From: Lysobacteraceae bacterium NML07-0707 | Lineage (GTDB): Bacteria > Pseudomonadota > Gammaproteobacteria > Xanthomonadales > Xanthomonadaceae | Assembly: GCA_002798295.1 (NCBI GenBank) | Contig: NWQT01000010.1 | Location: 1 to 55,762 of the forward strand | Direction: 5' to 3' | Length of the DNA stretch: 55,762 bases | Part shown: positions 1-55,762 of the stretch, piece after piece | How positions within the stretch are numbered: position 1 is the first letter of the stretch | How the letters are laid out: the number at the start of each line of letters is the position of its first letter | The notes under the pieces: model-generated | What the model was told of the DNA's origin: nothing | The model's database searches: none | Seen by the model: only the letters and a program-made list of their open reading frames with translations | Position numbers and translations under genes: made by a program

Positions 1-122
1 TCAAATGCCGCGCTACTTGAAACCGTGGCCGCTTGCCATAGGGCGCACCTGATGCCGGGCAGTTTGCAGGGGTGGTGACAGACTGGGCTTACCCCCCTGT
101 ATCTGGGTAAGCAAAGAAAATT

Positions 123-144
123 GGGGGCAACTTTGGGGGCAACT
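123..144 (+). repeat. GGGGGYAACTTT direct repeat pair, copy 1
   Basis: Two tandem units of GGGGGCAACT separated by TTT. The same motif, with T for C, recurs at 330-351, and a diverged TGACGGTAACT pair lies at 1053-1075. Possible integrase arm-type or att-related sites; this role is inferred. Confidence 0.5.
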
Positions 145-239
145 CTATCCAGCGGCTTCGAGAAAGTTTCGGCAAATCAATGTATTGCAATTACTTTTGG
201 ATTGCACCCATACAAATACACGTCCCAGAACGTCCCAAG

Positions 240-281
240 AAGGCCAGAAACCCCAAGCAAATCAAGGGTTCTGGCCTTTTT
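240..281 (+). terminator. Rho-independent terminator-like hairpin
   Basis: AAGGCCAGAA at 240-249 pairs with TTCTGGCCTT at 269-278, extended by CCC/GGG pairing inside the loop side, and is followed by T residues to 281. It would terminate transcription running rightward, but no gene upstream of it is recognised. Confidence 0.55.
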
Positions 282-329
282 CATTGGTGCATATCGTTCC
301 AAGTCGTGCCATTGAATCCCGGGGTATGT

Positions 330-378
330 GGGGGTAACTTTGGGGGTAACTGCTGTTACCCCGAAAGGAGTTACCCCC
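330..378. repeat. GGGGGTAACTTT repeats, direct and inverted, before the integrase fragment
   Basis: Two direct units lie at 330-351 and two inverted units (GTTACCCC at 355-362 and AGTTACCCCC at 369-378) directly precede the ATG of the integrase fragment. The cluster could be binding sites for the integrase or its excisionase, or autoregulatory sites. Function is inferred from position only. Confidence 0.5.
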
Positions 379-380
379 AA

Positions 381-455
381 ATGCTGACCGATGCCGCAAT
401 ACGCAAGGCGAAGCCGAAAGCCAAGGCTTACAAGCTGGCAGCAAGTCAACTTTGA
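381..455 (+). pseudogene. Truncated tyrosine integrase, N-terminal fragment
   Basis: A 24-codon frame begins MLTDAAIRKAKPKAKAYKLA, which matches the conserved start of P4-type phage/island integrases (the DUF4102 arm-binding N-terminus). The frame then leaves the family sequence and stops at 453-455, so no catalytic domain remains. An AAAGGAG sequence at 364-370 could serve as ribosome site. Together with the flanking repeats it marks the scar of an integrated element that has been almost entirely lost. Confidence 0.6.
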
Positions 456-507
456 TATTCGGCTGCAAATTCATCAAATTCGATGTGGGCAGCATATCTC
501 TTATGAC

Positions 508-801
508 TCATGGTGTTCGCGGGGTTACTCCAATAAGTGCGAGGAAGTTACAAGGCTGACAGAGCTGATAGCCCTCAGCTTCCTTGGCGGATGGGGGCGA
601 TGGAAAGTGGCAACGTATTCTGCAATCAGCGTCCCCCTTGTCATTACGCTGATCGAACAAAAACCCGACGCGGCTGCCGTTGCCTTCAATCACTGCGCAG
701 CCAGCGGCCTTGAGCAGGGATTCAATCGCCGCCCATTCCAGAGTCTTGCTGGCAAGGGGGGCAAATACAGCTTCAAGGGTTTTGCGCTGTTTGCTGTTCA
801 T
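508..801 (-). CDS. HicA-like toxin, orphan and probably degenerate
   Basis: The 97-residue product starts MNSKQRKTLEAVF and contains LEWAAIESLLKAAG and EGNGSRVGF, which resemble the N-terminal half of HicA mRNA-interferase toxins. The end (KEAEGYQL...FLALIGVTP) resembles the HicA C-terminus. Between them lie about 15 residues that do not fit the family, so the gene may carry compensating indels. I chose the ATG at 801 rather than the one at 813 because the family usually begins here. No HicB antitoxin follows on the same strand, where it would be expected, so this looks like a relic of a toxin-antitoxin module stranded in the island scar. Confidence 0.5.
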   Translation of the reverse strand: MNSKQRKTLEAVFAPLASKTLEWAAIESLLKAAGCAVIEGNGSRVGFLFDQRNDKGDADCRIRCHFPSPPSAKEAEGYQLCQPCNFLALIGVTPRTP

Positions 802-845
802 GCCCCTATGCACTCAATGAGTGATGTCACTGCTAATGGGTTTTG

Positions 846-1150
846 ATGCCGTAACAAGGCAGGGATCGGGTAAAAGTTCAGGCAGCTTCAGGCTGTAAAC
901 CGGCCGTCCTGCCCATGCAGGGAAAATTCCCCCACGCAATCAATCAAGTGACCTACCGCTGGAAGCCCGGCAAGCCCGCTGCCAGAAATCGGGGAGCTTT
1001 GCGCACGGAGTGATAGACTTCCCGCCTGCCGACAAATCCACGCCGCGAAAAATGACGGTAACTTTGACGGTAACTACATCCTGCGTTTGTTGGCAATTTG
1101 AACGGTATCCATGGGATACAGCTACTTTGGGGTTGCACCCACCCATGTTT
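846..1150. other. Intergenic stretch with diverged island-edge repeats
   Basis: No gene is visible. A TGACGGTAACT tandem pair at 1053-1075 is a diverged copy of the repeats before the integrase fragment. A stretch near 1120-1143 (ACTTTGGGGTTGCACCCA) resembles 192-211 (ACTTTTGGATTGCACCCA), so the two could be decayed left and right island ends. Confidence 0.35.
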
Positions 1151-1154
1151 GATT

Positions 1155-1178
1155 GCCCGCACCGATGCGGGCGTTTTT
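1155..1178 (+). terminator. Rho-independent terminator
   Basis: GCCCGCA at 1155-1161 pairs perfectly with TGCGGGC at 1166-1172 around a CCGA loop and is followed by GTTTTTG. It lies just upstream of queD and would end any transcript entering from the left. Confidence 0.7.
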
Positions 1179-1200
1179 GTATCTAGCCAAAGGAAATGTC

Positions 1201-1557
1201 ATGGACATTTTCAAGATTTTCACTCTGGAAGCTGCCCACCGCCTGCCCAATGTCCCGGAAGGCCATAAATGTGCACGCCTGCACGGTCATTCATTCCGCG
1301 TGGAACTGCATGTCAGCGGCCCCATCGACCCGCAACTGGGCTGGGTGATGGACTTTGCCGACCTGAAAGCGGCTTTCAAGCCGCTGTATGAGCAGCTTGA
1401 CCACCATTACCTCAACGATATTGAAGGCCTGGAAAACCCGACCAGCGAGCGGCTGGCGCAGTGGATTTGGGAACGGCTGAAGCCTTCGGTGCCCTTGTTG
1501 TCAGCAGTGGTCGTGCATGAGACGTGTACCGCTGGCAGCCGTTATACCGGCAGCTGA
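1201..1557 (+). CDS. queD: 6-carboxy-5,6,7,8-tetrahydropterin synthase QueD
   Basis: QueD converts 7,8-dihydroneopterin triphosphate to 6-carboxytetrahydropterin, an early step in making the queuosine precursor preQ0. The 118-residue product shows the family features in order: the zinc-binding histidine in AAHRLP near residue 12, the CARLHGHSF segment with the catalytic cysteine and two zinc-binding histidines near residues 25-32, a WVMDFADLK motif near residue 50, LDHHYLND near residue 68, NPTSERLA near residue 80 and the closing [10 protein letters not shown]. Length is normal for the bacterial enzyme. The ATG at 1201 follows an AAAGGAAA ribosome site. It stands alone between a terminator and the phasin gene. 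Confidence 0.93.
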
Positions 1558-1582
1558 ACATACGGAAACAAACAAAAGCGAA

Positions 1583-1614
1583 TTGTTGCAGCGCAAAATT
1601 ACTTGCGCTATGCT
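1583..1614 (+). promoter_or_regulatory. Candidate promoter and PhaR-type operator of the phasin gene
   Basis: The stretch TTGTTGCAGCGCAA at 1583-1596 is followed by an inverted repeat GCGCAA/TTGCGC (1591-1596 and 1603-1608) and by TATGCT at 1609-1614, which could be a -10 box. TGC-rich palindromes in phasin promoters are bound by the repressor PhaR in other proteobacteria, so autoregulated phasin control is plausible here. This is inferred from sequence resemblance. Confidence 0.4.
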
Positions 1615-1670
1615 GCATCGCACAAATCGGGAATCCCCGGTTTCTTGCCAACCAACCGAGGAAAATCGCC

Positions 1671-2078
1671 ATGTATCAGCCGCAATTCAACGAACAGTTC
1701 GTCGCCGCAACCCGCCAGTTTGCCGACACCGCTGCGCGCATCAATCGCCTGGCGCTTGAGAACGCCGAAAAAGTGTTTGGCCTGCAACTTGCCGCACTGG
1801 AAGAAAGCGCCAATGCCACCTTCGCCTACTGGGGTCAGTTGGTGGAAGCCCGTGATTTCAACGGTCTGCGTGATGCCGTCCCGGCAGGCGTGCAAGTGGC
1901 TCGTGAAAACGCCGAGCGCGCTATCGCCACCACCCAGGAAATCTACGACAGCACACTGAAGACCAACGAAGCCATCGCACAAATCGCCAAGGGCGAAGTG
2001 GAGCAGGCCGTGGCCAAGGTGCAAGCCGAAGGCGAAAAGGCCGTCAAGGCCGCAGCCAAGAAGGCACGCGCCGCCTGA
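1671..2078 (+). CDS. Phasin family protein
   Basis: The 135-residue product is almost entirely helical and begins MYQPQFNEQFVAATRQFADT, typical of phasins that coat polyhydroxyalkanoate granules. It has a central FNGLRDAVPAGVQVARENAERA region and an alanine- and lysine-rich tail (EGEKAVKAAAKKARAA), the usual phasin C-terminus. The ATG at 1671 is preceded by GAGGAAAA, which fixes the start. It is monocistronic, with a palindromic promoter region upstream and a strong terminator downstream. No PHA synthase gene is in the window, so whether it serves PHA storage or another role cannot be told. Confidence 0.85.
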   Translation: MYQPQFNEQFVAATRQFADTAARINRLALENAEKVFGLQLAALEESANATFAYWGQLVEARDFNGLRDAVPAGVQVARENAERAIATTQEIYDSTLKTNEAIAQIAKGEVEQAVAKVQAEGEKAVKAAAKKARAA

Positions 2079-2102
2079 TTCTGGCTACAAGTCGCTTTCA
2101 AG

Positions 2103-2130
2103 CCCGGCAGCTTTGGTTGCCGGGTTTTTT
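2103..2130 (+). terminator. Rho-independent terminator after the phasin gene
   Basis: CCCGGCA at 2103-2109 pairs with TGCCGGG at 2118-2124, followed by six T residues. The stop codon of the convergent hydrolase gene lies inside this T tract. Confidence 0.85.
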
Positions 2131-2761
2131 ATTGCCTGCCTGGCGTGTCTGCGCCAAATACCCATTGAATATCCGCCTCGGTAAAACGCTGTGGCATCAG
2201 GTATTCGCCTTCAAACAGGGCAATATCCAGCCGCTGCCAAGGCAATTCAAAGTCTGCCTGCTGGGTGCGGATAGCATCGCGCAGCAAGGTTGTGCAATAG
2301 CGATGCGGCTTATTACGTGCAGCCAGCACAAAGCGCTCGCCAATACGCTGGCGCATATGCAGAGCCGTCTGGATACGCTGCTCGCGGCTCAAAAACCTTG
2401 GCCGTGCTACCGCGATGGCTTCGGCATGTTCGGCCGCAGCAAACTCGGCCAGGGTACTGAGCAAAACCTGATCCGGGCGCGCAGGGTCGTCATCGGTCGA
2501 GGCATGGACAATCCACACCTCGGGCGAGACTTCTACCACCATGCCGATATGCGAATAACGGCTATGGCTCAGATGGCGGATTAACAGGCTTTCCCGACTT
2601 GTGCCGCTACGGAACACCCAATCGCCGACTTCTAGCCACTGAGCGGATGGCAGCGCTGGTGCAGGACGGCGCAGTTGTTGCGAGCGATAGCCCCAGCCCA
2701 ACACCGCCAGCAAGGCCGTGGCCAGCATTAACGCCAGCCAGTAGTGAGCAGACCGGGGCAT
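2129..2761 (-). CDS. YiiX/YebB-like NlpC/P60 cysteine hydrolase
   Basis: The 210-residue protein begins with a hydrophobic segment (about residues 7-24) that would anchor it in the inner membrane or export it. The rest fits the circularly permuted papain-like fold of the YiiX/YebB group. GDWVFRSG opens the domain near residue 46, SRYSHIGMVV near residue 68 carries the catalytic histidine, and HRYCTTLLRDA near residue 153 carries the catalytic cysteine. Such enzymes probably cleave peptide or acyl bonds, but the substrate is unknown. It lies 11 bp downstream of the lipoprotein gene on the same strand and may share its transcript. Confidence 0.75.
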   Translation of the reverse strand: MPRSAHYWLALMLATALLAVLGWGYRSQQLRRPAPALPSAQWLEVGDWVFRSGTSRESLLIRHLSHSRYSHIGMVVEVSPEVWIVHASTDDDPARPDQVLLSTLAEFAAAEHAEAIAVARPRFLSREQRIQTALHMRQRIGERFVLAARNKPHRYCTTLLRDAIRTQQADFELPWQRLDIALFEGEYLMPQRFTEADIQWVFGADTPGRQ

Positions 2762-2772
2762 GTGAATGCACG

Positions 2773-3186
2773 TTAGAACATGCCCAGCTGAACACGCCAG
2801 CCCTTATCGGTTTCCACTAAATGAACCCGCTCCTGGGTGCTGGTACCTTGCTTGAAGTGCACGGTGACCTTGACCGAGGCACGCTTGCCATCCCCAGGAT
2901 GCGCTTCTGCGCCTTCGGTAGTGATTTTGTCCACCCCGCCGCGCTCCTCAGCTTCAGCCTTGTGCTCGGCCACCATGGCGCGCAATTTGCCCGTCATCAG
3001 CTCCTTCTCGCCGGGCTTGGCCACTGTCTTTTCTGAAACATGCAGCATGGCGATGACGGCGTCGGCATCCCCGGCATAGCTTTTTTCCACAAATGCCCGC
3101 GCGACATCTTCCGGGGATTTTTTCCCGCAAGCTGCCAACAAGGTCATCGCAAACAGGGCAATGAAAGCCCATTTGAAAGCACGCAT
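2773..3186 (-). CDS. Small lipoprotein with DUF4878-like domain
   Basis: The 137-residue product has a lipoprotein signal peptide: MRAFK, a hydrophobic core, and the lipobox LLAAC near residues 15-19, followed by GKKS. The mature part starts SPEDVARAFVEKSYAGDADAV, a pattern seen in DUF4878 proteins that resemble the NTF2 fold, and ends with a beta-rich stretch (VKVTVHFKQGTS, VHLVETDKGWRV). The start at 3186 is supported by AGGAG about nine bases upstream. An earlier in-frame start would remove the signal peptide from the N-terminus. Its function is not known. It precedes the YiiX-like gene on the same strand. Confidence 0.75.
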   Translation of the reverse strand: MRAFKWAFIALFAMTLLAACGKKSPEDVARAFVEKSYAGDADAVIAMLHVSEKTVAKPGEKELMTGKLRAMVAEHKAEAEERGGVDKITTEGAEAHPGDGKRASVKVTVHFKQGTSTQERVHLVETDKGWRVQLGMF

Positions 3187-3221
3187 CAAATCACTCCTGA
3201 AGTTTGAAAACACATGGTTAT

Positions 3222-3857
3222 TTATGCCTGCCAAGGCATGATTTGCAAAGGGGGCGCGCCTAGCACCCGGCTCAAGATGGCCATGTTTTCGGCCTGCCGC
3301 AGCATTGCAGGCTCAACCGGATTGGCAATCCAGCCTGCAAACCGGCAGCCATCGGCCACAATCGCCCGCTGTGTAACCCGGGCCTGATGCACACACCCCA
3401 ACCGCAGTCCCACCACCATCAATACCGGGATATCCAGCGCACGCACCAAATCAGCCTGCTCAAGCGTGCGGCTCAACGGCGCAGCCCAGCCACCAACGCC
3501 CTCAACCAGCACCCCCTCGTGTCCTGCACGCAGGCGGGCATGGGCATGCTGAAGCGGCGCAAGCGCGATATCCACACCCACCTCGGCTGCGGCGATTTCC
3601 GGTGCGGCAGGCAAAGGCAAGGCATAGGGGTTGCGCAGCGCATAGGGCACTTCCAGACCATCGGCCTGCTGCAAAGCCAGCGCATCTTCGCTGCGCCAGC
3701 CCCCGCCAGTTTCAATGCAGCCACTGGCAACCGGCTTCATGCCCACTAGCCGCTGCCCGGCTTCAGCCGCTTGCCGGAGCAGGGTGCATGTCACAAACGT
3801 TTTACCAATCCCGGTATCGGTGCCGGTGACATACAGGTCAAGAGAGAGCTTCTTCAT
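3222..3857 (-). CDS. bioD: ATP-dependent dethiobiotin synthetase BioD
   Basis: BioD closes the ureido ring of dethiobiotin from 7,8-diaminononanoate, CO2 and ATP, the penultimate step of biotin synthesis. The 211-residue product opens with YVTGTDTGIGKTFV, the P-loop typical of BioD, near residues 9-22. GMKPVASGC near residue 39 and VEGVGGWAAPLS near residue 120 are further family signatures, and the length is normal. I use the ATG at 3857; a GTG at 3863 would add two residues. No other bio gene is in the window. It is divergent from msrC across about 30 bp that must hold both promoters. Confidence 0.92.
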   Translation of the reverse strand: MKKLSLDLYVTGTDTGIGKTFVTCTLLRQAAEAGQRLVGMKPVASGCIETGGGWRSEDALALQQADGLEVPYALRNPYALPLPAAPEIAAAEVGVDIALAPLQHAHARLRAGHEGVLVEGVGGWAAPLSRTLEQADLVRALDIPVLMVVGLRLGCVHQARVTQRAIVADGCRFAGWIANPVEPAMLRQAENMAILSRVLGAPPLQIMPWQA

Positions 3858-3888
3858 CTTCACATTATCTGCGCTTTACACTTGGCAG

Positions 3889-4371
3889 ATGTTTAATCCC
3901 ATCTCTCTTGAAGGCGACAAGCCTGCCCAATACGCCCAGCTTTTGCTGGCCTGCCAGAACCTTTTGCATGGCGAGCGCGACCGCATCGCCAATGCCGCCA
4001 ATCTCTCCGCCCTGCTGTTCAACAGCCTGCCCAACCTCAACTGGGCCGGCTTCTACTTCTTTGACGGCCAGGAACTGGTGGTAGGTCCCTTCCAGGGGCT
4101 GCCAGCCTGTGTGCGCATCCCGCTGGACAAAGGCGTCTGTGGCGCGGCTGCCCGCCAACGCCAAACCCAACGCGTGGAAGATGTCCACGCCTTTCCCGGC
4201 CATATCGCCTGCGATGCCGCCTCGCGCTCGGAAATCGTCATCCCATTGCTGAAAAATGACGAACTGGTTGGCGTGCTGGATATCGACAGCCCACTGCCCG
4301 CCCGCTTCGATAGCGACGACCAGAAAGGCCTGGAAGCCATTGCCACCGTGTTCGTCGAGTCGCTAGACTGA
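3889..4371 (+). CDS. msrC: Free methionine-(R)-sulfoxide reductase (GAF domain)
   Basis: The 160-residue protein is a single GAF domain of the fRMsr type, which reduces free methionine-(R)-sulfoxide in the cytoplasm. The family landmarks are visible: NLNWAGFYF near residue 49 and three conserved cysteines at about 74 (LPACVRIP), 84 (GVCGAA) and 108 (HIACDA), the last being the expected catalytic residue. VGVLDIDSP near residue 127 closes the ligand pocket. The ATG at 3889 gives the family's usual length; the frame stays open further upstream, but that part overlaps bioD on the other strand. It is divergently transcribed from bioD. Confidence 0.9.
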   Translation: MFNPISLEGDKPAQYAQLLLACQNLLHGERDRIANAANLSALLFNSLPNLNWAGFYFFDGQELVVGPFQGLPACVRIPLDKGVCGAAARQRQTQRVEDVHAFPGHIACDAASRSEIVIPLLKNDELVGVLDIDSPLPARFDSDDQKGLEAIATVFVESLD

Positions 4372-4375
4372 CTCG

Positions 4376-4435
4376 CTCCACCGTTACGCTCTTGGCAAAG
4401 TTGCGCGGCTTGTCCACACCAATGCCACGGGCACG
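4376..4435 (-). pseudogene. Relic of the 3' end of glmS
   Basis: These 60 bp match 50 of 60 bases of the true glmS 3' end at 5256-5315. Read leftward they encode GVDKPRNFAKSVTVE, against [15 protein letters not shown] in the intact gene, but lack the stop codon. The copy lies on the far side of the membrane-protein gene at 4577-5248, so that gene is flanked by a real and a decayed glmS end. Confidence 0.75.
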
Positions 4436-4576
4436 TACTTCCTATAGATGGTGCAGGACAGCACAGCCGAATACAGGCCGCGCAACAAGTGCTCCGTCAG
4501 GGTCTTTTTCATGGCGCAAGGTTAAGGGATGCACGCGTGCCTTGCAGCCCCATTCACATCATGGGTCTGCGTTCTC

Positions 4577-5248
4577 TCAGAGCTTGCTTAAAATCACGAT
4601 ACTAATAATCTGTCCAAACAACAGGCACATCACCCAGGCAATCACAGCGCTGGCGTACCAGGATTGTTGCAGCCGCGCACTCTGGTATTGGTGAGTGTCT
4701 GGCTGCATGCCTTGCAGCTTCCGGTCAGTCCACCAAAGTACCAGCACGAGCAGGGCCGACATCAACACAAATGCGACCAACTGCAGCAATGCCATGAAAG
4801 ACGATGAGCGCGATGAAAATCTGTCGAGGAAACTATTTACAGACACAATCACATTTTGGCTGCCGCAAAGCAAAAACAGCGATAGCGCGCCCAACAGCAG
4901 CACCACGACGCGCATGGCACGCTGTGGCAATGCCATAGCTATGGGAGGGACTTCCGGCAAAGGGGTCGAGCCCAAGCGGGGCAGTGGCTCATGCAATGGG
5001 TGATTCCGGTAATTCCATTGGTAGCGATACATGCCTCTGACTGTGAGCGGCCACATCACTAGCGCGACAATCGTCGCCAAAAGCCAGACACCAACCTGAG
5101 CCACTGACACGGCATAGCCCAGGCGATCCAGCAGAACGACCAAACCGATCCAGGTGAACAAGGTCAGCATGACGAGGCAACTGAACGCACCAATCAGGGC
5201 GACCGTTTTAAGCGTATTGCGCTTTGTGGCAGGCTGACTTGGTTGCAT
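4577..5248 (-). CDS. Hypothetical four-helix membrane protein
   Basis: I do not recognise this 223-residue protein. It has about four membrane segments, near residues 15-40, 50-65, 110-130 and 150-168, with a further one near the C-terminus (residues 198-220). The loop after the second helix is proline-rich (PLHEPLPRLGSTPLPEVPP). The N-terminus is short, basic and cytoplasmic in appearance. It starts only four bases after the glmS stop codon on the same strand, so it is probably co-transcribed with glmS. It is flanked by the relic glmS end at 4376-4435, which suggests it was inserted here by a recombination event at the end of glmS. Confidence 0.6.
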   Translation of the reverse strand: MQPSQPATKRNTLKTVALIGAFSCLVMLTLFTWIGLVVLLDRLGYAVSVAQVGVWLLATIVALVMWPLTVRGMYRYQWNYRNHPLHEPLPRLGSTPLPEVPPIAMALPQRAMRVVVLLLGALSLFLLCGSQNVIVSVNSFLDRFSSRSSSFMALLQLVAFVLMSALLVLVLWWTDRKLQGMQPDTHQYQSARLQQSWYASAVIAWVMCLLFGQIISIVILSKL

Positions 5249-5252
5249 CGGC

Positions 5253-7079
5253 CTACTCCACCGTCACGCTCTTGGCAAGGTTGCGGGGCTTGTCCACATC
5301 GGTGCCGCGCGCCAGGGCGGTGTAGTAGGCCAGAAGCTGTACCGGGATGGCATGGACAATCGGCGAGAGCAGCCCGGCATGGCGCGGGGTACGGATGACA
5401 TGTACGCCGTCCTCTTCGCCAAACTGGCTGTCGGCATCGGCAAACACGAACATCTCGCCGCCACGGGCGCGCACTTCCTGGATATTGGCCTTGACCTTTT
5501 CCAGCAGGCGGTCGTTCGGGGCAATCACCACCACCGGCATTTCACTATCCACCAGCGCCAGCGGGCCGTGCTTGAGCTCACCGGCGGGATAGCCTTCGGC
5601 GTGGATATAGGAGATTTCCTTGAGCTTGAGTGCACCCTCCAGGGCAATCGGGTAATGCACGCCGCGCCCCAGGAACAGCGCGTGCTGCTTGGCAGTGAAC
5701 TTCTCGCTCCAGGCCTTGATTTGCGGCTCCAGATTGAGCGCGTGCTGCACGCTGCCGGGCAGGTGGCGCAGCGCATCGAGCAATTCGGCCTCGTGCCTGG
5801 TATCCAGCCGTCCGCGCAGCTTGGCCAAGGTGCCGGCCAGCACGAACAACGCCACCAACTGCGTGGTGAAGGCTTTGGTCGATGCCACGCCAATTTCCGC
5901 GCCGGCACGGGTGTAGAACACCCAGCGGCTGGCGCGCGGGATAGCGCTCTCGGGCACATTGCAGATGGCAAGGGTCAGCGCCTGGCCTTGTGCCTTGGCG
6001 TATTTGAGCGCTTCCATGGTGTCCAGCGTTTCACCGGACTGCGAAATGGTCACTACCAGTTGTTTGGGGTTGGCCACCACATCGCGATAGCGGTATTCGC
6101 TGGCGATATCCACCGCGCAGGGAATGCCGGCCAGTGACTCAATCCAGTAGCGCGCCACAAGGCCGGCATAGAAGCTGGTGCCGCAGGCCAGAATCTGCAC
6201 CGATTCAACCTGCGAAAAATCATGGTTTTCTGCGCCAAAAAGCTGCGCATCAAAAGCGGCCAGGTCAGAGATGCCCTCAATGGTGTCGGCCAGTGCTGAA
6301 GGCTGCTCGTGGATTTCCTTCTGCATGAAGTGGCTATAGGGCCCCAGCTCCAACGAGGCCAGCGAGACATCCGAGGTGTGCAGGGTGCGCTCAACCAGCT
6401 GACCTTGGGCATCGAAAATCGCCACCTGATCGCGACCAAGCTGCGCGGTATCGCCTTCTTCCAGAAATATCACCTGCCGGGTGGCCTGCAGAACCGCCGA
6501 GACATCCGAGGCGATGAAGTTCTCACCCTCACCCACGCCAATCAGCAGCGGACAGCCCATGCGCGCCACCACCATGCAGTCAGGCTGCTGACGCTCAATC
6601 ACGGCGATGGCATAGGCGCCTTCCAGCACGCCGGTGGCCTGCTGCACCGCCTGCAACAGCGTGGCGCCCTGCTGCTGATGGTAGTGAATCAGATGGGCAA
6701 TGACTTCCGTGTCGGTCTGCGAATCAAACGCATAGCCCTTATCGCGCAGGAACGTGCGCCAGGTTTCGTGGTTTTCGATGATGCCGTTATGCACCACGGC
6801 AATGCCGTCACTGACATGCGGATGGGCATTGGCCTCGGTCACGCCGCCGTGGGTCGCCCAGCGGGTATGACCGATGCCAAGCTGCGCCTGCAAGCCTTCG
6901 GCCTGGGCGGCAGCGGCCATTTCCGCAACGCGCCCGGTGCGACGCACCCGCTGGATGTGTCCTTCGGCCAACACCGCCACACCTGCGGAGTCATAGCCCC
7001 GGTATTCCAGGCGCTTGAGTCCTTCCAACAGCAATGGCACGACATCACGGGCGGCAACGGCTCCGACAATTCCACACAT
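5253..7079 (-). CDS. glmS: Glutamine--fructose-6-phosphate aminotransferase GlmS
   Basis: GlmS makes glucosamine-6-phosphate, the entry point to UDP-GlcNAc for peptidoglycan and lipopolysaccharide. The 608-residue product matches the family length. The N-terminal glutaminase starts MCGIVGAV, so Cys becomes residue 1 after Met removal; this fixes the start at 7079 instead of the in-frame start three codons earlier. [17 protein letters not shown] and VVHNGIIEN follow. Two SIS sugar-isomerase domains occupy the C-terminal half ([43 protein letters not shown]), and the end is the invariant KSVTVE. In many gammaproteobacteria it adjoins glmU; here about 29 kb separates them. Confidence 0.97.
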
Positions 7080-7191
7080 GCGGCACACTCTTCAAGTTAA
7101 GACTGGCGCATTGTAATGATTTCCCATTGCCTGCCCGATGCTGCCTGGCGTGATTTGGGGCAGGCTAGCACGTGGCCTGCCTTTCCCGGAA

Positions 7192-9543
7192 TCAGAACAG
7201 ATATTCCATCGACAGGCTGAAGTTGCGCCCCGGCGCGTGGAAACGCTCCAGCCCGTACCCTTCCCGATCCACCGAATTGGTGGTGCTGGCGCCGTAATGG
7301 GCATTGATGCCGCGCAGCGCATCCCAGGTGTGGTATTTGCGGTTGAAGATGTTGTAAACCCCGGCGCGGAAGGTGAAGCGCTCACCGGCGCGGACATAGC
7401 CATAAATATCCAGCAGGGCGGCATGGCGGTTGAGATACGGATAGGTCGTCACCACCCGGCTGAAGGTGCGGTTGCGGTAGGAATACACGTTCTGCACCAC
7501 CTGCGCATCCGCGGCCTTTTTCGCCCCCAGATAAGTGCCGCGGGCAAATACCGCCCAGCGGCCACTGGGCGCATGGTAGTCCAGCCCCAGAATGCCCTTC
7601 AGCGGCTGGATGGACAGCAGGCTGTTGTCGCTGGAGAGGCTGCCCTGGCTATAGCCCAGTTGTGCCGATAGTTTCCAGCCTTCCAGCAGCGGCCAGTAAT
7701 GCGCCAGATTCAGATGGCTGGAAAACTCAAGACCACGGATTCTGGCGCGCTCCAGATTGACCATCTGCTGTACCGGCGATTCTTCATATTCGGCGCAGCC
7801 CCAGGCCTGGCACTGCTCGTAATACGGGTTGCGGGTACGGGTGATGGATTCCTGCTCGAACAGGAAGTCGCGGTAATTGACTTGATACACACTGATATTC
7901 AACCCACCAGCCTCACCCTCGCCCTGCAAGCTCAGGCTGTAATTGATGCTGCGCTCGGCACGCAAATCCGGGTTGGATTTCCAGCTGCCATAGGCATTTT
8001 TGAAGGTGAAATACATTTCCGAGGCGGTCGGCACCCGATAACCGGTGCTGACCGTCGCCCCCAACGCCCAATGTGCATTGAGCCTGGCCACCACGCTTGC
8101 CAGGCCATTCCAGTTGCCAAAGGTATTGCCCGCCGGTCGGCCTTCTGCGGTACAGGCCTTGCTGCAACGTGCATTCAACTCCTGAGGGGTGAGCCGCTCA
8201 CGGTCATAGCGCAGGCCAAAGCGGCTGGAAAGGGATGCGTTCCATTGCACCTGGTCTTCCAGCGAAAAGCCGTATTGGCGGGTATCCACCGGATACTGGA
8301 TGGCATAGGCAGGTTGCGGTTCGGCCACACCGCTGAATATGTAGGTGTCGTAATTGATGTTCCAGAACTCGCGATTGGCAGCAAATGCCTTGAATGCCAG
8401 CGTGTGCTGGCTGGCGCCCAAAGCCAGCGGCAAGGTTTCCAGACCGAAGCTCAGGCGCTTGAAGCGGGTATGCATGCGGCGGTCGAACACCTCGCCCAGC
8501 TCTTTTTCCTGGGTGGTGTAATTGCGGCCGCCTTTATAGTTGAGCGCGGTCAGGTCGGTGCGTTGGTAATCGCCATCGAGTTTTAGCGAAGCCAGCCAGT
8601 CGCTTTCCGGCAGCCAGGCATAGCCCAGCTGCAGATTGCCGCGCCGGCTGATGTCCTCGGCCTCGCGCCATTGCGAGCCAAACAGCGTATAGGAGCGCTC
8701 GTCAGTGAAATTGCGCGCCAACTGTCCGGTCAGTGCCAGCGACAGGCTATGTTCTGGACTGATATGCCAGCGCAGCTTGGCAAGATAGCTGTCCTGCTTG
8801 CGCCGTGACGGGTCGGGATGCTGGCTCTTATCGTACTGGTAGTACGGGCCTTCGCCACGGCTATCCATCTCGTGCCCCTGCCGGTGCGAATACATCAGCA
8901 GCGTTTCGAATGCATCGCCGGCATAGCCCACGGCAAAGCCATTGACCCATTCCCGGTTTTTGCTGGCATAGCCGCTGCGCAGCAAAAAGCCGGTTTCATT
9001 GCCAGTGCGGACAATATCGCTCGCCTCCAGGGTGCGGTAATCGACCCGGCCGCCCAGCGCGCCACTGCCCCCGGAAAACGCATCGGCGCCTTTGACGATG
9101 CTGATGGCGCGAACCAGCTCCGGGTCTATCGACATTCTGGAGCTGTTGAAATTGCCATAACGGCTGTACAGCGAGTTTTCCTCGAAATCCGGCAGCGACA
9201 CGCCATCGATACTGATGCCCACGCGATTGCCTTCCACCCCGCGGATGGCAAAGCCCTTCAAATGACGACCACTGTCGCTGATGCCCACATCAGTGGTGTA
9301 ACGCACCAAGTCGCGGGTATCGCGCACCATCTCCTGCTCGATGACCGCACGGCTCTTCTGGTCGGTGATGACATCCTCTCTCAAGCTGCGCCGCCCCTGC
9401 ACCACGACGGTGTCAAGGCTGTAGCGGGTAGTTTGCTGCGACTTGTCCTCGGCAGCATTTTCGGTGGACAGGGCAGGCAGCGGGCAAAGCAGGGAAAGCG
9501 CAATCGCCGCGGTCAGCGGGCGGCGCAGAAAAATGCTGGACAT
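7192..9543 (-). CDS. TonB-dependent receptor, haemoglobin/transferrin type
   Basis: The 783-residue protein is an outer-membrane receptor energised by TonB. A signal peptide covers about residues 1-26. A TonB-box-like segment (LDTVVVQG) follows near residue 43. The plug contains FAIRGVEGNRVGISIDGV and IVKGADAFSGGSGALGGRVDYRT, close to the haemoglobin/transferrin/lactoferrin receptor group (HpuB, HmbR, TbpA). Near the middle PTASEMYFTF is another signature of that group, and the C-terminus ends in FSLSMEYLF with a terminal aromatic residue as expected for barrels. I use the ATG at 9543, which gives a proper signal peptide; the upstream TTG does not. A Fur box lies about 40 bp upstream, so it is probably iron-repressed. 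Confidence 0.85.
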   Translation of the reverse strand: MSSIFLRRPLTAAIALSLLCPLPALSTENAAEDKSQQTTRYSLDTVVVQGRRSLREDVITDQKSRAVIEQEMVRDTRDLVRYTTDVGISDSGRHLKGFAIRGVEGNRVGISIDGVSLPDFEENSLYSRYGNFNSSRMSIDPELVRAISIVKGADAFSGGSGALGGRVDYRTLEASDIVRTGNETGFLLRSGYASKNREWVNGFAVGYAGDAFETLLMYSHRQGHEMDSRGEGPYYQYDKSQHPDPSRRKQDSYLAKLRWHISPEHSLSLALTGQLARNFTDERSYTLFGSQWREAEDISRRGNLQLGYAWLPESDWLASLKLDGDYQRTDLTALNYKGGRNYTTQEKELGEVFDRRMHTRFKRLSFGLETLPLALGASQHTLAFKAFAANREFWNINYDTYIFSGVAEPQPAYAIQYPVDTRQYGFSLEDQVQWNASLSSRFGLRYDRERLTPQELNARCSKACTAEGRPAGNTFGNWNGLASVVARLNAHWALGATVSTGYRVPTASEMYFTFKNAYGSWKSNPDLRAERSINYSLSLQGEGEAGGLNISVYQVNYRDFLFEQESITRTRNPYYEQCQAWGCAEYEESPVQQMVNLERARIRGLEFSSHLNLAHYWPLLEGWKLSAQLGYSQGSLSSDNSLLSIQPLKGILGLDYHAPSGRWAVFARGTYLGAKKAADAQVVQNVYSYRNRTFSRVVTTYPYLNRHAALLDIYGYVRAGERFTFRAGVYNIFNRKYHTWDALRGINAHYGASTTNSVDREGYGLERFHAPGRNFSLSMEYLF

Positions 9544-9580
9544 GAAATTCAAGGCATGGGGAAGGGGGGGCAAATTATAA

Positions 9581-9599
9581 TTCAATGAGAATCATTATG
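9581..9599. promoter_or_regulatory. Fur box
   Basis: The 19 bases match the Fur consensus GATAATGATAATCATTATC at 14 positions, with the core AATGAGAATCATTAT. It lies upstream of the TonB receptor start at 9543 and is also about 95 bp upstream of the sigma-54 promoter of the divergent efflux operon. Confidence 0.75.
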
Positions 9600-9616
9600 A
9601 TTATTAAAACCCTTCT

Positions 9617-9630
9617 GTCCGCGGACGTCC
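9617..9630. promoter_or_regulatory. Candidate upstream activator site for the sigma-54 promoter
   Basis: Two overlapping perfect palindromes, GTCCGCGGAC (9617-9626) and GGACGTCC (9623-9630), sit about 90-100 bp upstream of the predicted sigma-54 start site, the distance usual for NtrC-family enhancer sites. Binding by the regulator at 20645-21976 is inferred. Confidence 0.45.
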
Positions 9631-9690
9631 GCCAGCCCCTACCGAACACAAGAAAATAAAAATAATTCAATAAAAACAATCATTTATAAT

Positions 9691-9706
9691 TGGCACGGGT
9701 TTTGCT
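9691..9706 (+). promoter_or_regulatory. Sigma-54 (RpoN) promoter of the efflux operon
   Basis: TGGCACGGGTTTTGCT fits the -24/-12 consensus TGGCACG-N4-TTGCW exactly, with GG at 9692-9693 and GC at 9704-9705 separated by ten bases. Transcription should start near 9717, just before the adaptor gene. This promoter type needs an ATP-driven activator, and an NtrC-type gene lies downstream in the same locus. Confidence 0.85.
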
Positions 9707-9738
9707 GAAAACAGCCTATCTTTCGCATGCAAAGCCCC

Positions 9739-11013
9739 ATGAACATCCGTGACACTTCCGCCCAGGACACCCCACTCCAGCCCGCCACCGGCATTGCCCG
9801 CCATCGCCGCTGGTTGCTGCCTGCCGGCATCGCGCTGGCCTTGCTGGCCGGTATCGGCTGGGTCGGGCGTGGCTGGCTGGCGGGCAGCCATTCGGTCGAT
9901 GCCGCCCGGCTGCGCATTGCCGAGGTCAAACGTGGCGATCTGGTGCGCGACATCGCCGCCGAAGGCCGGGTCATCGCCAGCAACAGCCCCAGCCTGTACG
10001 CCGTCGGCGCCGGCACGGTCACGCTGAAAGTGGTGGCCGGCGATGCGGTCAAGGCCGGTGATGTGCTGGCCGAAATCGAAAGCCCGGAACTTTTGAGTCG
10101 CCTGGCGCAGGAAGAAGCCACGCTGGCCAGCCTTGAGGCCGAGGCCAGCCGCGCCACGCTCTCCGCGCGCATCGCCCACGCCCAGGCCAACAAATTGCTC
10201 GACCAGGCGCGGGTCGAACAACAGGCCGCGCAGCGCGAGCTGGAGCGCTACCAGCGCGGCTATGAAGGCGGCGCAGTGGCGCAGGTGGATTTCGCCCGCG
10301 CCCGCGATGCCGTGCAAAAAGCCGATATCGGCCTCAACCATGCCCGTCAGGATGCCGGACTGCAAAGCGCCGCTGCGGGACTGGATGCCCGCAACCGCAG
10401 CGCCCAGGCAGCCCGCCAGAAGGCCGCGGTCGAGGAGCTGCGCCGACAGGTGCAGGCGCTCGCCATCCGCGCCCCGTTTGATGGTCAGGTCGGGCAGGTA
10501 TTCGTTGCCCAGCGGCAGAACGTCGCCGCCAATGCCGCCGTGCTATCGGTGGTGGACTTGAGCCGCTTCGAAGTTGAAATCAAGGTACCCGAAAGCTTTG
10601 CCCGTGACCTCGCCATCGGCATGCCCGCCGAGCTGTCCGGCAACAACCAGCGCTACCCGGCCACGGTGGCGGCAGTTTCGCCGGAAGTGGTGAGCGGCGA
10701 AGTCAGCGCCCGGCTGCGTTTTGCCGAGGGCAAACAGCCCGAAGCCCTGCGCCAGAACCAGCGCCTTGCCGCGCGCATCCTGCTCGATACCCGCCATGAC
10801 GTGCTGATGGTCGAGCGCGGCCCGGCGCTGGATCAGGGCGTTGGCCACAGTGTCTGGGTGGTGGTCGATGGCATCGCCACAAAACGCCCGATCAAGACCG
10901 GCGCGCGCAGCCTCGATTCGGTGGAAATCATCAGCGGCCTGACTGAAGGCGAGCGCGTCATCGTCTCCGGCCACGACCACCTCGGCGATGCCGGGAAAGT
11001 GAGGGTGCATTGA
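9739..11013 (+). CDS. Periplasmic adaptor subunit of an ABC efflux system (HlyD/MacA-like)
   Basis: The 424-residue protein would bridge the inner-membrane permeases to an outer-membrane channel. One membrane segment lies near residues 24-43. A first biotinyl-lipoyl half (AVGAGTVTLKVVAGDAVKAGDVLAEIESPE) follows near residue 90. A long alanine- and glutamine-rich coiled coil spans about residues 120-230, and the second lipoyl half (ALAIRAPFDGQVGQVFVAQRQNV) and beta-barrel domain come after. An in-frame ATG at 9727 would add four residues. I prefer 9739 because the predicted sigma-54 start site near 9717 leaves room for a leader, though no strong ribosome site is seen for either. It heads the operon with the ATPase and four permeases. 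Confidence 0.85.
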   Translation: MNIRDTSAQDTPLQPATGIARHRRWLLPAGIALALLAGIGWVGRGWLAGSHSVDAARLRIAEVKRGDLVRDIAAEGRVIASNSPSLYAVGAGTVTLKVVAGDAVKAGDVLAEIESPELLSRLAQEEATLASLEAEASRATLSARIAHAQANKLLDQARVEQQAAQRELERYQRGYEGGAVAQVDFARARDAVQKADIGLNHARQDAGLQSAAAGLDARNRSAQAARQKAAVEELRRQVQALAIRAPFDGQVGQVFVAQRQNVAANAAVLSVVDLSRFEVEIKVPESFARDLAIGMPAELSGNNQRYPATVAAVSPEVVSGEVSARLRFAEGKQPEALRQNQRLAARILLDTRHDVLMVERGPALDQGVGHSVWVVVDGIATKRPIKTGARSLDSVEIISGLTEGERVIVSGHDHLGDAGKVRVH

Positions 11014-11018
11014 AAGCC

Positions 11019-11099
11019 GGGACTCGGGACTCGGGACTCGGGACTCGGGACTCGGGACTCGGGACTCGGGACTCGGGACTCGGGACTCGGGACTCGGGA
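11019..11099. repeat. GGGACTC heptanucleotide tandem repeat, 11 copies
   Basis: Eleven perfect copies of GGGACTC run from 11019 to 11095, followed by a partial GGGA. It lies between the adaptor stop and the ATPase gene. Heptamers of this kind are known between genes of Xanthomonadaceae. Copy number probably varies between strains. Confidence 0.95.
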
Positions 11100-11241
11100 A
11101 AAGCATCGACAGTGCCATCTGCCTAATCAATGCTTTTTCCTTTCTTTTGACCCAAATCCCGGCTTTTAGCGCACTTCCATAACCCCTGGCCTCTGGCCTT
11201 TACCCCCTGCTCTTTAACCCTTTACCTCTGGAGTCAATGCC

Positions 11242-11916
<675 letters not shown>

Positions 11917-11924
11917 GGTGTCCC

Positions 11925-13217
11925 ATGCTGGCCTATTACCTGAAACTTGCCCGGATGAGTTTGCGGCGCAACCGCGCGCTCACGGTGTTGATGATTCTCA
12001 CCATTGCCGTGGGCATCGGCGCAACCATGACCACGCTCACCGTGTTCCGCACGCTCTCGGGCAACCCCATCCCGGACAAGAGCGAGCGCCTGTTCCGGGT
12101 GCAGCTGGACATGTATCCGCAGGACTCGCAGGACAGCGAGCCGCCCGATGATGTCTCGCGCTTTGATGCCGAGGCGTTGCTGGCCGAAGGCCGCGCCAAG
12201 CGTCAGGTCATCACCGCCTGGAGCGATACGGTCATCCAGGGCGGCGAAGGCAGCGAGCCGATGCTGACCAGCACCCGTAGCGCCAGTGCCGATTTCTTCC
12301 CGATGTTCAATGTGCCGTTGCGCTACGGCCAGCCCTGGCAGGCCAGCGAAGACGCCGCCGCCGCGCGGGTGGCCGTCATCACTGACGAACTCAACGAGAA
12401 ACTGTTTGCCGGCGGCAATTCGGTCGGCAAGGACGTGCGCATCAATGGCACCACTTTCCGCATTGTCGGCGTGATGGCGCCATGGCGACCCACGCCGCGC
12501 TTTTATGACAACAATGTCTCCGCGTTCAGCAGGCCGGAGCTGGCCATCGTGCCTTACCACACCGCGCGCGATTTGAACTGGTCGGCCAGCGGCAACATGA
12601 ACTGTTTTGCCATGTACGAAGGCGCGCACACCGATCTCAACGCCCCCTGCGCCTGGCTGCAATACTGGGTGGAGCTGGAATCCCCAGGACAGGCCGGGGA
12701 TTTCAAGCGTTATCTGGAAAACTACTCGGCCAAGCAAAAAGACGCTGGACGTTTTTCCCGACCGCCCAATGTACGCCTGCGCGATGTCATGGCCTGGCTG
12801 GACTACACCCGGGTCGTGCCTGCCGATGTCAAGCTGCAACTCTGGCTGGCGCTGGGTTTTCTGGCGGTGTGTCTGGTGAACGTGGTCGGGCTGATGCTGG
12901 CCAAGTTCCTGCGCCGCAGCGGTGAAATCGGCGTGCGCCGCGCGCTCGGCGCCAGCCGCCGGCAAATCTTTCTGCAATTGCTGGTGGAAGGCGGCCTGAT
13001 TGGCCTCATCGGCGGCGCAGCCGGGTTGCTGCTCGCCTTCCTCGGCCTGTGGGGCGTGCGCCAGCAGCCCAGCGCCTATGCTGAACTTGCGCAGATGAAC
13101 CTGCCGATGCTGTTGACCACCTTCGTCATCGCCGTGGCCGCCAGCCTCCTGGCTGCACTGCTGCCCGCCTGGCGCGCGATGCATATCCCGCCCGCCATCC
13201 AATTGAAACTCCAGTGA
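11925..13217 (+). CDS. ABC transporter permease A1 (MacB_PCD/FtsX)
   Basis: The 430-residue permease has the MacB/FtsX plan: one N-terminal membrane helix (VLMILTIAVGIGATMTTLTV, near residues 23-42), a large periplasmic domain to about residue 290, then three C-terminal helices (near residues 303-325, 355-385 and 395-420). EIGVRRALGASRRQIFLQLLVEG marks the conserved FtsX loop that contacts the ATPase. The ATG at 11925 follows GAGG and lies eight bases after the ATPase stop. It is paralogous to the third permease at 14474-15796, with which it shares the N-terminal pattern and a DDVSRFD/PADMLDY-type periplasmic region, so the permease pairs arose by tandem duplication. Confidence 0.9.
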   Translation: MLAYYLKLARMSLRRNRALTVLMILTIAVGIGATMTTLTVFRTLSGNPIPDKSERLFRVQLDMYPQDSQDSEPPDDVSRFDAEALLAEGRAKRQVITAWSDTVIQGGEGSEPMLTSTRSASADFFPMFNVPLRYGQPWQASEDAAAARVAVITDELNEKLFAGGNSVGKDVRINGTTFRIVGVMAPWRPTPRFYDNNVSAFSRPELAIVPYHTARDLNWSASGNMNCFAMYEGAHTDLNAPCAWLQYWVELESPGQAGDFKRYLENYSAKQKDAGRFSRPPNVRLRDVMAWLDYTRVVPADVKLQLWLALGFLAVCLVNVVGLMLAKFLRRSGEIGVRRALGASRRQIFLQLLVEGGLIGLIGGAAGLLLAFLGLWGVRQQPSAYAELAQMNLPMLLTTFVIAVAASLLAALLPAWRAMHIPPAIQLKLQ

Positions 13218-13224
13218 GGCTCTC

Positions 13225-14460
13225 ATGTTGAACCTGCGCCCGATTCTTTCCGCCCTGCGCCAGCACAAATCCGCCGCCGGCATCCTGCTGCTGGAAATCG
13301 CGCTGACCTGCGCCATCCTCTGCAATGCCCTGTTCCTCATCCAACGCCGCTTCCAAGCGCTCCAGGTGGTCAGCGGCGTGGACGAGGCGCATCTGGTCAA
13401 TATCCGGCTCACCGGCATTGGCCGCCATAACAATGCCCTGGCACAAACCCAGACTGACCTGGCCGCATTGCGCGCCCTGCCGGGGGTGATTGAAGCCAGC
13501 CAGATTTCGCAGCTACCGATGATCGATAACTCCTGGAACAGCGGCGTGTCCGCCAGCCCCGGCGATAACGTCACCTACCACAATGCCACCATGTATCTGG
13601 GCGGCGAGCGCGTCTGGCACACCCTGGGCAGCGCACTGCTGGCCGGGCGCGACTTTGCCAGCGAAGAGCTCATTGATGTGCCAGACGAGGCTGCGATGAA
13701 CGAGGCTTTGGGGAGGATTCACAGCATCATCATCACCCGCTCGCTGGCCGACAAGCTCTATCCGGGAGAGAACGCCGTCGGCAAGCCGCTGTACTTCGAC
13801 ACCCAGCCGATCACCATCGTTGGCGTCATCGACAACCTGCTGCGCCCCAGCCATGAAGCGCGCGGCCCGCAGCAACAATACGACGCCATGCTGCTGCCGA
13901 TGCGCCTGCCCTATACCCTGGTCGGCAACTACCTGCTGCGACTTGAACCCGGCCATTCGCCCGAAGCCGCACTGAAGGCCGCCGGTGACACGCTGAAGCA
14001 ACTGGAGCCGCAGCGCATCCTGATTGCGCAGCAAACCTTTGCCGAAATCCGCCATGACTATTTTGCCGAAGACCGCGCCATGATCTGGCTGCTTGGCATC
14101 GTCGCCGTGGTGCTGCTCTCCGTCACCGCCTTCGGCATCGTCGGCTTGGCCAGCTTCTGGGTGCAGCAGCGCACCCGGCAAATCGGCATCCGCCGCGCGC
14201 TTGGCGCCACCCGGGGCGACATCCTGCGCTATTTCCAGAGCGAGAACTTTCTCATCGTTACCGGTGGCATCGTGCTCGGCCTGCTGCTGGCCTTCGGCCT
14301 CAACCAGTTCCTGATGGCCAAATACGAACTGCCGCGCCTGCCCTGGCAAACCCTGCCGATCGCCGCCGTGGTGCTGTGGCTGCTCGGCCAGCTCGCCGTG
14401 CTTGCCCCCGCACTACGCGCCGCCGCTATCCCTCCGGCCACTGCGACACGGAGTGTGTAA
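13225..14460 (+). CDS. ABC transporter permease B1 (MacB_PCD/FtsX)
   Basis: The 411-residue permease again has one N-terminal helix (near residues 20-35), a periplasmic domain and three C-terminal helices. Its FtsX loop reads RQIGIRRALGATRGDILRYFQSEN. It starts seven bases after permease A1, with a GAGG ribosome site. The last 336 bp of the gene, from 14123 to 14458, are identical base for base to the end of permease B2 (16678-17013), while the upstream parts differ widely. The shared C-terminal region therefore has been homogenised by gene conversion or very recent duplication. Confidence 0.9.
   Translation: MLNLRPILSALRQHKSAAGILLLEIALTCAILCNALFLIQRRFQALQVVSGVDEAHLVNIRLTGIGRHNNALAQTQTDLAALRALPGVIEASQISQLPMIDNSWNSGVSASPGDNVTYHNATMYLGGERVWHTLGSALLAGRDFASEELIDVPDEAAMNEALGRIHSIIITRSLADKLYPGENAVGKPLYFDTQPITIVGVIDNLLRPSHEARGPQQQYDAMLLPMRLPYTLVGNYLLRLEPGHSPEAALKAAGDTLKQLEPQRILIAQQTFAEIRHDYFAEDRAMIWLLGIVAVVLLSVTAFGIVGLASFWVQQRTRQIGIRRALGATRGDILRYFQSENFLIVTGGIVLGLLLAFGLNQFLMAKYELPRLPWQTLPIAAVVLWLLGQLAVLAPALRAAAIPPATATRSV
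14123..14458 (+). repeat. 336-bp perfect direct repeat, copy 1
   Basis: Identical to 16678-17013 over all 336 bases as read by eye. It covers the last about 112 codons of permease B1 (the three C-terminal helices and the coupling loop) and ends one base before the stop codons diverge (TAA against TGA). Confidence 0.95.
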
Positions 14461-14473
14461 AGGAAGCCAAGCC

Positions 14474-15796
14474 ATGTTCACCTATTCCCTGAAACTTGCC
14501 CTGCAAAGCCTGCGTCACCATCGCAGCCTGACGCTACTGATGGTCATCACCATTGCCATTGGCATTGCAGCCTGCATGACCACGCTAACGGTGTATCGCC
14601 TGCTGGCAGCCGACCCGCTGCCGCACAAGAGTTCGCGCATTTTTTATCCGCAACTGGACACGAACGCCGCTTCCGGCGGCCCGCCGCGCACCCCGGCGGA
14701 TATGCTCGATTACCGCAGCGCCATGGATTTATGGGGAGCAAAACGTGCAGCGCGGCAGGCCATCGTCAACACCAGCGAAGTCAAGCTACAGGCCGAAGGT
14801 AGCCGCCCGCTGATGCAATCCATGCTGGCGACCACGGCCGATTTCTTTGCGATGTTCGAGGTGCCCATGCGGTATGGTCAGGCCTGGAGTGCGCAGGATG
14901 ATGAGCATCGCAGCCGTGTGGCAGTGATTTCTGCCGCACTCAACCGGCAACTGTTTGGCGGAGAAAACAGCGTCGGCCGCCAATTGTTGGTGCGTGGGCA
15001 GGCAGTGCGCATCATTGGCGTACTGGATGAGTGGCGACCTTCGCCGCGCTTTTACAACATCGCGGGCGGCAATTTTGCCGAAGGCCAAACTGCTGCGTTC
15101 TACGACAAGCCCGAAGGGTTGTTCATGCCTTTCTCGACCGCGCTGGAAGTGAACGATGGTTATTTCCGGCAGTTCACCTGTTTCGATGGCATGCCGCAAA
15201 AACCGGGGCGATTGACCGATACCACCTGTGTCTGGCTGCAATTGTGGGTGGAAGCTGACAACCCGGCACAGGCCGATGCCTATCGCCAGTTTCTTGCCCA
15301 TTACGCTGCCGAGCAGCAGCGTGCCGGGCGTATCGGCCAGGCCGACAACACCCGCATGCTCAACCTCCGGCAGTGGCTGGATTTCAACCAGGCCATACCC
15401 CGCGATGTCAGCCTGCAATTGTGGTTGTCGCTGGGCTTTTTGCTGCTGTGCCTGGTCAATACCATTGGTCTGCTGCTGGCCAAGTTCAGCCGTCGTCGTG
15501 GCGAGTTCGGTGTGCGTCGCGCCCTGGGCGCAAGCCGTCGCTACATCCTTCAGCAATGCCTGTTGGAGTCCGGCGTGATTGGCTGCATCGGCGGCATATT
15601 GGGCTTTGCGCTGGTGTTGGTCGGGCTATGGCGCATTCGCCAGCAAGCCAGCGCCTATGCCGACCTGGTGTATCTGGATTGGCCGATGTTCGCACTGCTG
15701 TTTGCACTCGCCATCACGGTCAGCGTACTGGCCGGCTTGATTCCGGCGCTTCGCGCCAGTCAGGTCGCGCCTTCCATCCAGCTCAAGGTGCAATGA
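14474..15796 (+). CDS. ABC transporter permease A2 (MacB_PCD/FtsX)
   Basis: The 440-residue permease is the paralogue of A1. Both begin with a short basic N-terminus and a helix ending in the pattern MTTLTVYR or MTTLTVFR. The periplasmic domain shares ADFFAMFEVPMRYGQAWSA with ADFFPMFNVPLRYGQPWQA in A1. The FtsX loop is GEFGVRRALGASRRYILQQ. An AGGA ribosome site lies upstream of the ATG at 14474, 13 bases after permease B1. It continues the same operon. Confidence 0.9.
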   Translation: MFTYSLKLALQSLRHHRSLTLLMVITIAIGIAACMTTLTVYRLLAADPLPHKSSRIFYPQLDTNAASGGPPRTPADMLDYRSAMDLWGAKRAARQAIVNTSEVKLQAEGSRPLMQSMLATTADFFAMFEVPMRYGQAWSAQDDEHRSRVAVISAALNRQLFGGENSVGRQLLVRGQAVRIIGVLDEWRPSPRFYNIAGGNFAEGQTAAFYDKPEGLFMPFSTALEVNDGYFRQFTCFDGMPQKPGRLTDTTCVWLQLWVEADNPAQADAYRQFLAHYAAEQQRAGRIGQADNTRMLNLRQWLDFNQAIPRDVSLQLWLSLGFLLLCLVNTIGLLLAKFSRRRGEFGVRRALGASRRYILQQCLLESGVIGCIGGILGFALVLVGLWRIRQQASAYADLVYLDWPMFALLFALAITVSVLAGLIPALRASQVAPSIQLKVQ

Positions 15797-15797
15797 C

Positions 15798-17015
15798 ATG
15801 AAAAACTTTGCTCCCATTCTCGCCACGCTGCGCCGCAGCCCGTTTGCCGCCAGCGTGATTGCCCTGCAGATTGCACTGGCCTGTGCAGTCCTGGTCAATG
15901 CACTGGATTTGATTGCCCAGCGCTATACCGCATTGACGGTGGACAGTGGCGTACATGAAGCTGCCATTGGCAGTATTCACTTGACCGGCTTCGAGCCGGA
16001 GCAGGCCGAAGACGTCAATCATCGCATCATCACCGCCTTGCAACAGCACGCCGGCGTACAGGCGGCCGGTGTCATCGGCAGCCTGCCGTTCGGACAGCGC
16101 GCAGGCACCGTGGGGCTTAGTCTTGATGCCGAAGGAACGCATCACATCGGCATTGTCGATTTGTATGTCGGAAGCCCCGGCAGTTTTGATGCCCTGGGTT
16201 TGCGCCTGGTCAGTGGCCGTCTGCCGCAAGCCGATGAATACGCCGCGATTGAACAAGCTCTGCCCAAGCAGCCGGTGGCGCTTCTGACCCGCAGCCTGGC
16301 CGAACACATCTGGCCCGGCGAAAGCGCACTCGGCAAGCAATTGGGCAGGCCGCCGTTTCGCATGACCGTGATTGGCGTGGTCGAAGATGTCAGCGTCCCC
16401 ATGCCCGGCAGCCTTGGCGCGCAGCGGCTGTATTGGTCGATTTTTGTTCCGGCCGCGCACGGGGCACAACTGACCGGCAATTACGTGTTCCGCGCCGACC
16501 CCGCGGCCATGCCTGCCATCCAGCAAGCATTGCCCGATGTGCTGGCGAAGGCCGTCCCCGAAGCGGTACTGACCCCGGAACTCAGCCAGCCCTTGTCTGC
16601 ACTGCGACAAGCGTATTTCGCCAACGACCGCAACATGCTGGGCCTGTTGCTCGGCATCATCGCGGTAATGCTCGGCATCACCGCCTTCGGCATCGTCGGC
16701 TTGGCCAGCTTCTGGGTGCAGCAGCGCACCCGGCAAATCGGCATCCGCCGCGCGCTTGGCGCCACCCGGGGCGACATCCTGCGCTATTTCCAGAGCGAGA
16801 ACTTTCTCATCGTTACCGGTGGCATCGTGCTCGGCCTGCTGCTGGCCTTCGGCCTCAACCAGTTCCTGATGGCCAAATACGAACTGCCGCGCCTGCCCTG
16901 GCAAACCCTGCCGATCGCCGCCGTGGTGCTGTGGCTGCTCGGCCAGCTCGCCGTGCTTGCCCCCGCACTACGCGCCGCCGCTATCCCTCCGGCCACTGCG
17001 ACACGGAGTGTGTGA
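15798..17015 (+). CDS. ABC transporter permease B2 (MacB_PCD/FtsX)
   Basis: The 405-residue permease is the paralogue of B1 and closes the efflux operon. It starts one base after A2 ends, so translation is probably coupled. The N-terminal helix is near residues 18-35, the periplasmic domain runs to about residue 285, and the C-terminal 112 residues are identical to those of B1. The operon therefore encodes two A-type and two B-type permeases for one ATPase, which would allow two different heterodimers. The transported substrate cannot be read from the sequence. Confidence 0.9.
   Translation: MKNFAPILATLRRSPFAASVIALQIALACAVLVNALDLIAQRYTALTVDSGVHEAAIGSIHLTGFEPEQAEDVNHRIITALQQHAGVQAAGVIGSLPFGQRAGTVGLSLDAEGTHHIGIVDLYVGSPGSFDALGLRLVSGRLPQADEYAAIEQALPKQPVALLTRSLAEHIWPGESALGKQLGRPPFRMTVIGVVEDVSVPMPGSLGAQRLYWSIFVPAAHGAQLTGNYVFRADPAAMPAIQQALPDVLAKAVPEAVLTPELSQPLSALRQAYFANDRNMLGLLLGIIAVMLGITAFGIVGLASFWVQQRTRQIGIRRALGATRGDILRYFQSENFLIVTGGIVLGLLLAFGLNQFLMAKYELPRLPWQTLPIAAVVLWLLGQLAVLAPALRAAAIPPATATRSV
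16678..17013 (+). repeat. 336-bp perfect direct repeat, copy 2
   Basis: Second copy of the 14123-14458 repeat, in the end of permease B2. The two copies lie 2555 bp apart in direct orientation, so recombination between them would delete permease A2 and fuse the two B genes. Confidence 0.95.
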
Positions 17016-17020
17016 TTCAA

Positions 17021-17062
17021 AACAAGGTACTGATAATGACTATACTTCGTTAGTACCTTGTT
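17021..17062. promoter_or_regulatory. Inverted repeat, likely operator of the ParD/ParE module
   Basis: AACAAGGTACT (17021-17031) is repeated in inverted form as AGTACCTTGTT (17052-17062), with TATACT, a possible -10 box, between the arms at 17041-17046. The position just before the antitoxin start fits autorepression by the antitoxin. Confidence 0.7.
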
Positions 17063-17078
17063 ATCCGGAGCCATCCCC

Positions 17079-17354
17079 ATGTCCAAGGAAGCCGTTTTCA
17101 CCCTGAAGCTGGAGTCACAATTGCGTGCCGAGTTCATGGCCGAAGCAGCACGGGAAGACCGCCCGGCCTCGCAAGTGATGCGTGAATTGATGCGCGCCTA
17201 TATCGAGCAGCAACAGCAAGCGCGCCAATACGATGCCTATCTGCACGACAAGGTGACACAGGCGCGGCGCTCGTTGCGCGCAGGCCGGGGGCGCAGTCAT
17301 GACGCCGTGGAAGCGGCAATGGCGGCTCGGCAACAGGCTCAAAAACGGGCATGA
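17079..17354 (+). CDS. ParD-like ribbon-helix-helix antitoxin
   Basis: The 91-residue protein starts MSKEAVFTLKLESQLRAEFM and continues ARPAS-type sequence (REDRPASQVMRELMRAYIEQ), a ribbon-helix-helix DNA-binding domain of the CopG/ParD kind in residues 1-45. The rest is a charged, glutamine- and arginine-rich tail that would wrap the toxin. The ATG at 17079 follows GGAG, and a perfect inverted repeat upstream is the likely operator. The toxin start overlaps its stop by four bases, so the pair is translationally coupled. Confidence 0.85.
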   Translation: MSKEAVFTLKLESQLRAEFMAEAAREDRPASQVMRELMRAYIEQQQQARQYDAYLHDKVTQARRSLRAGRGRSHDAVEAAMAARQQAQKRA

Positions 17355-17647
17355 ATATCCTTTGGGCACCGGAAGCCGAGCAAGACCGCTTGCACATCTG
17401 GATGCACATCGCAGCCGAAAATCCTGCGGCTGCCCGGCAATTGGATCGCCTGTTCGCCAAAGCCGCGGCTTCATTGGCTGATTTCAGCCAGCGTGGCAAA
17501 CCCGGACGCATCCCCGGCACCCGCGAATTGTTTCCCCATGAAAACTACCGGCTGGTGTATGAAGTTCATGGCGAAACCGTCTGGATACTGGCCTTGGTGC
17601 ATGCCGCCCGGCAATGGCCGCTGCCTGCCCCTGCAGGCCACGATTAA
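17351..17647 (+). CDS. ParE/RelE-family toxin
   Basis: The 98-residue protein has the ParE/RelE plan: LWAPEAEQDRLHIWMHIAAENPAAARQL in the N-terminal helices, FSQRGKPGRIPGTRELF in the middle, and NYRLVYEVHGETVWILALVHAARQWP in the C-terminal strands. The pattern fits ParE, which poisons DNA gyrase, better than ribosome-dependent RelE, but the two cannot be separated with certainty by eye. The start overlaps the antitoxin stop (ATGA). The module has been placed between the last permease and the unknown gene trio. Confidence 0.85.
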   Translation: MNILWAPEAEQDRLHIWMHIAAENPAAARQLDRLFAKAAASLADFSQRGKPGRIPGTRELFPHENYRLVYEVHGETVWILALVHAARQWPLPAPAGHD

Positions 17648-17676
17648 AACCCTTCCATTCCCGAGGATGCCTGCAC

Positions 17677-18336
17677 ATGTCTGAAGCCCAAACCACCCTG
17701 CTCCCCATCGGCAAACGCATCGACACCATTATCAAACTGGCGCTTACCGCGCCGCTGAAGGCCGCCGGTTTCAAGAAACAGGGGCGCGTGTTCCGCCGCA
17801 GCCGCGATGATGGCGCGGTGGAAGTCATCGACATACAGGGCGGCAAGTACAACACGGGAGGCAAAGGCGAGTTCACCGTCAATCTTGGCCTGTACCTGCC
17901 GCAAATCGCGGCCATGCTGGATACGCCGCCACTCGAAAAACCGCAGGAATACCAATGCCATTTCCGCCAGCGCATTGGTGCGCTGCTGCCGCAAAAAGAC
18001 GAGGATTTCTGGTGGCCAATGGACACGGCAAGCAGCGACGAAGCCCTGGCCCACGCCCTGCAACAGGCGGTGCTGGAGCACGCCCTGCCCTGGTTTGCCG
18101 CCTTCGTGCCAGAAGCATTCCAGGCCGCAGGCGGCGATTTTGCGCAGCTGCCCGGCGGCGCCCCGATGCCGCTTGACCCACTGCATGCCGCCAGCTTTTA
18201 TCTCTTGCTGGGCGAGCACGACAAGGCGCGCGAGCGGCTCAATATCGGCCTTGAATACCGCAAATCCCTCGCCGCGCAGATCCATGCACTGGCCGCCGCA
18301 CATGGGCTGACACTGAAGCAGGAATCACAACCATGA
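17677..18336 (+). CDS. DUF4304-domain protein
   Basis: The 219-residue protein has LKAAGFKKQGRVFRRSRD near residue 30 and VIDIQGGKYN...GEFTVNLGLYLP near residue 55, which match the DUF4304 family. The function of that family is not known. Residues 95-145 contain an acidic, aromatic-rich stretch (DEDFWWPMD) and a helical region. The C-terminus (residues 170-200) is helical, with LGEHDKARERLNIGLEYRKSLA. The ATG at 17677 gives a normal start. The next gene overlaps its stop by four bases, so it is the first of a three-gene unit. Confidence 0.7.
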   Translation: MSEAQTTLLPIGKRIDTIIKLALTAPLKAAGFKKQGRVFRRSRDDGAVEVIDIQGGKYNTGGKGEFTVNLGLYLPQIAAMLDTPPLEKPQEYQCHFRQRIGALLPQKDEDFWWPMDTASSDEALAHALQQAVLEHALPWFAAFVPEAFQAAGGDFAQLPGGAPMPLDPLHAASFYLLLGEHDKARERLNIGLEYRKSLAAQIHALAAAHGLTLKQESQP

Positions 18337-19016
18337 CAGCCATCACCAGCAACAAAATCGCCAGCGCCCTGCACAAGCGCCTGTGGCCGCATTTGCAGGC
18401 GCAGGGCTTTGCGCACCACATCGGCCGCAGCTATTACCGTCTCGCTGACGGGCAGGTATGGTATGCCGCCAGCCGCGCATTGAATGCACATTTGCAGCAT
18501 ATCGGGCGGCCAAGCGCCGATAGCACCTTTGATTGCGTGGCTGGCATTTACCATTTTGATGCCGATGAGCAGGCCATCGTCGAGCGCTATTTGCAGGCAC
18601 GAGCGCCTTATTGGGGCACGCAATATCTGATGAATGTGCAATGCGATGACGCGCCAAGCCAGGCCGGTGGCGGGCGCAGAAAGGATATGAGCCTCTGGCG
18701 CGTGGCGGCCGACGGCAGCAACCTTGATGCGGTGATGGACGATTTTGAAGCTGCCTTCGTGCAACAGGCCTTGCCGTTCTGGACACGCATGAGCAGCGCA
18801 GCCAATGCTGCCGCCGCACAGCGCTACAACGCAGAAAAACGCGCGCAAGCCCAAGAATTCCGCGAGGGCTATTTTGATGCCATGGGCAACGGCAAGACCA
18901 AGGAGGCCGAGGAATGCCTGCGCTACTGGCTGCTGCGCGATGCCTGCGATTATGTCGCCTACTGGGACGCCCACGGCGGCGACCCGCTGCGCAAACCCCA
19001 AGGAGAAACATCATGA
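18333..19016 (+). CDS. Hypothetical protein, DUF4304-like
   Basis: The 227-residue protein resembles the preceding one in layout: LWPHLQAQGFAHHIGRSYYRLADGQVWY near residue 17 mirrors the start of a DUF4304 domain, with HFDADEQAIVERYLQ later. A helical middle and an alanine- and glutamate-rich helix (residues 155-200, with AAAAQRYNAEKRAQAQEF) follow. It starts four bases inside the previous gene and overlaps the next one by four bases. It appears to be a diverged paralogue of its neighbour. Function unknown. Confidence 0.6.
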   Translation: MTAITSNKIASALHKRLWPHLQAQGFAHHIGRSYYRLADGQVWYAASRALNAHLQHIGRPSADSTFDCVAGIYHFDADEQAIVERYLQARAPYWGTQYLMNVQCDDAPSQAGGGRRKDMSLWRVAADGSNLDAVMDDFEAAFVQQALPFWTRMSSAANAAAAQRYNAEKRAQAQEFREGYFDAMGNGKTKEAEECLRYWLLRDACDYVAYWDAHGGDPLRKPQGETS

Positions 19017-19918
19017 CCGATGCCATCCAGCGCAAGGCCGCCGAGGCCATCGCCACCCAGGCCGAGCGCACTGCCGCGCGCGGCAAAGCCGACTTGCCAC
19101 TGCCCCAGGGCGAAAGCTGGGTGATGTCCAGCGGCATGATGCCGCGCCCCATCCATACCGGGCGCCTGCGCGAAGCCGAGCAACTGTATGCCCAGGCCGT
19201 GGCCGTGTATCCGCAAGGCTTCTGGATGTACCAGCGCGCGCTGCTGTTGATGGAGCTGGGCGATTTTGATGAGGCGATCGGCAGCTTCGAGGCCTGCGCC
19301 GCGCAGGGCGACTACCTCTCGCTGGCCGAGCTGCAACCGGTGCTCTCGCAATGCCGCCTGCTGCAACAAGGCCAGGGTCCGAAGTCGGAAGACGACACGC
19401 TGGACTGGCTCAGGCAGCAAATGATGCAGCGCATGGCACAGTTCAGCCCCGGCCTTTCCGATGAAATGGAGCAGGCCTTTGCCATGGCGGCAAGGCTCGG
19501 CGCTGCGGACGGGGACGAGGCATCCTGCAATGCGCAGGACGACGCCGCCCGGCGCGCGCCTTTGAGCGAAGCGCAAAGCAGGCGTATCTGCGAATGCGCC
19601 GAAGATTTTGCCTGGGCGCTGGTCGATGGCGATTACGCCCGCGCGTATGCCATGCTGATGCCGGAATTGCAGGACGAAACCACCATCAATGACCTGCAAA
19701 AAGACTACGAGGCGATGGTGTCTTACGCCGAAACGCCCATCAACCGCGTACACGCCCTGCCGCCGCACAATGACCTGCCTGACATGCCGGCCACGATGCT
19801 GGCCTGGGTGATGGTGAGCATCGACAGTGACGACATCGCCGAGGCCATCACCCTGGACATCTGCCAGCTTGACGACGATACCCTGCGCATCGGCGCGCTG
19901 GAATGGGGTCGGCCTTGA
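19013..19918 (+). CDS. Hypothetical protein with a tetratricopeptide-like segment
   Basis: The 301-residue protein has a TPR-like helix pair around residues 45-85 (REAEQLYAQAVAVYPQGFWM then ALLLMELGDFDEAIGSFEA). The C-terminal 110 residues (from about 190, CECAEDFAWALVDGDYARAYAML) resemble a small alpha/beta domain. No signal peptide or membrane helix is seen, so it is probably cytoplasmic. It overlaps the preceding gene by four bases and closes the trio of coupled genes. I do not recognise the family. Confidence 0.6.
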   Translation: MTDAIQRKAAEAIATQAERTAARGKADLPLPQGESWVMSSGMMPRPIHTGRLREAEQLYAQAVAVYPQGFWMYQRALLLMELGDFDEAIGSFEACAAQGDYLSLAELQPVLSQCRLLQQGQGPKSEDDTLDWLRQQMMQRMAQFSPGLSDEMEQAFAMAARLGAADGDEASCNAQDDAARRAPLSEAQSRRICECAEDFAWALVDGDYARAYAMLMPELQDETTINDLQKDYEAMVSYAETPINRVHALPPHNDLPDMPATMLAWVMVSIDSDDIAEAITLDICQLDDDTLRIGALEWGRP

Positions 19919-19978
19919 GCCTATGAAAACCCGCACTGCGGCCTCCCGGTGCCATTGGCGGTATCATCCCAAGTAATA

Positions 19979-19991
19979 CTCTTACCAAGAG
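19979..19991. promoter_or_regulatory. Inverted repeat before the AbrB-type antitoxin
   Basis: CTCTT and AAGAG form a 5-bp inverted repeat around ACC, nine bases before the antitoxin start. A role as autoregulatory operator is inferred from its place. Confidence 0.35.
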
Positions 19992-19999
19992 AATGGATT

Positions 20000-20224
20000 A
20001 TGCGCATTACATCCAAAGGCCAGGTCACGATTCCGCAGGAAATCCGCGAACGTTTCGGCTTTTTGCCCTTGACCGAGCTGGAGTTCGTGGTGGAGGGTGA
20101 TCGTGTCTGGCTACGCAAGCCCAAAGTCCGCAACAAAGGCGGCCTTGTGGCGCGGATGCGCGGGCGCGCTACCGCCAAGCTCAGTACCGAAGAAATTTTG
20201 CGGCTAACCCGGGAAGCATCATGA
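20000..20224 (+). CDS. AbrB/MazE-type antitoxin (VapB-like)
   Basis: The 74-residue protein begins MRITSKGQVTIPQEIRERFG, the swapped-hairpin AbrB DNA-binding domain, followed by LTELEFVVEGDRVWLRK. The C-terminus from about residue 45 (GGLVARMRGRATAKLSTEEI) is the segment that would occupy the toxin's active site. It overlaps the PIN toxin gene by four bases and forms a VapBC-type module. Confidence 0.85.
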   Translation: MRITSKGQVTIPQEIRERFGFLPLTELEFVVEGDRVWLRKPKVRNKGGLVARMRGRATAKLSTEEILRLTREAS

Positions 20225-20640
20225 AGGCCAGTCAGCAATGCCTGGTGGACAGTAACGTATTGCTCGATGTCTTGACCGACGACCCGAATTGGTTCGACTG
20301 GTCAGGCGCTGCGCTGGAGGCGGCAGCACGCAAAATGCAGTTATGCATCAATCCATTGATTTATGCCGAAGTTTCCGTGGGATTTGACCGCATCGAAGAC
20401 CTGGAAACCAGCTTGCCCGCACGCGATTTCGTCCGACTGCCTTTGCCATTGGAGGCTGCATTCCTGGCAGGCAAAGCATTTCTTGCTTACCGCCGCGCAC
20501 ATGGCAACAAGACTTCTCCACTTCCGGATTTCTACATCGGTGCCCATGCGGCCATTACCGGGATGCCATTGCTGACCCGTGACAGCCGCCGCTACCGCAA
20601 CTATTTCCCCGGCGTAAAACTCATCACCCCCACCGACTGA
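20221..20640 (+). CDS. PIN-domain ribonuclease toxin (VapC-like)
   Basis: The 139-residue protein is a PIN nuclease, a metal-dependent RNase that cuts tRNA or rRNA in known VapC toxins. The acidic active-site residues are visible: LVDSNVLLDVL (Asp near residue 10), INPLIYAEVS (Glu near residue 50), LPDFYIGAHA (Asp near residue 102) and LLTRDSRRYRNYFPG (Asp near residue 121). Length and motif spacing are normal. It is coupled to the AbrB antitoxin, and the sigma-54 regulator gene follows after only four bases. Confidence 0.85.
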   Translation: MKASQQCLVDSNVLLDVLTDDPNWFDWSGAALEAAARKMQLCINPLIYAEVSVGFDRIEDLETSLPARDFVRLPLPLEAAFLAGKAFLAYRRAHGNKTSPLPDFYIGAHAAITGMPLLTRDSRRYRNYFPGVKLITPTD

Positions 20641-20644
20641 ATCC

Positions 20645-21976
20645 ATGCCCCGCATCCTCATCATTGACGACAACCCGGCGGTCGCCACCGCGCTGACCTT
20701 GCTGTTTTCGCTGAACGATATTGACGCCATCAGCGCCAAGTCTCCGGCCGAGGGGCTGGCGCGGCTGGGACGCGGCGATATCGACCTGGTGATTGCCGAC
20801 ATGAACTTCGAGACCGACACCACCAGTGGCGAGGAGGGCGAGCAGCTGTTTCACGACATCCGCGCGCGCTGGCCGGACATGCCGGTGATTTTGCTCACCG
20901 CCTGGACGCAATTGGAACGCGCGGTATCGCTGGTCAAGGCCGGAGCCGCCGACTACCTTGGCAAACCCTGGGACGATGACAAGTTGCTGACCTGTGTACG
21001 CAACCTGCTGGAGCTGGCCGATACCCGCAAGGCACTCAGCCAAGCCACGCAGCGCCAGCGGCAACGCCGCCAGACGCTGGCCGAGCAGCATGATTTGTGC
21101 GGCTTTATCTATGCCGATGCCGCCAGCGAGGAAGTGCTGAGCCTGGCCTGCCGGGTGGCGGCCTCGCCACTGTCAGTGCTGATCACCGGCCCCAACGGCA
21201 GCGGCAAGGAAAAAATCGCCGAAATCCTGCATGCCAATTCTGCCGTTGCGCGCGGGCCGTTTATCGCGCTCAACTGCGGCGCGCTGCCGGCGGATCTGGT
21301 CGAAGGCGAATTGTTCGGCGCCGAGGCAGGCGCCTATACCGGCGCACAGCGCGCCCGCGCGGGCAAATTTGAGGCTGCCGACGGCGGTACGCTGTTTCTG
21401 GATGAAATCGGCACCTTGCCGCTGGCCGGGCAAACCAAGCTGCTGCGGGTGCTGGAAACCGGGCGCTTCAGCCGCCTGGGCAGCCAGCGCGAACAATCGG
21501 TCAAGGTGCGCATCATCGCCGCCACCAATGCCGACCTGCCGGCGATGATTGCCCGTGGCGAGTTCCGCCAGGATTTGTATTACCGCCTGAACGCCATCGA
21601 GCTGGCGCTACCGCCGCTGGTGCAGCGCCGCGATGACATCCTGCCGCTGGCGCGGCACTTTCTGGGCGGCGAAAAACAGCTCTCGACCGATGCCGAGCAG
21701 GCGCTGCTGGCGCATGAGTGGCCGGGCAATGTGCGCGAGTTGCGCAATGTGATGCAGCGCGCCGCCTTGCTGAGTGCGGGCGATGAAATCCCGGCCAGCG
21801 CGCTGGGACTTGCCAGCCACGGCGCACCGCCAGAGAGCAGTCATGAACCCACCCAGAGCGAAATCGAGGCGGCGCTGCGCCGTCATCGCGGCGTGGTGGC
21901 ACAGGCCGCCGCCGAGCTTGGGCTTTCACGGCAGGCGCTGTACCGGCGCATGGACAAATTCGGTATCGCACGTTAG
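20645..21976 (+). CDS. Sigma-54-dependent response regulator, NtrC family
   Basis: The 443-residue protein has the full three-domain plan. The receiver domain (1-120) has the acidic pair IIDDN and phosphoacceptor Asp near residue 52 (VIADMN), with LLTAWT and GKPWDDD. The AAA+ domain (about 150-375) has Walker A GPNGSGKEK near 182, the sigma-54 contact loop as GAYTGA near 229-234, and Walker B LFLDEIG near 250. The usual loop is GAFTGA, so F is replaced by Y. The C-terminal Fis-type helix-turn-helix ends AAELGLSRQALYRRMDKFGI. The kinase follows after two bases. It is the natural candidate to drive the promoter at 9691-9706. Confidence 0.92.
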   Translation: MPRILIIDDNPAVATALTLLFSLNDIDAISAKSPAEGLARLGRGDIDLVIADMNFETDTTSGEEGEQLFHDIRARWPDMPVILLTAWTQLERAVSLVKAGAADYLGKPWDDDKLLTCVRNLLELADTRKALSQATQRQRQRRQTLAEQHDLCGFIYADAASEEVLSLACRVAASPLSVLITGPNGSGKEKIAEILHANSAVARGPFIALNCGALPADLVEGELFGAEAGAYTGAQRARAGKFEAADGGTLFLDEIGTLPLAGQTKLLRVLETGRFSRLGSQREQSVKVRIIAATNADLPAMIARGEFRQDLYYRLNAIELALPPLVQRRDDILPLARHFLGGEKQLSTDAEQALLAHEWPGNVRELRNVMQRAALLSAGDEIPASALGLASHGAPPESSHEPTQSEIEAALRRHRGVVAQAAAELGLSRQALYRRMDKFGIAR

Positions 21977-21978
21977 TC

Positions 21979-23277
21979 ATGTTCATTTCCCTGCGCCTGC
22001 GCCTCGCCCTCCTGCTGTCCGCCTATGGCACGGCATTGCTGCTCTCGCTGGCGCTTGGCCTGCGCTACGGCTGGCCGCTGTACGGGCTGCTGGCCGTCAG
22101 TGCATTCTGGCTGCTGCTGCTTGGCCTGCACCTCAACCACCAGCAAGGCCGGGCATTGGCGATGTACCGTGCGCTGGCCGGTACCGTGGACAGCTACCGC
22201 GATGGCGATTTCAGTTTTTCGCTGGTCTGGCCGCAACGCGATGAACTGGGCATGCTGGTGGCCGCGCACAACCGTCTGGGCGATACCCTGCGCGCGCAGC
22301 GCAACCGCCTGCAACAGCGTGAATTGCTGCTCGATACCGTGGTGCAGAACTCGCCGCAGGCGATGCTACTGGTCGATAACCACGGCCGCGTGGTGCTGGG
22401 CAATCTGGCGGCCCGGCGCTTGCTGGGCGAAGGCCGGCGGCTGGAAGGACACAGCCTGCCCGCACTGCTGGCGCATCGCCCCGAAGCCATGCAGCAGGCG
22501 TTCAGCCATCAGGGCGATGCCTTGTTTGCCGTCGGCAGCGAGGATGACGAGGATATCTATCACCTCTCGCGCCGCCCCTTGCGCCTCAATGGCCGCCCGC
22601 ATGAATTGCTGCTGCTGCGCCAACTCACCGCCGAGCTGCGCCGGCAAGAAGTCGCCACCTGGAAAAAGGTCATCCGCGTCATCAGCCATGAGCTCAACAA
22701 CTCGCTGGCGCCGATTGCCTCGCTGGCGCATTCGGGGGCGGAACTGCTGCGCCGCCAGCACTATGAGCCATTGCCGCTGGCGCTCGCCACCATCGAGGAG
22801 CGCGCCCGTCATCTGGAAGGCTTCATCCGCGATTACGCGCGCTTTGCCAAACTGCCTGCGCCCCGTCTGGAGCCAATCCGCTGGGACGCTTTTCTCGGCG
22901 CCCTGCAACAGCAGATGGATTTTCAATGGGACAGGGCGCATGGCGATGCCCAGTTCCGCGCCGACCGTGCGCAACTGGAACAAGCCCTGCTCAATCTCAT
23001 CAAGAACGCACACGAATCCGGCAGTGCCGCGCAGGAAGTGCAACTGCGGCTGCGCCGCCAGCCACAAGGCTGGCGCATCGACATCCTCGACCGCGGTCAG
23101 GGCATGAACGAGGCCGTGCTGGCGCAGGCGTTGCTGCCGTTCTATTCCACCAAGCGCCACGGCACCGGCCTTGGGCTGGCGCTGGCCCGCGAAATCATCG
23201 AATCCCACGGCGGCCATATCAGCCTTGCCAACCGCGAAGGCGGCGGCCTTGGCGTCAGCCTGATGCTGCCGGATTGA
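21979..23277 (+). CDS. Sensor histidine kinase, NtrY/NtrB-like
   Basis: The 432-residue kinase has two membrane helices at about residues 8-28 and 34-52 with almost no periplasmic loop between them, so it probably senses something in or near the membrane. A HAMP-like linker (about 60-110) and a PAS-like segment (about 118-200) come next. The dimerisation box ISHELNNSLAPI carries His near residue 237, and the ATPase domain shows NLIKNAHES, DRGQGM and GTGLGLALAREIIESHGG. It follows the regulator gene after two bases; the two form one signalling pair. Confidence 0.92.
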   Translation: MFISLRLRLALLLSAYGTALLLSLALGLRYGWPLYGLLAVSAFWLLLLGLHLNHQQGRALAMYRALAGTVDSYRDGDFSFSLVWPQRDELGMLVAAHNRLGDTLRAQRNRLQQRELLLDTVVQNSPQAMLLVDNHGRVVLGNLAARRLLGEGRRLEGHSLPALLAHRPEAMQQAFSHQGDALFAVGSEDDEDIYHLSRRPLRLNGRPHELLLLRQLTAELRRQEVATWKKVIRVISHELNNSLAPIASLAHSGAELLRRQHYEPLPLALATIEERARHLEGFIRDYARFAKLPAPRLEPIRWDAFLGALQQQMDFQWDRAHGDAQFRADRAQLEQALLNLIKNAHESGSAAQEVQLRLRRQPQGWRIDILDRGQGMNEAVLAQALLPFYSTKRHGTGLGLALAREIIESHGGHISLANREGGGLGVSLMLPD

Positions 23278-23285
23278 TTAGTCGC

Positions 23286-24434
23286 TTACAGCGTCCGCAA
23301 GAACTCGGTAATGGCCTCAATCTCGCTGCGATGCAAATCCAGCGGCTGCAACAGCGGGTCGGGCTTGGGGAAGGTCGGGTCGTTCTGCTGCCGGGCATTG
23401 GGACGCGGGCGCGGCATCCCGGCGTTGTACATATTCATCACCCCGCGCAAGTCATGGAACAGGCCGTTGTGCATCCACGGCCCACTCTTGCCGACACCCC
23501 GCAGCGAGGGCGTGCGGAACTTGCCACTGTCGTCGGGGTTACCGGTCACTTCATAACGCCCCAAGTCCTGCCGGGCGCGACCATGAAAATGCAGCCCGAG
23601 GTTATGGAACTGGTTATCGGTCAGCGCGGCACCAAAGTGGCAGTTCATGCAGCGCGCACGGGTACGGAACAGATGCAGCCCCCACAGCTGCTGGTCATTG
23701 AGCGCGCTATGCCGGCCTTCCAGAAAACGATCGAAACGGTTGAAGCGCGGCACCAGGCTGCGCTGGAAGGCCGCCAATGCCATCGCCAGGCGCTCGGGGG
23801 TGATTTCATCATCTCCAAATACCTGGGTGAAACTGGCCGCATAGTCACCGCTTTGCTGCAAGCGCTGCGCTGCGCCTTCCGGGGTAAAGGCCATTTCACG
23901 GGCATCCAGGATGGGATGCAGCGCCTGTGCTTCCAGCGTCGCTGCACGGCCATCCCAGAACAGCGGCTCGGCAAAGCCGCTCATCGCCACACTGATGGCA
24001 TTGCGTCGCCCGGTCTGCCGGTCATGCCCGAACGACACGCTGCGGCCATCGCTCCAACCAAGCTGCCGGTCATGGCAATTGGCGCAGGCAATCTGCCCGG
24101 ACACCGATAGCCTGGGGTCATCAAATAACTTGGCACCGAGTGCGATTTTTTCCGGCGTGCCGGGGTTGTTGGCTGGCTCTGGCGCCTTGCGGGGCAGCGC
24201 TGCCATTTCTTGCCAGCTCACACCGGGGTCAATATGCGGTGCGGGCCATTGCGTGATGGGCTGCTGGTACACCCGGCGCAGACATGCAAAGTCGCCACGC
24301 GGTGCACTTGCCTTGATGCGCTCAAGGCAAGTTTCCAGCGAAGTCTCCGGCGCCTGCGCTGCGGTTGGCGCCAGGCTCAACAGCCCCAGCAGCGCAAAGC
24401 CCAGCCATGCAGCATTGGCAAGTTTCAGCTTCAT
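23286..24434 (-). CDS. Di-haem cytochrome c peroxidase, CcpA/MauG family
   Basis: The 382-residue protein is exported by a signal peptide (about residues 1-27). After an N-terminal extension with two cysteines (LETCLERIK and FACLRRVY) comes the peroxidase region. The first haem site is CANCHDR near residue 119 and the second CMNCHFG near residue 244. Further marks are LFDDPRLS, FWDGRAATLEAQALHPI, FRTPSLRGV and GPWMHNGLF. Family members reduce hydrogen peroxide with electrons from small c-type cytochromes or, as in MauG, modify proteins. It lies 34 bp downstream of a TonB receptor on the same strand and may work on the compound that receptor imports. It is convergent with the kinase gene. Confidence 0.88.
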   Translation of the reverse strand: MKLKLANAAWLGFALLGLLSLAPTAAQAPETSLETCLERIKASAPRGDFACLRRVYQQPITQWPAPHIDPGVSWQEMAALPRKAPEPANNPGTPEKIALGAKLFDDPRLSVSGQIACANCHDRQLGWSDGRSVSFGHDRQTGRRNAISVAMSGFAEPLFWDGRAATLEAQALHPILDAREMAFTPEGAAQRLQQSGDYAASFTQVFGDDEITPERLAMALAAFQRSLVPRFNRFDRFLEGRHSALNDQQLWGLHLFRTRARCMNCHFGAALTDNQFHNLGLHFHGRARQDLGRYEVTGNPDDSGKFRTPSLRGVGKSGPWMHNGLFHDLRGVMNMYNAGMPRPRPNARQQNDPTFPKPDPLLQPLDLHRSEIEAITEFLRTL

Positions 24435-24468
24435 GCTCGCATCATGACATCACCGCAACGGGATGCCA

Positions 24469-27054
24469 TCAGAACTTCACCCCCAGCTCCAGCCAATAAC
24501 TGCGACCTGGCTCAAAGCTCAACACATTGGTCGCCGTGGCCGTGGCGACATTGGCCCGGTTCAGCAGGTTCATTGCCTCAAGGCGAATATACGGCCGGTA
24601 CTGCGCACCCAGTGGCAGCTCATATTGCAAGCTGGCATCCCAGGTAAAGGTGCGTGGTTGGCTGATGCGCTGGTACACATCAACGCGCTCACCACTGCCC
24701 AACACCTCCACATCCGTGCGGAAAGGCCGTGCATAGCCGGAGCGATAACGCAAGAAGTTGCCCAGACTCAAGCCGCTCTCGCCAAACACGGTTTGTGTCG
24801 AAAGCCGCGCCGTCCACGGCCTTGCAAAATCGGACGCATCCATATCGCGGCGGGACATCAGCTGGCCGTTGTAGCGCACCGTTCCGCTCAGCCAAGCCTC
24901 ATCAAAATTGCTGTCATAGTCGTCATTTCCTGCGGCACTGTACTGACGGCGCACATGGGTCTTGTCCAGCGCCAGCATCAGATTGGTGCGGGTATTGCCC
25001 CATTCCAGCGCCTGCACGGGGCTGAGACTGAAACTCCAAACCCGTGCACGTCCGCCTGCCACATTCGCATAACGACGAATATTCTGGCCAGTCGCACTTC
25101 GCTCACGCACTCGCATGACTTCATCCTGATTGTTTCTGTCCACCACTTTCAGGTTGAAGTCAAACCCCGCCCAGCGCTGATTCAGTCCCAGCGTCCATTC
25201 ATCGCTATAAGGCACCTTGATATCGCGGAAAGTATTGCTGCTGATGGCGCGTGAATCCTCCCGCCATTGCCAGGCATGACTGCCCGTATTGCTGCGTTTG
25301 TATTGACTTTCCAGCGCTTCACGACCCTCACGCAGCTTGTAGATGTAGAAATTGCGCCCGTAATAGCGGTTAAGCCCTGCGGTCAACAAGGTTTGCTGGT
25401 TGCCCAAGACATCCCAGGAGGCGGCAAACCGCGGCGAGGTCGTGACTTGTTTGCTGATATTGTCGTAGTCAAACCGGATGCCGGGACGCAGGCTGACATT
25501 ACCCAGGCGGATGTCATCCTGGAAATACAGCGAATAATCATCGGCATCGACCTCGAAATACCCGGCACGACGCAGCACCATCTCGGTGAAATACTGCCCC
25601 TTTCCATTGAAATCAATTCTGGAATAGCGTCCGGGCACCGCCCCCAATGAGCAGTTTTCGCTATCGACCACGCCATTGGCATCGGTACAAGTGGTCGTCG
25701 CGCCCACGCGGATATAGGCGTAATGGTCGTTCAGGCGGTGATAGCTTCCCTTGCGGCTGGAAGCCGACAGCCCCCATTGCAAGCGGTGCTCGGCATTGCC
25801 CCAGCGCAGGGCTTCACGACTGAAATCCAGGCTGTAGCGCGTAGTGCGGCTATCCTGATCAACGCTGCCCCAGTTACCTTCCAGACTCTGGTTACTGCGT
25901 CCCCAGTTTTTATCGGCCGAGCGCGCCCAGGTTCGCCAGATATTGATGCCTCGGCTGTCGCGTGAGCTATTTGTCACCGCATGGCTCAAACCATGCTTGA
26001 GTCGCCACGCACCCAAGTCATGCCGTACATTGAAGCTGGCAGCATACCCGCCACGCTTCAAGTCAAAAAACGAGTCCTTGGTATTGACAATGAAGTAAGT
26101 CTCGTCCGTAGGCGCATAATTGATGGCACCGGAAAGCGCCACACCCGATGCCGTGGTGTAATCGGCGCGCAGGCTGTAGCTGGTGTTTTCGCGGATATTG
26201 TCCTTGCGCGCCTGGTCGCTGCCTTGCGGCGGCACAAAGCCATTGGCATAACCGTTCAATGGGATTTCAGAGCGCAATCGGGAAATATTGCCAATCAGGC
26301 CAAGCCCGTTGGCAAAACGGTTTTCCAGCATCAGCGAGAGCTTTTGTTTGTCATATTCCGGCTGCTGAGCTTGGCTATTGGAGTTCAAAAAGCTCTCAAG
26401 CTGTCCTTCGCGCAGGTGATATTCATTCCATACCGAACGCGAGGCGCGCCAGCTTGCCTTGCCAGAAAAAGCATGGCCTGCCTTGCGGGTTTCCACATCC
26501 ACCACACCGCCGTTGAAGCCGCCAAAACTCGCCGGCACATTGCTGTCATACACCGTCAGGCTGCCAATCAAGTCGGTATCCACGGCAATGCCCTGGGCAT
26601 CGCTGCTGATATTCACGGTGTCATGCGGGTTGTCTCTGGCAGTGGGGTCAAGGTCGTTATTGAACGACACCCCATCGAGCAGGAAACTGTTCTGGTTGAA
26701 CATGCCGCCATTGATGCTGATTTTCGCCGGGCGGATCTCGCCCATATTCAGCGAAGTTTGCTCACTATCACTGAACTGCACATTCGGATTGATGCGCAGC
26801 AATGTGCTGATATCGCCATTGCCCTTGGCCTGCGACTGCACATATTGCTCATCGATGCTGATGCCTTCCTGATACGGGAACAGCCTCTGGCCAATCACGT
26901 CAATGGTCGGCATCAGCAGCGGTTTGTCCTTGTCCTTGGACTTCTTCTGGTTTGCAACTTCGTCTTGTTTTTGCTCGGGCATCCCCTGCTGTGCAACCGC
27001 AAGGGCAGGCGCAAACAGCGCCATGGAAATGGCAACAGCCAATACGCTTTTCAT
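24469..27054 (-). CDS. TonB-dependent receptor with short N-terminal leader
   Basis: The 861-residue outer-membrane receptor has a signal peptide of about 21 residues, a charged linker (QKQDEVANQKKSKDKDKPLL), then MPTIDVIGQ as a likely TonB box. The plug spans about residues 55-180 (KISINGGMFNQNSFLLDGVSF, FGGFNGGVVDVETR) and the rest is a beta barrel ending YWLELGVKF. The ATG at 27054 follows GGAG; the longer frame lacks a good leader. The substrate is not identified. The di-haem peroxidase gene immediately downstream suggests a redox-active ligand or metal complex. Confidence 0.85.
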   Translation of the reverse strand: MKSVLAVAISMALFAPALAVAQQGMPEQKQDEVANQKKSKDKDKPLLMPTIDVIGQRLFPYQEGISIDEQYVQSQAKGNGDISTLLRINPNVQFSDSEQTSLNMGEIRPAKISINGGMFNQNSFLLDGVSFNNDLDPTARDNPHDTVNISSDAQGIAVDTDLIGSLTVYDSNVPASFGGFNGGVVDVETRKAGHAFSGKASWRASRSVWNEYHLREGQLESFLNSNSQAQQPEYDKQKLSLMLENRFANGLGLIGNISRLRSEIPLNGYANGFVPPQGSDQARKDNIRENTSYSLRADYTTASGVALSGAINYAPTDETYFIVNTKDSFFDLKRGGYAASFNVRHDLGAWRLKHGLSHAVTNSSRDSRGINIWRTWARSADKNWGRSNQSLEGNWGSVDQDSRTTRYSLDFSREALRWGNAEHRLQWGLSASSRKGSYHRLNDHYAYIRVGATTTCTDANGVVDSENCSLGAVPGRYSRIDFNGKGQYFTEMVLRRAGYFEVDADDYSLYFQDDIRLGNVSLRPGIRFDYDNISKQVTTSPRFAASWDVLGNQQTLLTAGLNRYYGRNFYIYKLREGREALESQYKRSNTGSHAWQWREDSRAISSNTFRDIKVPYSDEWTLGLNQRWAGFDFNLKVVDRNNQDEVMRVRERSATGQNIRRYANVAGGRARVWSFSLSPVQALEWGNTRTNLMLALDKTHVRRQYSAAGNDDYDSNFDEAWLSGTVRYNGQLMSRRDMDASDFARPWTARLSTQTVFGESGLSLGNFLRYRSGYARPFRTDVEVLGSGERVDVYQRISQPRTFTWDASLQYELPLGAQYRPYIRLEAMNLLNRANVATATATNVLSFEPGRSYWLELGVKF

Positions 27055-27179
27055 CAGATACTCCGCAAGTAAGGATGTCTGGCTGGCTGGGCCCAAAAGC
27101 GTGGCTGGCTGACAAATCGGCGCGATTTTACGCCGCCTTCACATTCATCACAATACGGCAACGAATCTTCGCTGCCGTG

Positions 27180-29921
27180 TCAGTTTTTTGCCTCAAAGCG
27201 CAAAAAATCAGCCAGCCGCTTCGACTCCAGCACCTCGTCGTGCGGCGCCAGCACATAGCGCCAGGGCTTTCCGCCCACGCTGAGGCTGTAGTCGCTGGCA
27301 TGCTGGCACCACTGCACGGCGGCCTGCGCCTTGGCCTGCACTTCGGCGCTGGCAATGTCGCCGCGCGCCTTGGTTTCCACCATCAGGATGCAGTCCTGCA
27401 TTTCGGCCACGAAGTCGGGCACATATTCGGGCTGCTCGCTGCCGAACTTGTAGTAGATCTGGAACTGCCCCTTGGCGGGCTTGAACCACTTGAGCGCATC
27501 GCGCTCCAGGAGGATGGCAAAGCGCCGCTCGGTGTCCGAGTCGAATTTCTGCAAGGGATACAGGCAGCGCGCAAAGCCGCCAAATAGCAAAGACTTGATG
27601 CGGCCGGGCTCAGCCAGCGTCTGGCGGTAGTGGCGCGGCGCTTGTTCCGCCGCCATGTAACTACAGGGCTTGAGCTGGGTGAAGCCGCGGCTGATACGCA
27701 CCTCGAAACCCGCGGCCTCCTCATAGAAATGCGCTTGCATCTGCGCATGGATTTCGCGCGCAATCAGGCGGCGGTCACGATCGAGCACATTGATGACGTC
27801 GGCCTCGTCCGCCAGATAGCTGCGCAAGTGCCGCACCATTTGCCCCGCCAGGTCGTACAGCAGCTCGGACTGGGTGAAGTAGTCGATGTCGTCAAAGTCC
27901 AGCAGCGCGTGGACGATATAGTCCTCGGCGCGCTGCTCCTTCAGGCCAATCTCTGCCGCCAGGCTGAACTGTGCATTGCTGTGCAGCATCTGCCCCACGA
28001 TCTCGCGCGTGCCCGGCTGCAAATGCAGCCCGCTCACATCCAGCGCGAAGGGGCGATAGCCCGTTGTCACCTCGCCCTTGGGCACCACAGTGATGCGTGG
28101 AATATCGATGCTTTGCTGCACCACGGTTTCCACCGTCTTGGCGACCACGGCAGACAGGTCCAGCGCAGGCACGGCCACATCCGCGTCGGCCGGCAAGCCG
28201 CTCAACAGGCTACCCTGCATGGGGCGCAGCCGTTCGGCCACCTCGGCGGCGATGGCCTGCTGCACCTCGGGTCGCAGCAGCGCGCTGCGGGTAGGGGCGA
28301 CATCGCGCCGGGTTTCGTACTGGCCGATGACGTCCAACACCGCGCGCGCAGCCTGTTTTTCCGCCTCGCTGCTGAAAACAGGCGCAGGCATGGCCAGCCC
28401 TGCTGCGTTGCCCGCGTCCGCCGTGGCAAGGGCGGCAGGCTCCGTCAGCCCCAGACGCGCATGCACGCCCGCGCCGACCTGCACGCTCACCTTTTTCTCA
28501 TCCGCCTGCGGCGCTTCCAGAATGACTTGCTTCAGGCGAATGGGCGAATCGCCCCGGTTGGCCTCGTCCACGATTTCCTGAAACCGCTCGTGGGCGACGA
28601 TGTTGAGCCGATCCACCGCTGCCACGCCGGTGCGCTTGCCATAGGGCAGGCGCAGGCCGCGCCCGATGCTTTGCTCAATCAGCGTGCGCGCGTTGGCGGC
28701 GCGCAGCGGCACGATGGTGTAGAGGTTGGTCACGTCCCAGCCTTCTTTGAGCATATTGACGTGAATCACAATCTCGGTCGGCTCATCCACGCTCTCCACG
28801 GCCAAGAGGCGCGCAATCATCTGCTCCTCGTCCTTGCCGCTCTTGCTGGAATCGACCTGAATCACCTTGCCCGCATAGCGCCCCTCGCAAAATGCGGGCG
28901 ACTCCAGCAAGACCCGCAAGTCGGCGGCATGCGTGGTGTCGCGCGCAATCACCAGCATGAAGGGCTTGACCGGCTGCACCCCGTTCTCGCGCGCATAGGT
29001 CAGCAGCTCCACCTTGGTGGCCTCGTGCAGGCGCACGCCGTCTTCGAGCTTGATTTTTTCCAGCTCCTGCGGCGTGTGCGCGCTGGCATCGAAGCCGCGC
29101 TGCGTCACCACGGCCGGTTCTTTGACGAAACCATCTTCCAGCGCCCGCGCCAGCGGGTAATCCATCACCACGTTCTTGAACGCCACCGGCTCGCGGCTGC
29201 TCTCCACAAACGGCGTGGCCGTCAGCTCCAGGCCGAACAGCGGCTGCAACTCATTGATCGCCCGCATCCCCGCCTGGGCGCGGTAGCGGTGCGACTCGTC
29301 CATCAGCAGCACCAGATCCGGCAGGTTCGCCAGGTGGTTGAAATAGCTCTCGCCCAGCACCTCGCGCATGCGCTTGATGCGCGGCTCCTTGCCGCCGCGC
29401 ACCTCGGAATTGATCTTGCTGATATTGAAGATGTTGATGCGCACGTCCTGTGCGAAACCCTGCGGCTGCACCTCCACCGCCGCGCCGCTTTGCTCGTAGT
29501 TGTCGCCGGTGATGATGAGGGGCGGCTGCTGCGCAAACTCGGCAATACCCTTGAACACGTACTTGGGCGTGTTGGGCGTGAAATCGGCAATCAGCTTGTT
29601 GTAAATGGTCAGGTTGGGCGCCAGCACAAAAAAATTGCGGATGCCATGCGCCAGATGCAGATAGGCGATAAACGCCCCCATCAGCCGCGTCTTGCCCACC
29701 CCGGTGGCCAGCGCAAAGCACAGCGAGGGAAAGTCGCGCTCAAAGTCCTCCAGCGTCGCAAACTGCGCCTTCAGGCTGCTCAAGATGGCTGCCACATCGC
29801 GTTCATGCGTCAGCACTTCCGGCGCGGCCTCAATGGCCTGAATCAGCTTTGCCAGTGATTCCGCCTGCGGCGCGCGTAGCGACAGCCGGCCGCTGACATG
29901 GTGTTGTACGCGGGTGTTCAA
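27180..29921 (-). CDS. res: Type III restriction enzyme, Res subunit
   Basis: The 913-residue protein is the ATP-dependent restriction subunit that, with Mod, cuts unmodified DNA. The helicase part has Walker A ATGVGKTRLM near residue 72, the DEAD-like box as LLMDESHRY near residue 207, LTATPF near residue 235 and the C-terminal helicase motif QSIGRGLRLPYGKRTG near residue 440. The nuclease is at the C-terminus, with PEYVPDFVAEMQD and MVETKARGD near residue 860 forming the PD-(D/E)XK site. The start appears to be TTG at 29921, overlapping the stop of the RhuM gene. It is the last gene of a five-gene overlapping operon. Confidence 0.9.
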   Translation of the reverse strand: MNTRVQHHVSGRLSLRAPQAESLAKLIQAIEAAPEVLTHERDVAAILSSLKAQFATLEDFERDFPSLCFALATGVGKTRLMGAFIAYLHLAHGIRNFFVLAPNLTIYNKLIADFTPNTPKYVFKGIAEFAQQPPLIITGDNYEQSGAAVEVQPQGFAQDVRINIFNISKINSEVRGGKEPRIKRMREVLGESYFNHLANLPDLVLLMDESHRYRAQAGMRAINELQPLFGLELTATPFVESSREPVAFKNVVMDYPLARALEDGFVKEPAVVTQRGFDASAHTPQELEKIKLEDGVRLHEATKVELLTYARENGVQPVKPFMLVIARDTTHAADLRVLLESPAFCEGRYAGKVIQVDSSKSGKDEEQMIARLLAVESVDEPTEIVIHVNMLKEGWDVTNLYTIVPLRAANARTLIEQSIGRGLRLPYGKRTGVAAVDRLNIVAHERFQEIVDEANRGDSPIRLKQVILEAPQADEKKVSVQVGAGVHARLGLTEPAALATADAGNAAGLAMPAPVFSSEAEKQAARAVLDVIGQYETRRDVAPTRSALLRPEVQQAIAAEVAERLRPMQGSLLSGLPADADVAVPALDLSAVVAKTVETVVQQSIDIPRITVVPKGEVTTGYRPFALDVSGLHLQPGTREIVGQMLHSNAQFSLAAEIGLKEQRAEDYIVHALLDFDDIDYFTQSELLYDLAGQMVRHLRSYLADEADVINVLDRDRRLIAREIHAQMQAHFYEEAAGFEVRISRGFTQLKPCSYMAAEQAPRHYRQTLAEPGRIKSLLFGGFARCLYPLQKFDSDTERRFAILLERDALKWFKPAKGQFQIYYKFGSEQPEYVPDFVAEMQDCILMVETKARGDIASAEVQAKAQAAVQWCQHASDYSLSVGGKPWRYVLAPHDEVLESKRLADFLRFEAKN

Positions 29922-31042
29922 GTCTGTTCCCCTATTTTCTTCTTTGGCAGTGCCTTCCGGCTTTTCTGCAACTGCTTGACCGGTTGCGCAAGGGCGGCCT
30001 CAAAGTCTTTTTCCACTGGCGATGGCAAATTGCGCACACGCGCCCGGTATTGGGCATAAGCCGCTTCCGCCTTGGCAAGCGCAGTCTTGGCCGACACCTT
30101 GCCAGCATGGGGCAGGATGTCTTTTCGTGTCATGCGCAAGAAGTTGTCCAGCTCCTGCGCCCAATCGCGCATCGTCATCGGTTGGTGCGCCTGGGCTTGC
30201 AGCTCCGCCACCTCGATATAGGCCGTGACGATGCGGTTGAGCGTGTCCAGCTCTTCGGCATTGAGGTAGTTCTTGGCAATGCCGACATCCGCCTTGCGCA
30301 CGGGCGCCCCTTTGCTGGCCCCCGGCCAATTCGTCAGCCCCACGTGGGGCGCTTGCGCGTCTACCCGCGCCACGATCAGCTCTGCGGCGGTATGGCCATG
30401 TGCTGCCCAGTGCATCTTGTTCTGCACCGTGGCAAAAAACTGCCGTGCGATTTCCGTGTGCGGGTCGTAATCGATGCTGGTGGCGTAGATGTCCAGCACC
30501 TTGCGCCAGAACACTTTTTCCGACGAGCGAATATCGCGGATGCGCGCCAGCAGCTCTTCGAAATACTCCGCATCCTCGCCCCGCTTGAAGCGATCGTCAT
30601 CCAGTAGTACACCCTTGCGCAGATAGGTCTTGAGCTGCTCCGTCGCCCAGCGGCGGAATTGTGTACCCCGATGCGACTTGGCCCGGTAGCCCACCGCCAG
30701 CACCACCTCCAGACTGTAATGCTTGAGGCTGCGGTTGACCTGCCGCCCACGCTCCAGCCGAACCTGTAAGTACGGCTTACAAGTTGCTGCTTCCTGTAGT
30801 TCCCCGGTTTGGTAGATGGCGCGGATGTGCTGGGTAATGTTTTGTGGCGAGCACTGGTACAGCTCGGCCAGCTGCGCCTGGGTCAGCCAGAGGCCGCCAT
30901 CCTGAAGGCGCACCTGTACCCGCGTCTGCGCATCCTCGGTCTGGTAGAGCAGAAATTCGCCTGTTTCTTCCATAGCTGCAGCAGCTTGCTGCACCAAGCC
31001 GCCTGCCTTTGCAGGTGTGTTGCCTGGAGCTTGCTTTGCCAT
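29918..31042 (-). CDS. RhuM-family protein within the type III system
   Basis: The 374-residue product matches the RhuM family: GEFLLYQTEDAQTRVQVRL, then LWLTQAQLAELYQCSPQNITQHIR (a helix-turn-helix-like segment near residue 53), then YSLEVVLAVGYRAKSHRGTQFRRWATEQL near residue 108. The C-terminal half has the family's IVTAYIEVAELQA and LDNFLRMTRKDIL helices. RhuM was first named in a Salmonella pathogenicity island, and its activity is unknown; relatives often sit in or next to restriction loci. The start overlaps the Mod stop by one base and its end overlaps Res by three bases. Confidence 0.85.
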   Translation of the reverse strand: MAKQAPGNTPAKAGGLVQQAAAAMEETGEFLLYQTEDAQTRVQVRLQDGGLWLTQAQLAELYQCSPQNITQHIRAIYQTGELQEAATCKPYLQVRLERGRQVNRSLKHYSLEVVLAVGYRAKSHRGTQFRRWATEQLKTYLRKGVLLDDDRFKRGEDAEYFEELLARIRDIRSSEKVFWRKVLDIYATSIDYDPHTEIARQFFATVQNKMHWAAHGHTAAELIVARVDAQAPHVGLTNWPGASKGAPVRKADVGIAKNYLNAEELDTLNRIVTAYIEVAELQAQAHQPMTMRDWAQELDNFLRMTRKDILPHAGKVSAKTALAKAEAAYAQYRARVRNLPSPVEKDFEAALAQPVKQLQKSRKALPKKKIGEQT

Positions 31043-32760
31043 TAGGCCTGCTCCTCATCATCACCAAACAGATCCGGCGTGTCGGCGGCTTTTCTCCCTT
31101 TGCCTTTGGGAGAGGGCTGGGCTAGCGGCTGCGGCTTGGCCAACGGCAAATTCGCCACGTTCAGGCTGTAATCGTCCTGCCCCCACTCGCAACGCGCCAA
31201 AATCATCTTGGGGATTTTCTTCAGCGTCAGATTCGGCCAGCGCTCAAGCGCCTGCTGCGCCGTCACCCCACGAAAGGCCGAGCAGCAAATCAGCAAACTG
31301 CGGCCATCGCCCACCTCATCGGCCAGCGCCTGTAACTGCCCGGCAGACAAGCTTTGCGTGGTCACGAAAATAAAATCCTGTTCACTGGAATGCCCATGCT
31401 GCCACCACAGCGTTTCCGACGGCGCATAGGTAAAACCCTCCAGCTTTGCCAGCGCCTCGGCCAGCATCGCCGCGTTGTATTCCGGGTTGATGATCGGGTT
31501 GCCCCAGCGGTCATTCACAATCAGGCTCGGCGCCAGCCGGTAATAGCGAAACCCGCCGCCCCCCTTCCAGTTCACCGCCTTGGAAATCCCGCCCGGGTCT
31601 TCGCCATCAATGACTTTTTTCAGGCGCGGAATGATGTGCGTATGGCAATGCTCGCCCAGTTCTACCATGATCCAGCGGCGGCCCATTTTGTGCGCCACAG
31701 CGCCCGTGGTGCCGGAACCGGCGAAGGAGTCGAGCACCAGATCGCCGGGGTTGGTGGCCAAATTTAAAACCCGCTCAATCAACCTTTCTGGTTTTGGCGT
31801 TGAAAATATTTCATCGGAATTAAATTTTGCAACTTCACGTTTGGCGTCCTGATTATCTCCAACTTCTGATCGAAGCCAAACCGTCATTGCAACTATCCCG
31901 TCTTGCACCTCAGAAAGAAAGCGCTTAATCCGAGGGACATTATTTCCCTTTTCACCAAACCAAATCCTGTTGTCAGAACGAAGCTCCTCGAAACGCCTTG
32001 GTGAAGCAGCCCAGCAACGCCCTTTCGTTGGAAGCAACTTTCGTCCACTTGGAGTGGTTATTTCATAGATATTTTCGCTAAACCCTGTTTTTGCATACTG
32101 TGCGCCTCGCTGCCCACCGGTCAAGCTAATAGTAAAGTCACCAGAAGTCCAAACCCCACGCGGATCGTTGTCTGGATTTGAATATCTTGAGTCAGACTCC
32201 TCTGTTCTCGGAAGAAGTCGTGGGCGCCACGTTGATTTGCTCTTTGCATAAATTAGAACATGATCATGGCTATCAGATAGCCACTCACTATTCGCTTGAG
32301 GGGAGAATTTTTTTTGCCATACGGCATTCGCAACAAAGTTCGTTCTCCCAAAAACTTCATCGCACAACACCTTCAAATAATGCGCCTCGTTGTCATCAAT
32401 CGTGATCCACAACGAACCATCATCGGAAAGCAAACGCCTGATAATCTCCAGCCGGTCACGCATCAGCCCCAGCCAAATCGAATGCTCCAGTCCGTCGTCG
32501 TAATGCGTGAACGCACTGCCCGTGTTGTACGGCGGGTCGATAAACACGCATTTGACCTTGCCCGCAAACTCCGCCTCCAGCGCCTTCAAAGCCAGCAGGT
32601 TGTCCCCGAAAATCAGCCGGTTATCAAAAACATCCCCCTCCGACACCCGCCGCCCAGCGTGATACGACCGCCCCCCATCCTCCAGCAAAATCCGCGCCTC
32701 CAGCTTCGGCCGTTTGTCCTTGCCAATCCAGGTGAGTTCGAGTTTTTGCTTGCCAGTCAT
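31042..32760 (-). CDS. mod: Type III DNA adenine methyltransferase, Mod subunit
   Basis: The 572-residue protein adds methyl groups to adenine and supplies sequence recognition to the Res complex. It has the beta-class motif order: DPPYNTG near residues 75-81, the variable target-recognition region at about 135-335, then the AdoMet-binding DSFAGSGTTGAV near 344-355. The C-terminal part is family-specific. The target-recognition region is markedly AT-rich (21 GC of 60 at 31801-31860, against 41 of 60 at 31681-31740), suggesting a domain exchange. The ATG overlaps the HerA stop by four bases. Confidence 0.92.
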   Translation of the reverse strand: MTGKQKLELTWIGKDKRPKLEARILLEDGGRSYHAGRRVSEGDVFDNRLIFGDNLLALKALEAEFAGKVKCVFIDPPYNTGSAFTHYDDGLEHSIWLGLMRDRLEIIRRLLSDDGSLWITIDDNEAHYLKVLCDEVFGRTNFVANAVWQKKFSPQANSEWLSDSHDHVLIYAKSKSTWRPRLLPRTEESDSRYSNPDNDPRGVWTSGDFTISLTGGQRGAQYAKTGFSENIYEITTPSGRKLLPTKGRCWAASPRRFEELRSDNRIWFGEKGNNVPRIKRFLSEVQDGIVAMTVWLRSEVGDNQDAKREVAKFNSDEIFSTPKPERLIERVLNLATNPGDLVLDSFAGSGTTGAVAHKMGRRWIMVELGEHCHTHIIPRLKKVIDGEDPGGISKAVNWKGGGGFRYYRLAPSLIVNDRWGNPIINPEYNAAMLAEALAKLEGFTYAPSETLWWQHGHSSEQDFIFVTTQSLSAGQLQALADEVGDGRSLLICCSAFRGVTAQQALERWPNLTLKKIPKMILARCEWGQDDYSLNVANLPLAKPQPLAQPSPKGKGRKAADTPDLFGDDEEQA

Positions 32761-34850
32761 GCTTGTGCTTCCGAATCTTCTTGGCTATCTGCGTTGAGCC
32801 TTATTTGCTGCCAGTCGTCCGCGATGACTTTCCAATTCACACAGCGCTCGTTTTCACCCGACCAGACTGCCCAGAAATCTGGGTCGTCCGATTTCGGGCG
32901 ATGTTCTTCGGGCAGGGCTTTCATTTGCACAAGTACCGGCAGTTCTGACGCCCAGCCAAGCAGGATGGCATGTCGAGAAGGCAAAGAGGGCAAATCACGC
33001 AACAAGCCGCGCAGGTTGTCAGGCACCAACTTATGCACAAGTTCCTGATCCCGGTCATTGCTGATGCGGTGCAGCAAATAGCTATTGCATTGCGACAGTA
33101 CGGTGGGTGACAACTCGCTGGGACGCTGCGAGGACAGAACCAAACCCAGCCCGAACTTGCGGCCTTCACGGGCGATTTTTTCAAATACCTGACAGCATAT
33201 GGCGGCTGAATTCTGATTTTCAGCATCGTCGTGGTAGCGCTTGATGAAGGTGTGCGCTTCTTCCATCACCAGCACAGTGGGCAGGGTTCTGCCCTCCTTT
33301 AATTTGCGATAACGCTGGAGCGCTTCCAAAGTCATGCGGGCAATAACGGCGGTGATGATGTGTACCACCTCGGCAGGCACCAGCGAAAGATCAATCACAG
33401 TCACCGAACCATTGGATGCCTGGTCGTCGCCGATATGGTTGCGCAGCCACTCATCCAACGTCAGGTCTTGGGCAGTGCCCGAGATCATTTTCATGCGGCT
33501 GTCTGATAACAGCGTTCGGATGCGCATCTGCATTGTTTCAACGTACTCTGAAACTCCAAGGAGTTCAGCGTTGGCTTCAACACTGCGGAGAAGTTGCTCA
33601 CCGGTAAACGGACGCGGCACATCAGCATCAATAGGCAGGATATCAGTGTCGCTACCGCCGAACACCGAATGTGCTTTGCTCAGTGCAGCAATCAGCGTGT
33701 TGATTTCTTGAGGGGTGAAAATGATTGGCCAATCACCCGTGTGGGCAGTTAAGAGAGTTGTGATTTTTTGGATCAACTCACTAAGCGCCGTACTTTCCGT
33801 CTGGCTGAAGCTGGCGCTATCCCCCAAGCCTTCTTTCCACTTGATCAATCGATCTCGGAAACCCTTTGCAGGCCCAGAGCCTTTCCAAGGGTTTCCTGAG
33901 TTTTTTTCAACTTGAGTCGCCGATACGAGCGTGCGCAGATAGCGACGCATCTCATGGCTCGGTGTGACCGTGGTATTGAAGACTCCATCACGTACCGACC
34001 GCAGCGCCTGTACCAAGGTTGGGCGCTGAGTTTTGGCACTGGCTTGAGTGAATGCACTCCACTCTGCACTGTTCCAAAGCCACAAGGGCACTTGCAGCTG
34101 CTCGATGTTCTCTTTCTCACGAGGCTCAACAGCAAATACCCGCACATGGCTCATATCGCAGAAGGTGCTGGCGTATTCGCCGTTGGGATCGAGCACGATG
34201 AAGCGGGCATTGGGGGCTGCACCGTCACGGGCTTTGCGTGCCTCATCCATCGACCAGCGGATCAAGCCTGCGACCGAACAGGATTTGCCGCTGCCGGTGT
34301 TGCCCAGCACCGCCAGATGGCGACCAAAGAGGCGATCCGGGTCGATTCTGACCTCGGCATTGGCAGCCAGCGGGCTACTGCCAATCAACACATGCCGGTG
34401 ATCGCCAGACTCGACGATGGCGCGTAGCTGGTTTTGCGTGGGCAACAACACCGCATCGCCCACAGTGGGATAACTTTCGACGCCGCGCCGGAAACGATAG
34501 ATGTCACTACCCTCGGCGTCCTTGTCGCAAGCCAGCACTCCCAATGGATTGAGGCTCATCTTGCGCAAGGGATAAGGCAAATCCACCAGACCAAAATCCT
34601 GCATGCCCTTGCGCTTGGGGTATTGCGAGCGCTCGATGGTGATCCATTCGACCTGTGCAACCAAATGCCCGTTGTCACCGGGAATCAGTACATAGCCATT
34701 GATGCGTGGAAAAGGGCGTGGCGTACCGGTATTGAGCGCGACACCGTCGGGTGCCTCAATGTCGAGCAGTACCTTGATTTCATCGGGTGAGACAAAGTCG
34801 ATGGTACCAATGCGGAATGAATCGGCGTAGGCTAAAGGTGAAAGGCTCAT
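32757..34850 (-). CDS. herA: HerA-type helicase/translocase ATPase
   Basis: The 697-residue protein has the HerA/FtsK-like plan: an N-terminal beta-barrel-like region (about residues 10-140), Walker A LGNTGSGKSCSV near residue 192, and Walker B LPTVLVMEEAHTFIKRYH near residue 528. Near residue 560 FGLGLVLSSQRPSEL is the sensor segment and SNDRDQELV follows. HerA ATPases form hexamers and in the SIR2-HerA system assemble with the SIR2 NADase. It overlaps the SIR2 stop and the Mod start by four bases each. Confidence 0.9.
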   Translation of the reverse strand: MSLSPLAYADSFRIGTIDFVSPDEIKVLLDIEAPDGVALNTGTPRPFPRINGYVLIPGDNGHLVAQVEWITIERSQYPKRKGMQDFGLVDLPYPLRKMSLNPLGVLACDKDAEGSDIYRFRRGVESYPTVGDAVLLPTQNQLRAIVESGDHRHVLIGSSPLAANAEVRIDPDRLFGRHLAVLGNTGSGKSCSVAGLIRWSMDEARKARDGAAPNARFIVLDPNGEYASTFCDMSHVRVFAVEPREKENIEQLQVPLWLWNSAEWSAFTQASAKTQRPTLVQALRSVRDGVFNTTVTPSHEMRRYLRTLVSATQVEKNSGNPWKGSGPAKGFRDRLIKWKEGLGDSASFSQTESTALSELIQKITTLLTAHTGDWPIIFTPQEINTLIAALSKAHSVFGGSDTDILPIDADVPRPFTGEQLLRSVEANAELLGVSEYVETMQMRIRTLLSDSRMKMISGTAQDLTLDEWLRNHIGDDQASNGSVTVIDLSLVPAEVVHIITAVIARMTLEALQRYRKLKEGRTLPTVLVMEEAHTFIKRYHDDAENQNSAAICCQVFEKIAREGRKFGLGLVLSSQRPSELSPTVLSQCNSYLLHRISNDRDQELVHKLVPDNLRGLLRDLPSLPSRHAILLGWASELPVLVQMKALPEEHRPKSDDPDFWAVWSGENERCVNWKVIADDWQQIRLNADSQEDSEAQA

Positions 34851-36235
34851 ATCAAATCGTCCACGTCAGGGGAACTTACTGCGGAGTTCTTGGCGTGTTG
34901 TTGGAGTTCTGCGCCCATGCGTTGCTTGAGCAGCTCGCTCATGCGGAAGGTGGTTTTATCGATCGCCGGCTTGGGCAGGTAATGCTCAGTCAGGGTCGTC
35001 AGGTCTGCCAGGGCAGGACCAATCAACAGACTGATTTGTGAGTCGCGCCCCAATTCCTTGTAAGTCTGCATGATGCGGTCTAGCGGATCGTTATATGAGA
35101 TCACGACTAGGTGAGTTGAAGGAATGGTGAGCATGTCACGGATGACGCGGTTAATGTGCTCGTCGCCAAAACTGTAGCCGTAGGTCACCAACGTACTGTT
35201 CGGGCGACATACGGCAGCCGCCAAATCGCGGAACAGCTCCACATAGGGATAAGCGGCGGTTTCCCTGTCCTTGGCAGCATTGGGATAGATCATCAACTCG
35301 TGCGCAGTCACTTGGCTCAAGCCCGGCGCTTGCAGATAAGGATCGATCTCGGTAGCTCCAAATGGCAGACCAATGCGGCGAATGTCTTTACCTGCCTGCA
35401 CCCAGTCCAATGAACCGTGCAGTTTGGTGTAGCGCGCTACACCTTCCAGATAGCGCGGTTCGCCTCGGATTCCGGGCGGGTTGTAGTGCATGTCCAAATC
35501 CAATCGCGATGACCGGAAGATGGGCATCAGCTTGCCTACGAAGCGGTCCAGAAGGTGCAGCCCGGCCAATTCCGCCCCAGCTTCAATCAAACGGTCATAG
35601 TTGGTGGTGAAGATGCTCAGCCGATCACGTACTCCCGTGCGACTGGCAAAGCTCATCAGGAAAGTGACAAGGGTGTTGAAGGCTTGCTCACATTTGCCAT
35701 CTTTGGCAGTGGCAATGCCTTTTTCACTTTCTAGGATTGAGTGAGCGAAGTTCTTTATCCCAGCTTGAAGCTCATTGCGCAGAGTCTGTGCGTCTTTCCC
35801 CTTTTTGAGAATCTCCAAGCCGCGCAGCAGTTCATTGGCGATACGAAGTTGGTCTTCCAGATTGCCAGCTTCACGTCCAGCGGCTTCGGCGGATTTCTTG
35901 GCTGCTTGATTAATTTTTTCTTTATGGGGGCAATCGGTTAGTGGTAATTCATACATCCCAGCGGCACTTCTTTCAGTGGCTATGAAATGCACCGCATGCG
36001 TCAGTCCAGCCCCAACTAATAGCGAAAGATGCTCGGACTGGAAAAGTGATGTCAGCCAGGGCTCGATTCGGCGACGAAGATCATTGATTCCGAAATCTTC
36101 CCCTGCCCATGATGTCTTGGAATCCTCAGAAATCTTGAATTTATCTTCTTCCAAATTTCCAAACCGTATTGGCTGGTGATCGTCACGCACCTTCAGGATG
36201 TTGGGGTAGATTTCCTTGGTATTGGCAGTATTCAT
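34847..36235 (-). CDS. SIR2-domain protein, partner of HerA
   Basis: The 462-residue protein carries an N-terminal SIR2 fold: LLVGAGLT near residue 76, IFTTNYDRLIEAG near residue 207, YTKLHGSLDW near residue 270 with the catalytic-type histidine, and TYGYSFGDEHINRVI near residue 355. In known SIR2-HerA defence systems the SIR2 subunit depletes NAD+ after phage infection. I chose the ATG at 36235 because GGGAG lies five bases upstream; 36247 is in frame but has no site. It begins the five-gene operon. Its base composition is lower in GC than the housekeeping flanks. Confidence 0.9.
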   Translation of the reverse strand: MNTANTKEIYPNILKVRDDHQPIRFGNLEEDKFKISEDSKTSWAGEDFGINDLRRRIEPWLTSLFQSEHLSLLVGAGLTHAVHFIATERSAAGMYELPLTDCPHKEKINQAAKKSAEAAGREAGNLEDQLRIANELLRGLEILKKGKDAQTLRNELQAGIKNFAHSILESEKGIATAKDGKCEQAFNTLVTFLMSFASRTGVRDRLSIFTTNYDRLIEAGAELAGLHLLDRFVGKLMPIFRSSRLDLDMHYNPPGIRGEPRYLEGVARYTKLHGSLDWVQAGKDIRRIGLPFGATEIDPYLQAPGLSQVTAHELMIYPNAAKDRETAAYPYVELFRDLAAAVCRPNSTLVTYGYSFGDEHINRVIRDMLTIPSTHLVVISYNDPLDRIMQTYKELGRDSQISLLIGPALADLTTLTEHYLPKPAIDKTTFRMSELLKQRMGAELQQHAKNSAVSSPDVDDLI

Positions 36236-36403
36236 TTCATCTCCCATTCAATCAAAAACAATTCCTCTTCCTCCACCCGCTGCAGCAACGACCCTTCCAG
36301 CCCTTCAATCAGTCAACTGCGCTGGGCTTCCAGTTGGCGTTGCTGTTTTTGCCAGTGCAGTTCTTCTTGCAAAGGGATGCGATGGCTGGAAGGGGCAGCG
36401 GTG
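36232..36403 (-). pseudogene. Broken reading frame in front of the SIR2 gene
   Basis: Read leftward, the frame gives LQEELHWQKQQRQLEAQRS, then a TGA stop (36313-36315), then LIEGLEGSLLQRVEEEELFL and a stop at 36232-36234 that overlaps the SIR2 start by four bases (ATGA). The helical, glutamate-rich text and the coupling-type overlap suggest the end of a lost upstream gene of the same operon. The family is not recognised. The glmU stop lies immediately upstream, so the missing part was probably removed when the island joined this site. Confidence 0.45.
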
Positions 36404-37777
36404 TCATGACTCTTTCTTCACCGGCCTTTGCCATTCGGGCAGGGTTTGCTGGCGGGCGCGGGCCAAGGTGAGTTGGCCTTCCGGGGCGCTGCGGGTGACG
36501 GTGCTGCCGGCGCCGATGGTGGCGCCTGCGCCCACTTCAACCGGCGCGACCAGTGCGCTGTTGGAGCCGATGAAGGCGCCATCGCCAATCACGGTGCGGG
36601 ATTTGTTGACGCCGTCATAATTGCAGGTGATGGTGCCGGCGCCGATATTGACGCCGCTGCCGATGTCGGCATCGCCGATATAGCTCAAATGGTTGGCCTT
36701 ACTGCCCTGGCCAAGGCTGGATTTTTTCACTTCCACAAAATTGCCGATATGCACGCCTTCGGCCAGCGCGGCGCCGGGACGCAGCCGGGCATAGGGGCCG
36801 ATGCGGCTGTTTGCGCCTACCTGTGCGCCTTCCAGATCGCAATGGGCATGGACATGCGTGCCTGCGGCGATATGCACATTCTTCAGGCGACAGAACGGGC
36901 CGATGCGCACGCCCTCCCCCAGCACTACTTCGCCTTCAAAAATCACGTCGATATCCACCTCCACATCCATGTCGGCCTGTACCTGACCGCGCACGTCCAC
37001 GCGCGCCGGGTCGGCAAACCGCATCCCCTGGCTGCAAAGGGCTTTGACTGCACGCTGCTGGAAGGCGCGCTCAAGTTGCGCCAATTGCCAAGGGTCGTTG
37101 GCGCCCTCGGTTTCCTGCGGGTCGGCCACCACGACCATCTCGGCCGCGCGGTATTCATGCGCGGCCTTGGCAAAAATATCGGTCAGGTAATACTCGCCCT
37201 GGGCGTTGTCGTTGGACAGGCTGCCAAGCCAGTCGCGCAGGGCATCGGCATCGGCCGCCAAAATGCCGGTATTGACGATACGCACTGCGCGCTGCTCATC
37301 ATTGGCGTCCTTTTCTTCGACGATGGCGCCGACCCGACCTTCGGCATCACGCAGGATGCGGCCATAGCCGGTGGGGTTGGCAAGCTCAGCAACCAGCACC
37401 ACCAGGGCAGCGTCTTGCGCCAGCAATTTTTCAAGGCTTTCGGCGCTAATCAGCGGCACATCTCCGTACAGCACCAGCACCCGTGCGGCGGCAGGAATCT
37501 GCGCCATCACCTGCTGCACGGCATGTCCTGTCCCCAGACGCTGACGCTGCTCGGCCCATTGCAGGTCGGCCTCGGCAGAAAACGCTGCCAGCACCTGGTC
37601 GCCGCCATGACCATAGACGATATGGATGCCGGCCGGCTTGAGCTGCCGGGCAGTGTCGATGACATGCCCCAGCATCGGTTTGCCCGCCACTTTTTGCAGC
37701 ACCTTGGGCAGGCGCGATTTCATCCGTTTGCCTTCACCGGCGGCAAGAATCACGATATGCAATGGGGCGTTGTTCAT
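36404..37777 (-). CDS. glmU: Bifunctional UDP-N-acetylglucosamine pyrophosphorylase / glucosamine-1-phosphate N-acetyltransferase GlmU
   Basis: GlmU makes UDP-GlcNAc in two steps. The 457-residue product has the uridyltransferase half first, starting [29 protein letters not shown] near residue 9, with GTGHAVQQV and YGDVPL further on. The acetyltransferase half from about residue 255 is a left-handed beta helix of hexapeptide repeats (for example [18 protein letters not shown]), with the catalytic-site region [24 protein letters not shown] use the ATG at 37777, which gives the usual length; 37795 would add six residues. It lies in the same orientation as the atp operon but is separated from it by a GtrA-like gene and an insertion sequence. 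Confidence 0.96.
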
Positions 37778-37846
37778 CACGGCATTCTTCGGCATGAAAA
37801 CGCCATTTTAGCCCTTACCATGCGCCATTCCCTGCCTGTTTGAAGC

Positions 37847-38233
37847 ATGAATCTTTCCCGCCAGCTTGTTGCTTATGCCGTTATTGGTGGTCTGCAATGG
37901 TTGCTTGATTGCAGCCTGACGATGGCTCTGAGCCATAGCCTGCTGCCGGTAGCACAAGCCAATATCGCCGGCCGACTGGCCGGTGCAGCGCTGGGCTTCT
38001 GGCTCAATGGCCGCTATACCTTTGGCAGCGCTGGCAATACGCTGGGCGGCAGACCGTTGGCGCGGTTTGCGCTGATGTGGCTGACGCTCACCCTTATCGG
38101 CAGCCTGCTGCTGGACGCGCTGGAGCAGCACTATTCACTGACAACCGCCTGGCTTGCCAAACCGCTGCTGGAAGCCGGGTTTGCCACCATTGGTTTTGTA
38201 CTTTCGCGTTACTGGATTTACCGGCGTGATTAG
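37847..38233 (+). CDS. GtrA-like membrane protein
   Basis: The 128-residue protein has four membrane segments (near residues 8-28, 36-54, 70-90 and 103-122), the layout of the GtrA family that flips lipid-linked sugars or serves cell-surface polysaccharide modification. FWLNGRYTFGS near residue 51 and the ending SRYWIYRRD are typical. It is divergent from glmU and is followed by the ISL3-type insertion 79 bp downstream. Confidence 0.85.
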   Translation: MNLSRQLVAYAVIGGLQWLLDCSLTMALSHSLLPVAQANIAGRLAGAALGFWLNGRYTFGSAGNTLGGRPLARFALMWLTLTLIGSLLLDALEQHYSLTTAWLAKPLLEAGFATIGFVLSRYWIYRRD

Positions 38234-38303
38234 CCGTGAATGTAGCTGACAAAAGCCGTTGAAATCATTTCCATCGTGCATCCATCCCGAAAAACGGACA
38301 CAA

Positions 38304-38311
38304 AAAAAGCG
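38304..38311. repeat. Target-site duplication, left (AAAAAGCG)
   Basis: The same eight bases lie at 41685-41692, immediately outside the right end of the element. Eight bases is the length normal for ISL3 elements. Confidence 0.95.
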
Positions 38312-38335
38312 GGGTATACGGATTTAATGGTTGAT
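38312..38335. repeat. Left terminal inverted repeat of the ISL3 element
   Basis: Begins GGGTATACGG and ends GGTTGAT. It matches the reverse complement of 41661-41684 at 21 of 24 positions. Confidence 0.92.
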
Positions 38336-38369
38336 GGGTCACCTTCACCCCATCAATCTGATACCACCC

Positions 38370-39660
38370 TCAGATGGTTGATAGATCGACTCCGTAGTTG
38401 AGTTCCTCTGCGAAGTCCGGCAGTCCGTAACCGATGGTTTTCTTGTAGAAAGGAGAGACCTTCGCAGTCGGTGCCTTCTTCTTGTGCTTCGTGGTGTAGA
38501 GCATTCGTGCCCGCATCACCTCGAAGGAGTAACCGCGCCCTTCACGGTTCTTGTCCTTGGCCAGTCGGTTGATGGACTCCGTGTAAGCGTTGGTGACGGG
38601 CATGTCCGTCTCGAAGTAGGTCATGGTCTCTTCGCGCCAGTTTCCCACTGCCCTGACCAGATCGCTCCAGACTTCCTTTTGGCCCTTCGGGATGGTGGCT
38701 ATCCACTCGTCCAGGGCGGCTTCTGCCTGGAGCCGTGTGGTGGCGTCCCAGATGCCGTAGAAGCGCTCCTTGTGCTCGTAGGCGGCCAGCAGTTGCGGGA
38801 ACGCGCCTGTCCAGGTCTCCATGATGAGGCGCTCCCGGTCTGAGACTTCGTGAGCGCGTTTCAGCAGGATTTTCCGGTCTCCCTTGAGAGTCCGGCTCTG
38901 GGACGGTTTCAGCTCCTTTCTGAGGCCCTTGCGCACTCTCTCTAGGGCATCGTTGGCCATGCGCACCACATGGAACTTATCGACCACGATACGGGCCTGG
39001 GGCAGCACAGCCTTGACCGCTGCCCGGTAGGGGGTTCCACATGTCCATGCTGACGATCTCGACCTTCTGCCGGTCTTTCAGCTTCATCAGGTAGTTGGTC
39101 ACCACGTCCTGGCGGCGGGTGGCCAGCAGGTCGAGCAGGGTTCGCTCCTCAATGTTGGTCAGAATGCAGCGGTAGCGCTTGTTCAGGTATAGCTCGTCAA
39201 TGCCCAGGATGCGGGGCGTCTCGAAGCGGTGCCAGCGCCCCAGGAACTCGGCGCGGGCGTTGAAGATGTCGCGCACCGTCTTCTCGTCCAGGCCGGTCTG
39301 TGCCGCCACAAAGGTGTAGGGGTGGTTGAAGGATTCCTTCTCCACGTACTCATGCAGCCGCAGTGTCATACGGAATCCGTCCACCATCTCCGGTAGCTGG
39401 GGCCTGAATGTTGTCTTGCAGGCCCGGCAGGTGTATCGGCGGCGGACCACCCAGAGAGTGACCCGTTTGCCGTGGATGGGCAGATCACGATAGGGAACGT
39501 CACGCTTGCCGAACCGTACGAACTCACCCTGCACGCCGCATTCCTCGCAGGCGATGGGATCGGGCACGTCCACCTGGAAGTGCATTTCGTCGTCGGTTGA
39601 TTTGCAGCCCAGTACTTGGTATTGCGGCAGGTGAAGGATGTTGTCGGGAAGTTCGGTCAT
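38370..39660 (-). pseudogene. tnpA: ISL3-family transposase, frameshifted
   Basis: The N-terminal part (39660 down to about 39030) shows the zinc-finger-like CEECGVQGEF and CRACKTTF, then DEKTVRDIFNAR and LGIDELYLNKRYRC, an ISL3 DDE feature. The C-terminal part (39008 down to 38370) continues VVDKFHVVRMANDALERVRK and has MPVTNAYTESINRLAK with the last acidic residue. Between them a run of five Gs on the plus strand (39030-39034) holds one base too many; with four, the frame reads MDMWNPYRAAVKAVLPQARI and joins the two parts into about 430 residues. A sequencing error in this homopolymer is possible. As written the enzyme is inactive. Confidence 0.92.
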
Positions 39661-39681
39661 GGTGTTGTATAGGCGTAGGTG

Positions 39682-40194
39682 TCAGTCAGATCCATCCGAC
39701 TCGGCATTGGTGTTTGCTTTTTTACCCAACAAGCTGCTGGAAACGAAAAGTAAGGCACCGAGGACAATTGCAATATCAGCCAGGTTGAAGGCCGGCCAAT
39801 GCCAGTCTCGCCAATAGAAATCAAAGGAATCCACAACATAGCCGCGAAAGACCCGGTCAATCAGGTTACCCATGGCGCCACCGAGGATAAGACTGTAAGC
39901 GATGGCTTCTCCTTTATGACGATTTTCAAGGATCAGCTTGATCAGAAAAATCGAGACCACTACCGTGATTCCGATAAAAAAGTAGCGCTGCCAGCCTCCA
40001 CCATTCGCAAAAAGACTGAATGCGGCACCGGTGTTCCATAGGTGCACCCAGTTAAAGAACGGGGTCACCGAAACATACTCGCCATAGGCCATTGATTGCT
40101 GCACCAGCCACTTTACAGCCTGATCAGACGCTGCCAGCAGGCCCGATATGGACAATAGGGCATACGGCGAGAGCTTTTTGCCAATAATGAGCAT
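39682..40194 (-). CDS. lspA: Lipoprotein signal peptidase LspA carried by the IS element
   Basis: The 170-residue protein is a type II signal peptidase that cuts prolipoproteins after lipid attachment. Four membrane segments are visible, and the two catalytic aspartates lie in GGAMGNLIDRVFRGYVVDSF and FNLADIAIV. It is cargo of the insertion sequence, three bases downstream of the CDF gene. A chromosomal copy would be expected elsewhere. What a second signal peptidase does for the element is unknown. Confidence 0.93.
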   Translation of the reverse strand: MLIIGKKLSPYALLSISGLLAASDQAVKWLVQQSMAYGEYVSVTPFFNWVHLWNTGAAFSLFANGGGWQRYFFIGITVVVSIFLIKLILENRHKGEAIAYSLILGGAMGNLIDRVFRGYVVDSFDFYWRDWHWPAFNLADIAIVLGALLFVSSSLLGKKANTNAESDGSD

Positions 40195-40197
40195 TAT

Positions 40198-41094
40198 TTA
40201 ACCCTTCAACGCCAAAATGCGTCTGGCACCGTTAAGTACAATGCCCCCCGCGATGGTGCCGATAATCAGATCCGGATAATTGGAACCGGTCCACGCGACC
40301 AGGGCGCCGGCGGTGATGACCCCCAGGTTGATCACCACGTCGTTGGCCGAGAATATCCAGCTTGCCTTCATGTGCGCCCCGCCTTCCCGATGTTTGGATA
40401 TGAGCAGCAGACAACTGGTATTGGCAATCAATGCGACGAATGCGATAGCCATCATCACCAGCGATTCAGGCTCACTACCGAATACAAAGCGTCTCACCAC
40501 CTCTACGAGCACGCCCACAGCCAAGATCAGTTGCAGTACACCAGCAAGATGCGCGGCACGTACCTGCATTTTCACGCTATGTCCAACCGCATAAAGGGCA
40601 AGCCCGTACACCGCCGCATCGGCAAAATTGTCCAGGGATTCTCCAATCAGGCCGGTGGACCGGGCGATCAGACCGGCAGTCATTTCCACCACGAACAGAA
40701 GTGCATTGATGCCGAGCAACCAGCGCAGGGTCCCGGATTCTTGCTTAGCAGAAGCTGCCGAAAACTCGGCGGCCTTGATGGTCTCCGGATTTGCAGCGAC
40801 GGTTTCCTGAAGCGAGGCGCCTAGCCCCAAGGTCTTCAGTTTCGAGGTGACGGGCTCGACCTCGCCGTCATGCACGACCTTCAGCCGGCGGTTCGACAAG
40901 TCGAAGGACAGCGCCCGAATCTCCTCAAAGCCGTTCAGGGCTAGGCGAATCATTCGTTCTTCTGATGGACAGTCCATCTTCGGCACGGCATAAACACTGA
41001 CCCATCTCCCTGGCGCCTCGGAGGAGGCCTGTATATCGGTATCCGCTGCGGACGTTGCATCACCGCCACAGGCGCCACCACAGGATTTGCTCAT
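40198..41094 (-). CDS. Cation diffusion facilitator (CDF) metal transporter with N-terminal metal-binding-type domain
   Basis: The 298-residue protein begins MSKSCGGACGG and has a short domain resembling a heavy-metal-associated fold (VPKMDCPSEERMIRLALNGFE, near residues 36-56). From residue about 125 it has the CDF core: six membrane helices with GLIGESLDNFADAAVYG and MKASWIFSANDVVINLGV, where metal-binding Asp and His/Asn positions lie. The start at 41094 follows from the MSKSCGG opening. It exports Zn, Cd, Co or Pb ions by proton antiport; the exact metal is not settled. It is divergent from the MerR gene. Confidence 0.9.
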   Translation of the reverse strand: MSKSCGGACGGDATSAADTDIQASSEAPGRWVSVYAVPKMDCPSEERMIRLALNGFEEIRALSFDLSNRRLKVVHDGEVEPVTSKLKTLGLGASLQETVAANPETIKAAEFSAASAKQESGTLRWLLGINALLFVVEMTAGLIARSTGLIGESLDNFADAAVYGLALYAVGHSVKMQVRAAHLAGVLQLILAVGVLVEVVRRFVFGSEPESLVMMAIAFVALIANTSCLLLISKHREGGAHMKASWIFSANDVVINLGVITAGALVAWTGSNYPDLIIGTIAGGIVLNGARRILALKG

Positions 41095-41133
41095 GATACG
41101 ACTCCACTTGAACAATGTTGTGGTACCATTTCA

Positions 41134-41158
41134 AACTATAAAGCTACTATAAGGTCAA
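41134..41158 (-). promoter_or_regulatory. MerR-family operator and promoter of the metal-transport genes
   Basis: Read leftward, TTGACC (41158-41153) is a -35 box, followed by the imperfect dyad ACCTTATAG-TAG-CTTTATAGT. This resembles the CadR/ZntR/PbrR operators, in which the dyad lies in an overlong spacer. It would drive the CDF gene in response to metal. Confidence 0.7.
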
Positions 41159-41189
41159 TAGAGTAAAGAATCCGTTGGGGAGGAGGCTG

Positions 41190-41597
41190 ATGCGCATTGG
41201 TCAGTTGGCGCAGTTGGTAGGGGTCGAAACACAGACGATCCGCTTCTATGAACAGCAGGGCTTGTTGCCGCCGCCTGATCGGCAGGACAACGGTTACCGT
41301 GTCTATACCGAGAAGCATGGTGAGGGGCTGGCCTTCATCCGTCGCTGCAGAATCCTGGGCCTGTCACTGGCTGAGATTCACGAACTACAGAGCTATCAGG
41401 ACGACCCTCATCAGCCTTGTACCGCCGTCAACACCTTGCTCGATGATCACATCTCTCATGTGCGGTCGCAGATAACCGCTCTGCAAGCGCTTGAGAAACA
41501 ACTCGTTTCACTGAGAGCGAGTTGCAACGATGACCGGGAAGTTGAGGCGTGTGGGGTTCTTGCTGGAATTAGCGAAGGAAACATGCACCAGCAGTAG
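41190..41597 (+). CDS. MerR-family metal-responsive regulator (CadR/PbrR-like)
   Basis: The 135-residue protein starts MRIGQLAQLVGVETQTIRFY, a MerR winged helix. The long dimerisation helix follows from about residue 75 (DDHISHVRSQITALQALEKQ). Cysteines lie near residue 77 (PCTAV), 112 (SCNDD) and 119 (EACGVL), the pattern of cadmium/lead sensors. It is divergent from the CDF gene and closes the insertion sequence on the right. Confidence 0.9.
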   Translation: MRIGQLAQLVGVETQTIRFYEQQGLLPPPDRQDNGYRVYTEKHGEGLAFIRRCRILGLSLAEIHELQSYQDDPHQPCTAVNTLLDDHISHVRSQITALQALEKQLVSLRASCNDDREVEACGVLAGISEGNMHQQ

Positions 41598-41660
41598 GTG
41601 AAGCATCAACCAGATAATCCGATGAGATGCCGGTCTGTCTCACTCTCATGCAAAGGTAAG

Positions 41661-41684
41661 ATCAACCATTTAATCCGCTTACCC
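41661..41684. repeat. Right terminal inverted repeat of the ISL3 element
   Basis: Starts ATCAACCATT and ends CTTACCC, the reverse complement of the left repeat with three mismatches. Confidence 0.92.
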
Positions 41685-41692
41685 AAAAAGCG
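41685..41692. repeat. Target-site duplication, right (AAAAAGCG)
   Basis: Identical to 38304-38311. It overlaps the base of the atp terminator stem. Confidence 0.95.
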
Positions 41693-41712
41693 ACGGCCAA
41701 GGCCGTCGCTTT
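41687..41712 (-). terminator. Terminator of the atp operon, interrupted by the IS element
   Basis: AAAGCGACGGCC (41687-41698) pairs with GGCCGTCGCTTT (41701-41712) just after the atpC stop. Read leftward the stem ends in T residues; the element inserted there, so only two T bases outside the stem remain before the IS end. Another copy of the A/T tract, with seven A bases, remains at 38302-38308. Confidence 0.8.
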
Positions 41713-41738
41713 GCGGACTGTATTTATAGCCAAAAACC

Positions 41739-42164
41739 TTAGTGCTTGAGGTTCTTGCGCAAGCGCTCCAACGCCTGCAGCTGCGCGGTGACTTCGGCCA
41801 GACGCTGCTGGGCTTCGGCAATTTCCACGGCTTCGCCACGGCCTGCCAGCACACGCTCGGCTTCTTCCTTGGCAGCGCGCACCTTAGCTTCGTCAATATC
41901 ATCGGCGCGGATAGCGGTGTCGGCCAGAATGGTGACCACTGTGGGCTGCACTTCCAGCATGCCGCCGGAGATGGCGAAATCCAGATGCTCACCGTTGGTC
42001 GTGGTCACGACCACTTTGCCGGGCTTCAAGCGGGTAATCAGCGGTGCATGCTTGGGGGCAATGCCGAGCTCACCCAGCTCACCGGTGGCGACCACCAAGG
42101 TGGCATCGCCGCTGTAGATTTCGGCTTCGGCGCTGACGATTTCGCAGCGGATTGTGTTGGCCAT
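41739..42164 (-). CDS. atpC: ATP synthase epsilon subunit
   Basis: Subunit epsilon links the gamma shaft to the c-ring and inhibits wasteful ATP hydrolysis. The 141-residue product has the N-terminal beta sandwich ([34 protein letters not shown], near residues 5-48) and the C-terminal helical hairpin rich in A, E and R (residues 88-140). It is the last gene of the atp operon, about 60 bp after atpD with a hairpin in the spacer. Confidence 0.95.
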
Positions 42165-42186
42165 TTTTGGACTCCTGCAAACAGGA

Positions 42187-42205
42187 CGCGGGCCTGATGC
42201 CCGCG
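42187..42205 (-). other. Hairpin in the atpD-atpC spacer
   Basis: CGCGGGC (42187-42193) pairs with GCCCGCG (42199-42205) around CTGAT. It is one of several spacer hairpins in this operon and has no T tract in the direction of transcription. Its role in mRNA stability is inferred. Confidence 0.7.
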
Positions 42206-42225
42206 CCCCAAATCAACCAAGGCGA

Positions 42226-44168
<1,943 letters not shown>

Positions 44169-44209
44169 AATATTTCCTTAAAGGAATTAGGGATTGTGTG
44201 GGGAGCTCA

Positions 44210-45076
44210 TCAAACTGCGGCAGCGCCACCGACGATTTCCGAGATTTCCTGGGTAATCGCGGCCTGACGTGCCTTGTTGTAAACCAGATTCAAGGTACCA
44301 ATCAGCTTGGTGGCGTTGTCGCTGGCGGCCTTCATCGCCACCATGCGCGCAGCGTGCTCGGAGGCGACATTTTCCATCACGGCCTGATACACCAGCGACT
44401 CGATATAGCGGGTCATCAGGTGCTCCAGCACGGTCTGCGCATCCGGCTCGTACAGATAATCCCAGCTATGCCGCGCCATTTGCGCCTCCGCCGGTGGCAG
44501 CGGCAGCAGCTGATCAAACGCCGCGCGCTGAGTCATGGTGTTGACGAAGTCGTTGTAGCACAGATAAACACGGTCAACTTGGCCGCTGTCATAGGCATCG
44601 AGCATCACCTTGATGACACCGACCAGCTGGTCAACATGCGGCGTATCGCCCAAGTGCGTGACCGAGGCCATCATGTTGACCTTGATGCGGCGGAAGAACA
44701 CCGAGGCCTTCTGGCCGATGGTCACGATGTCCACTTCCACACCCTGCTCGTTCCACTTGCGAAACTCGCCCAGCAGTTTGCGGAACAGGTTGTTGTTGAG
44801 GCCGCCGGCCAGGCCACGGTCGGAGGACACGATGACATAGCCCACGCGCTTGACCTGCTTGCGCTCCACCATCCACGGATGCACATAGTCGCTGCCATTG
44901 GCCTGTGCCACATGTCCAATCAGCTGCTTCATCGCCCGTGCATAGGGACGCGAGGCTTTCATGCGATCCTGAGCCTTGCGGATTTTCGAGGCCGAAACCA
45001 TTTCCAGCGCACGGGTCACCTTGCGGGTGTTCTGCACTGACTTGATTTTGGTTTTGATTTCGCGTCCGCCTGCCAT
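44210..45076 (-). CDS. atpG: ATP synthase gamma subunit
   Basis: The rotating shaft of F1. The 288-residue product begins [36 protein letters not shown], the conserved N-terminal helix, and closes with [28 protein letters not shown], the C-terminal helix of the coiled shaft. [15 protein letters not shown] near residue 80 is the usual central motif. Length is normal. It follows atpA across a spacer containing a hairpin. Confidence 0.96.
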
Positions 45077-45105
45077 GTTCTACTCGCTGCGCTTGTCGTG
45101 GGAAA

Positions 45106-45130
45106 GGGCGAAGGTTGATAGCCTTCGCCC
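45106..45130 (-). other. Hairpin in the atpA-atpG spacer
   Basis: GGGCGAAGG (45106-45114) pairs with CCTTCGCCC (45122-45130) around TTGATAG. No T tract follows in the direction of transcription. Confidence 0.7.
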
Positions 45131-45138
45131 AGTTTCAA

Positions 45139-46689
45139 TTACCAGCTACCGGTCTTTTTGAAGTCTTCGATGCCTTGCTTGAAGGCCGACTCCAGCTCGT
45201 CATTCCAATCGCCGGTGCTGTCAATCTTGTTCATGACATCACCTAGGCTATTGGCAAAGTGTGCCAGGAGGCCTTCTTCAAAGGCGCCAATCTTGGCCAC
45301 CGGCACATCGTCCATATAGCCCTTGTCCACGGCATAGATGGACAGCGCCTGCTGCGCCACCGACATCGGCTGGTATTGCTTTTGCTTCATCAGCTCGGTC
45401 ACGCGCTGGCCGCGCTCAAGCTGCTTGCGGGTAGCATCGTCAAGGTCGGAAGCGAACTGGGCGAAGGCCGCCAGTTCACGGTACTGCGCCAGCGCGATAC
45501 GGATGCCGCCGGAGAGTTTTTTCATGATCTTGGTCTGTGCCGAGCCACCCACGCGCGACACCGAGATACCGGCGTTCACCGCCGGACGGATACCGGCATT
45601 GAACAGGTCGGTTTCCAGGAAGATCTGCCCGTCGGTAATCGAAATCACGTTGGTCGGCACGAAGGCGGAGACGTCACCGGCTTGGGTTTCGATGATCGGC
45701 AATGCGGTCAGCGAGCCGGTCTTGCCCTTGACGGCACCATTGGTGAACTTCTCGACATAGTCTTCGTTGACGCGCGCGGCGCGCTCCAAAAGGCGGCTGT
45801 GCAGATAGAACACGTCACCCGGGAAGGCTTCACGACCCGGCGGACGCTTCAGGAGCAGCGAAATCTGGCGATAGGCCACGGCCTGCTTGGACAGGTCATC
45901 GTAGATGATGAGTGCGTCTTCGCCACGGTCACGGAAGTATTCGCCCATGGTGCAGCCCGAATACGCGGCGATGTACTGCATCGCGGCCGATTCAGAAGCC
46001 GAGGCTGCAACCACGGTGGTGTAGGCCATGGCGCCGTTTTCTTCCAGCTTGCGCACGATGTTGGCGATGGTCGAGTTCTTCTGACCGATGGCCACATAGA
46101 TGCACTTAATGCCGGAGGACTTCTGGTTGATGATGGTATCCACCGCGATGGCGGTTTTACCGGTCTGACGGTCACCGATGATCAGCTCACGCTGGCCGCG
46201 ACCAATCGGAATCATGCTGTCGATGGCCTTGTATCCGGTCTGCACCGGCTGGCTGACCGACTTACGCCACACCACGCCCGGCGCGATGGCTTCCACCGGT
46301 GCGGAAGTGGCGGCATTGATCGGCCCCTTGCCGTCAATCGGCTCACCCAGGGCGTTGACCACACGGCCAAGCAGTTCCGGGCCGGTCGGCACTTCCAGAA
46401 TGCGGCCGGTGGTCTTGGCGACATCACCTTCGCGCAGGTGCTCATAGTCACCCAGCACCACGGCGCCCACCGAATCACGTTCCAGGTTCAGCGCAAGCGC
46501 GGTGGTATTGCCCGGCAGCTCGATCATTTCGCCCTGCATGGCGTCGGCAAGGCCATAGATGCGCACGATGCCGTCGGACACGCTGGTCACGGTGCCTTCG
46601 TTGCGGGATTCCGCGCCAAGTTTGACCTGCTCGATGCGGTTCTTGATCAGCTCACTGATTTCAGACGGGTTGAGCGTGGTGGTAGCCAT
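45139..46689 (-). CDS. atpA: ATP synthase alpha subunit
   Basis: The regulatory nucleotide-binding subunit of F1. The 516-residue protein starts [21 protein letters not shown], with Walker [16 protein letters not shown] near residue 169 and SIRVGGSAQ-type sequence ([19 protein letters not shown]) near residue 370. The ATG at 46689 gives the family length; the longer frame upstream has no family sequence. It is followed by atpG. Confidence 0.97.
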
Positions 46690-46703
46690 TTTGGTTTCCT
46701 TCT

Positions 46704-46769
46704 CGTGGATGCATGCATCCACGGTTCAACAATGTTGGTTTAGCTGCTGCCGCAGCCGCGGCAGCAGCT
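46704..46769 (-). other. Two strong hairpins in the atpH-atpA spacer
   Basis: CGTGGATGCATGCATCCACG (46704-46723) is a perfect 20-base palindrome. Next to it AGCTGCTGCCGC (46742-46753) pairs with GCGGCAGCAGCT (46758-46769) as a 12-bp stem around AGCC. Neither has a T tract in the atp direction. They fill most of the 87-bp gap before atpA. Confidence 0.75.
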
Positions 46770-46776
46770 CGTGTTT

Positions 46777-47304
46777 TTATTGCGCCAGTGCGGCTTCAAG
46801 CCGTGCCAGTTTGCCCTTGACCGAGCCATCGATGACCAGCTCGCCGGTATCGATGATGGCGCCGCCAATCAGGGATTCATCCACTGCTGTTTCCACTTCG
46901 ACTTCGCGGCCAAAGCGGCGACGCAAAATCGCGGCCAGCTTCAGCACATCAATCTGCTCCATGGCAGAGGCCGAAGTAATCTTGGCGCGGATGACTTTCT
47001 GGTCTTCGGCGCGGTATTGCTCGAAAAGTCCTGCGATTTCCGGCAGCAGTTTCATCCGGCCATTTTCGGCCAGCAAACGGATGAAGGACTGCAAGGCCTC
47101 GGAGGCATTTTCCGGCGCCAGCAGCTTGACTGCCTGGTCGCGGCCAAGACGCGGATCGCCCAGCAAACGGTCGATTTCCGGGTCAGCCGCCAGACGCGCC
47201 GTCAGGGCAAGCCCCTGCGACCAGACAGCAGCATCACCGGCTTCACGCGCCATCAGCCACGCAGCGCGTGCATAAGGACGGGCGAGGGTTGCGTTCTGGC
47301 TCAT
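46777..47304 (-). CDS. atpH: ATP synthase delta subunit
   Basis: Delta holds the stator to the top of F1. The 175-residue protein begins LARPYARAAWLMAREAGDAAVW near residue 7 and ends with VDESLIGGAIIDTGELVIDGSVKGKLARLEAAL, the conserved C-terminal signature. Length is usual. It follows atpF after three bases. Confidence 0.95.
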   Translation of the reverse strand: MSQNATLARPYARAAWLMAREAGDAAVWSQGLALTARLAADPEIDRLLGDPRLGRDQAVKLLAPENASEALQSFIRLLAENGRMKLLPEIAGLFEQYRAEDQKVIRAKITSASAMEQIDVLKLAAILRRRFGREVEVETAVDESLIGGAIIDTGELVIDGSVKGKLARLEAALAQ

Positions 47305-47307
47305 GGT

Positions 47308-47778
47308 TTAGATCTCGGCCGCCAATTCTTCCAGCAGTGCCTTGTGCACGTCTGCATTGATTTCGCGGCGAATCAGTTTCTCGGCGCCAGCCACGGCCAG
47401 CACAGACACTTGACGACGCAGATCTTCGCGAGCGCGGTTGGCGCTGGCAGCAATATCGGCCTCAATCATCGCCTTCTGGCGCGTGCCTTCTTCAATGGCT
47501 TCGAGCTTGGCAGCCTCGACAATCTGATTGGCGCGCTGATGTGCCTGCTCAATGATTTCGTTGGCCTTGGCACGGGCAGCCTTCAGCTCTTCATTGGCCT
47601 TGGCTTCGGCCTCGGCAAGGGCTTTCTGGCTGTTGTCGGCAGCGGCCAAACCTTCGGCAATCTTCTTTTGACGCTCCTCGATGGCTGCCAGCAGCGGCGG
47701 CCAAATCTTGGTCGCAATCAAGAGAATCAGCCCGGCAAAGGCGATGGCTTGCGCGATAAGCGTTAGGTTGATGTTCAT
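47308..47778 (-). CDS. atpF: ATP synthase b subunit
   Basis: The peripheral stalk. The 156-residue protein has one N-terminal membrane helix ([20 protein letters not shown], residues 1-22) and a long charged coiled coil to the end, normal for b. It ends three bases before atpH. Confidence 0.95.
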
Positions 47779-47827
47779 TTCCGTATCCCGGCGTTGACTT
47801 CAGTTTGCCCGCAATCGGGCGCTTTCA

Positions 47828-47855
47828 GGATGCAGCCACGCAAGCGACTGCATCC
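47828..47855 (-). other. Hairpin in the atpE-atpF spacer
   Basis: GGATGCAG (47828-47835) pairs with CTGCATCC (47848-47855) around a 12-base loop. It lies just after atpE, where reduced downstream expression or protection of the atpE message would fit the high c-subunit copy number. Confidence 0.65.
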
Positions 47856-47866
47856 TCAAACGGAAA

Positions 47867-48169
<303 letters not shown>

Positions 48170-48207
48170 TTACGAAAGGGAAAGAAACTTAAAGGGTGAA
48201 GCAAAAA

Positions 48208-49011
48208 TCAGTGAGCGTCTTCAACGAGGCTGAGGTAAACAATCGACAGCATCATGAAGATGAAGGCCTGCAGCGGAATCACCAGCAAGTGGAAAATCAT
48301 CCAGCCAAGGCCGAAGGCTGCGCCGCCGAGCATGCCGAGCAGACCAGCGCCGCCCAGCACCCAAATCAGCAGGAACACGATTTCGCCGCCGAACATGTTG
48401 CCGAACAGTCGCATCGCCAGGGAAATCGGCTTGGACAGCCATTCAACGATGTTGAGAATCAGGTTGAACGGCATCATCCACTTACCAAATGGCGCGGTGA
48501 GGAATTCCTTGGTGAAGCCGCCCACGCCCTTGGCGCGCAGCGAGAAGAAAATCATCAGCAGGAACACCGAAATGGACATGCCAAGCGTGGCGTTCACATC
48601 GGCGGTCGGCACCGGCTTCCAGTAATGCACGCCAAGAAGCTCCAGCGGCTTGGCGATGAAGTCGGCCGGAATCATCTTCAAAAGATTCATCAGAAGAATC
48701 CAGAAGAAGATGGTGATGGCGATGGGGGTGACCAGCTTGGACTTGCCGTGATAGGTGTCCTTGACCTGGTTGTGGACAAATTCCAGGCAGATTTCGACAA
48801 ACGCCTGCCATTTGCCAGGCACGCCTGCAGTAGCCTTGCGGGTCGCCAGCCAGAACAGGAACACCATGAACAGCCCCATCAGCACGGCGGTGATGAAGGT
48901 ATCCAGATGCAGGGTCATGAAGTCGCCTTCACCGACGCTTGCAACCAGATTCTGCAAGTGGTGCTGGATGTATGCGGTCGGCGTCAATGCGCCACCTTGT
49001 GCGGGAGCCAT
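48208..49011 (-). CDS. atpB: ATP synthase a subunit
   Basis: The proton channel subunit. The 267-residue membrane protein has five or six helices; WLSKPISLAMRLFGNMFGGEIV near residue 195 carries the essential arginine, and the ending LQAFIFMMLSIVYLSLVEDAH is conserved. The ATG at 49011 overlaps the atpI stop by one base; the longer open frame upstream has no family sequence. Confidence 0.96.
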   Translation of the reverse strand: MAPAQGGALTPTAYIQHHLQNLVASVGEGDFMTLHLDTFITAVLMGLFMVFLFWLATRKATAGVPGKWQAFVEICLEFVHNQVKDTYHGKSKLVTPIAITIFFWILLMNLLKMIPADFIAKPLELLGVHYWKPVPTADVNATLGMSISVFLLMIFFSLRAKGVGGFTKEFLTAPFGKWMMPFNLILNIVEWLSKPISLAMRLFGNMFGGEIVFLLIWVLGGAGLLGMLGGAAFGLGWMIFHLLVIPLQAFIFMMLSIVYLSLVEDAH

Positions 49012-49406
49012 CACGGGTTGGGATTCCTGACAGTTTTGAGCGTTACAAACACCACATGGGCAACAAGTGCGACCAGTACACCGGCCAGCAGAGCCAATGG
49101 CGGCATCTTCCAAGCCACCACCGCACCCGTCATCACCAGCAAGAACACGCTCCAGCGAATCAGGATGCCTGCAAACCAGCGCAGCAGCACGATATTGGCA
49201 GGGGCAACCCCTTCGACCAGTGCCACCCGCGAGGCCAGCGCATTACCCAGGGCAACGGCCAAACCGCCGATGAAAACACCGAGTGCGAAGCGCAAGCCTT
49301 GGGCAGCCAGAAAACCGGCGACCACGGCGGCCAGCACCACCACCAACATCTGCCGCAGGGCGGCCTGTCTCACCACCCGCTTGGATTGGGCGACTGGATC
49401 ATACAT
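49011..49406 (-). CDS. atpI: ATP synthase accessory protein AtpI
   Basis: The 131-residue membrane protein has four helices (near 20-40, 43-60, 76-95 and 100-122) and occupies the first place in the operon, where AtpI, a c-ring assembly aid, is found. GVFIGGLAVALGNALASRVAL near residue 44 fits the family. The ATG at 49406 follows AGGAAAG; upstream in-frame starts have no such site. The operon promoter should lie just upstream. Confidence 0.85.
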   Translation of the reverse strand: MYDPVAQSKRVVRQAALRQMLVVVLAAVVAGFLAAQGLRFALGVFIGGLAVALGNALASRVALVEGVAPANIVLLRWFAGILIRWSVFLLVMTGAVVAWKMPPLALLAGVLVALVAHVVFVTLKTVRNPNP

Positions 49407-49501
49407 GGGGCTTTCCTGCGTGCTGCTGAGAGCCAAAACCGGCTCGGTCAAGCGGCGAGAGTATAGCAGGCGTGAAAATGCCGAGACAAGTCAAAATCCG
49501 T

Positions 49502-50455
49502 TCAGCTTTCAATAACTTTGCATTCACCCAGGATGGCCTGGCGCATTTTCTGCTCCAGCTGCTGTTGCCGATAGCGCAGCAGGATGCGGGCATTGGCCGG
49601 ACGCGCGCCCAGTCCCTGCCAGTCCACCAGCGTCATGCCACGCGCTGCGCCGTGCAGTTCGACATGCAGGGCATGGCTTGCCGTTTCTGCCAGCTCCGGC
49701 TGCAAGGCATAGGCCATCGCCAGCGCATCGGCGCTATGCCAGTGCTCACCGCGCCCCTGTCTGGCCCAGGCACGAGTCTTGCGCGAGATGGCATCATAAA
49801 AGCGCGCCTGCGGGGTATCGGCCGCGCACCATTCATCCACTTGTGCATGGGCAATACCATGCGCCAGGGTTGCCTCCCAGTCGGCCACATCGAACTGCGC
49901 AAAGGCGCCAAATACGATATGTGCCGCTTCCGGGTCAAAGTACGCATTGAACTCGGCATACGGGGTGATATTGCCACGGCCATTGACCGCGCCGCTCATC
50001 ACTACCAGCCGTGCAATGCGCTCGGGCAATGTCGGGTCCAGCCGCAGCGCCAGTGCGATATTGGTCAAAGGCCCCAGCGCCACCAACAGCAAGCGTCCGG
50101 CATATTGGTGCGACAGACGAATGATGGCCTGCGCGGCGTGCTCGCTCTCGGCATGACGCGCAGCGGGCGCCAGCCCGACATCGCCAAAGCCATCTGCGCC
50201 ATGCACATCGGCCGCATCCGGCGATGGATGCAGGAGCGGCGTGGCGCAACCGGCAAATACCGGCACATCTTCGCGCCCCGCCACTTCGCACAGTTTCAGG
50301 GCATTGGCCACGGTATGTCCAAGACCGACATTGCCAGCGGTCACGGTCAGCCCCACGACCTGATGCTGCGCATCGGCAAAGGCCATCAGGATGGCGAGCG
50401 CATCATCCACGCCCGGGTCGGTATCAATCAGCAGAGGGATAGGGGTGTTGTTCAT
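49502..50455 (-). CDS. Inosine-uridine-type nucleoside hydrolase
   Basis: The 317-residue enzyme splits ribonucleosides into base and ribose for salvage. The calcium-binding motif DTDPGVDDALA lies near residue 11. VTAGNVGLGHT follows near residue 38 and LVALGPLTNIALAL near residue 123. MSGAVNGRGNITPYAEFNAYFDPEAA near residue 152 carries the ribose-binding Asn and Glu, and a conserved histidine-aspartate pair is in HWHSADALAMA near residue 240. Substrate range (inosine-uridine or pyrimidine) cannot be told. It follows the atpI gene on the same strand but with its own promoter region upstream. Confidence 0.92.
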   Translation of the reverse strand: MNNTPIPLLIDTDPGVDDALAILMAFADAQHQVVGLTVTAGNVGLGHTVANALKLCEVAGREDVPVFAGCATPLLHPSPDAADVHGADGFGDVGLAPAARHAESEHAAQAIIRLSHQYAGRLLLVALGPLTNIALALRLDPTLPERIARLVVMSGAVNGRGNITPYAEFNAYFDPEAAHIVFGAFAQFDVADWEATLAHGIAHAQVDEWCAADTPQARFYDAISRKTRAWARQGRGEHWHSADALAMAYALQPELAETASHALHVELHGAARGMTLVDWQGLGARPANARILLRYRQQQLEQKMRQAILGECKVIES

Positions 50456-50857
50456 TGGCAGTTGCTTGCACGCGCTTTAGTGATGCCGGCAAGCGTAGCA
50501 AAACGCAGGCCGCAGCTACTTTCTTACTGAAAACCCGTCATTCTGCGCAAGCCCAAGCGTAGTTACAGAATCTTCTGGGTACCGATGTTTACTCAACGCC
50601 GGGACTGCGCCCGGCAGCGCACCTACTTTCTTTGTTGGCAAAGAAACCAGCCCTGGATACCGCGCCCCGCCATGCGGGGTGCCCTGCGTTCCTCGCAACC
50701 AATGGCGGCAGGGCAAACTCGCATCGCTACGCGCTGCTCAAACAAAGCCCAGCCTTCTTCCATTGGTCGCTGCGCTACTCGGCGCGTCCGAACAGGGCGA
50801 AATAAAAGCAAAAGCCATTATTGGCATCACCCATAACGATGGCGGCAGACAACACTC
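50456..50857. other. Intergenic region with inverted repeats of a dispersed-repeat type
   Basis: No gene is seen in about 400 bp. TTTCTTTG (50627-50634) and CAAAGAAA (50639-50646) form an 8-bp stem around TTGG, and CCCCGC/GCGGGG (50665-50670 and 50674-50679) form a second stem. Stretches like CTACTTTCTTTG and CAAAGAAA occur in many copies in Xanthomonadaceae intergenic DNA, so this may be a dispersed palindromic repeat. Confidence 0.5.
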
Positions 50858-52969
50858 TCAAGCCGAGGCATAGCGCAGGGCGCTGCCAATCCAGCGGGCG
50901 ATGATGGCATCGGCGTTTTCCGGCGCATCGCGCAGCAATTGGCTGGCCAGCTGTTCCACTTGCGGCAGCAAATCGGCATCGCGCATCAGGTCGGCGATGC
51001 GCAATTGCGCAAGGCCGGTCTGGCGCACCCCCAGAAGCTCGCCAGGGCCGCGCAACTCCAGGTCTTTTTCGGCAATCAAAAAACCATCATTGCTGTGCCG
51101 CAGCATGTCCAGCCGCTGCCGTGCGATTTTGCCCAGCGGCGGCTGATACAGCAGCACGCAACTGGACTGCACGCTGCCACGCCCAACCCGGCCACGCAAC
51201 TGGTGCAGCTGCGCCAGACCAAGACGCTCGGCGTTTTCGATAATCATCAGCGAGGCATTGGGCACATCCACGCCGACTTCAATCACCGTGGTGGATACCA
51301 GAAGGTCGCTCTCGCCCTGTTTGAAGGCGGCCATCGCTGCCTGTTTTTCCTGCGGCTTCATGCGTCCGTGCACCAGCGCAATGCGCAGCTCCGGCATCGC
51401 CTGCTGGAGTTGCAGGAAGGTGGTTTCCGCCGCCTGCGCGTCAATCCGCACTTCGCTTTCTGACTGTTCCTCAATCAATGTGCACACCCAATACGCCTGG
51501 CGACCTTCGGCAATCGCCGCGCGGATGCGCGCTATCAATTCATCGCGGCGCGCATTGGAAATCACCACCGTCTGCACCGGCCTGCGCCCGGCGGGCAGCT
51601 CATCAATCACCGACACATCCAGATCGGCATAGGCCGACATCGCCAGCGTGCGCGGAATCGGGGTGGCAGTCATCACCAGCTGATGCGGCACAAGGCCACT
51701 GCCCTTGTCACGCAGTGCCAGCCGCTGTTGCACGCCAAAACGGTGCTGCTCGTCGATGATGGCCAGTGCCAGATCGGCAAACTCAACGCCTTCCTGCATC
51801 AGCGCATGGGTGCCGATGATGAGCTGCACTTCGCCCGTGGCGACTTCGGCCAGCACCTGCGCGCGCGCCTTGCCGGTGACTTTGCCCGCCAACCAACCGA
51901 TACGCACACCCAGCGGCTCCAGCCAGCCGCGCAAGCTGGCCAGATGCTGCTCGGCCAGCAATTCGGTCGGCGCCATCAGCGCGACCTGATGCCCGGCGTC
52001 TATCGCCCGCAATGCGGCCAGCGCCGCCACCACGGTTTTGCCCGAACCAACATCACCTTGCACCAGACGCAGCATCGGCACCGGCTTTTCAAGGTCGCGC
52101 TCGACCTCGGCCAATACCCGCGCCTGTGCGCCGGTCAACTGGAACGGCAAGGCCGCCAGCAATTGCTCAACACGCCCCGGCTTGCGCGGCAAAGCCGCCG
52201 CGGCATGACGCTGCATCGCCACGCGCTCGCGGCGCAACGACAGGTGATGCGCGAGCATTTCTTCCAGTGCCAAGCGGCGCTGCGCCGGATGCCGCCCGGA
52301 CTGCAAGGCGGCGACATCGGCATCGGCTGGCGGGTGATGCAAATACAGCAGCGCCTGCCGCAAACCCGGCAGCCCCATATCATGCGCAAAGCCGACGGGC
52401 AATAGCTCCAGCGCCGCATCCCCGGGCAGGCTGCGCAGCGCATGGCTGACGATTTTCCGCATCAGCGCCGCGCCGATACCGTCGATTTGCGGATATACCG
52501 GCTCCAGCAATTCATCCAGCGGCGCATCGCCATCGCCCAACACCCGGTAACTGGGGTGCGCCATTTCCAAACCCGCCTGCCCCGGACGCGGCACGCCATA
52601 GGCGCGCACCTTGCCGCCCTGCCGGAAGGCATCGGCCTGCTGTTTTCTGAAGTGGAAAAACTTGAGCGTCACGGTGCTGCCGCGCTCATCGCCCAGCAGC
52701 ACTTTCAGCATCGGCCGTGCGCGAAAGGCGGTATCCACCGCCAGCATCCGGCCTTCCACCTGTGCAGCTACACCGTTTCGCAGGGCGTGAATCGGGGTGA
52801 GGCGGGTGCGATCCTGATAATCGCGCGGTAGCCAGAACCACAGGTCTGACACACGGCCAAGGCCGTGGGCGGCCAGTTTTTCCGCGCTTTGCGGGCCTAT
52901 CCCCGGCAACGACGAGAGCGGCGCATGGCCGCCCTCAATCGCTGGCGCGGGTTTGGCCTTGCGGCTCAC
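50858..52969 (-). CDS. recG: ATP-dependent DNA helicase RecG
   Basis: RecG reverses stalled replication forks and branch-migrates recombination intermediates. The 703-residue protein has the wedge domain at the N-terminus (LPGIGPQSAEKLAAHGLGRVSDLWFWLPRDYQDRT, near residue 20) and a superfamily 2 helicase: Walker A GDVGSGKTVVAALAAL near residue 305, DEQHRFG near residue 410, TATPIPRTLA near residue 435, and QLRGRVGRGS near residue 590. It ends near the nucleoside hydrolase gene. The stop is three bases before the next gene in the operon order, ridA. Confidence 0.96.
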   Translation of the reverse strand: MSRKAKPAPAIEGGHAPLSSLPGIGPQSAEKLAAHGLGRVSDLWFWLPRDYQDRTRLTPIHALRNGVAAQVEGRMLAVDTAFRARPMLKVLLGDERGSTVTLKFFHFRKQQADAFRQGGKVRAYGVPRPGQAGLEMAHPSYRVLGDGDAPLDELLEPVYPQIDGIGAALMRKIVSHALRSLPGDAALELLPVGFAHDMGLPGLRQALLYLHHPPADADVAALQSGRHPAQRRLALEEMLAHHLSLRRERVAMQRHAAAALPRKPGRVEQLLAALPFQLTGAQARVLAEVERDLEKPVPMLRLVQGDVGSGKTVVAALAALRAIDAGHQVALMAPTELLAEQHLASLRGWLEPLGVRIGWLAGKVTGKARAQVLAEVATGEVQLIIGTHALMQEGVEFADLALAIIDEQHRFGVQQRLALRDKGSGLVPHQLVMTATPIPRTLAMSAYADLDVSVIDELPAGRRPVQTVVISNARRDELIARIRAAIAEGRQAYWVCTLIEEQSESEVRIDAQAAETTFLQLQQAMPELRIALVHGRMKPQEKQAAMAAFKQGESDLLVSTTVIEVGVDVPNASLMIIENAERLGLAQLHQLRGRVGRGSVQSSCVLLYQPPLGKIARQRLDMLRHSNDGFLIAEKDLELRGPGELLGVRQTGLAQLRIADLMRDADLLPQVEQLASQLLRDAPENADAIIARWIGSALRYASA

Positions 52970-52971
52970 GT

Positions 52972-53355
52972 TTAAGGCGTGACCAGAATGGCGTCCACTT
53001 CAAACAGCACGCCCTTGGGCAGCGCCGAGACTTCGATGGTGGAGCGCGCCGGGAACGGGGCGCTGAAGTATTCGGCCATCACCGCATTGACCTCGGCAAA
53101 CTGCGACAGGTCGGTGAGATAAAGCCCCAGGCGCTGGATATCGGCAAAGCTGCCACCTGCGGCCTCGCACACCGCCTTGAGGTTGTCAAAAGCACGACGC
53201 GCCTGCGCCTCAATGCCACCTGCCACCACTTCGCCCGTGGCCGGATCCAGCGGAATCTGGCCGGAGAGAAACACCATTGCGCCGGATTTCACTGCCTGTG
53301 AATACGGGCCGATGGCAGCGGGGGCAAGGTCGGTATGGATGGCATTGCGAGGCAT
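52972..53355 (-). CDS. ridA: RidA family 2-iminobutanoate/2-iminopropanoate deaminase
   Basis: RidA hydrolyses reactive imines released by threonine and serine dehydratases. The 127-residue protein has AAIGPYSQAV near residue 14, SGQIPLDPATGEVV near residue 31 with the usual Gly-Gln, and ARSTIEVSALPKGVLFEVDAI at the end, with the conserved Arg near residue 103. It lies between spoT and recG, with 30 and two bases of gap, as in relatives. Confidence 0.95.
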   Translation of the reverse strand: MPRNAIHTDLAPAAIGPYSQAVKSGAMVFLSGQIPLDPATGEVVAGGIEAQARRAFDNLKAVCEAAGGSFADIQRLGLYLTDLSQFAEVNAVMAEYFSAPFPARSTIEVSALPKGVLFEVDAILVTP

Positions 53356-53385
53356 GGGATAGCTCCGGTTGAAAACGCCATTGTC

Positions 53386-55560
53386 TCAAATGCGCTCGAC
53401 ATCATGCACCACCTGCAAGCGCCGCACCCGGCGCATGACCTCGACCAGATGGTCAACATCACGCACTTCAATCTTGAAGCGAATCAGCGTGACCGAACCA
53501 TCACGCTCCAGATAGTCCACGCTGTCGATATTGGAATGCGCCTGGGCAATGGCCGCGGCCACCTGCGCCAGCACGCCGGGGCGATTGTCCACATCCACGC
53601 GCAGGCAGGAGGGATAATCGCCCGCCACCTCCCGGTCCCAGCCAATTTCCACCCAGCGCTCGGGCGAGCGGCGATATTCCACCAGATTCGGACAGCTCAT
53701 ACGGTGCACCACCACGCCTTTGCCCGCGGTGTGAAAGCCCATGATTTCATCGCCGGGAATCGGCTGGCAGCACTGTGCAAAGCTGATCACGCCGCGTTCG
53801 GTACCAGTAATCAGGATGCGCTCATCACGCCCCAGGCTGCGCAAATCGGCAAACTCGATATCGCCCGCCGCATCCGCCCCTTCATCGCCCAGTACCAGCC
53901 ACTGCGCCACCTGCATCGGCATGCGGTTGCCCAGCGCAATATCGGCCAGCAAGGCCTCCAGGCGCGGATAGCGCTGCTCGGCCAGATATTTTTCCAGCTG
54001 CGCCTTGGGCAGGCGCTCCAGACTGCTATCACTGCGCTCCAGCGCCGCCTCCAGCATGCGGTGGCCGAGCTGCACGGCATCTTCGTGCTCCAGCTGCTTG
54101 AGCTGCTGGCGAATGGCGGTTCGTGCCTTGCCGGAGGCGACAAACTCCAGCCATTGCGGCTTCGGACTGGAGGTTTTGGCCGTGACGATTTCCACGTTCT
54201 GACCGCTGGAGAGCTTGCTGCGCAGCGGCATCAGTTTGCCGTCAATACGCGCGGTCACCGCGTGATTGCCGATATCGGTATGCACCGCATAAGCAAAATC
54301 CAGCGCCGTGGCATTGCGCGGCAGCGCCAGAATCCGCCCCTTGGGGGTGAACACATACACCTCGTCCGGGTAAAGGTCGATTTTGACGTTTTCCAGAAAC
54401 TCCAGAGACGAATCCGCGCCCTGCTGGCCTTCCATCAAATCACTCAGCCAGCTGCTGGCGCGCGATAGCGGGCTGCTGCCCTCACTGCCATTCTGCTTGT
54501 ATGCCCAGTGCGCAGCGATACCGCGCTCGGCCAGCAAATCCATTTCTTCAGTGCGAATCTGCACTTCAACCGGCGCCCCGTATGGCCCGAACAGCACCGT
54601 ATGCAGTGACTGGTAGCCATTGGCCTTGGGGATGGCGATGAAGTCGCGGAAGCGCCCGTCCAGCGGCTTGAAAGTCGCATGCGCCACCCCCAGCGCGTGA
54701 TAGCAGTCCGGCACCTTGGCCGTCACCACCCGGAAACCGAACACATCCATCACCTGGCGGAACGATTTGTGCTCATCGCGCATCTTGGTATAGATGCTCC
54801 ACGGCGTTTTTATCCGGCCAATCAGGCGATGCTTCAAACCCTCGTTGGCCAGCCGCTGCGCCAGCTTGGCCTCGATTTTCGCCATCGCCTCGCGCCGAGT
54901 CTGCGGCTGCTCGCGGATACGCTTGGCAAGCGCCGCATAGCGCCAGGGGTACAGCGCGCGGAAGCTCAAATCCTGCAACTCGGCCTTGACCATGTTCATG
55001 CCCAAGCGCTGGGCAATGGCGGCATAAATATCCAGCGTCTCCCGGGCAATCCGGCGGCGCGCCTCGGCCGACTGCGCCCCCAGTGTGCGCATATTGTGCA
55101 AACGGTCGGCCAGCTTGATGAGGATCACGCGCAAATCACGCGACATCGCCAGCAACATCTTGCGGAACGACTCCGCCGCCGCCTCCTTGCGGTCACGGAA
55201 CTTCAACTTGTCGAGCTTGGTCACGCCCTCGACCAAATCCGCCACGGTTTGCCCAAACTCTGCGGCAATTTCCTCAGCAGTCAGCGCAGTATCTTCGATG
55301 GTGTCGTGCAAAATCGCCGCCGCCAGCGCCTTGAAATCCATGCGCTGCTCGGCCAGCACCCCGGCCACCGCCACCGGATGCGTGATGTAGGGCTCACCGG
55401 ATTTGCGCATCTGCCCCTCATGCGCGGCCGCCCCCATTTGCCAGGCTCGCACCAGTCCGGCGCGTTCCTCATCGGAAAGATAGCCAGTCGCATCCAGCAA
55501 AGCCTGTACATAGTCAGGCAATGCGTCCGGCGCCATAACGGAAGCGGTTTGATTGCTCAT
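53386..55560 (-). CDS. spoT: Bifunctional (p)ppGpp synthetase/hydrolase SpoT
   Basis: SpoT makes and degrades the alarmone ppGpp. The 724-residue protein has an HD hydrolase at the N-terminus with YITHPVAVAGVLAE near residue 57 and AAILHDTIEDT near residue 84, so the hydrolase histidine-aspartate pair is intact. The synthetase domain follows (VFGFRVVTAKVPDCYHALG near residue 268; ANGYQSLHTVLFG near residue 312). A TGS domain (VYVFTPKGRILALPRNATAL near residue 395) and a C-terminal ACT domain (DNRPGVLAQVAAAIAQ near residue 655) complete it. In relatives it follows rpoZ; here an IS3-type element begins about 75 bp upstream. Confidence 0.96.
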   Translation of the reverse strand: MSNQTASVMAPDALPDYVQALLDATGYLSDEERAGLVRAWQMGAAAHEGQMRKSGEPYITHPVAVAGVLAEQRMDFKALAAAILHDTIEDTALTAEEIAAEFGQTVADLVEGVTKLDKLKFRDRKEAAAESFRKMLLAMSRDLRVILIKLADRLHNMRTLGAQSAEARRRIARETLDIYAAIAQRLGMNMVKAELQDLSFRALYPWRYAALAKRIREQPQTRREAMAKIEAKLAQRLANEGLKHRLIGRIKTPWSIYTKMRDEHKSFRQVMDVFGFRVVTAKVPDCYHALGVAHATFKPLDGRFRDFIAIPKANGYQSLHTVLFGPYGAPVEVQIRTEEMDLLAERGIAAHWAYKQNGSEGSSPLSRASSWLSDLMEGQQGADSSLEFLENVKIDLYPDEVYVFTPKGRILALPRNATALDFAYAVHTDIGNHAVTARIDGKLMPLRSKLSSGQNVEIVTAKTSSPKPQWLEFVASGKARTAIRQQLKQLEHEDAVQLGHRMLEAALERSDSSLERLPKAQLEKYLAEQRYPRLEALLADIALGNRMPMQVAQWLVLGDEGADAAGDIEFADLRSLGRDERILITGTERGVISFAQCCQPIPGDEIMGFHTAGKGVVVHRMSCPNLVEYRRSPERWVEIGWDREVAGDYPSCLRVDVDNRPGVLAQVAAAIAQAHSNIDSVDYLERDGSVTLIRFKIEVRDVDHLVEVMRRVRRLQVVHDVERI

Positions 55561-55642
55561 GATTGCGAGAGTAAAGCCTCATAGCCACCGGGAAAAGACT
55601 TTAACAACGCATGAATGCAAAAAGCCCCGCTCATGTGAACTG

Positions 55643-55680
55643 CACCCCAAAAGTTGGACGCCGATCCAACCTTTGGGGTG
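55643..55680. other. Terminal hairpin of the IS3-type element
   Basis: CACCCCAAAAGTTGGA (55643-55658) pairs with TCCAACCTTTGGGGTG (55665-55680) with one mismatch and a six-base loop, followed by TTTTTC. Such a structure could stop read-in transcription from outside. Confidence 0.75.
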
Positions 55681-55686
55681 TTTTTC

Positions 55687-55762
55687 ATGGCGAAGTACAG
55701 TGAGGCCTTCAAACTGCGTGTAGTGCAAAGCTACATGTCAGGAGAATCAGGCTTTGAAACCA
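55687..55762 (+). CDS. IS3-family transposase OrfA, N-terminal part
   Basis: Twenty-five codons are visible, starting MAKYSEAFKLRVVQSYMSGE, the helix-turn-helix opening of IS150-type OrfA proteins. The rest lies outside the window, so completeness cannot be judged. Confidence 0.75.
   Translation, partial: MAKYSEAFKLRVVQSYMSGESGFET

Follow-up and report, generated by a model that had tools for sequence, protein, structure and literature searches.

Defence modules lying between the genes of another defence system have been described as 'guilt-by-embedding' (Payne et al. 2024 preprint; excerpts of PMC12988326, PMC12255303 and PMC12629846). DarTG2 embedded in a type I restriction-modification (R-M) system is one case (PMC12255303), the PDC families were found by embedding (PMC12988326), and in these excerpts embedding is an already published principle. 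Here we describe a locus in which a SIR2-HerA pair lies inside a type III R-M operon. It is found in a window of 55,762 nucleotides from Lysobacteraceae bacterium NML07-0707, the window being the whole stretch of DNA that was analysed. In the literature searched we found no description of a two-slot type III operon, or of SIR2-HerA embedding as broad as that described below. We propose that the locus is a type III R-M backbone with two cargo slots that carry exchangeable passengers, and not one fixed machine, a reading to which we assign a probability of about three in four.

Gene content and insertion of the operon

An earlier note on this DNA had described SIR2, HerA, Mod, RhuM and Res as one leftward run with overlaps at all junctions. 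This description holds, as five intact ORFs occur in that order on the minus strand, their domain families agree (SIR2_2, DUF87/HerA, N6_N4_Mtase, Virulence_RhuM and ResIII, from SIR2 to Res), and the PADLOC models SIR2, HerA, MTase_III, PDC-S05 (for the RhuM protein) and REase_III are matched. Every junction overlaps, by 4, 4, 1 and 4 bases in gene order, the Res/RhuM overlap being 4 bases and not the 3 given before. The features of the locus are as follows.

34847..36235, minus strand: SIR2-type predicted NADase, 462 aa from the ATG at 36235; slot-1 cargo, gene 1 of the pair
32757..34850, minus strand: HerA-type ATPase, 697 aa; slot-1 cargo, gene 2 of the pair
31042..32760, minus strand: type III Mod methyltransferase, 572 aa; backbone; PADLOC MTase_III 743 bits
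29918..31042, minus strand: RhuM-family protein, 374 aa; slot-2 cargo; Virulence_RhuM E 4e-107; PADLOC PDC-S05
27180..29921, minus strand: type III Res helicase-nuclease, 913 aa, TTG start; backbone; REase_III 673 bits
36232..36402, minus strand: decayed C-terminal remnant of an SNF2-type helicase with an in-frame stop, similar to helicases of relatives; backbone gene 1
27172..36403, no strand: inserted block from the glmU stop to the TonB-receptor gene, missing here in congeners G758 and G755

The SIR2 ORF is open from 36247 (466 aa), and the in-frame ATG at 36235 is the preferable start. Directly upstream of SIR2 lies a sixth element that the earlier note had overlooked, the remnant of the SNF2-type helicase, whose TGA overlaps the SIR2 start as ATGA at 36232-36235. 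Its similarity is to the helicases of related loci (E 2e-4 to that of L127, 9e-6 to L037 and 2e-6 to a fragment in L158), and a search of the rest of the genome found no SNF2 helicase that is both close and intact, the best match being 33% identical. Promoter and terminator scans of the locus gave nothing better than shuffled sequences.

The motifs of SIR2 (TTNYD 214, LHGS 276), HerA (GNTGSGKS 183, EEAH 530), Mod (DPPY 75, FAGSGTT 346) and Res (TGVGKT 73, DESH 208, PDF-x-ETK 835), which include the Walker motifs of HerA and which we take to be those usually regarded as catalytic, are intact. SIR2 is followed directly by HerA in one operon with a 4-base overlap, and SIR2 matches PDB chain 8j4u_A at E 1e-20; both proteins fall below the NCBIfam equivalog cut-offs (125.6 of 500 bits for SIR2, 222.7 of 850 bits for HerA), and by sequence the pair appears to be a divergent subfamily rather than the NCBIfam equivalog. 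Mod and Res of type III families likewise share one operon, with RhuM between them. Res is matched over 819 residues by the PADLOC REase_III model PDLC03648; it lies below the cut-off of NCBIfam BPTD_3080 (100.9 of 800 bits) and is only distantly similar to EcoP15I (E 6e-6 over 86 residues).

Compared with two congeners, the operon block is inserted DNA; the names glmU and TonB receptor were assigned by eye. The DNA of G758 matches the window as far as 27171 and, after 2 bases, resumes its match at 36404; in G755 the match stops at 27167 and resumes after 11 bases at 36403. The window's Res and HerA family is present in one of 17 congeneric genomes, namely the window's own. Regions of G464 and G077 were left out of the set fetched. 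Another congener, G747, carries beside glmU the same helicase remnant as the window (90% and 79% at the nucleotide level), then GmrSD, then a decayed 5' end of Mod (87%). It shares the glmU side only, and past the Mod remnant its DNA resembles positions 7194-11039 of the window. The homology between the window and G747 ends near gene ends.

A proposed backbone with two cargo slots

Searches centred on Res recovered the order helicase - slot 1 - Mod - slot 2 - Res, with system types and slot labels assigned by hand from gene-content scans. Slot 1 was judged in 28 of the 40 loci fetched, the other 12 regions being too short or decayed (L128, L130, L133, L135, L139, L143, L146, L164, L174, L184, L193 and L200; the Res of L128 is masked by antisense ORFs and was handled separately). 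A defence-type gene occupies the slot in 20 of these 28 loci, 6 have it empty, and 2 are without assignment; a helicase gene lies upstream in 19 and was not seen in 9. The cargo includes Dsr2, AIPR/AbiU, Schlafen, ietAS, HEC-01A and others (the Schlafen of L145 and L197 and the AIPR of L189 were called with local HMMs, the IetA of L195 from size and position alone), so that one backbone position holds unrelated defence modules in relatives. An IleRS gene in L132 and a radical-SAM gene in L186 were considered as cargo and rejected as housekeeping neighbours upstream of Mod, and both slots were counted as empty. Over the 29 labelled tips of the Res tree, slot-1 cargo changed at least 16 times (L134, L190 and L192 unlabelled; L185 pooled with L183, L187 and L189; two plasmid loci, the window and L029 added).

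The window's own SIR2-HerA occurs in slot 1 of none of the 28 judged relatives. Three kinds of SIR2 protein are found in the slot, one in the window and in locus L029 of Acidithiobacillus marinus, another SIR2-HerA family in L158, and Dsr2 in L127. Because SIR2 proteins have occupied slot 1 more than once, the pairing of an NADase with this R-M may be favoured rather than arbitrary. In L185 the slot holds an AAA_13/PDC-S06 protein, AAA_13 being in our understanding a PrrC-type ATPase.

Slot 2 is similarly variable and contains RhuM, PDC-S02, Fic or nothing. The slot-2 protein of L029 was called by PADLOC as PDC-S02 and other members by a local HMM; such proteins presumably correspond to DUF1016 of Pfam. 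RhuM moves between host systems too, as relatives with 84-86% identity sit between HsdS and HsdR on two IMG/VR contigs. A fold for RhuM was sought with AlphaFold2 on 9 sequences and set aside (mean pLDDT 62; no PDB match by Foldseek at E <= 0.001), and a profile search of the PDB gave nothing below E 0.1.

The exact five-gene order was not seen in the best 80 of 148 HerA loci, many of them from short contigs, nor in 40 Res regions, 12 of them too short or decayed for judging, 6 viral HerA loci or the 4 plasmid records inspected among 213, which bears out the earlier suggestion that the combination is uncommon. The A. marinus locus keeps this order for four genes, SIR2-HerA-Mod-PDC-S02-Res, PDC-S02 replacing RhuM. 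HerA (AU p 0.136) and Res (p 0.162) are both compatible with a single origin of the pair in the backbone shared by the window and L029, and SIR2 alone speaks against such an origin (p 0.039).

Hosts of the SIR2-HerA family and the probable working of the locus

Operons of type I R-M and of type I and type III BREX also harbour the SIR2-HerA family, the BREX types being named as we understand them. On a quick HerA tree, built without the broken HerA of L103 and without the row of L100 (same contig as L095), host type changed at least 17 times over 46 labelled rows. The mean for shuffled labels is 24.9 changes, so host type is clustered and the pair does not move freely between hosts. This tree's own clade test showed an incomplete search, and for the window and L029 we therefore relied on a careful 24-row subtree, with 8 host-type changes. 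Among control regions of other HerA families, 5 of 13 show R-M genes, or remnants of them, close to HerA (L147, L148, L149, L152 and L158), indicating that embedding is not special to the window's family.

We regard the unit as modular because slot-1 cargo varies, a congener carries GmrSD in its place, SIR2-HerA occurs in several hosts and RhuM is mobile. The backbone would be SNF2-type helicase - Mod - Res, carrying SIR2-HerA in slot 1 and RhuM in slot 2, with the helicase since lost and its tail alone left. Judging from domains and motifs, Mod would methylate host sites, and Res with Mod would cut unmodified incoming DNA. SIR2-HerA would be a self-contained NAD+-hydrolysing abortive-infection pair that acts once restriction fails and senses infection through its own HerA-SIR2 complex, and RhuM may be an additional effector. 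Embedding would couple the passengers in translation and probably let them be transcribed together and transferred as a single block, each passenger nonetheless being exchanged separately. The unbroken overlaps would permit strict co-expression and a physical complex, and restriction first with suicide as back-up fits the PrrC precedent as it appears in the excerpt of PMC3710099.

The earlier note had suggested one integrated unit. That view survives as an overlapping, translationally coupled operon of restriction, a predicted NAD-depleting pair and RhuM, but not as a dedicated joint system. An obligate five-gene system, with NADase control specific to this Mod, could appeal to the unbroken overlap, to the intact motifs of all proteins except RhuM, for which no motif is known, and to the A. 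marinus locus; we consider it very improbable given the absence of this pair from the judged relatives, the GmrSD of the congener in the same slot beside glmU and the changing contents of slot 2. The control of the NADase proposed by the earlier note, taken as specific to this Mod, is not supported, SIR2-HerA being present in BREX and type I R-M too. At the other extreme, the genes might have been inserted near each other by chance in a passive defence island, with embedding bringing no functional gain. In 28 of 81 loci (the window and the best 80 of 148), no R-M or BREX gene of the same orientation was detected up to six ORFs away; some of these loci have short flanks, and two, L059 and L073, have ORFs with methyltransferase-like motifs missed by the HMMs. 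Yet 48 of the best 80 of 148 loci have a DNA methyltransferase in the same orientation within six ORFs, none has one in the opposite orientation, and the window/G747 homology stops close to gene ends, which makes mere chance scarcely credible. Outside this set, a Vibrio plasmid has type I R-M on the opposite strand.

A further alternative is that SIR2-HerA is held inactive by Mod-Res, or senses the state of Mod-Res, and is set free once a phage blocks restriction or unmodified DNA accumulates, in a manner generic across R-M and BREX hosts. PrrC sits within a type Ic R-M operon under the control of that R-M (excerpt of PMC3710099). The pair is flanked by HsdM and HsdS in 6 of the best 80 of 148 HerA loci (L063, L070, L074, L079, L080 and L095) and lies between ORFs matching halves of PglX in 6 (L019, L021, L025, L031, L038 and L051), and many type I R-M junctions there have 4-base overlaps; the AAA_13/PDC-S06 protein in slot 1 of L185, if PrrC-type, points the same way. 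Against this, SIR2-HerA also occurs without R-M neighbours, as on 2 of the 4 plasmids inspected, and with unrelated host types, and a SIR2/HerA pair of Streptococcus thermophilus, which may belong to another family, conferred resistance to phage when its two genes were cloned together (excerpt of PMC11514479). We hold such a guard to be unlikely. About as unlikely is the broader idea that several types of modification-based defence operons share a docking position for suicide modules beside the methyltransferase, where NADases have been recruited repeatedly and the methyltransferase complex or its inhibition is a generic trigger; if true, suicide by NAD+ depletion would be generally coupled to the recognition of self DNA in type I and type III R-M and in BREX alike.

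The reading of a backbone with exchangeable passengers leads from a single operon to a rule that can be tested, namely a type III backbone with two cargo positions and a back-up effector that varies among relatives, with cargo variation observed beside a single chromosomal gene in two congeners. New effectors can be sought at the cargo position, and comparing loci whose shared slot holds different cargo offers a clean test of whether an effector is triggered by the restriction machinery or autonomous.

Comparison with known systems

The window's pair resembles the SIR2-HerA anti-phage system (PADLOC SIR2/HerA; NCBIfam SIR2_antiphage and HerA_antiphage_2; complexes such as 8j4u) in its adjacent overlapping genes, domains and motifs, and differs in forming its own subfamily inside a type III R-M operon. 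With EcoP15I-like type III R-M the locus shares DPPY and FAGSGTT in Mod, and ResIII and a C-terminal PD-ExK-like motif in Res; unlike it, the window's relatives often have two cargo slots as well as an SNF2-type helicase upstream. A likeness to DISARM is seen in the backbone helicase of L127, whose best match is PADLOC DrmD (659 bits), whereas the window's Mod and Res match type III models, and among the matches listed for the scanned proteins DrmB was absent and DrmA appeared only as weaker helicase matches. As with PrrC in the excerpt of PMC3710099, a predicted suicide effector lies in an R-M operon as a probable second line, SIR2-HerA overlapping both Mod and the helicase tail; here it is a predicted NADase pair and not an anticodon nuclease, and the host is type III. 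The PDC families are represented by the window's RhuM (PDC-S05) and the slot-2 protein of L029 (PDC-S02). Compared with embedded defence genes as the excerpts present them, the locus differs in having two slots in one type III family and in the different cargo found beside the same gene of a congener.

The five-gene operon and its helicase remnant

The five genes that the earlier note proposed as one integrated defence unit lie where it placed them, all intact and all on the minus strand, and the protein identities it assigned are borne out by domain searches and defence-system models.

36232-36402, between glmU and SIR2: stop-broken tail of an SNF2-type helicase (sequence comparison)
34847-36235, minus: SIR2
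32757-34850, minus: HerA
31042-32760, minus: Mod
29918-31042, minus: RhuM
27180-29921, minus: Res

Neighbouring genes overlap by 4 (SIR2/HerA), 4 (HerA/Mod), 1 (Mod/RhuM) and 4 bases (RhuM/Res). Motifs usually considered catalytic were found in SIR2, HerA, Mod and Res. SIR2 and HerA match the chains of a solved SIR2-HerA complex (8j4u_A, E 1e-20, and 8j4u_M, E 6e-32, respectively), and because both score far below the NCBIfam cut-offs despite this relation, their sequences place them in a subfamily of their own. The TGA of the helicase remnant and the ATG of SIR2 (36235) overlap as ATGA, and we read the operon as having once had a sixth gene, an SNF2-type helicase that is now dead. In Acidithiobacillus marinus (L029), SIR2 is likewise preceded by a short, stop-containing tail (17 residues, E 8e-4). 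Nitrosomonas oligotropha (L081), where SIR2-HerA directly follows a gyrB-like gene (8554-12088; gyrB by eye), shows a weak trace 5' of SIR2 (E 0.018).

Elsewhere in the window, two overlapping minus-strand ORFs (38370-39660) look like a transposase split in two, because hits to ISL3-type transposase domains fall in the upstream ORF. At 39682-41597, a cation-efflux protein with a heavy-metal-associated domain, flanked by signal-peptidase-like and MerR-like genes (both by eye), is apparently a metal-resistance insert adjoining ATP synthase genes (by eye).

Variable cargo in a type III backbone

Of the 17 congeneric genomes searched, the window's own is the sole one with this Res and this HerA subfamily; G756 carries no more than a distant HerA (35%). 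The bases corresponding to window 27171 and 36404 adjoin in G758 with 2 bases between them, as do 27167 and 36403 in G755 with 11 bases between: relative to these congeners the five-gene block is an insertion. Among 8 compared congeneric glmU regions, DNA of the block was detected only in G747 (L231), in which glmU is followed by the helicase remnant (90% and 79% nucleotide identity to the window), a 570-aa GmrSD protein (PF03235 and PF07510) and a decayed, frameshifted 5' end of Mod (87% nucleotide identity over 276 bases). Because homology with the window ends at 36243, 8 bases before the SIR2 ATG, and restarts at the start of Mod, we interpret GmrSD and SIR2-HerA as alternative cargo in the same interval between helicase tail and Mod. 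The two genomes share the flank on the glmU side only; past the Mod remnant G747 carries DNA resembling window 7194-11039, and the Res search of the congeneric genomes found no match in it.

Res was searched in 398 genomes of the phylum (E <= 1e-40; 22 with a match) and 369 of the class (E <= 1e-60; 21 with a match), own genome included in both counts, and 40 regions were fetched, from every matching genome except G464 and G077. The order helicase, slot 1, Mod, slot 2, Res recurs among them. Slot 1 could be judged in 28 of the 40; the upstream helicase gene is present in 19 of these and a defence-type gene occupies slot 1 in 20.

Contents of the two slots by locus (L-numbers, and the window)
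Slot 1, Dsr2: L127
Slot 1, AIPR: L129, L131, L136, L137
Slot 1, Schlafen: L144, L145, L197
Slot 1, LmuB-like AAA_23 ATPase: L183, L187, L189
Slot 1, PDC-S06/AAA_13: L185
Slot 1, IetA-like ATPase and subtilase: L188, L194, L195, L199
Slot 1, HEC-01A: L191, L196
Slot 1, HipA-like PDC-M03A: L138
Slot 1, PDC-S13: L134
Slot 1, empty (6/28): L132, L140, L141, L142, L186, L198
Slot 1, without assignment (2/28): L190, L192
Slot 2, RhuM: window, L128, L164
Slot 2, PDC-S02-like: L127, L130, L186, L191, L029
Slot 2, Fic: L132
Slot 2, remaining cases: small genes or none

The window's SIR2-HerA occupies slot 1 in none of the 28 judged loci. Slot-1 cargo changed at least 16 times on the Res tree (39 rows, 29 labelled). 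Slot 1 also holds an annotated Abi-family gene on a Salmonella plasmid and a PLD-like protein on a Roseomonas plasmid; L129 has a second Mod. In L190 (6555-10731), DruA-like, NurA-like and HerA-like genes are oriented opposite to Mod-Res.

In the close type III relative L127 (5687-9259) a Dsr2-like SIR2 protein (1190 aa, 478 bits) lies between SNF2 helicase and Mod. The decayed backbone copy of G262 (L158, 9578-16952) has in slot 1 a KilA-N protein and a SIR2-HerA pair of another family (29 and 31% identical to the proteins of the window), flanked by helicase fragments and a Mod-Res remnant collapsed by deletion (Mod part 76%, Res part 55%), its HerA split by an ORF resembling a transposase (by eye). 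Counting the SIR2 of the window and of L029, three kinds of SIR2 protein have therefore entered slot 1. The order in L029 is SIR2-HerA-Mod-PDC-S02-Res. Neither HerA (AU p 0.136 on the careful tree, 0.87 on the quick tree) nor Res (p 0.162) rejects a common origin of window and L029, and SIR2 rejects it weakly (p 0.039).

SIR2-HerA and RhuM in other host systems

When genome contigs were scanned for HerA and the best 80 of 148 relatives taken, a same-strand DNA methyltransferase, called by local HMMs made from the HerA loci themselves, lay within six ORFs in 48 of the 80 (49/81 counting the window), and an opposite-strand one in 0 of the 80; where each flank spans 5 kb or more, the same-strand count was 30 of 46 loci. 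Hand classification of 46 loci (from these best 80 and the window) gave 15 type I BREX, 9 type III BREX, 9 type I R-M and 13 type III R-M, the last class comprising several kinds, window included. On the quick HerA tree, the product of an incomplete tree search, host type changed at least 17 times (shuffled mean 24.9), and the type III R-M label taken by itself showed no clustering (11 changes; 11.5 on average in shuffles). The careful tree of 24 classified rows gave 8 changes of host type.

Also among the best 80 of 148, six loci are ordered HsdM-SIR2-HerA-HsdS. In another six, all type I BREX, the ORFs flanking SIR2-HerA match the N- and C-terminal halves of PglX (L019, 5132-13886, by PADLOC; L021, L025, L031, L038 and L051 by local HMM), so that PglX seems to be divided by a cargo position. 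Two viral-collection contigs (L209, 2241-6610; L210, 5037-9406) carry, inside a type I R-M locus, a RhuM 84-86% identical to the window's, with HsdS on one side and HsdR on the other. A third (L203, 123-11996) reads HsdM-SIR2-HerA-HsdS-Schlafen-HsdR, so that a single type I R-M operon contains two distinct cargoes.

Relatives of the window HerA occur in 213 plasmid records, chiefly from Citrobacter, Escherichia and Klebsiella. Four were inspected. R-M neighbours are absent from two; on the third, Mod and Res lie upstream in the same orientation and HerA contains an IS; on the fourth, a type I R-M system occupies the opposite strand. SIR2-HerA lies near IS26 copies on two (E. coli, Raoultella). 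As a control, other HerA families had R-M genes or remnants close by in 5 of 13 regions.

Proposed working and published systems

The coupled intact genes, the remnant, the inserted block and the variation of both cargoes and host systems are the observed basis of our model. Mod would protect host DNA and, with Res, cleave foreign DNA; SIR2-HerA would act as a self-contained second line that depletes NAD+, and RhuM may contribute a further effect. A published SIR2/HerA pair is described as functional when cloned as a pair (PMC11514479). By analogy, SIR2-HerA could instead be controlled as PrrC is by its R-M system (PMC3710099), a guard arrangement that we consider unlikely.

In the open-access listings and passages covered, on R-M combined with SIR2-HerA or RhuM, BREX combined with SIR2-HerA, and type III R-M combined with SNF2, we found no description of a two-slot type III family or of such a range of SIR2-HerA hosts. 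A 2024 preprint by Payne et al. may well already include SIR2-HerA. Already described are R-M with embedded PrrC-like and RhuM-like genes (PMC3710099), DarTG2 inside type I R-M (PMC12255303), PrrC inside R-M (PMC12629846), SIR2/HerA located between or downstream of R/M systems (PMC11514479) and BREX with back-up effectors (PMC12839542, whose main text contains neither 'sir2' nor 'sirtuin'). The principle that defence genes can be embedded in R-M or BREX is thus already published.
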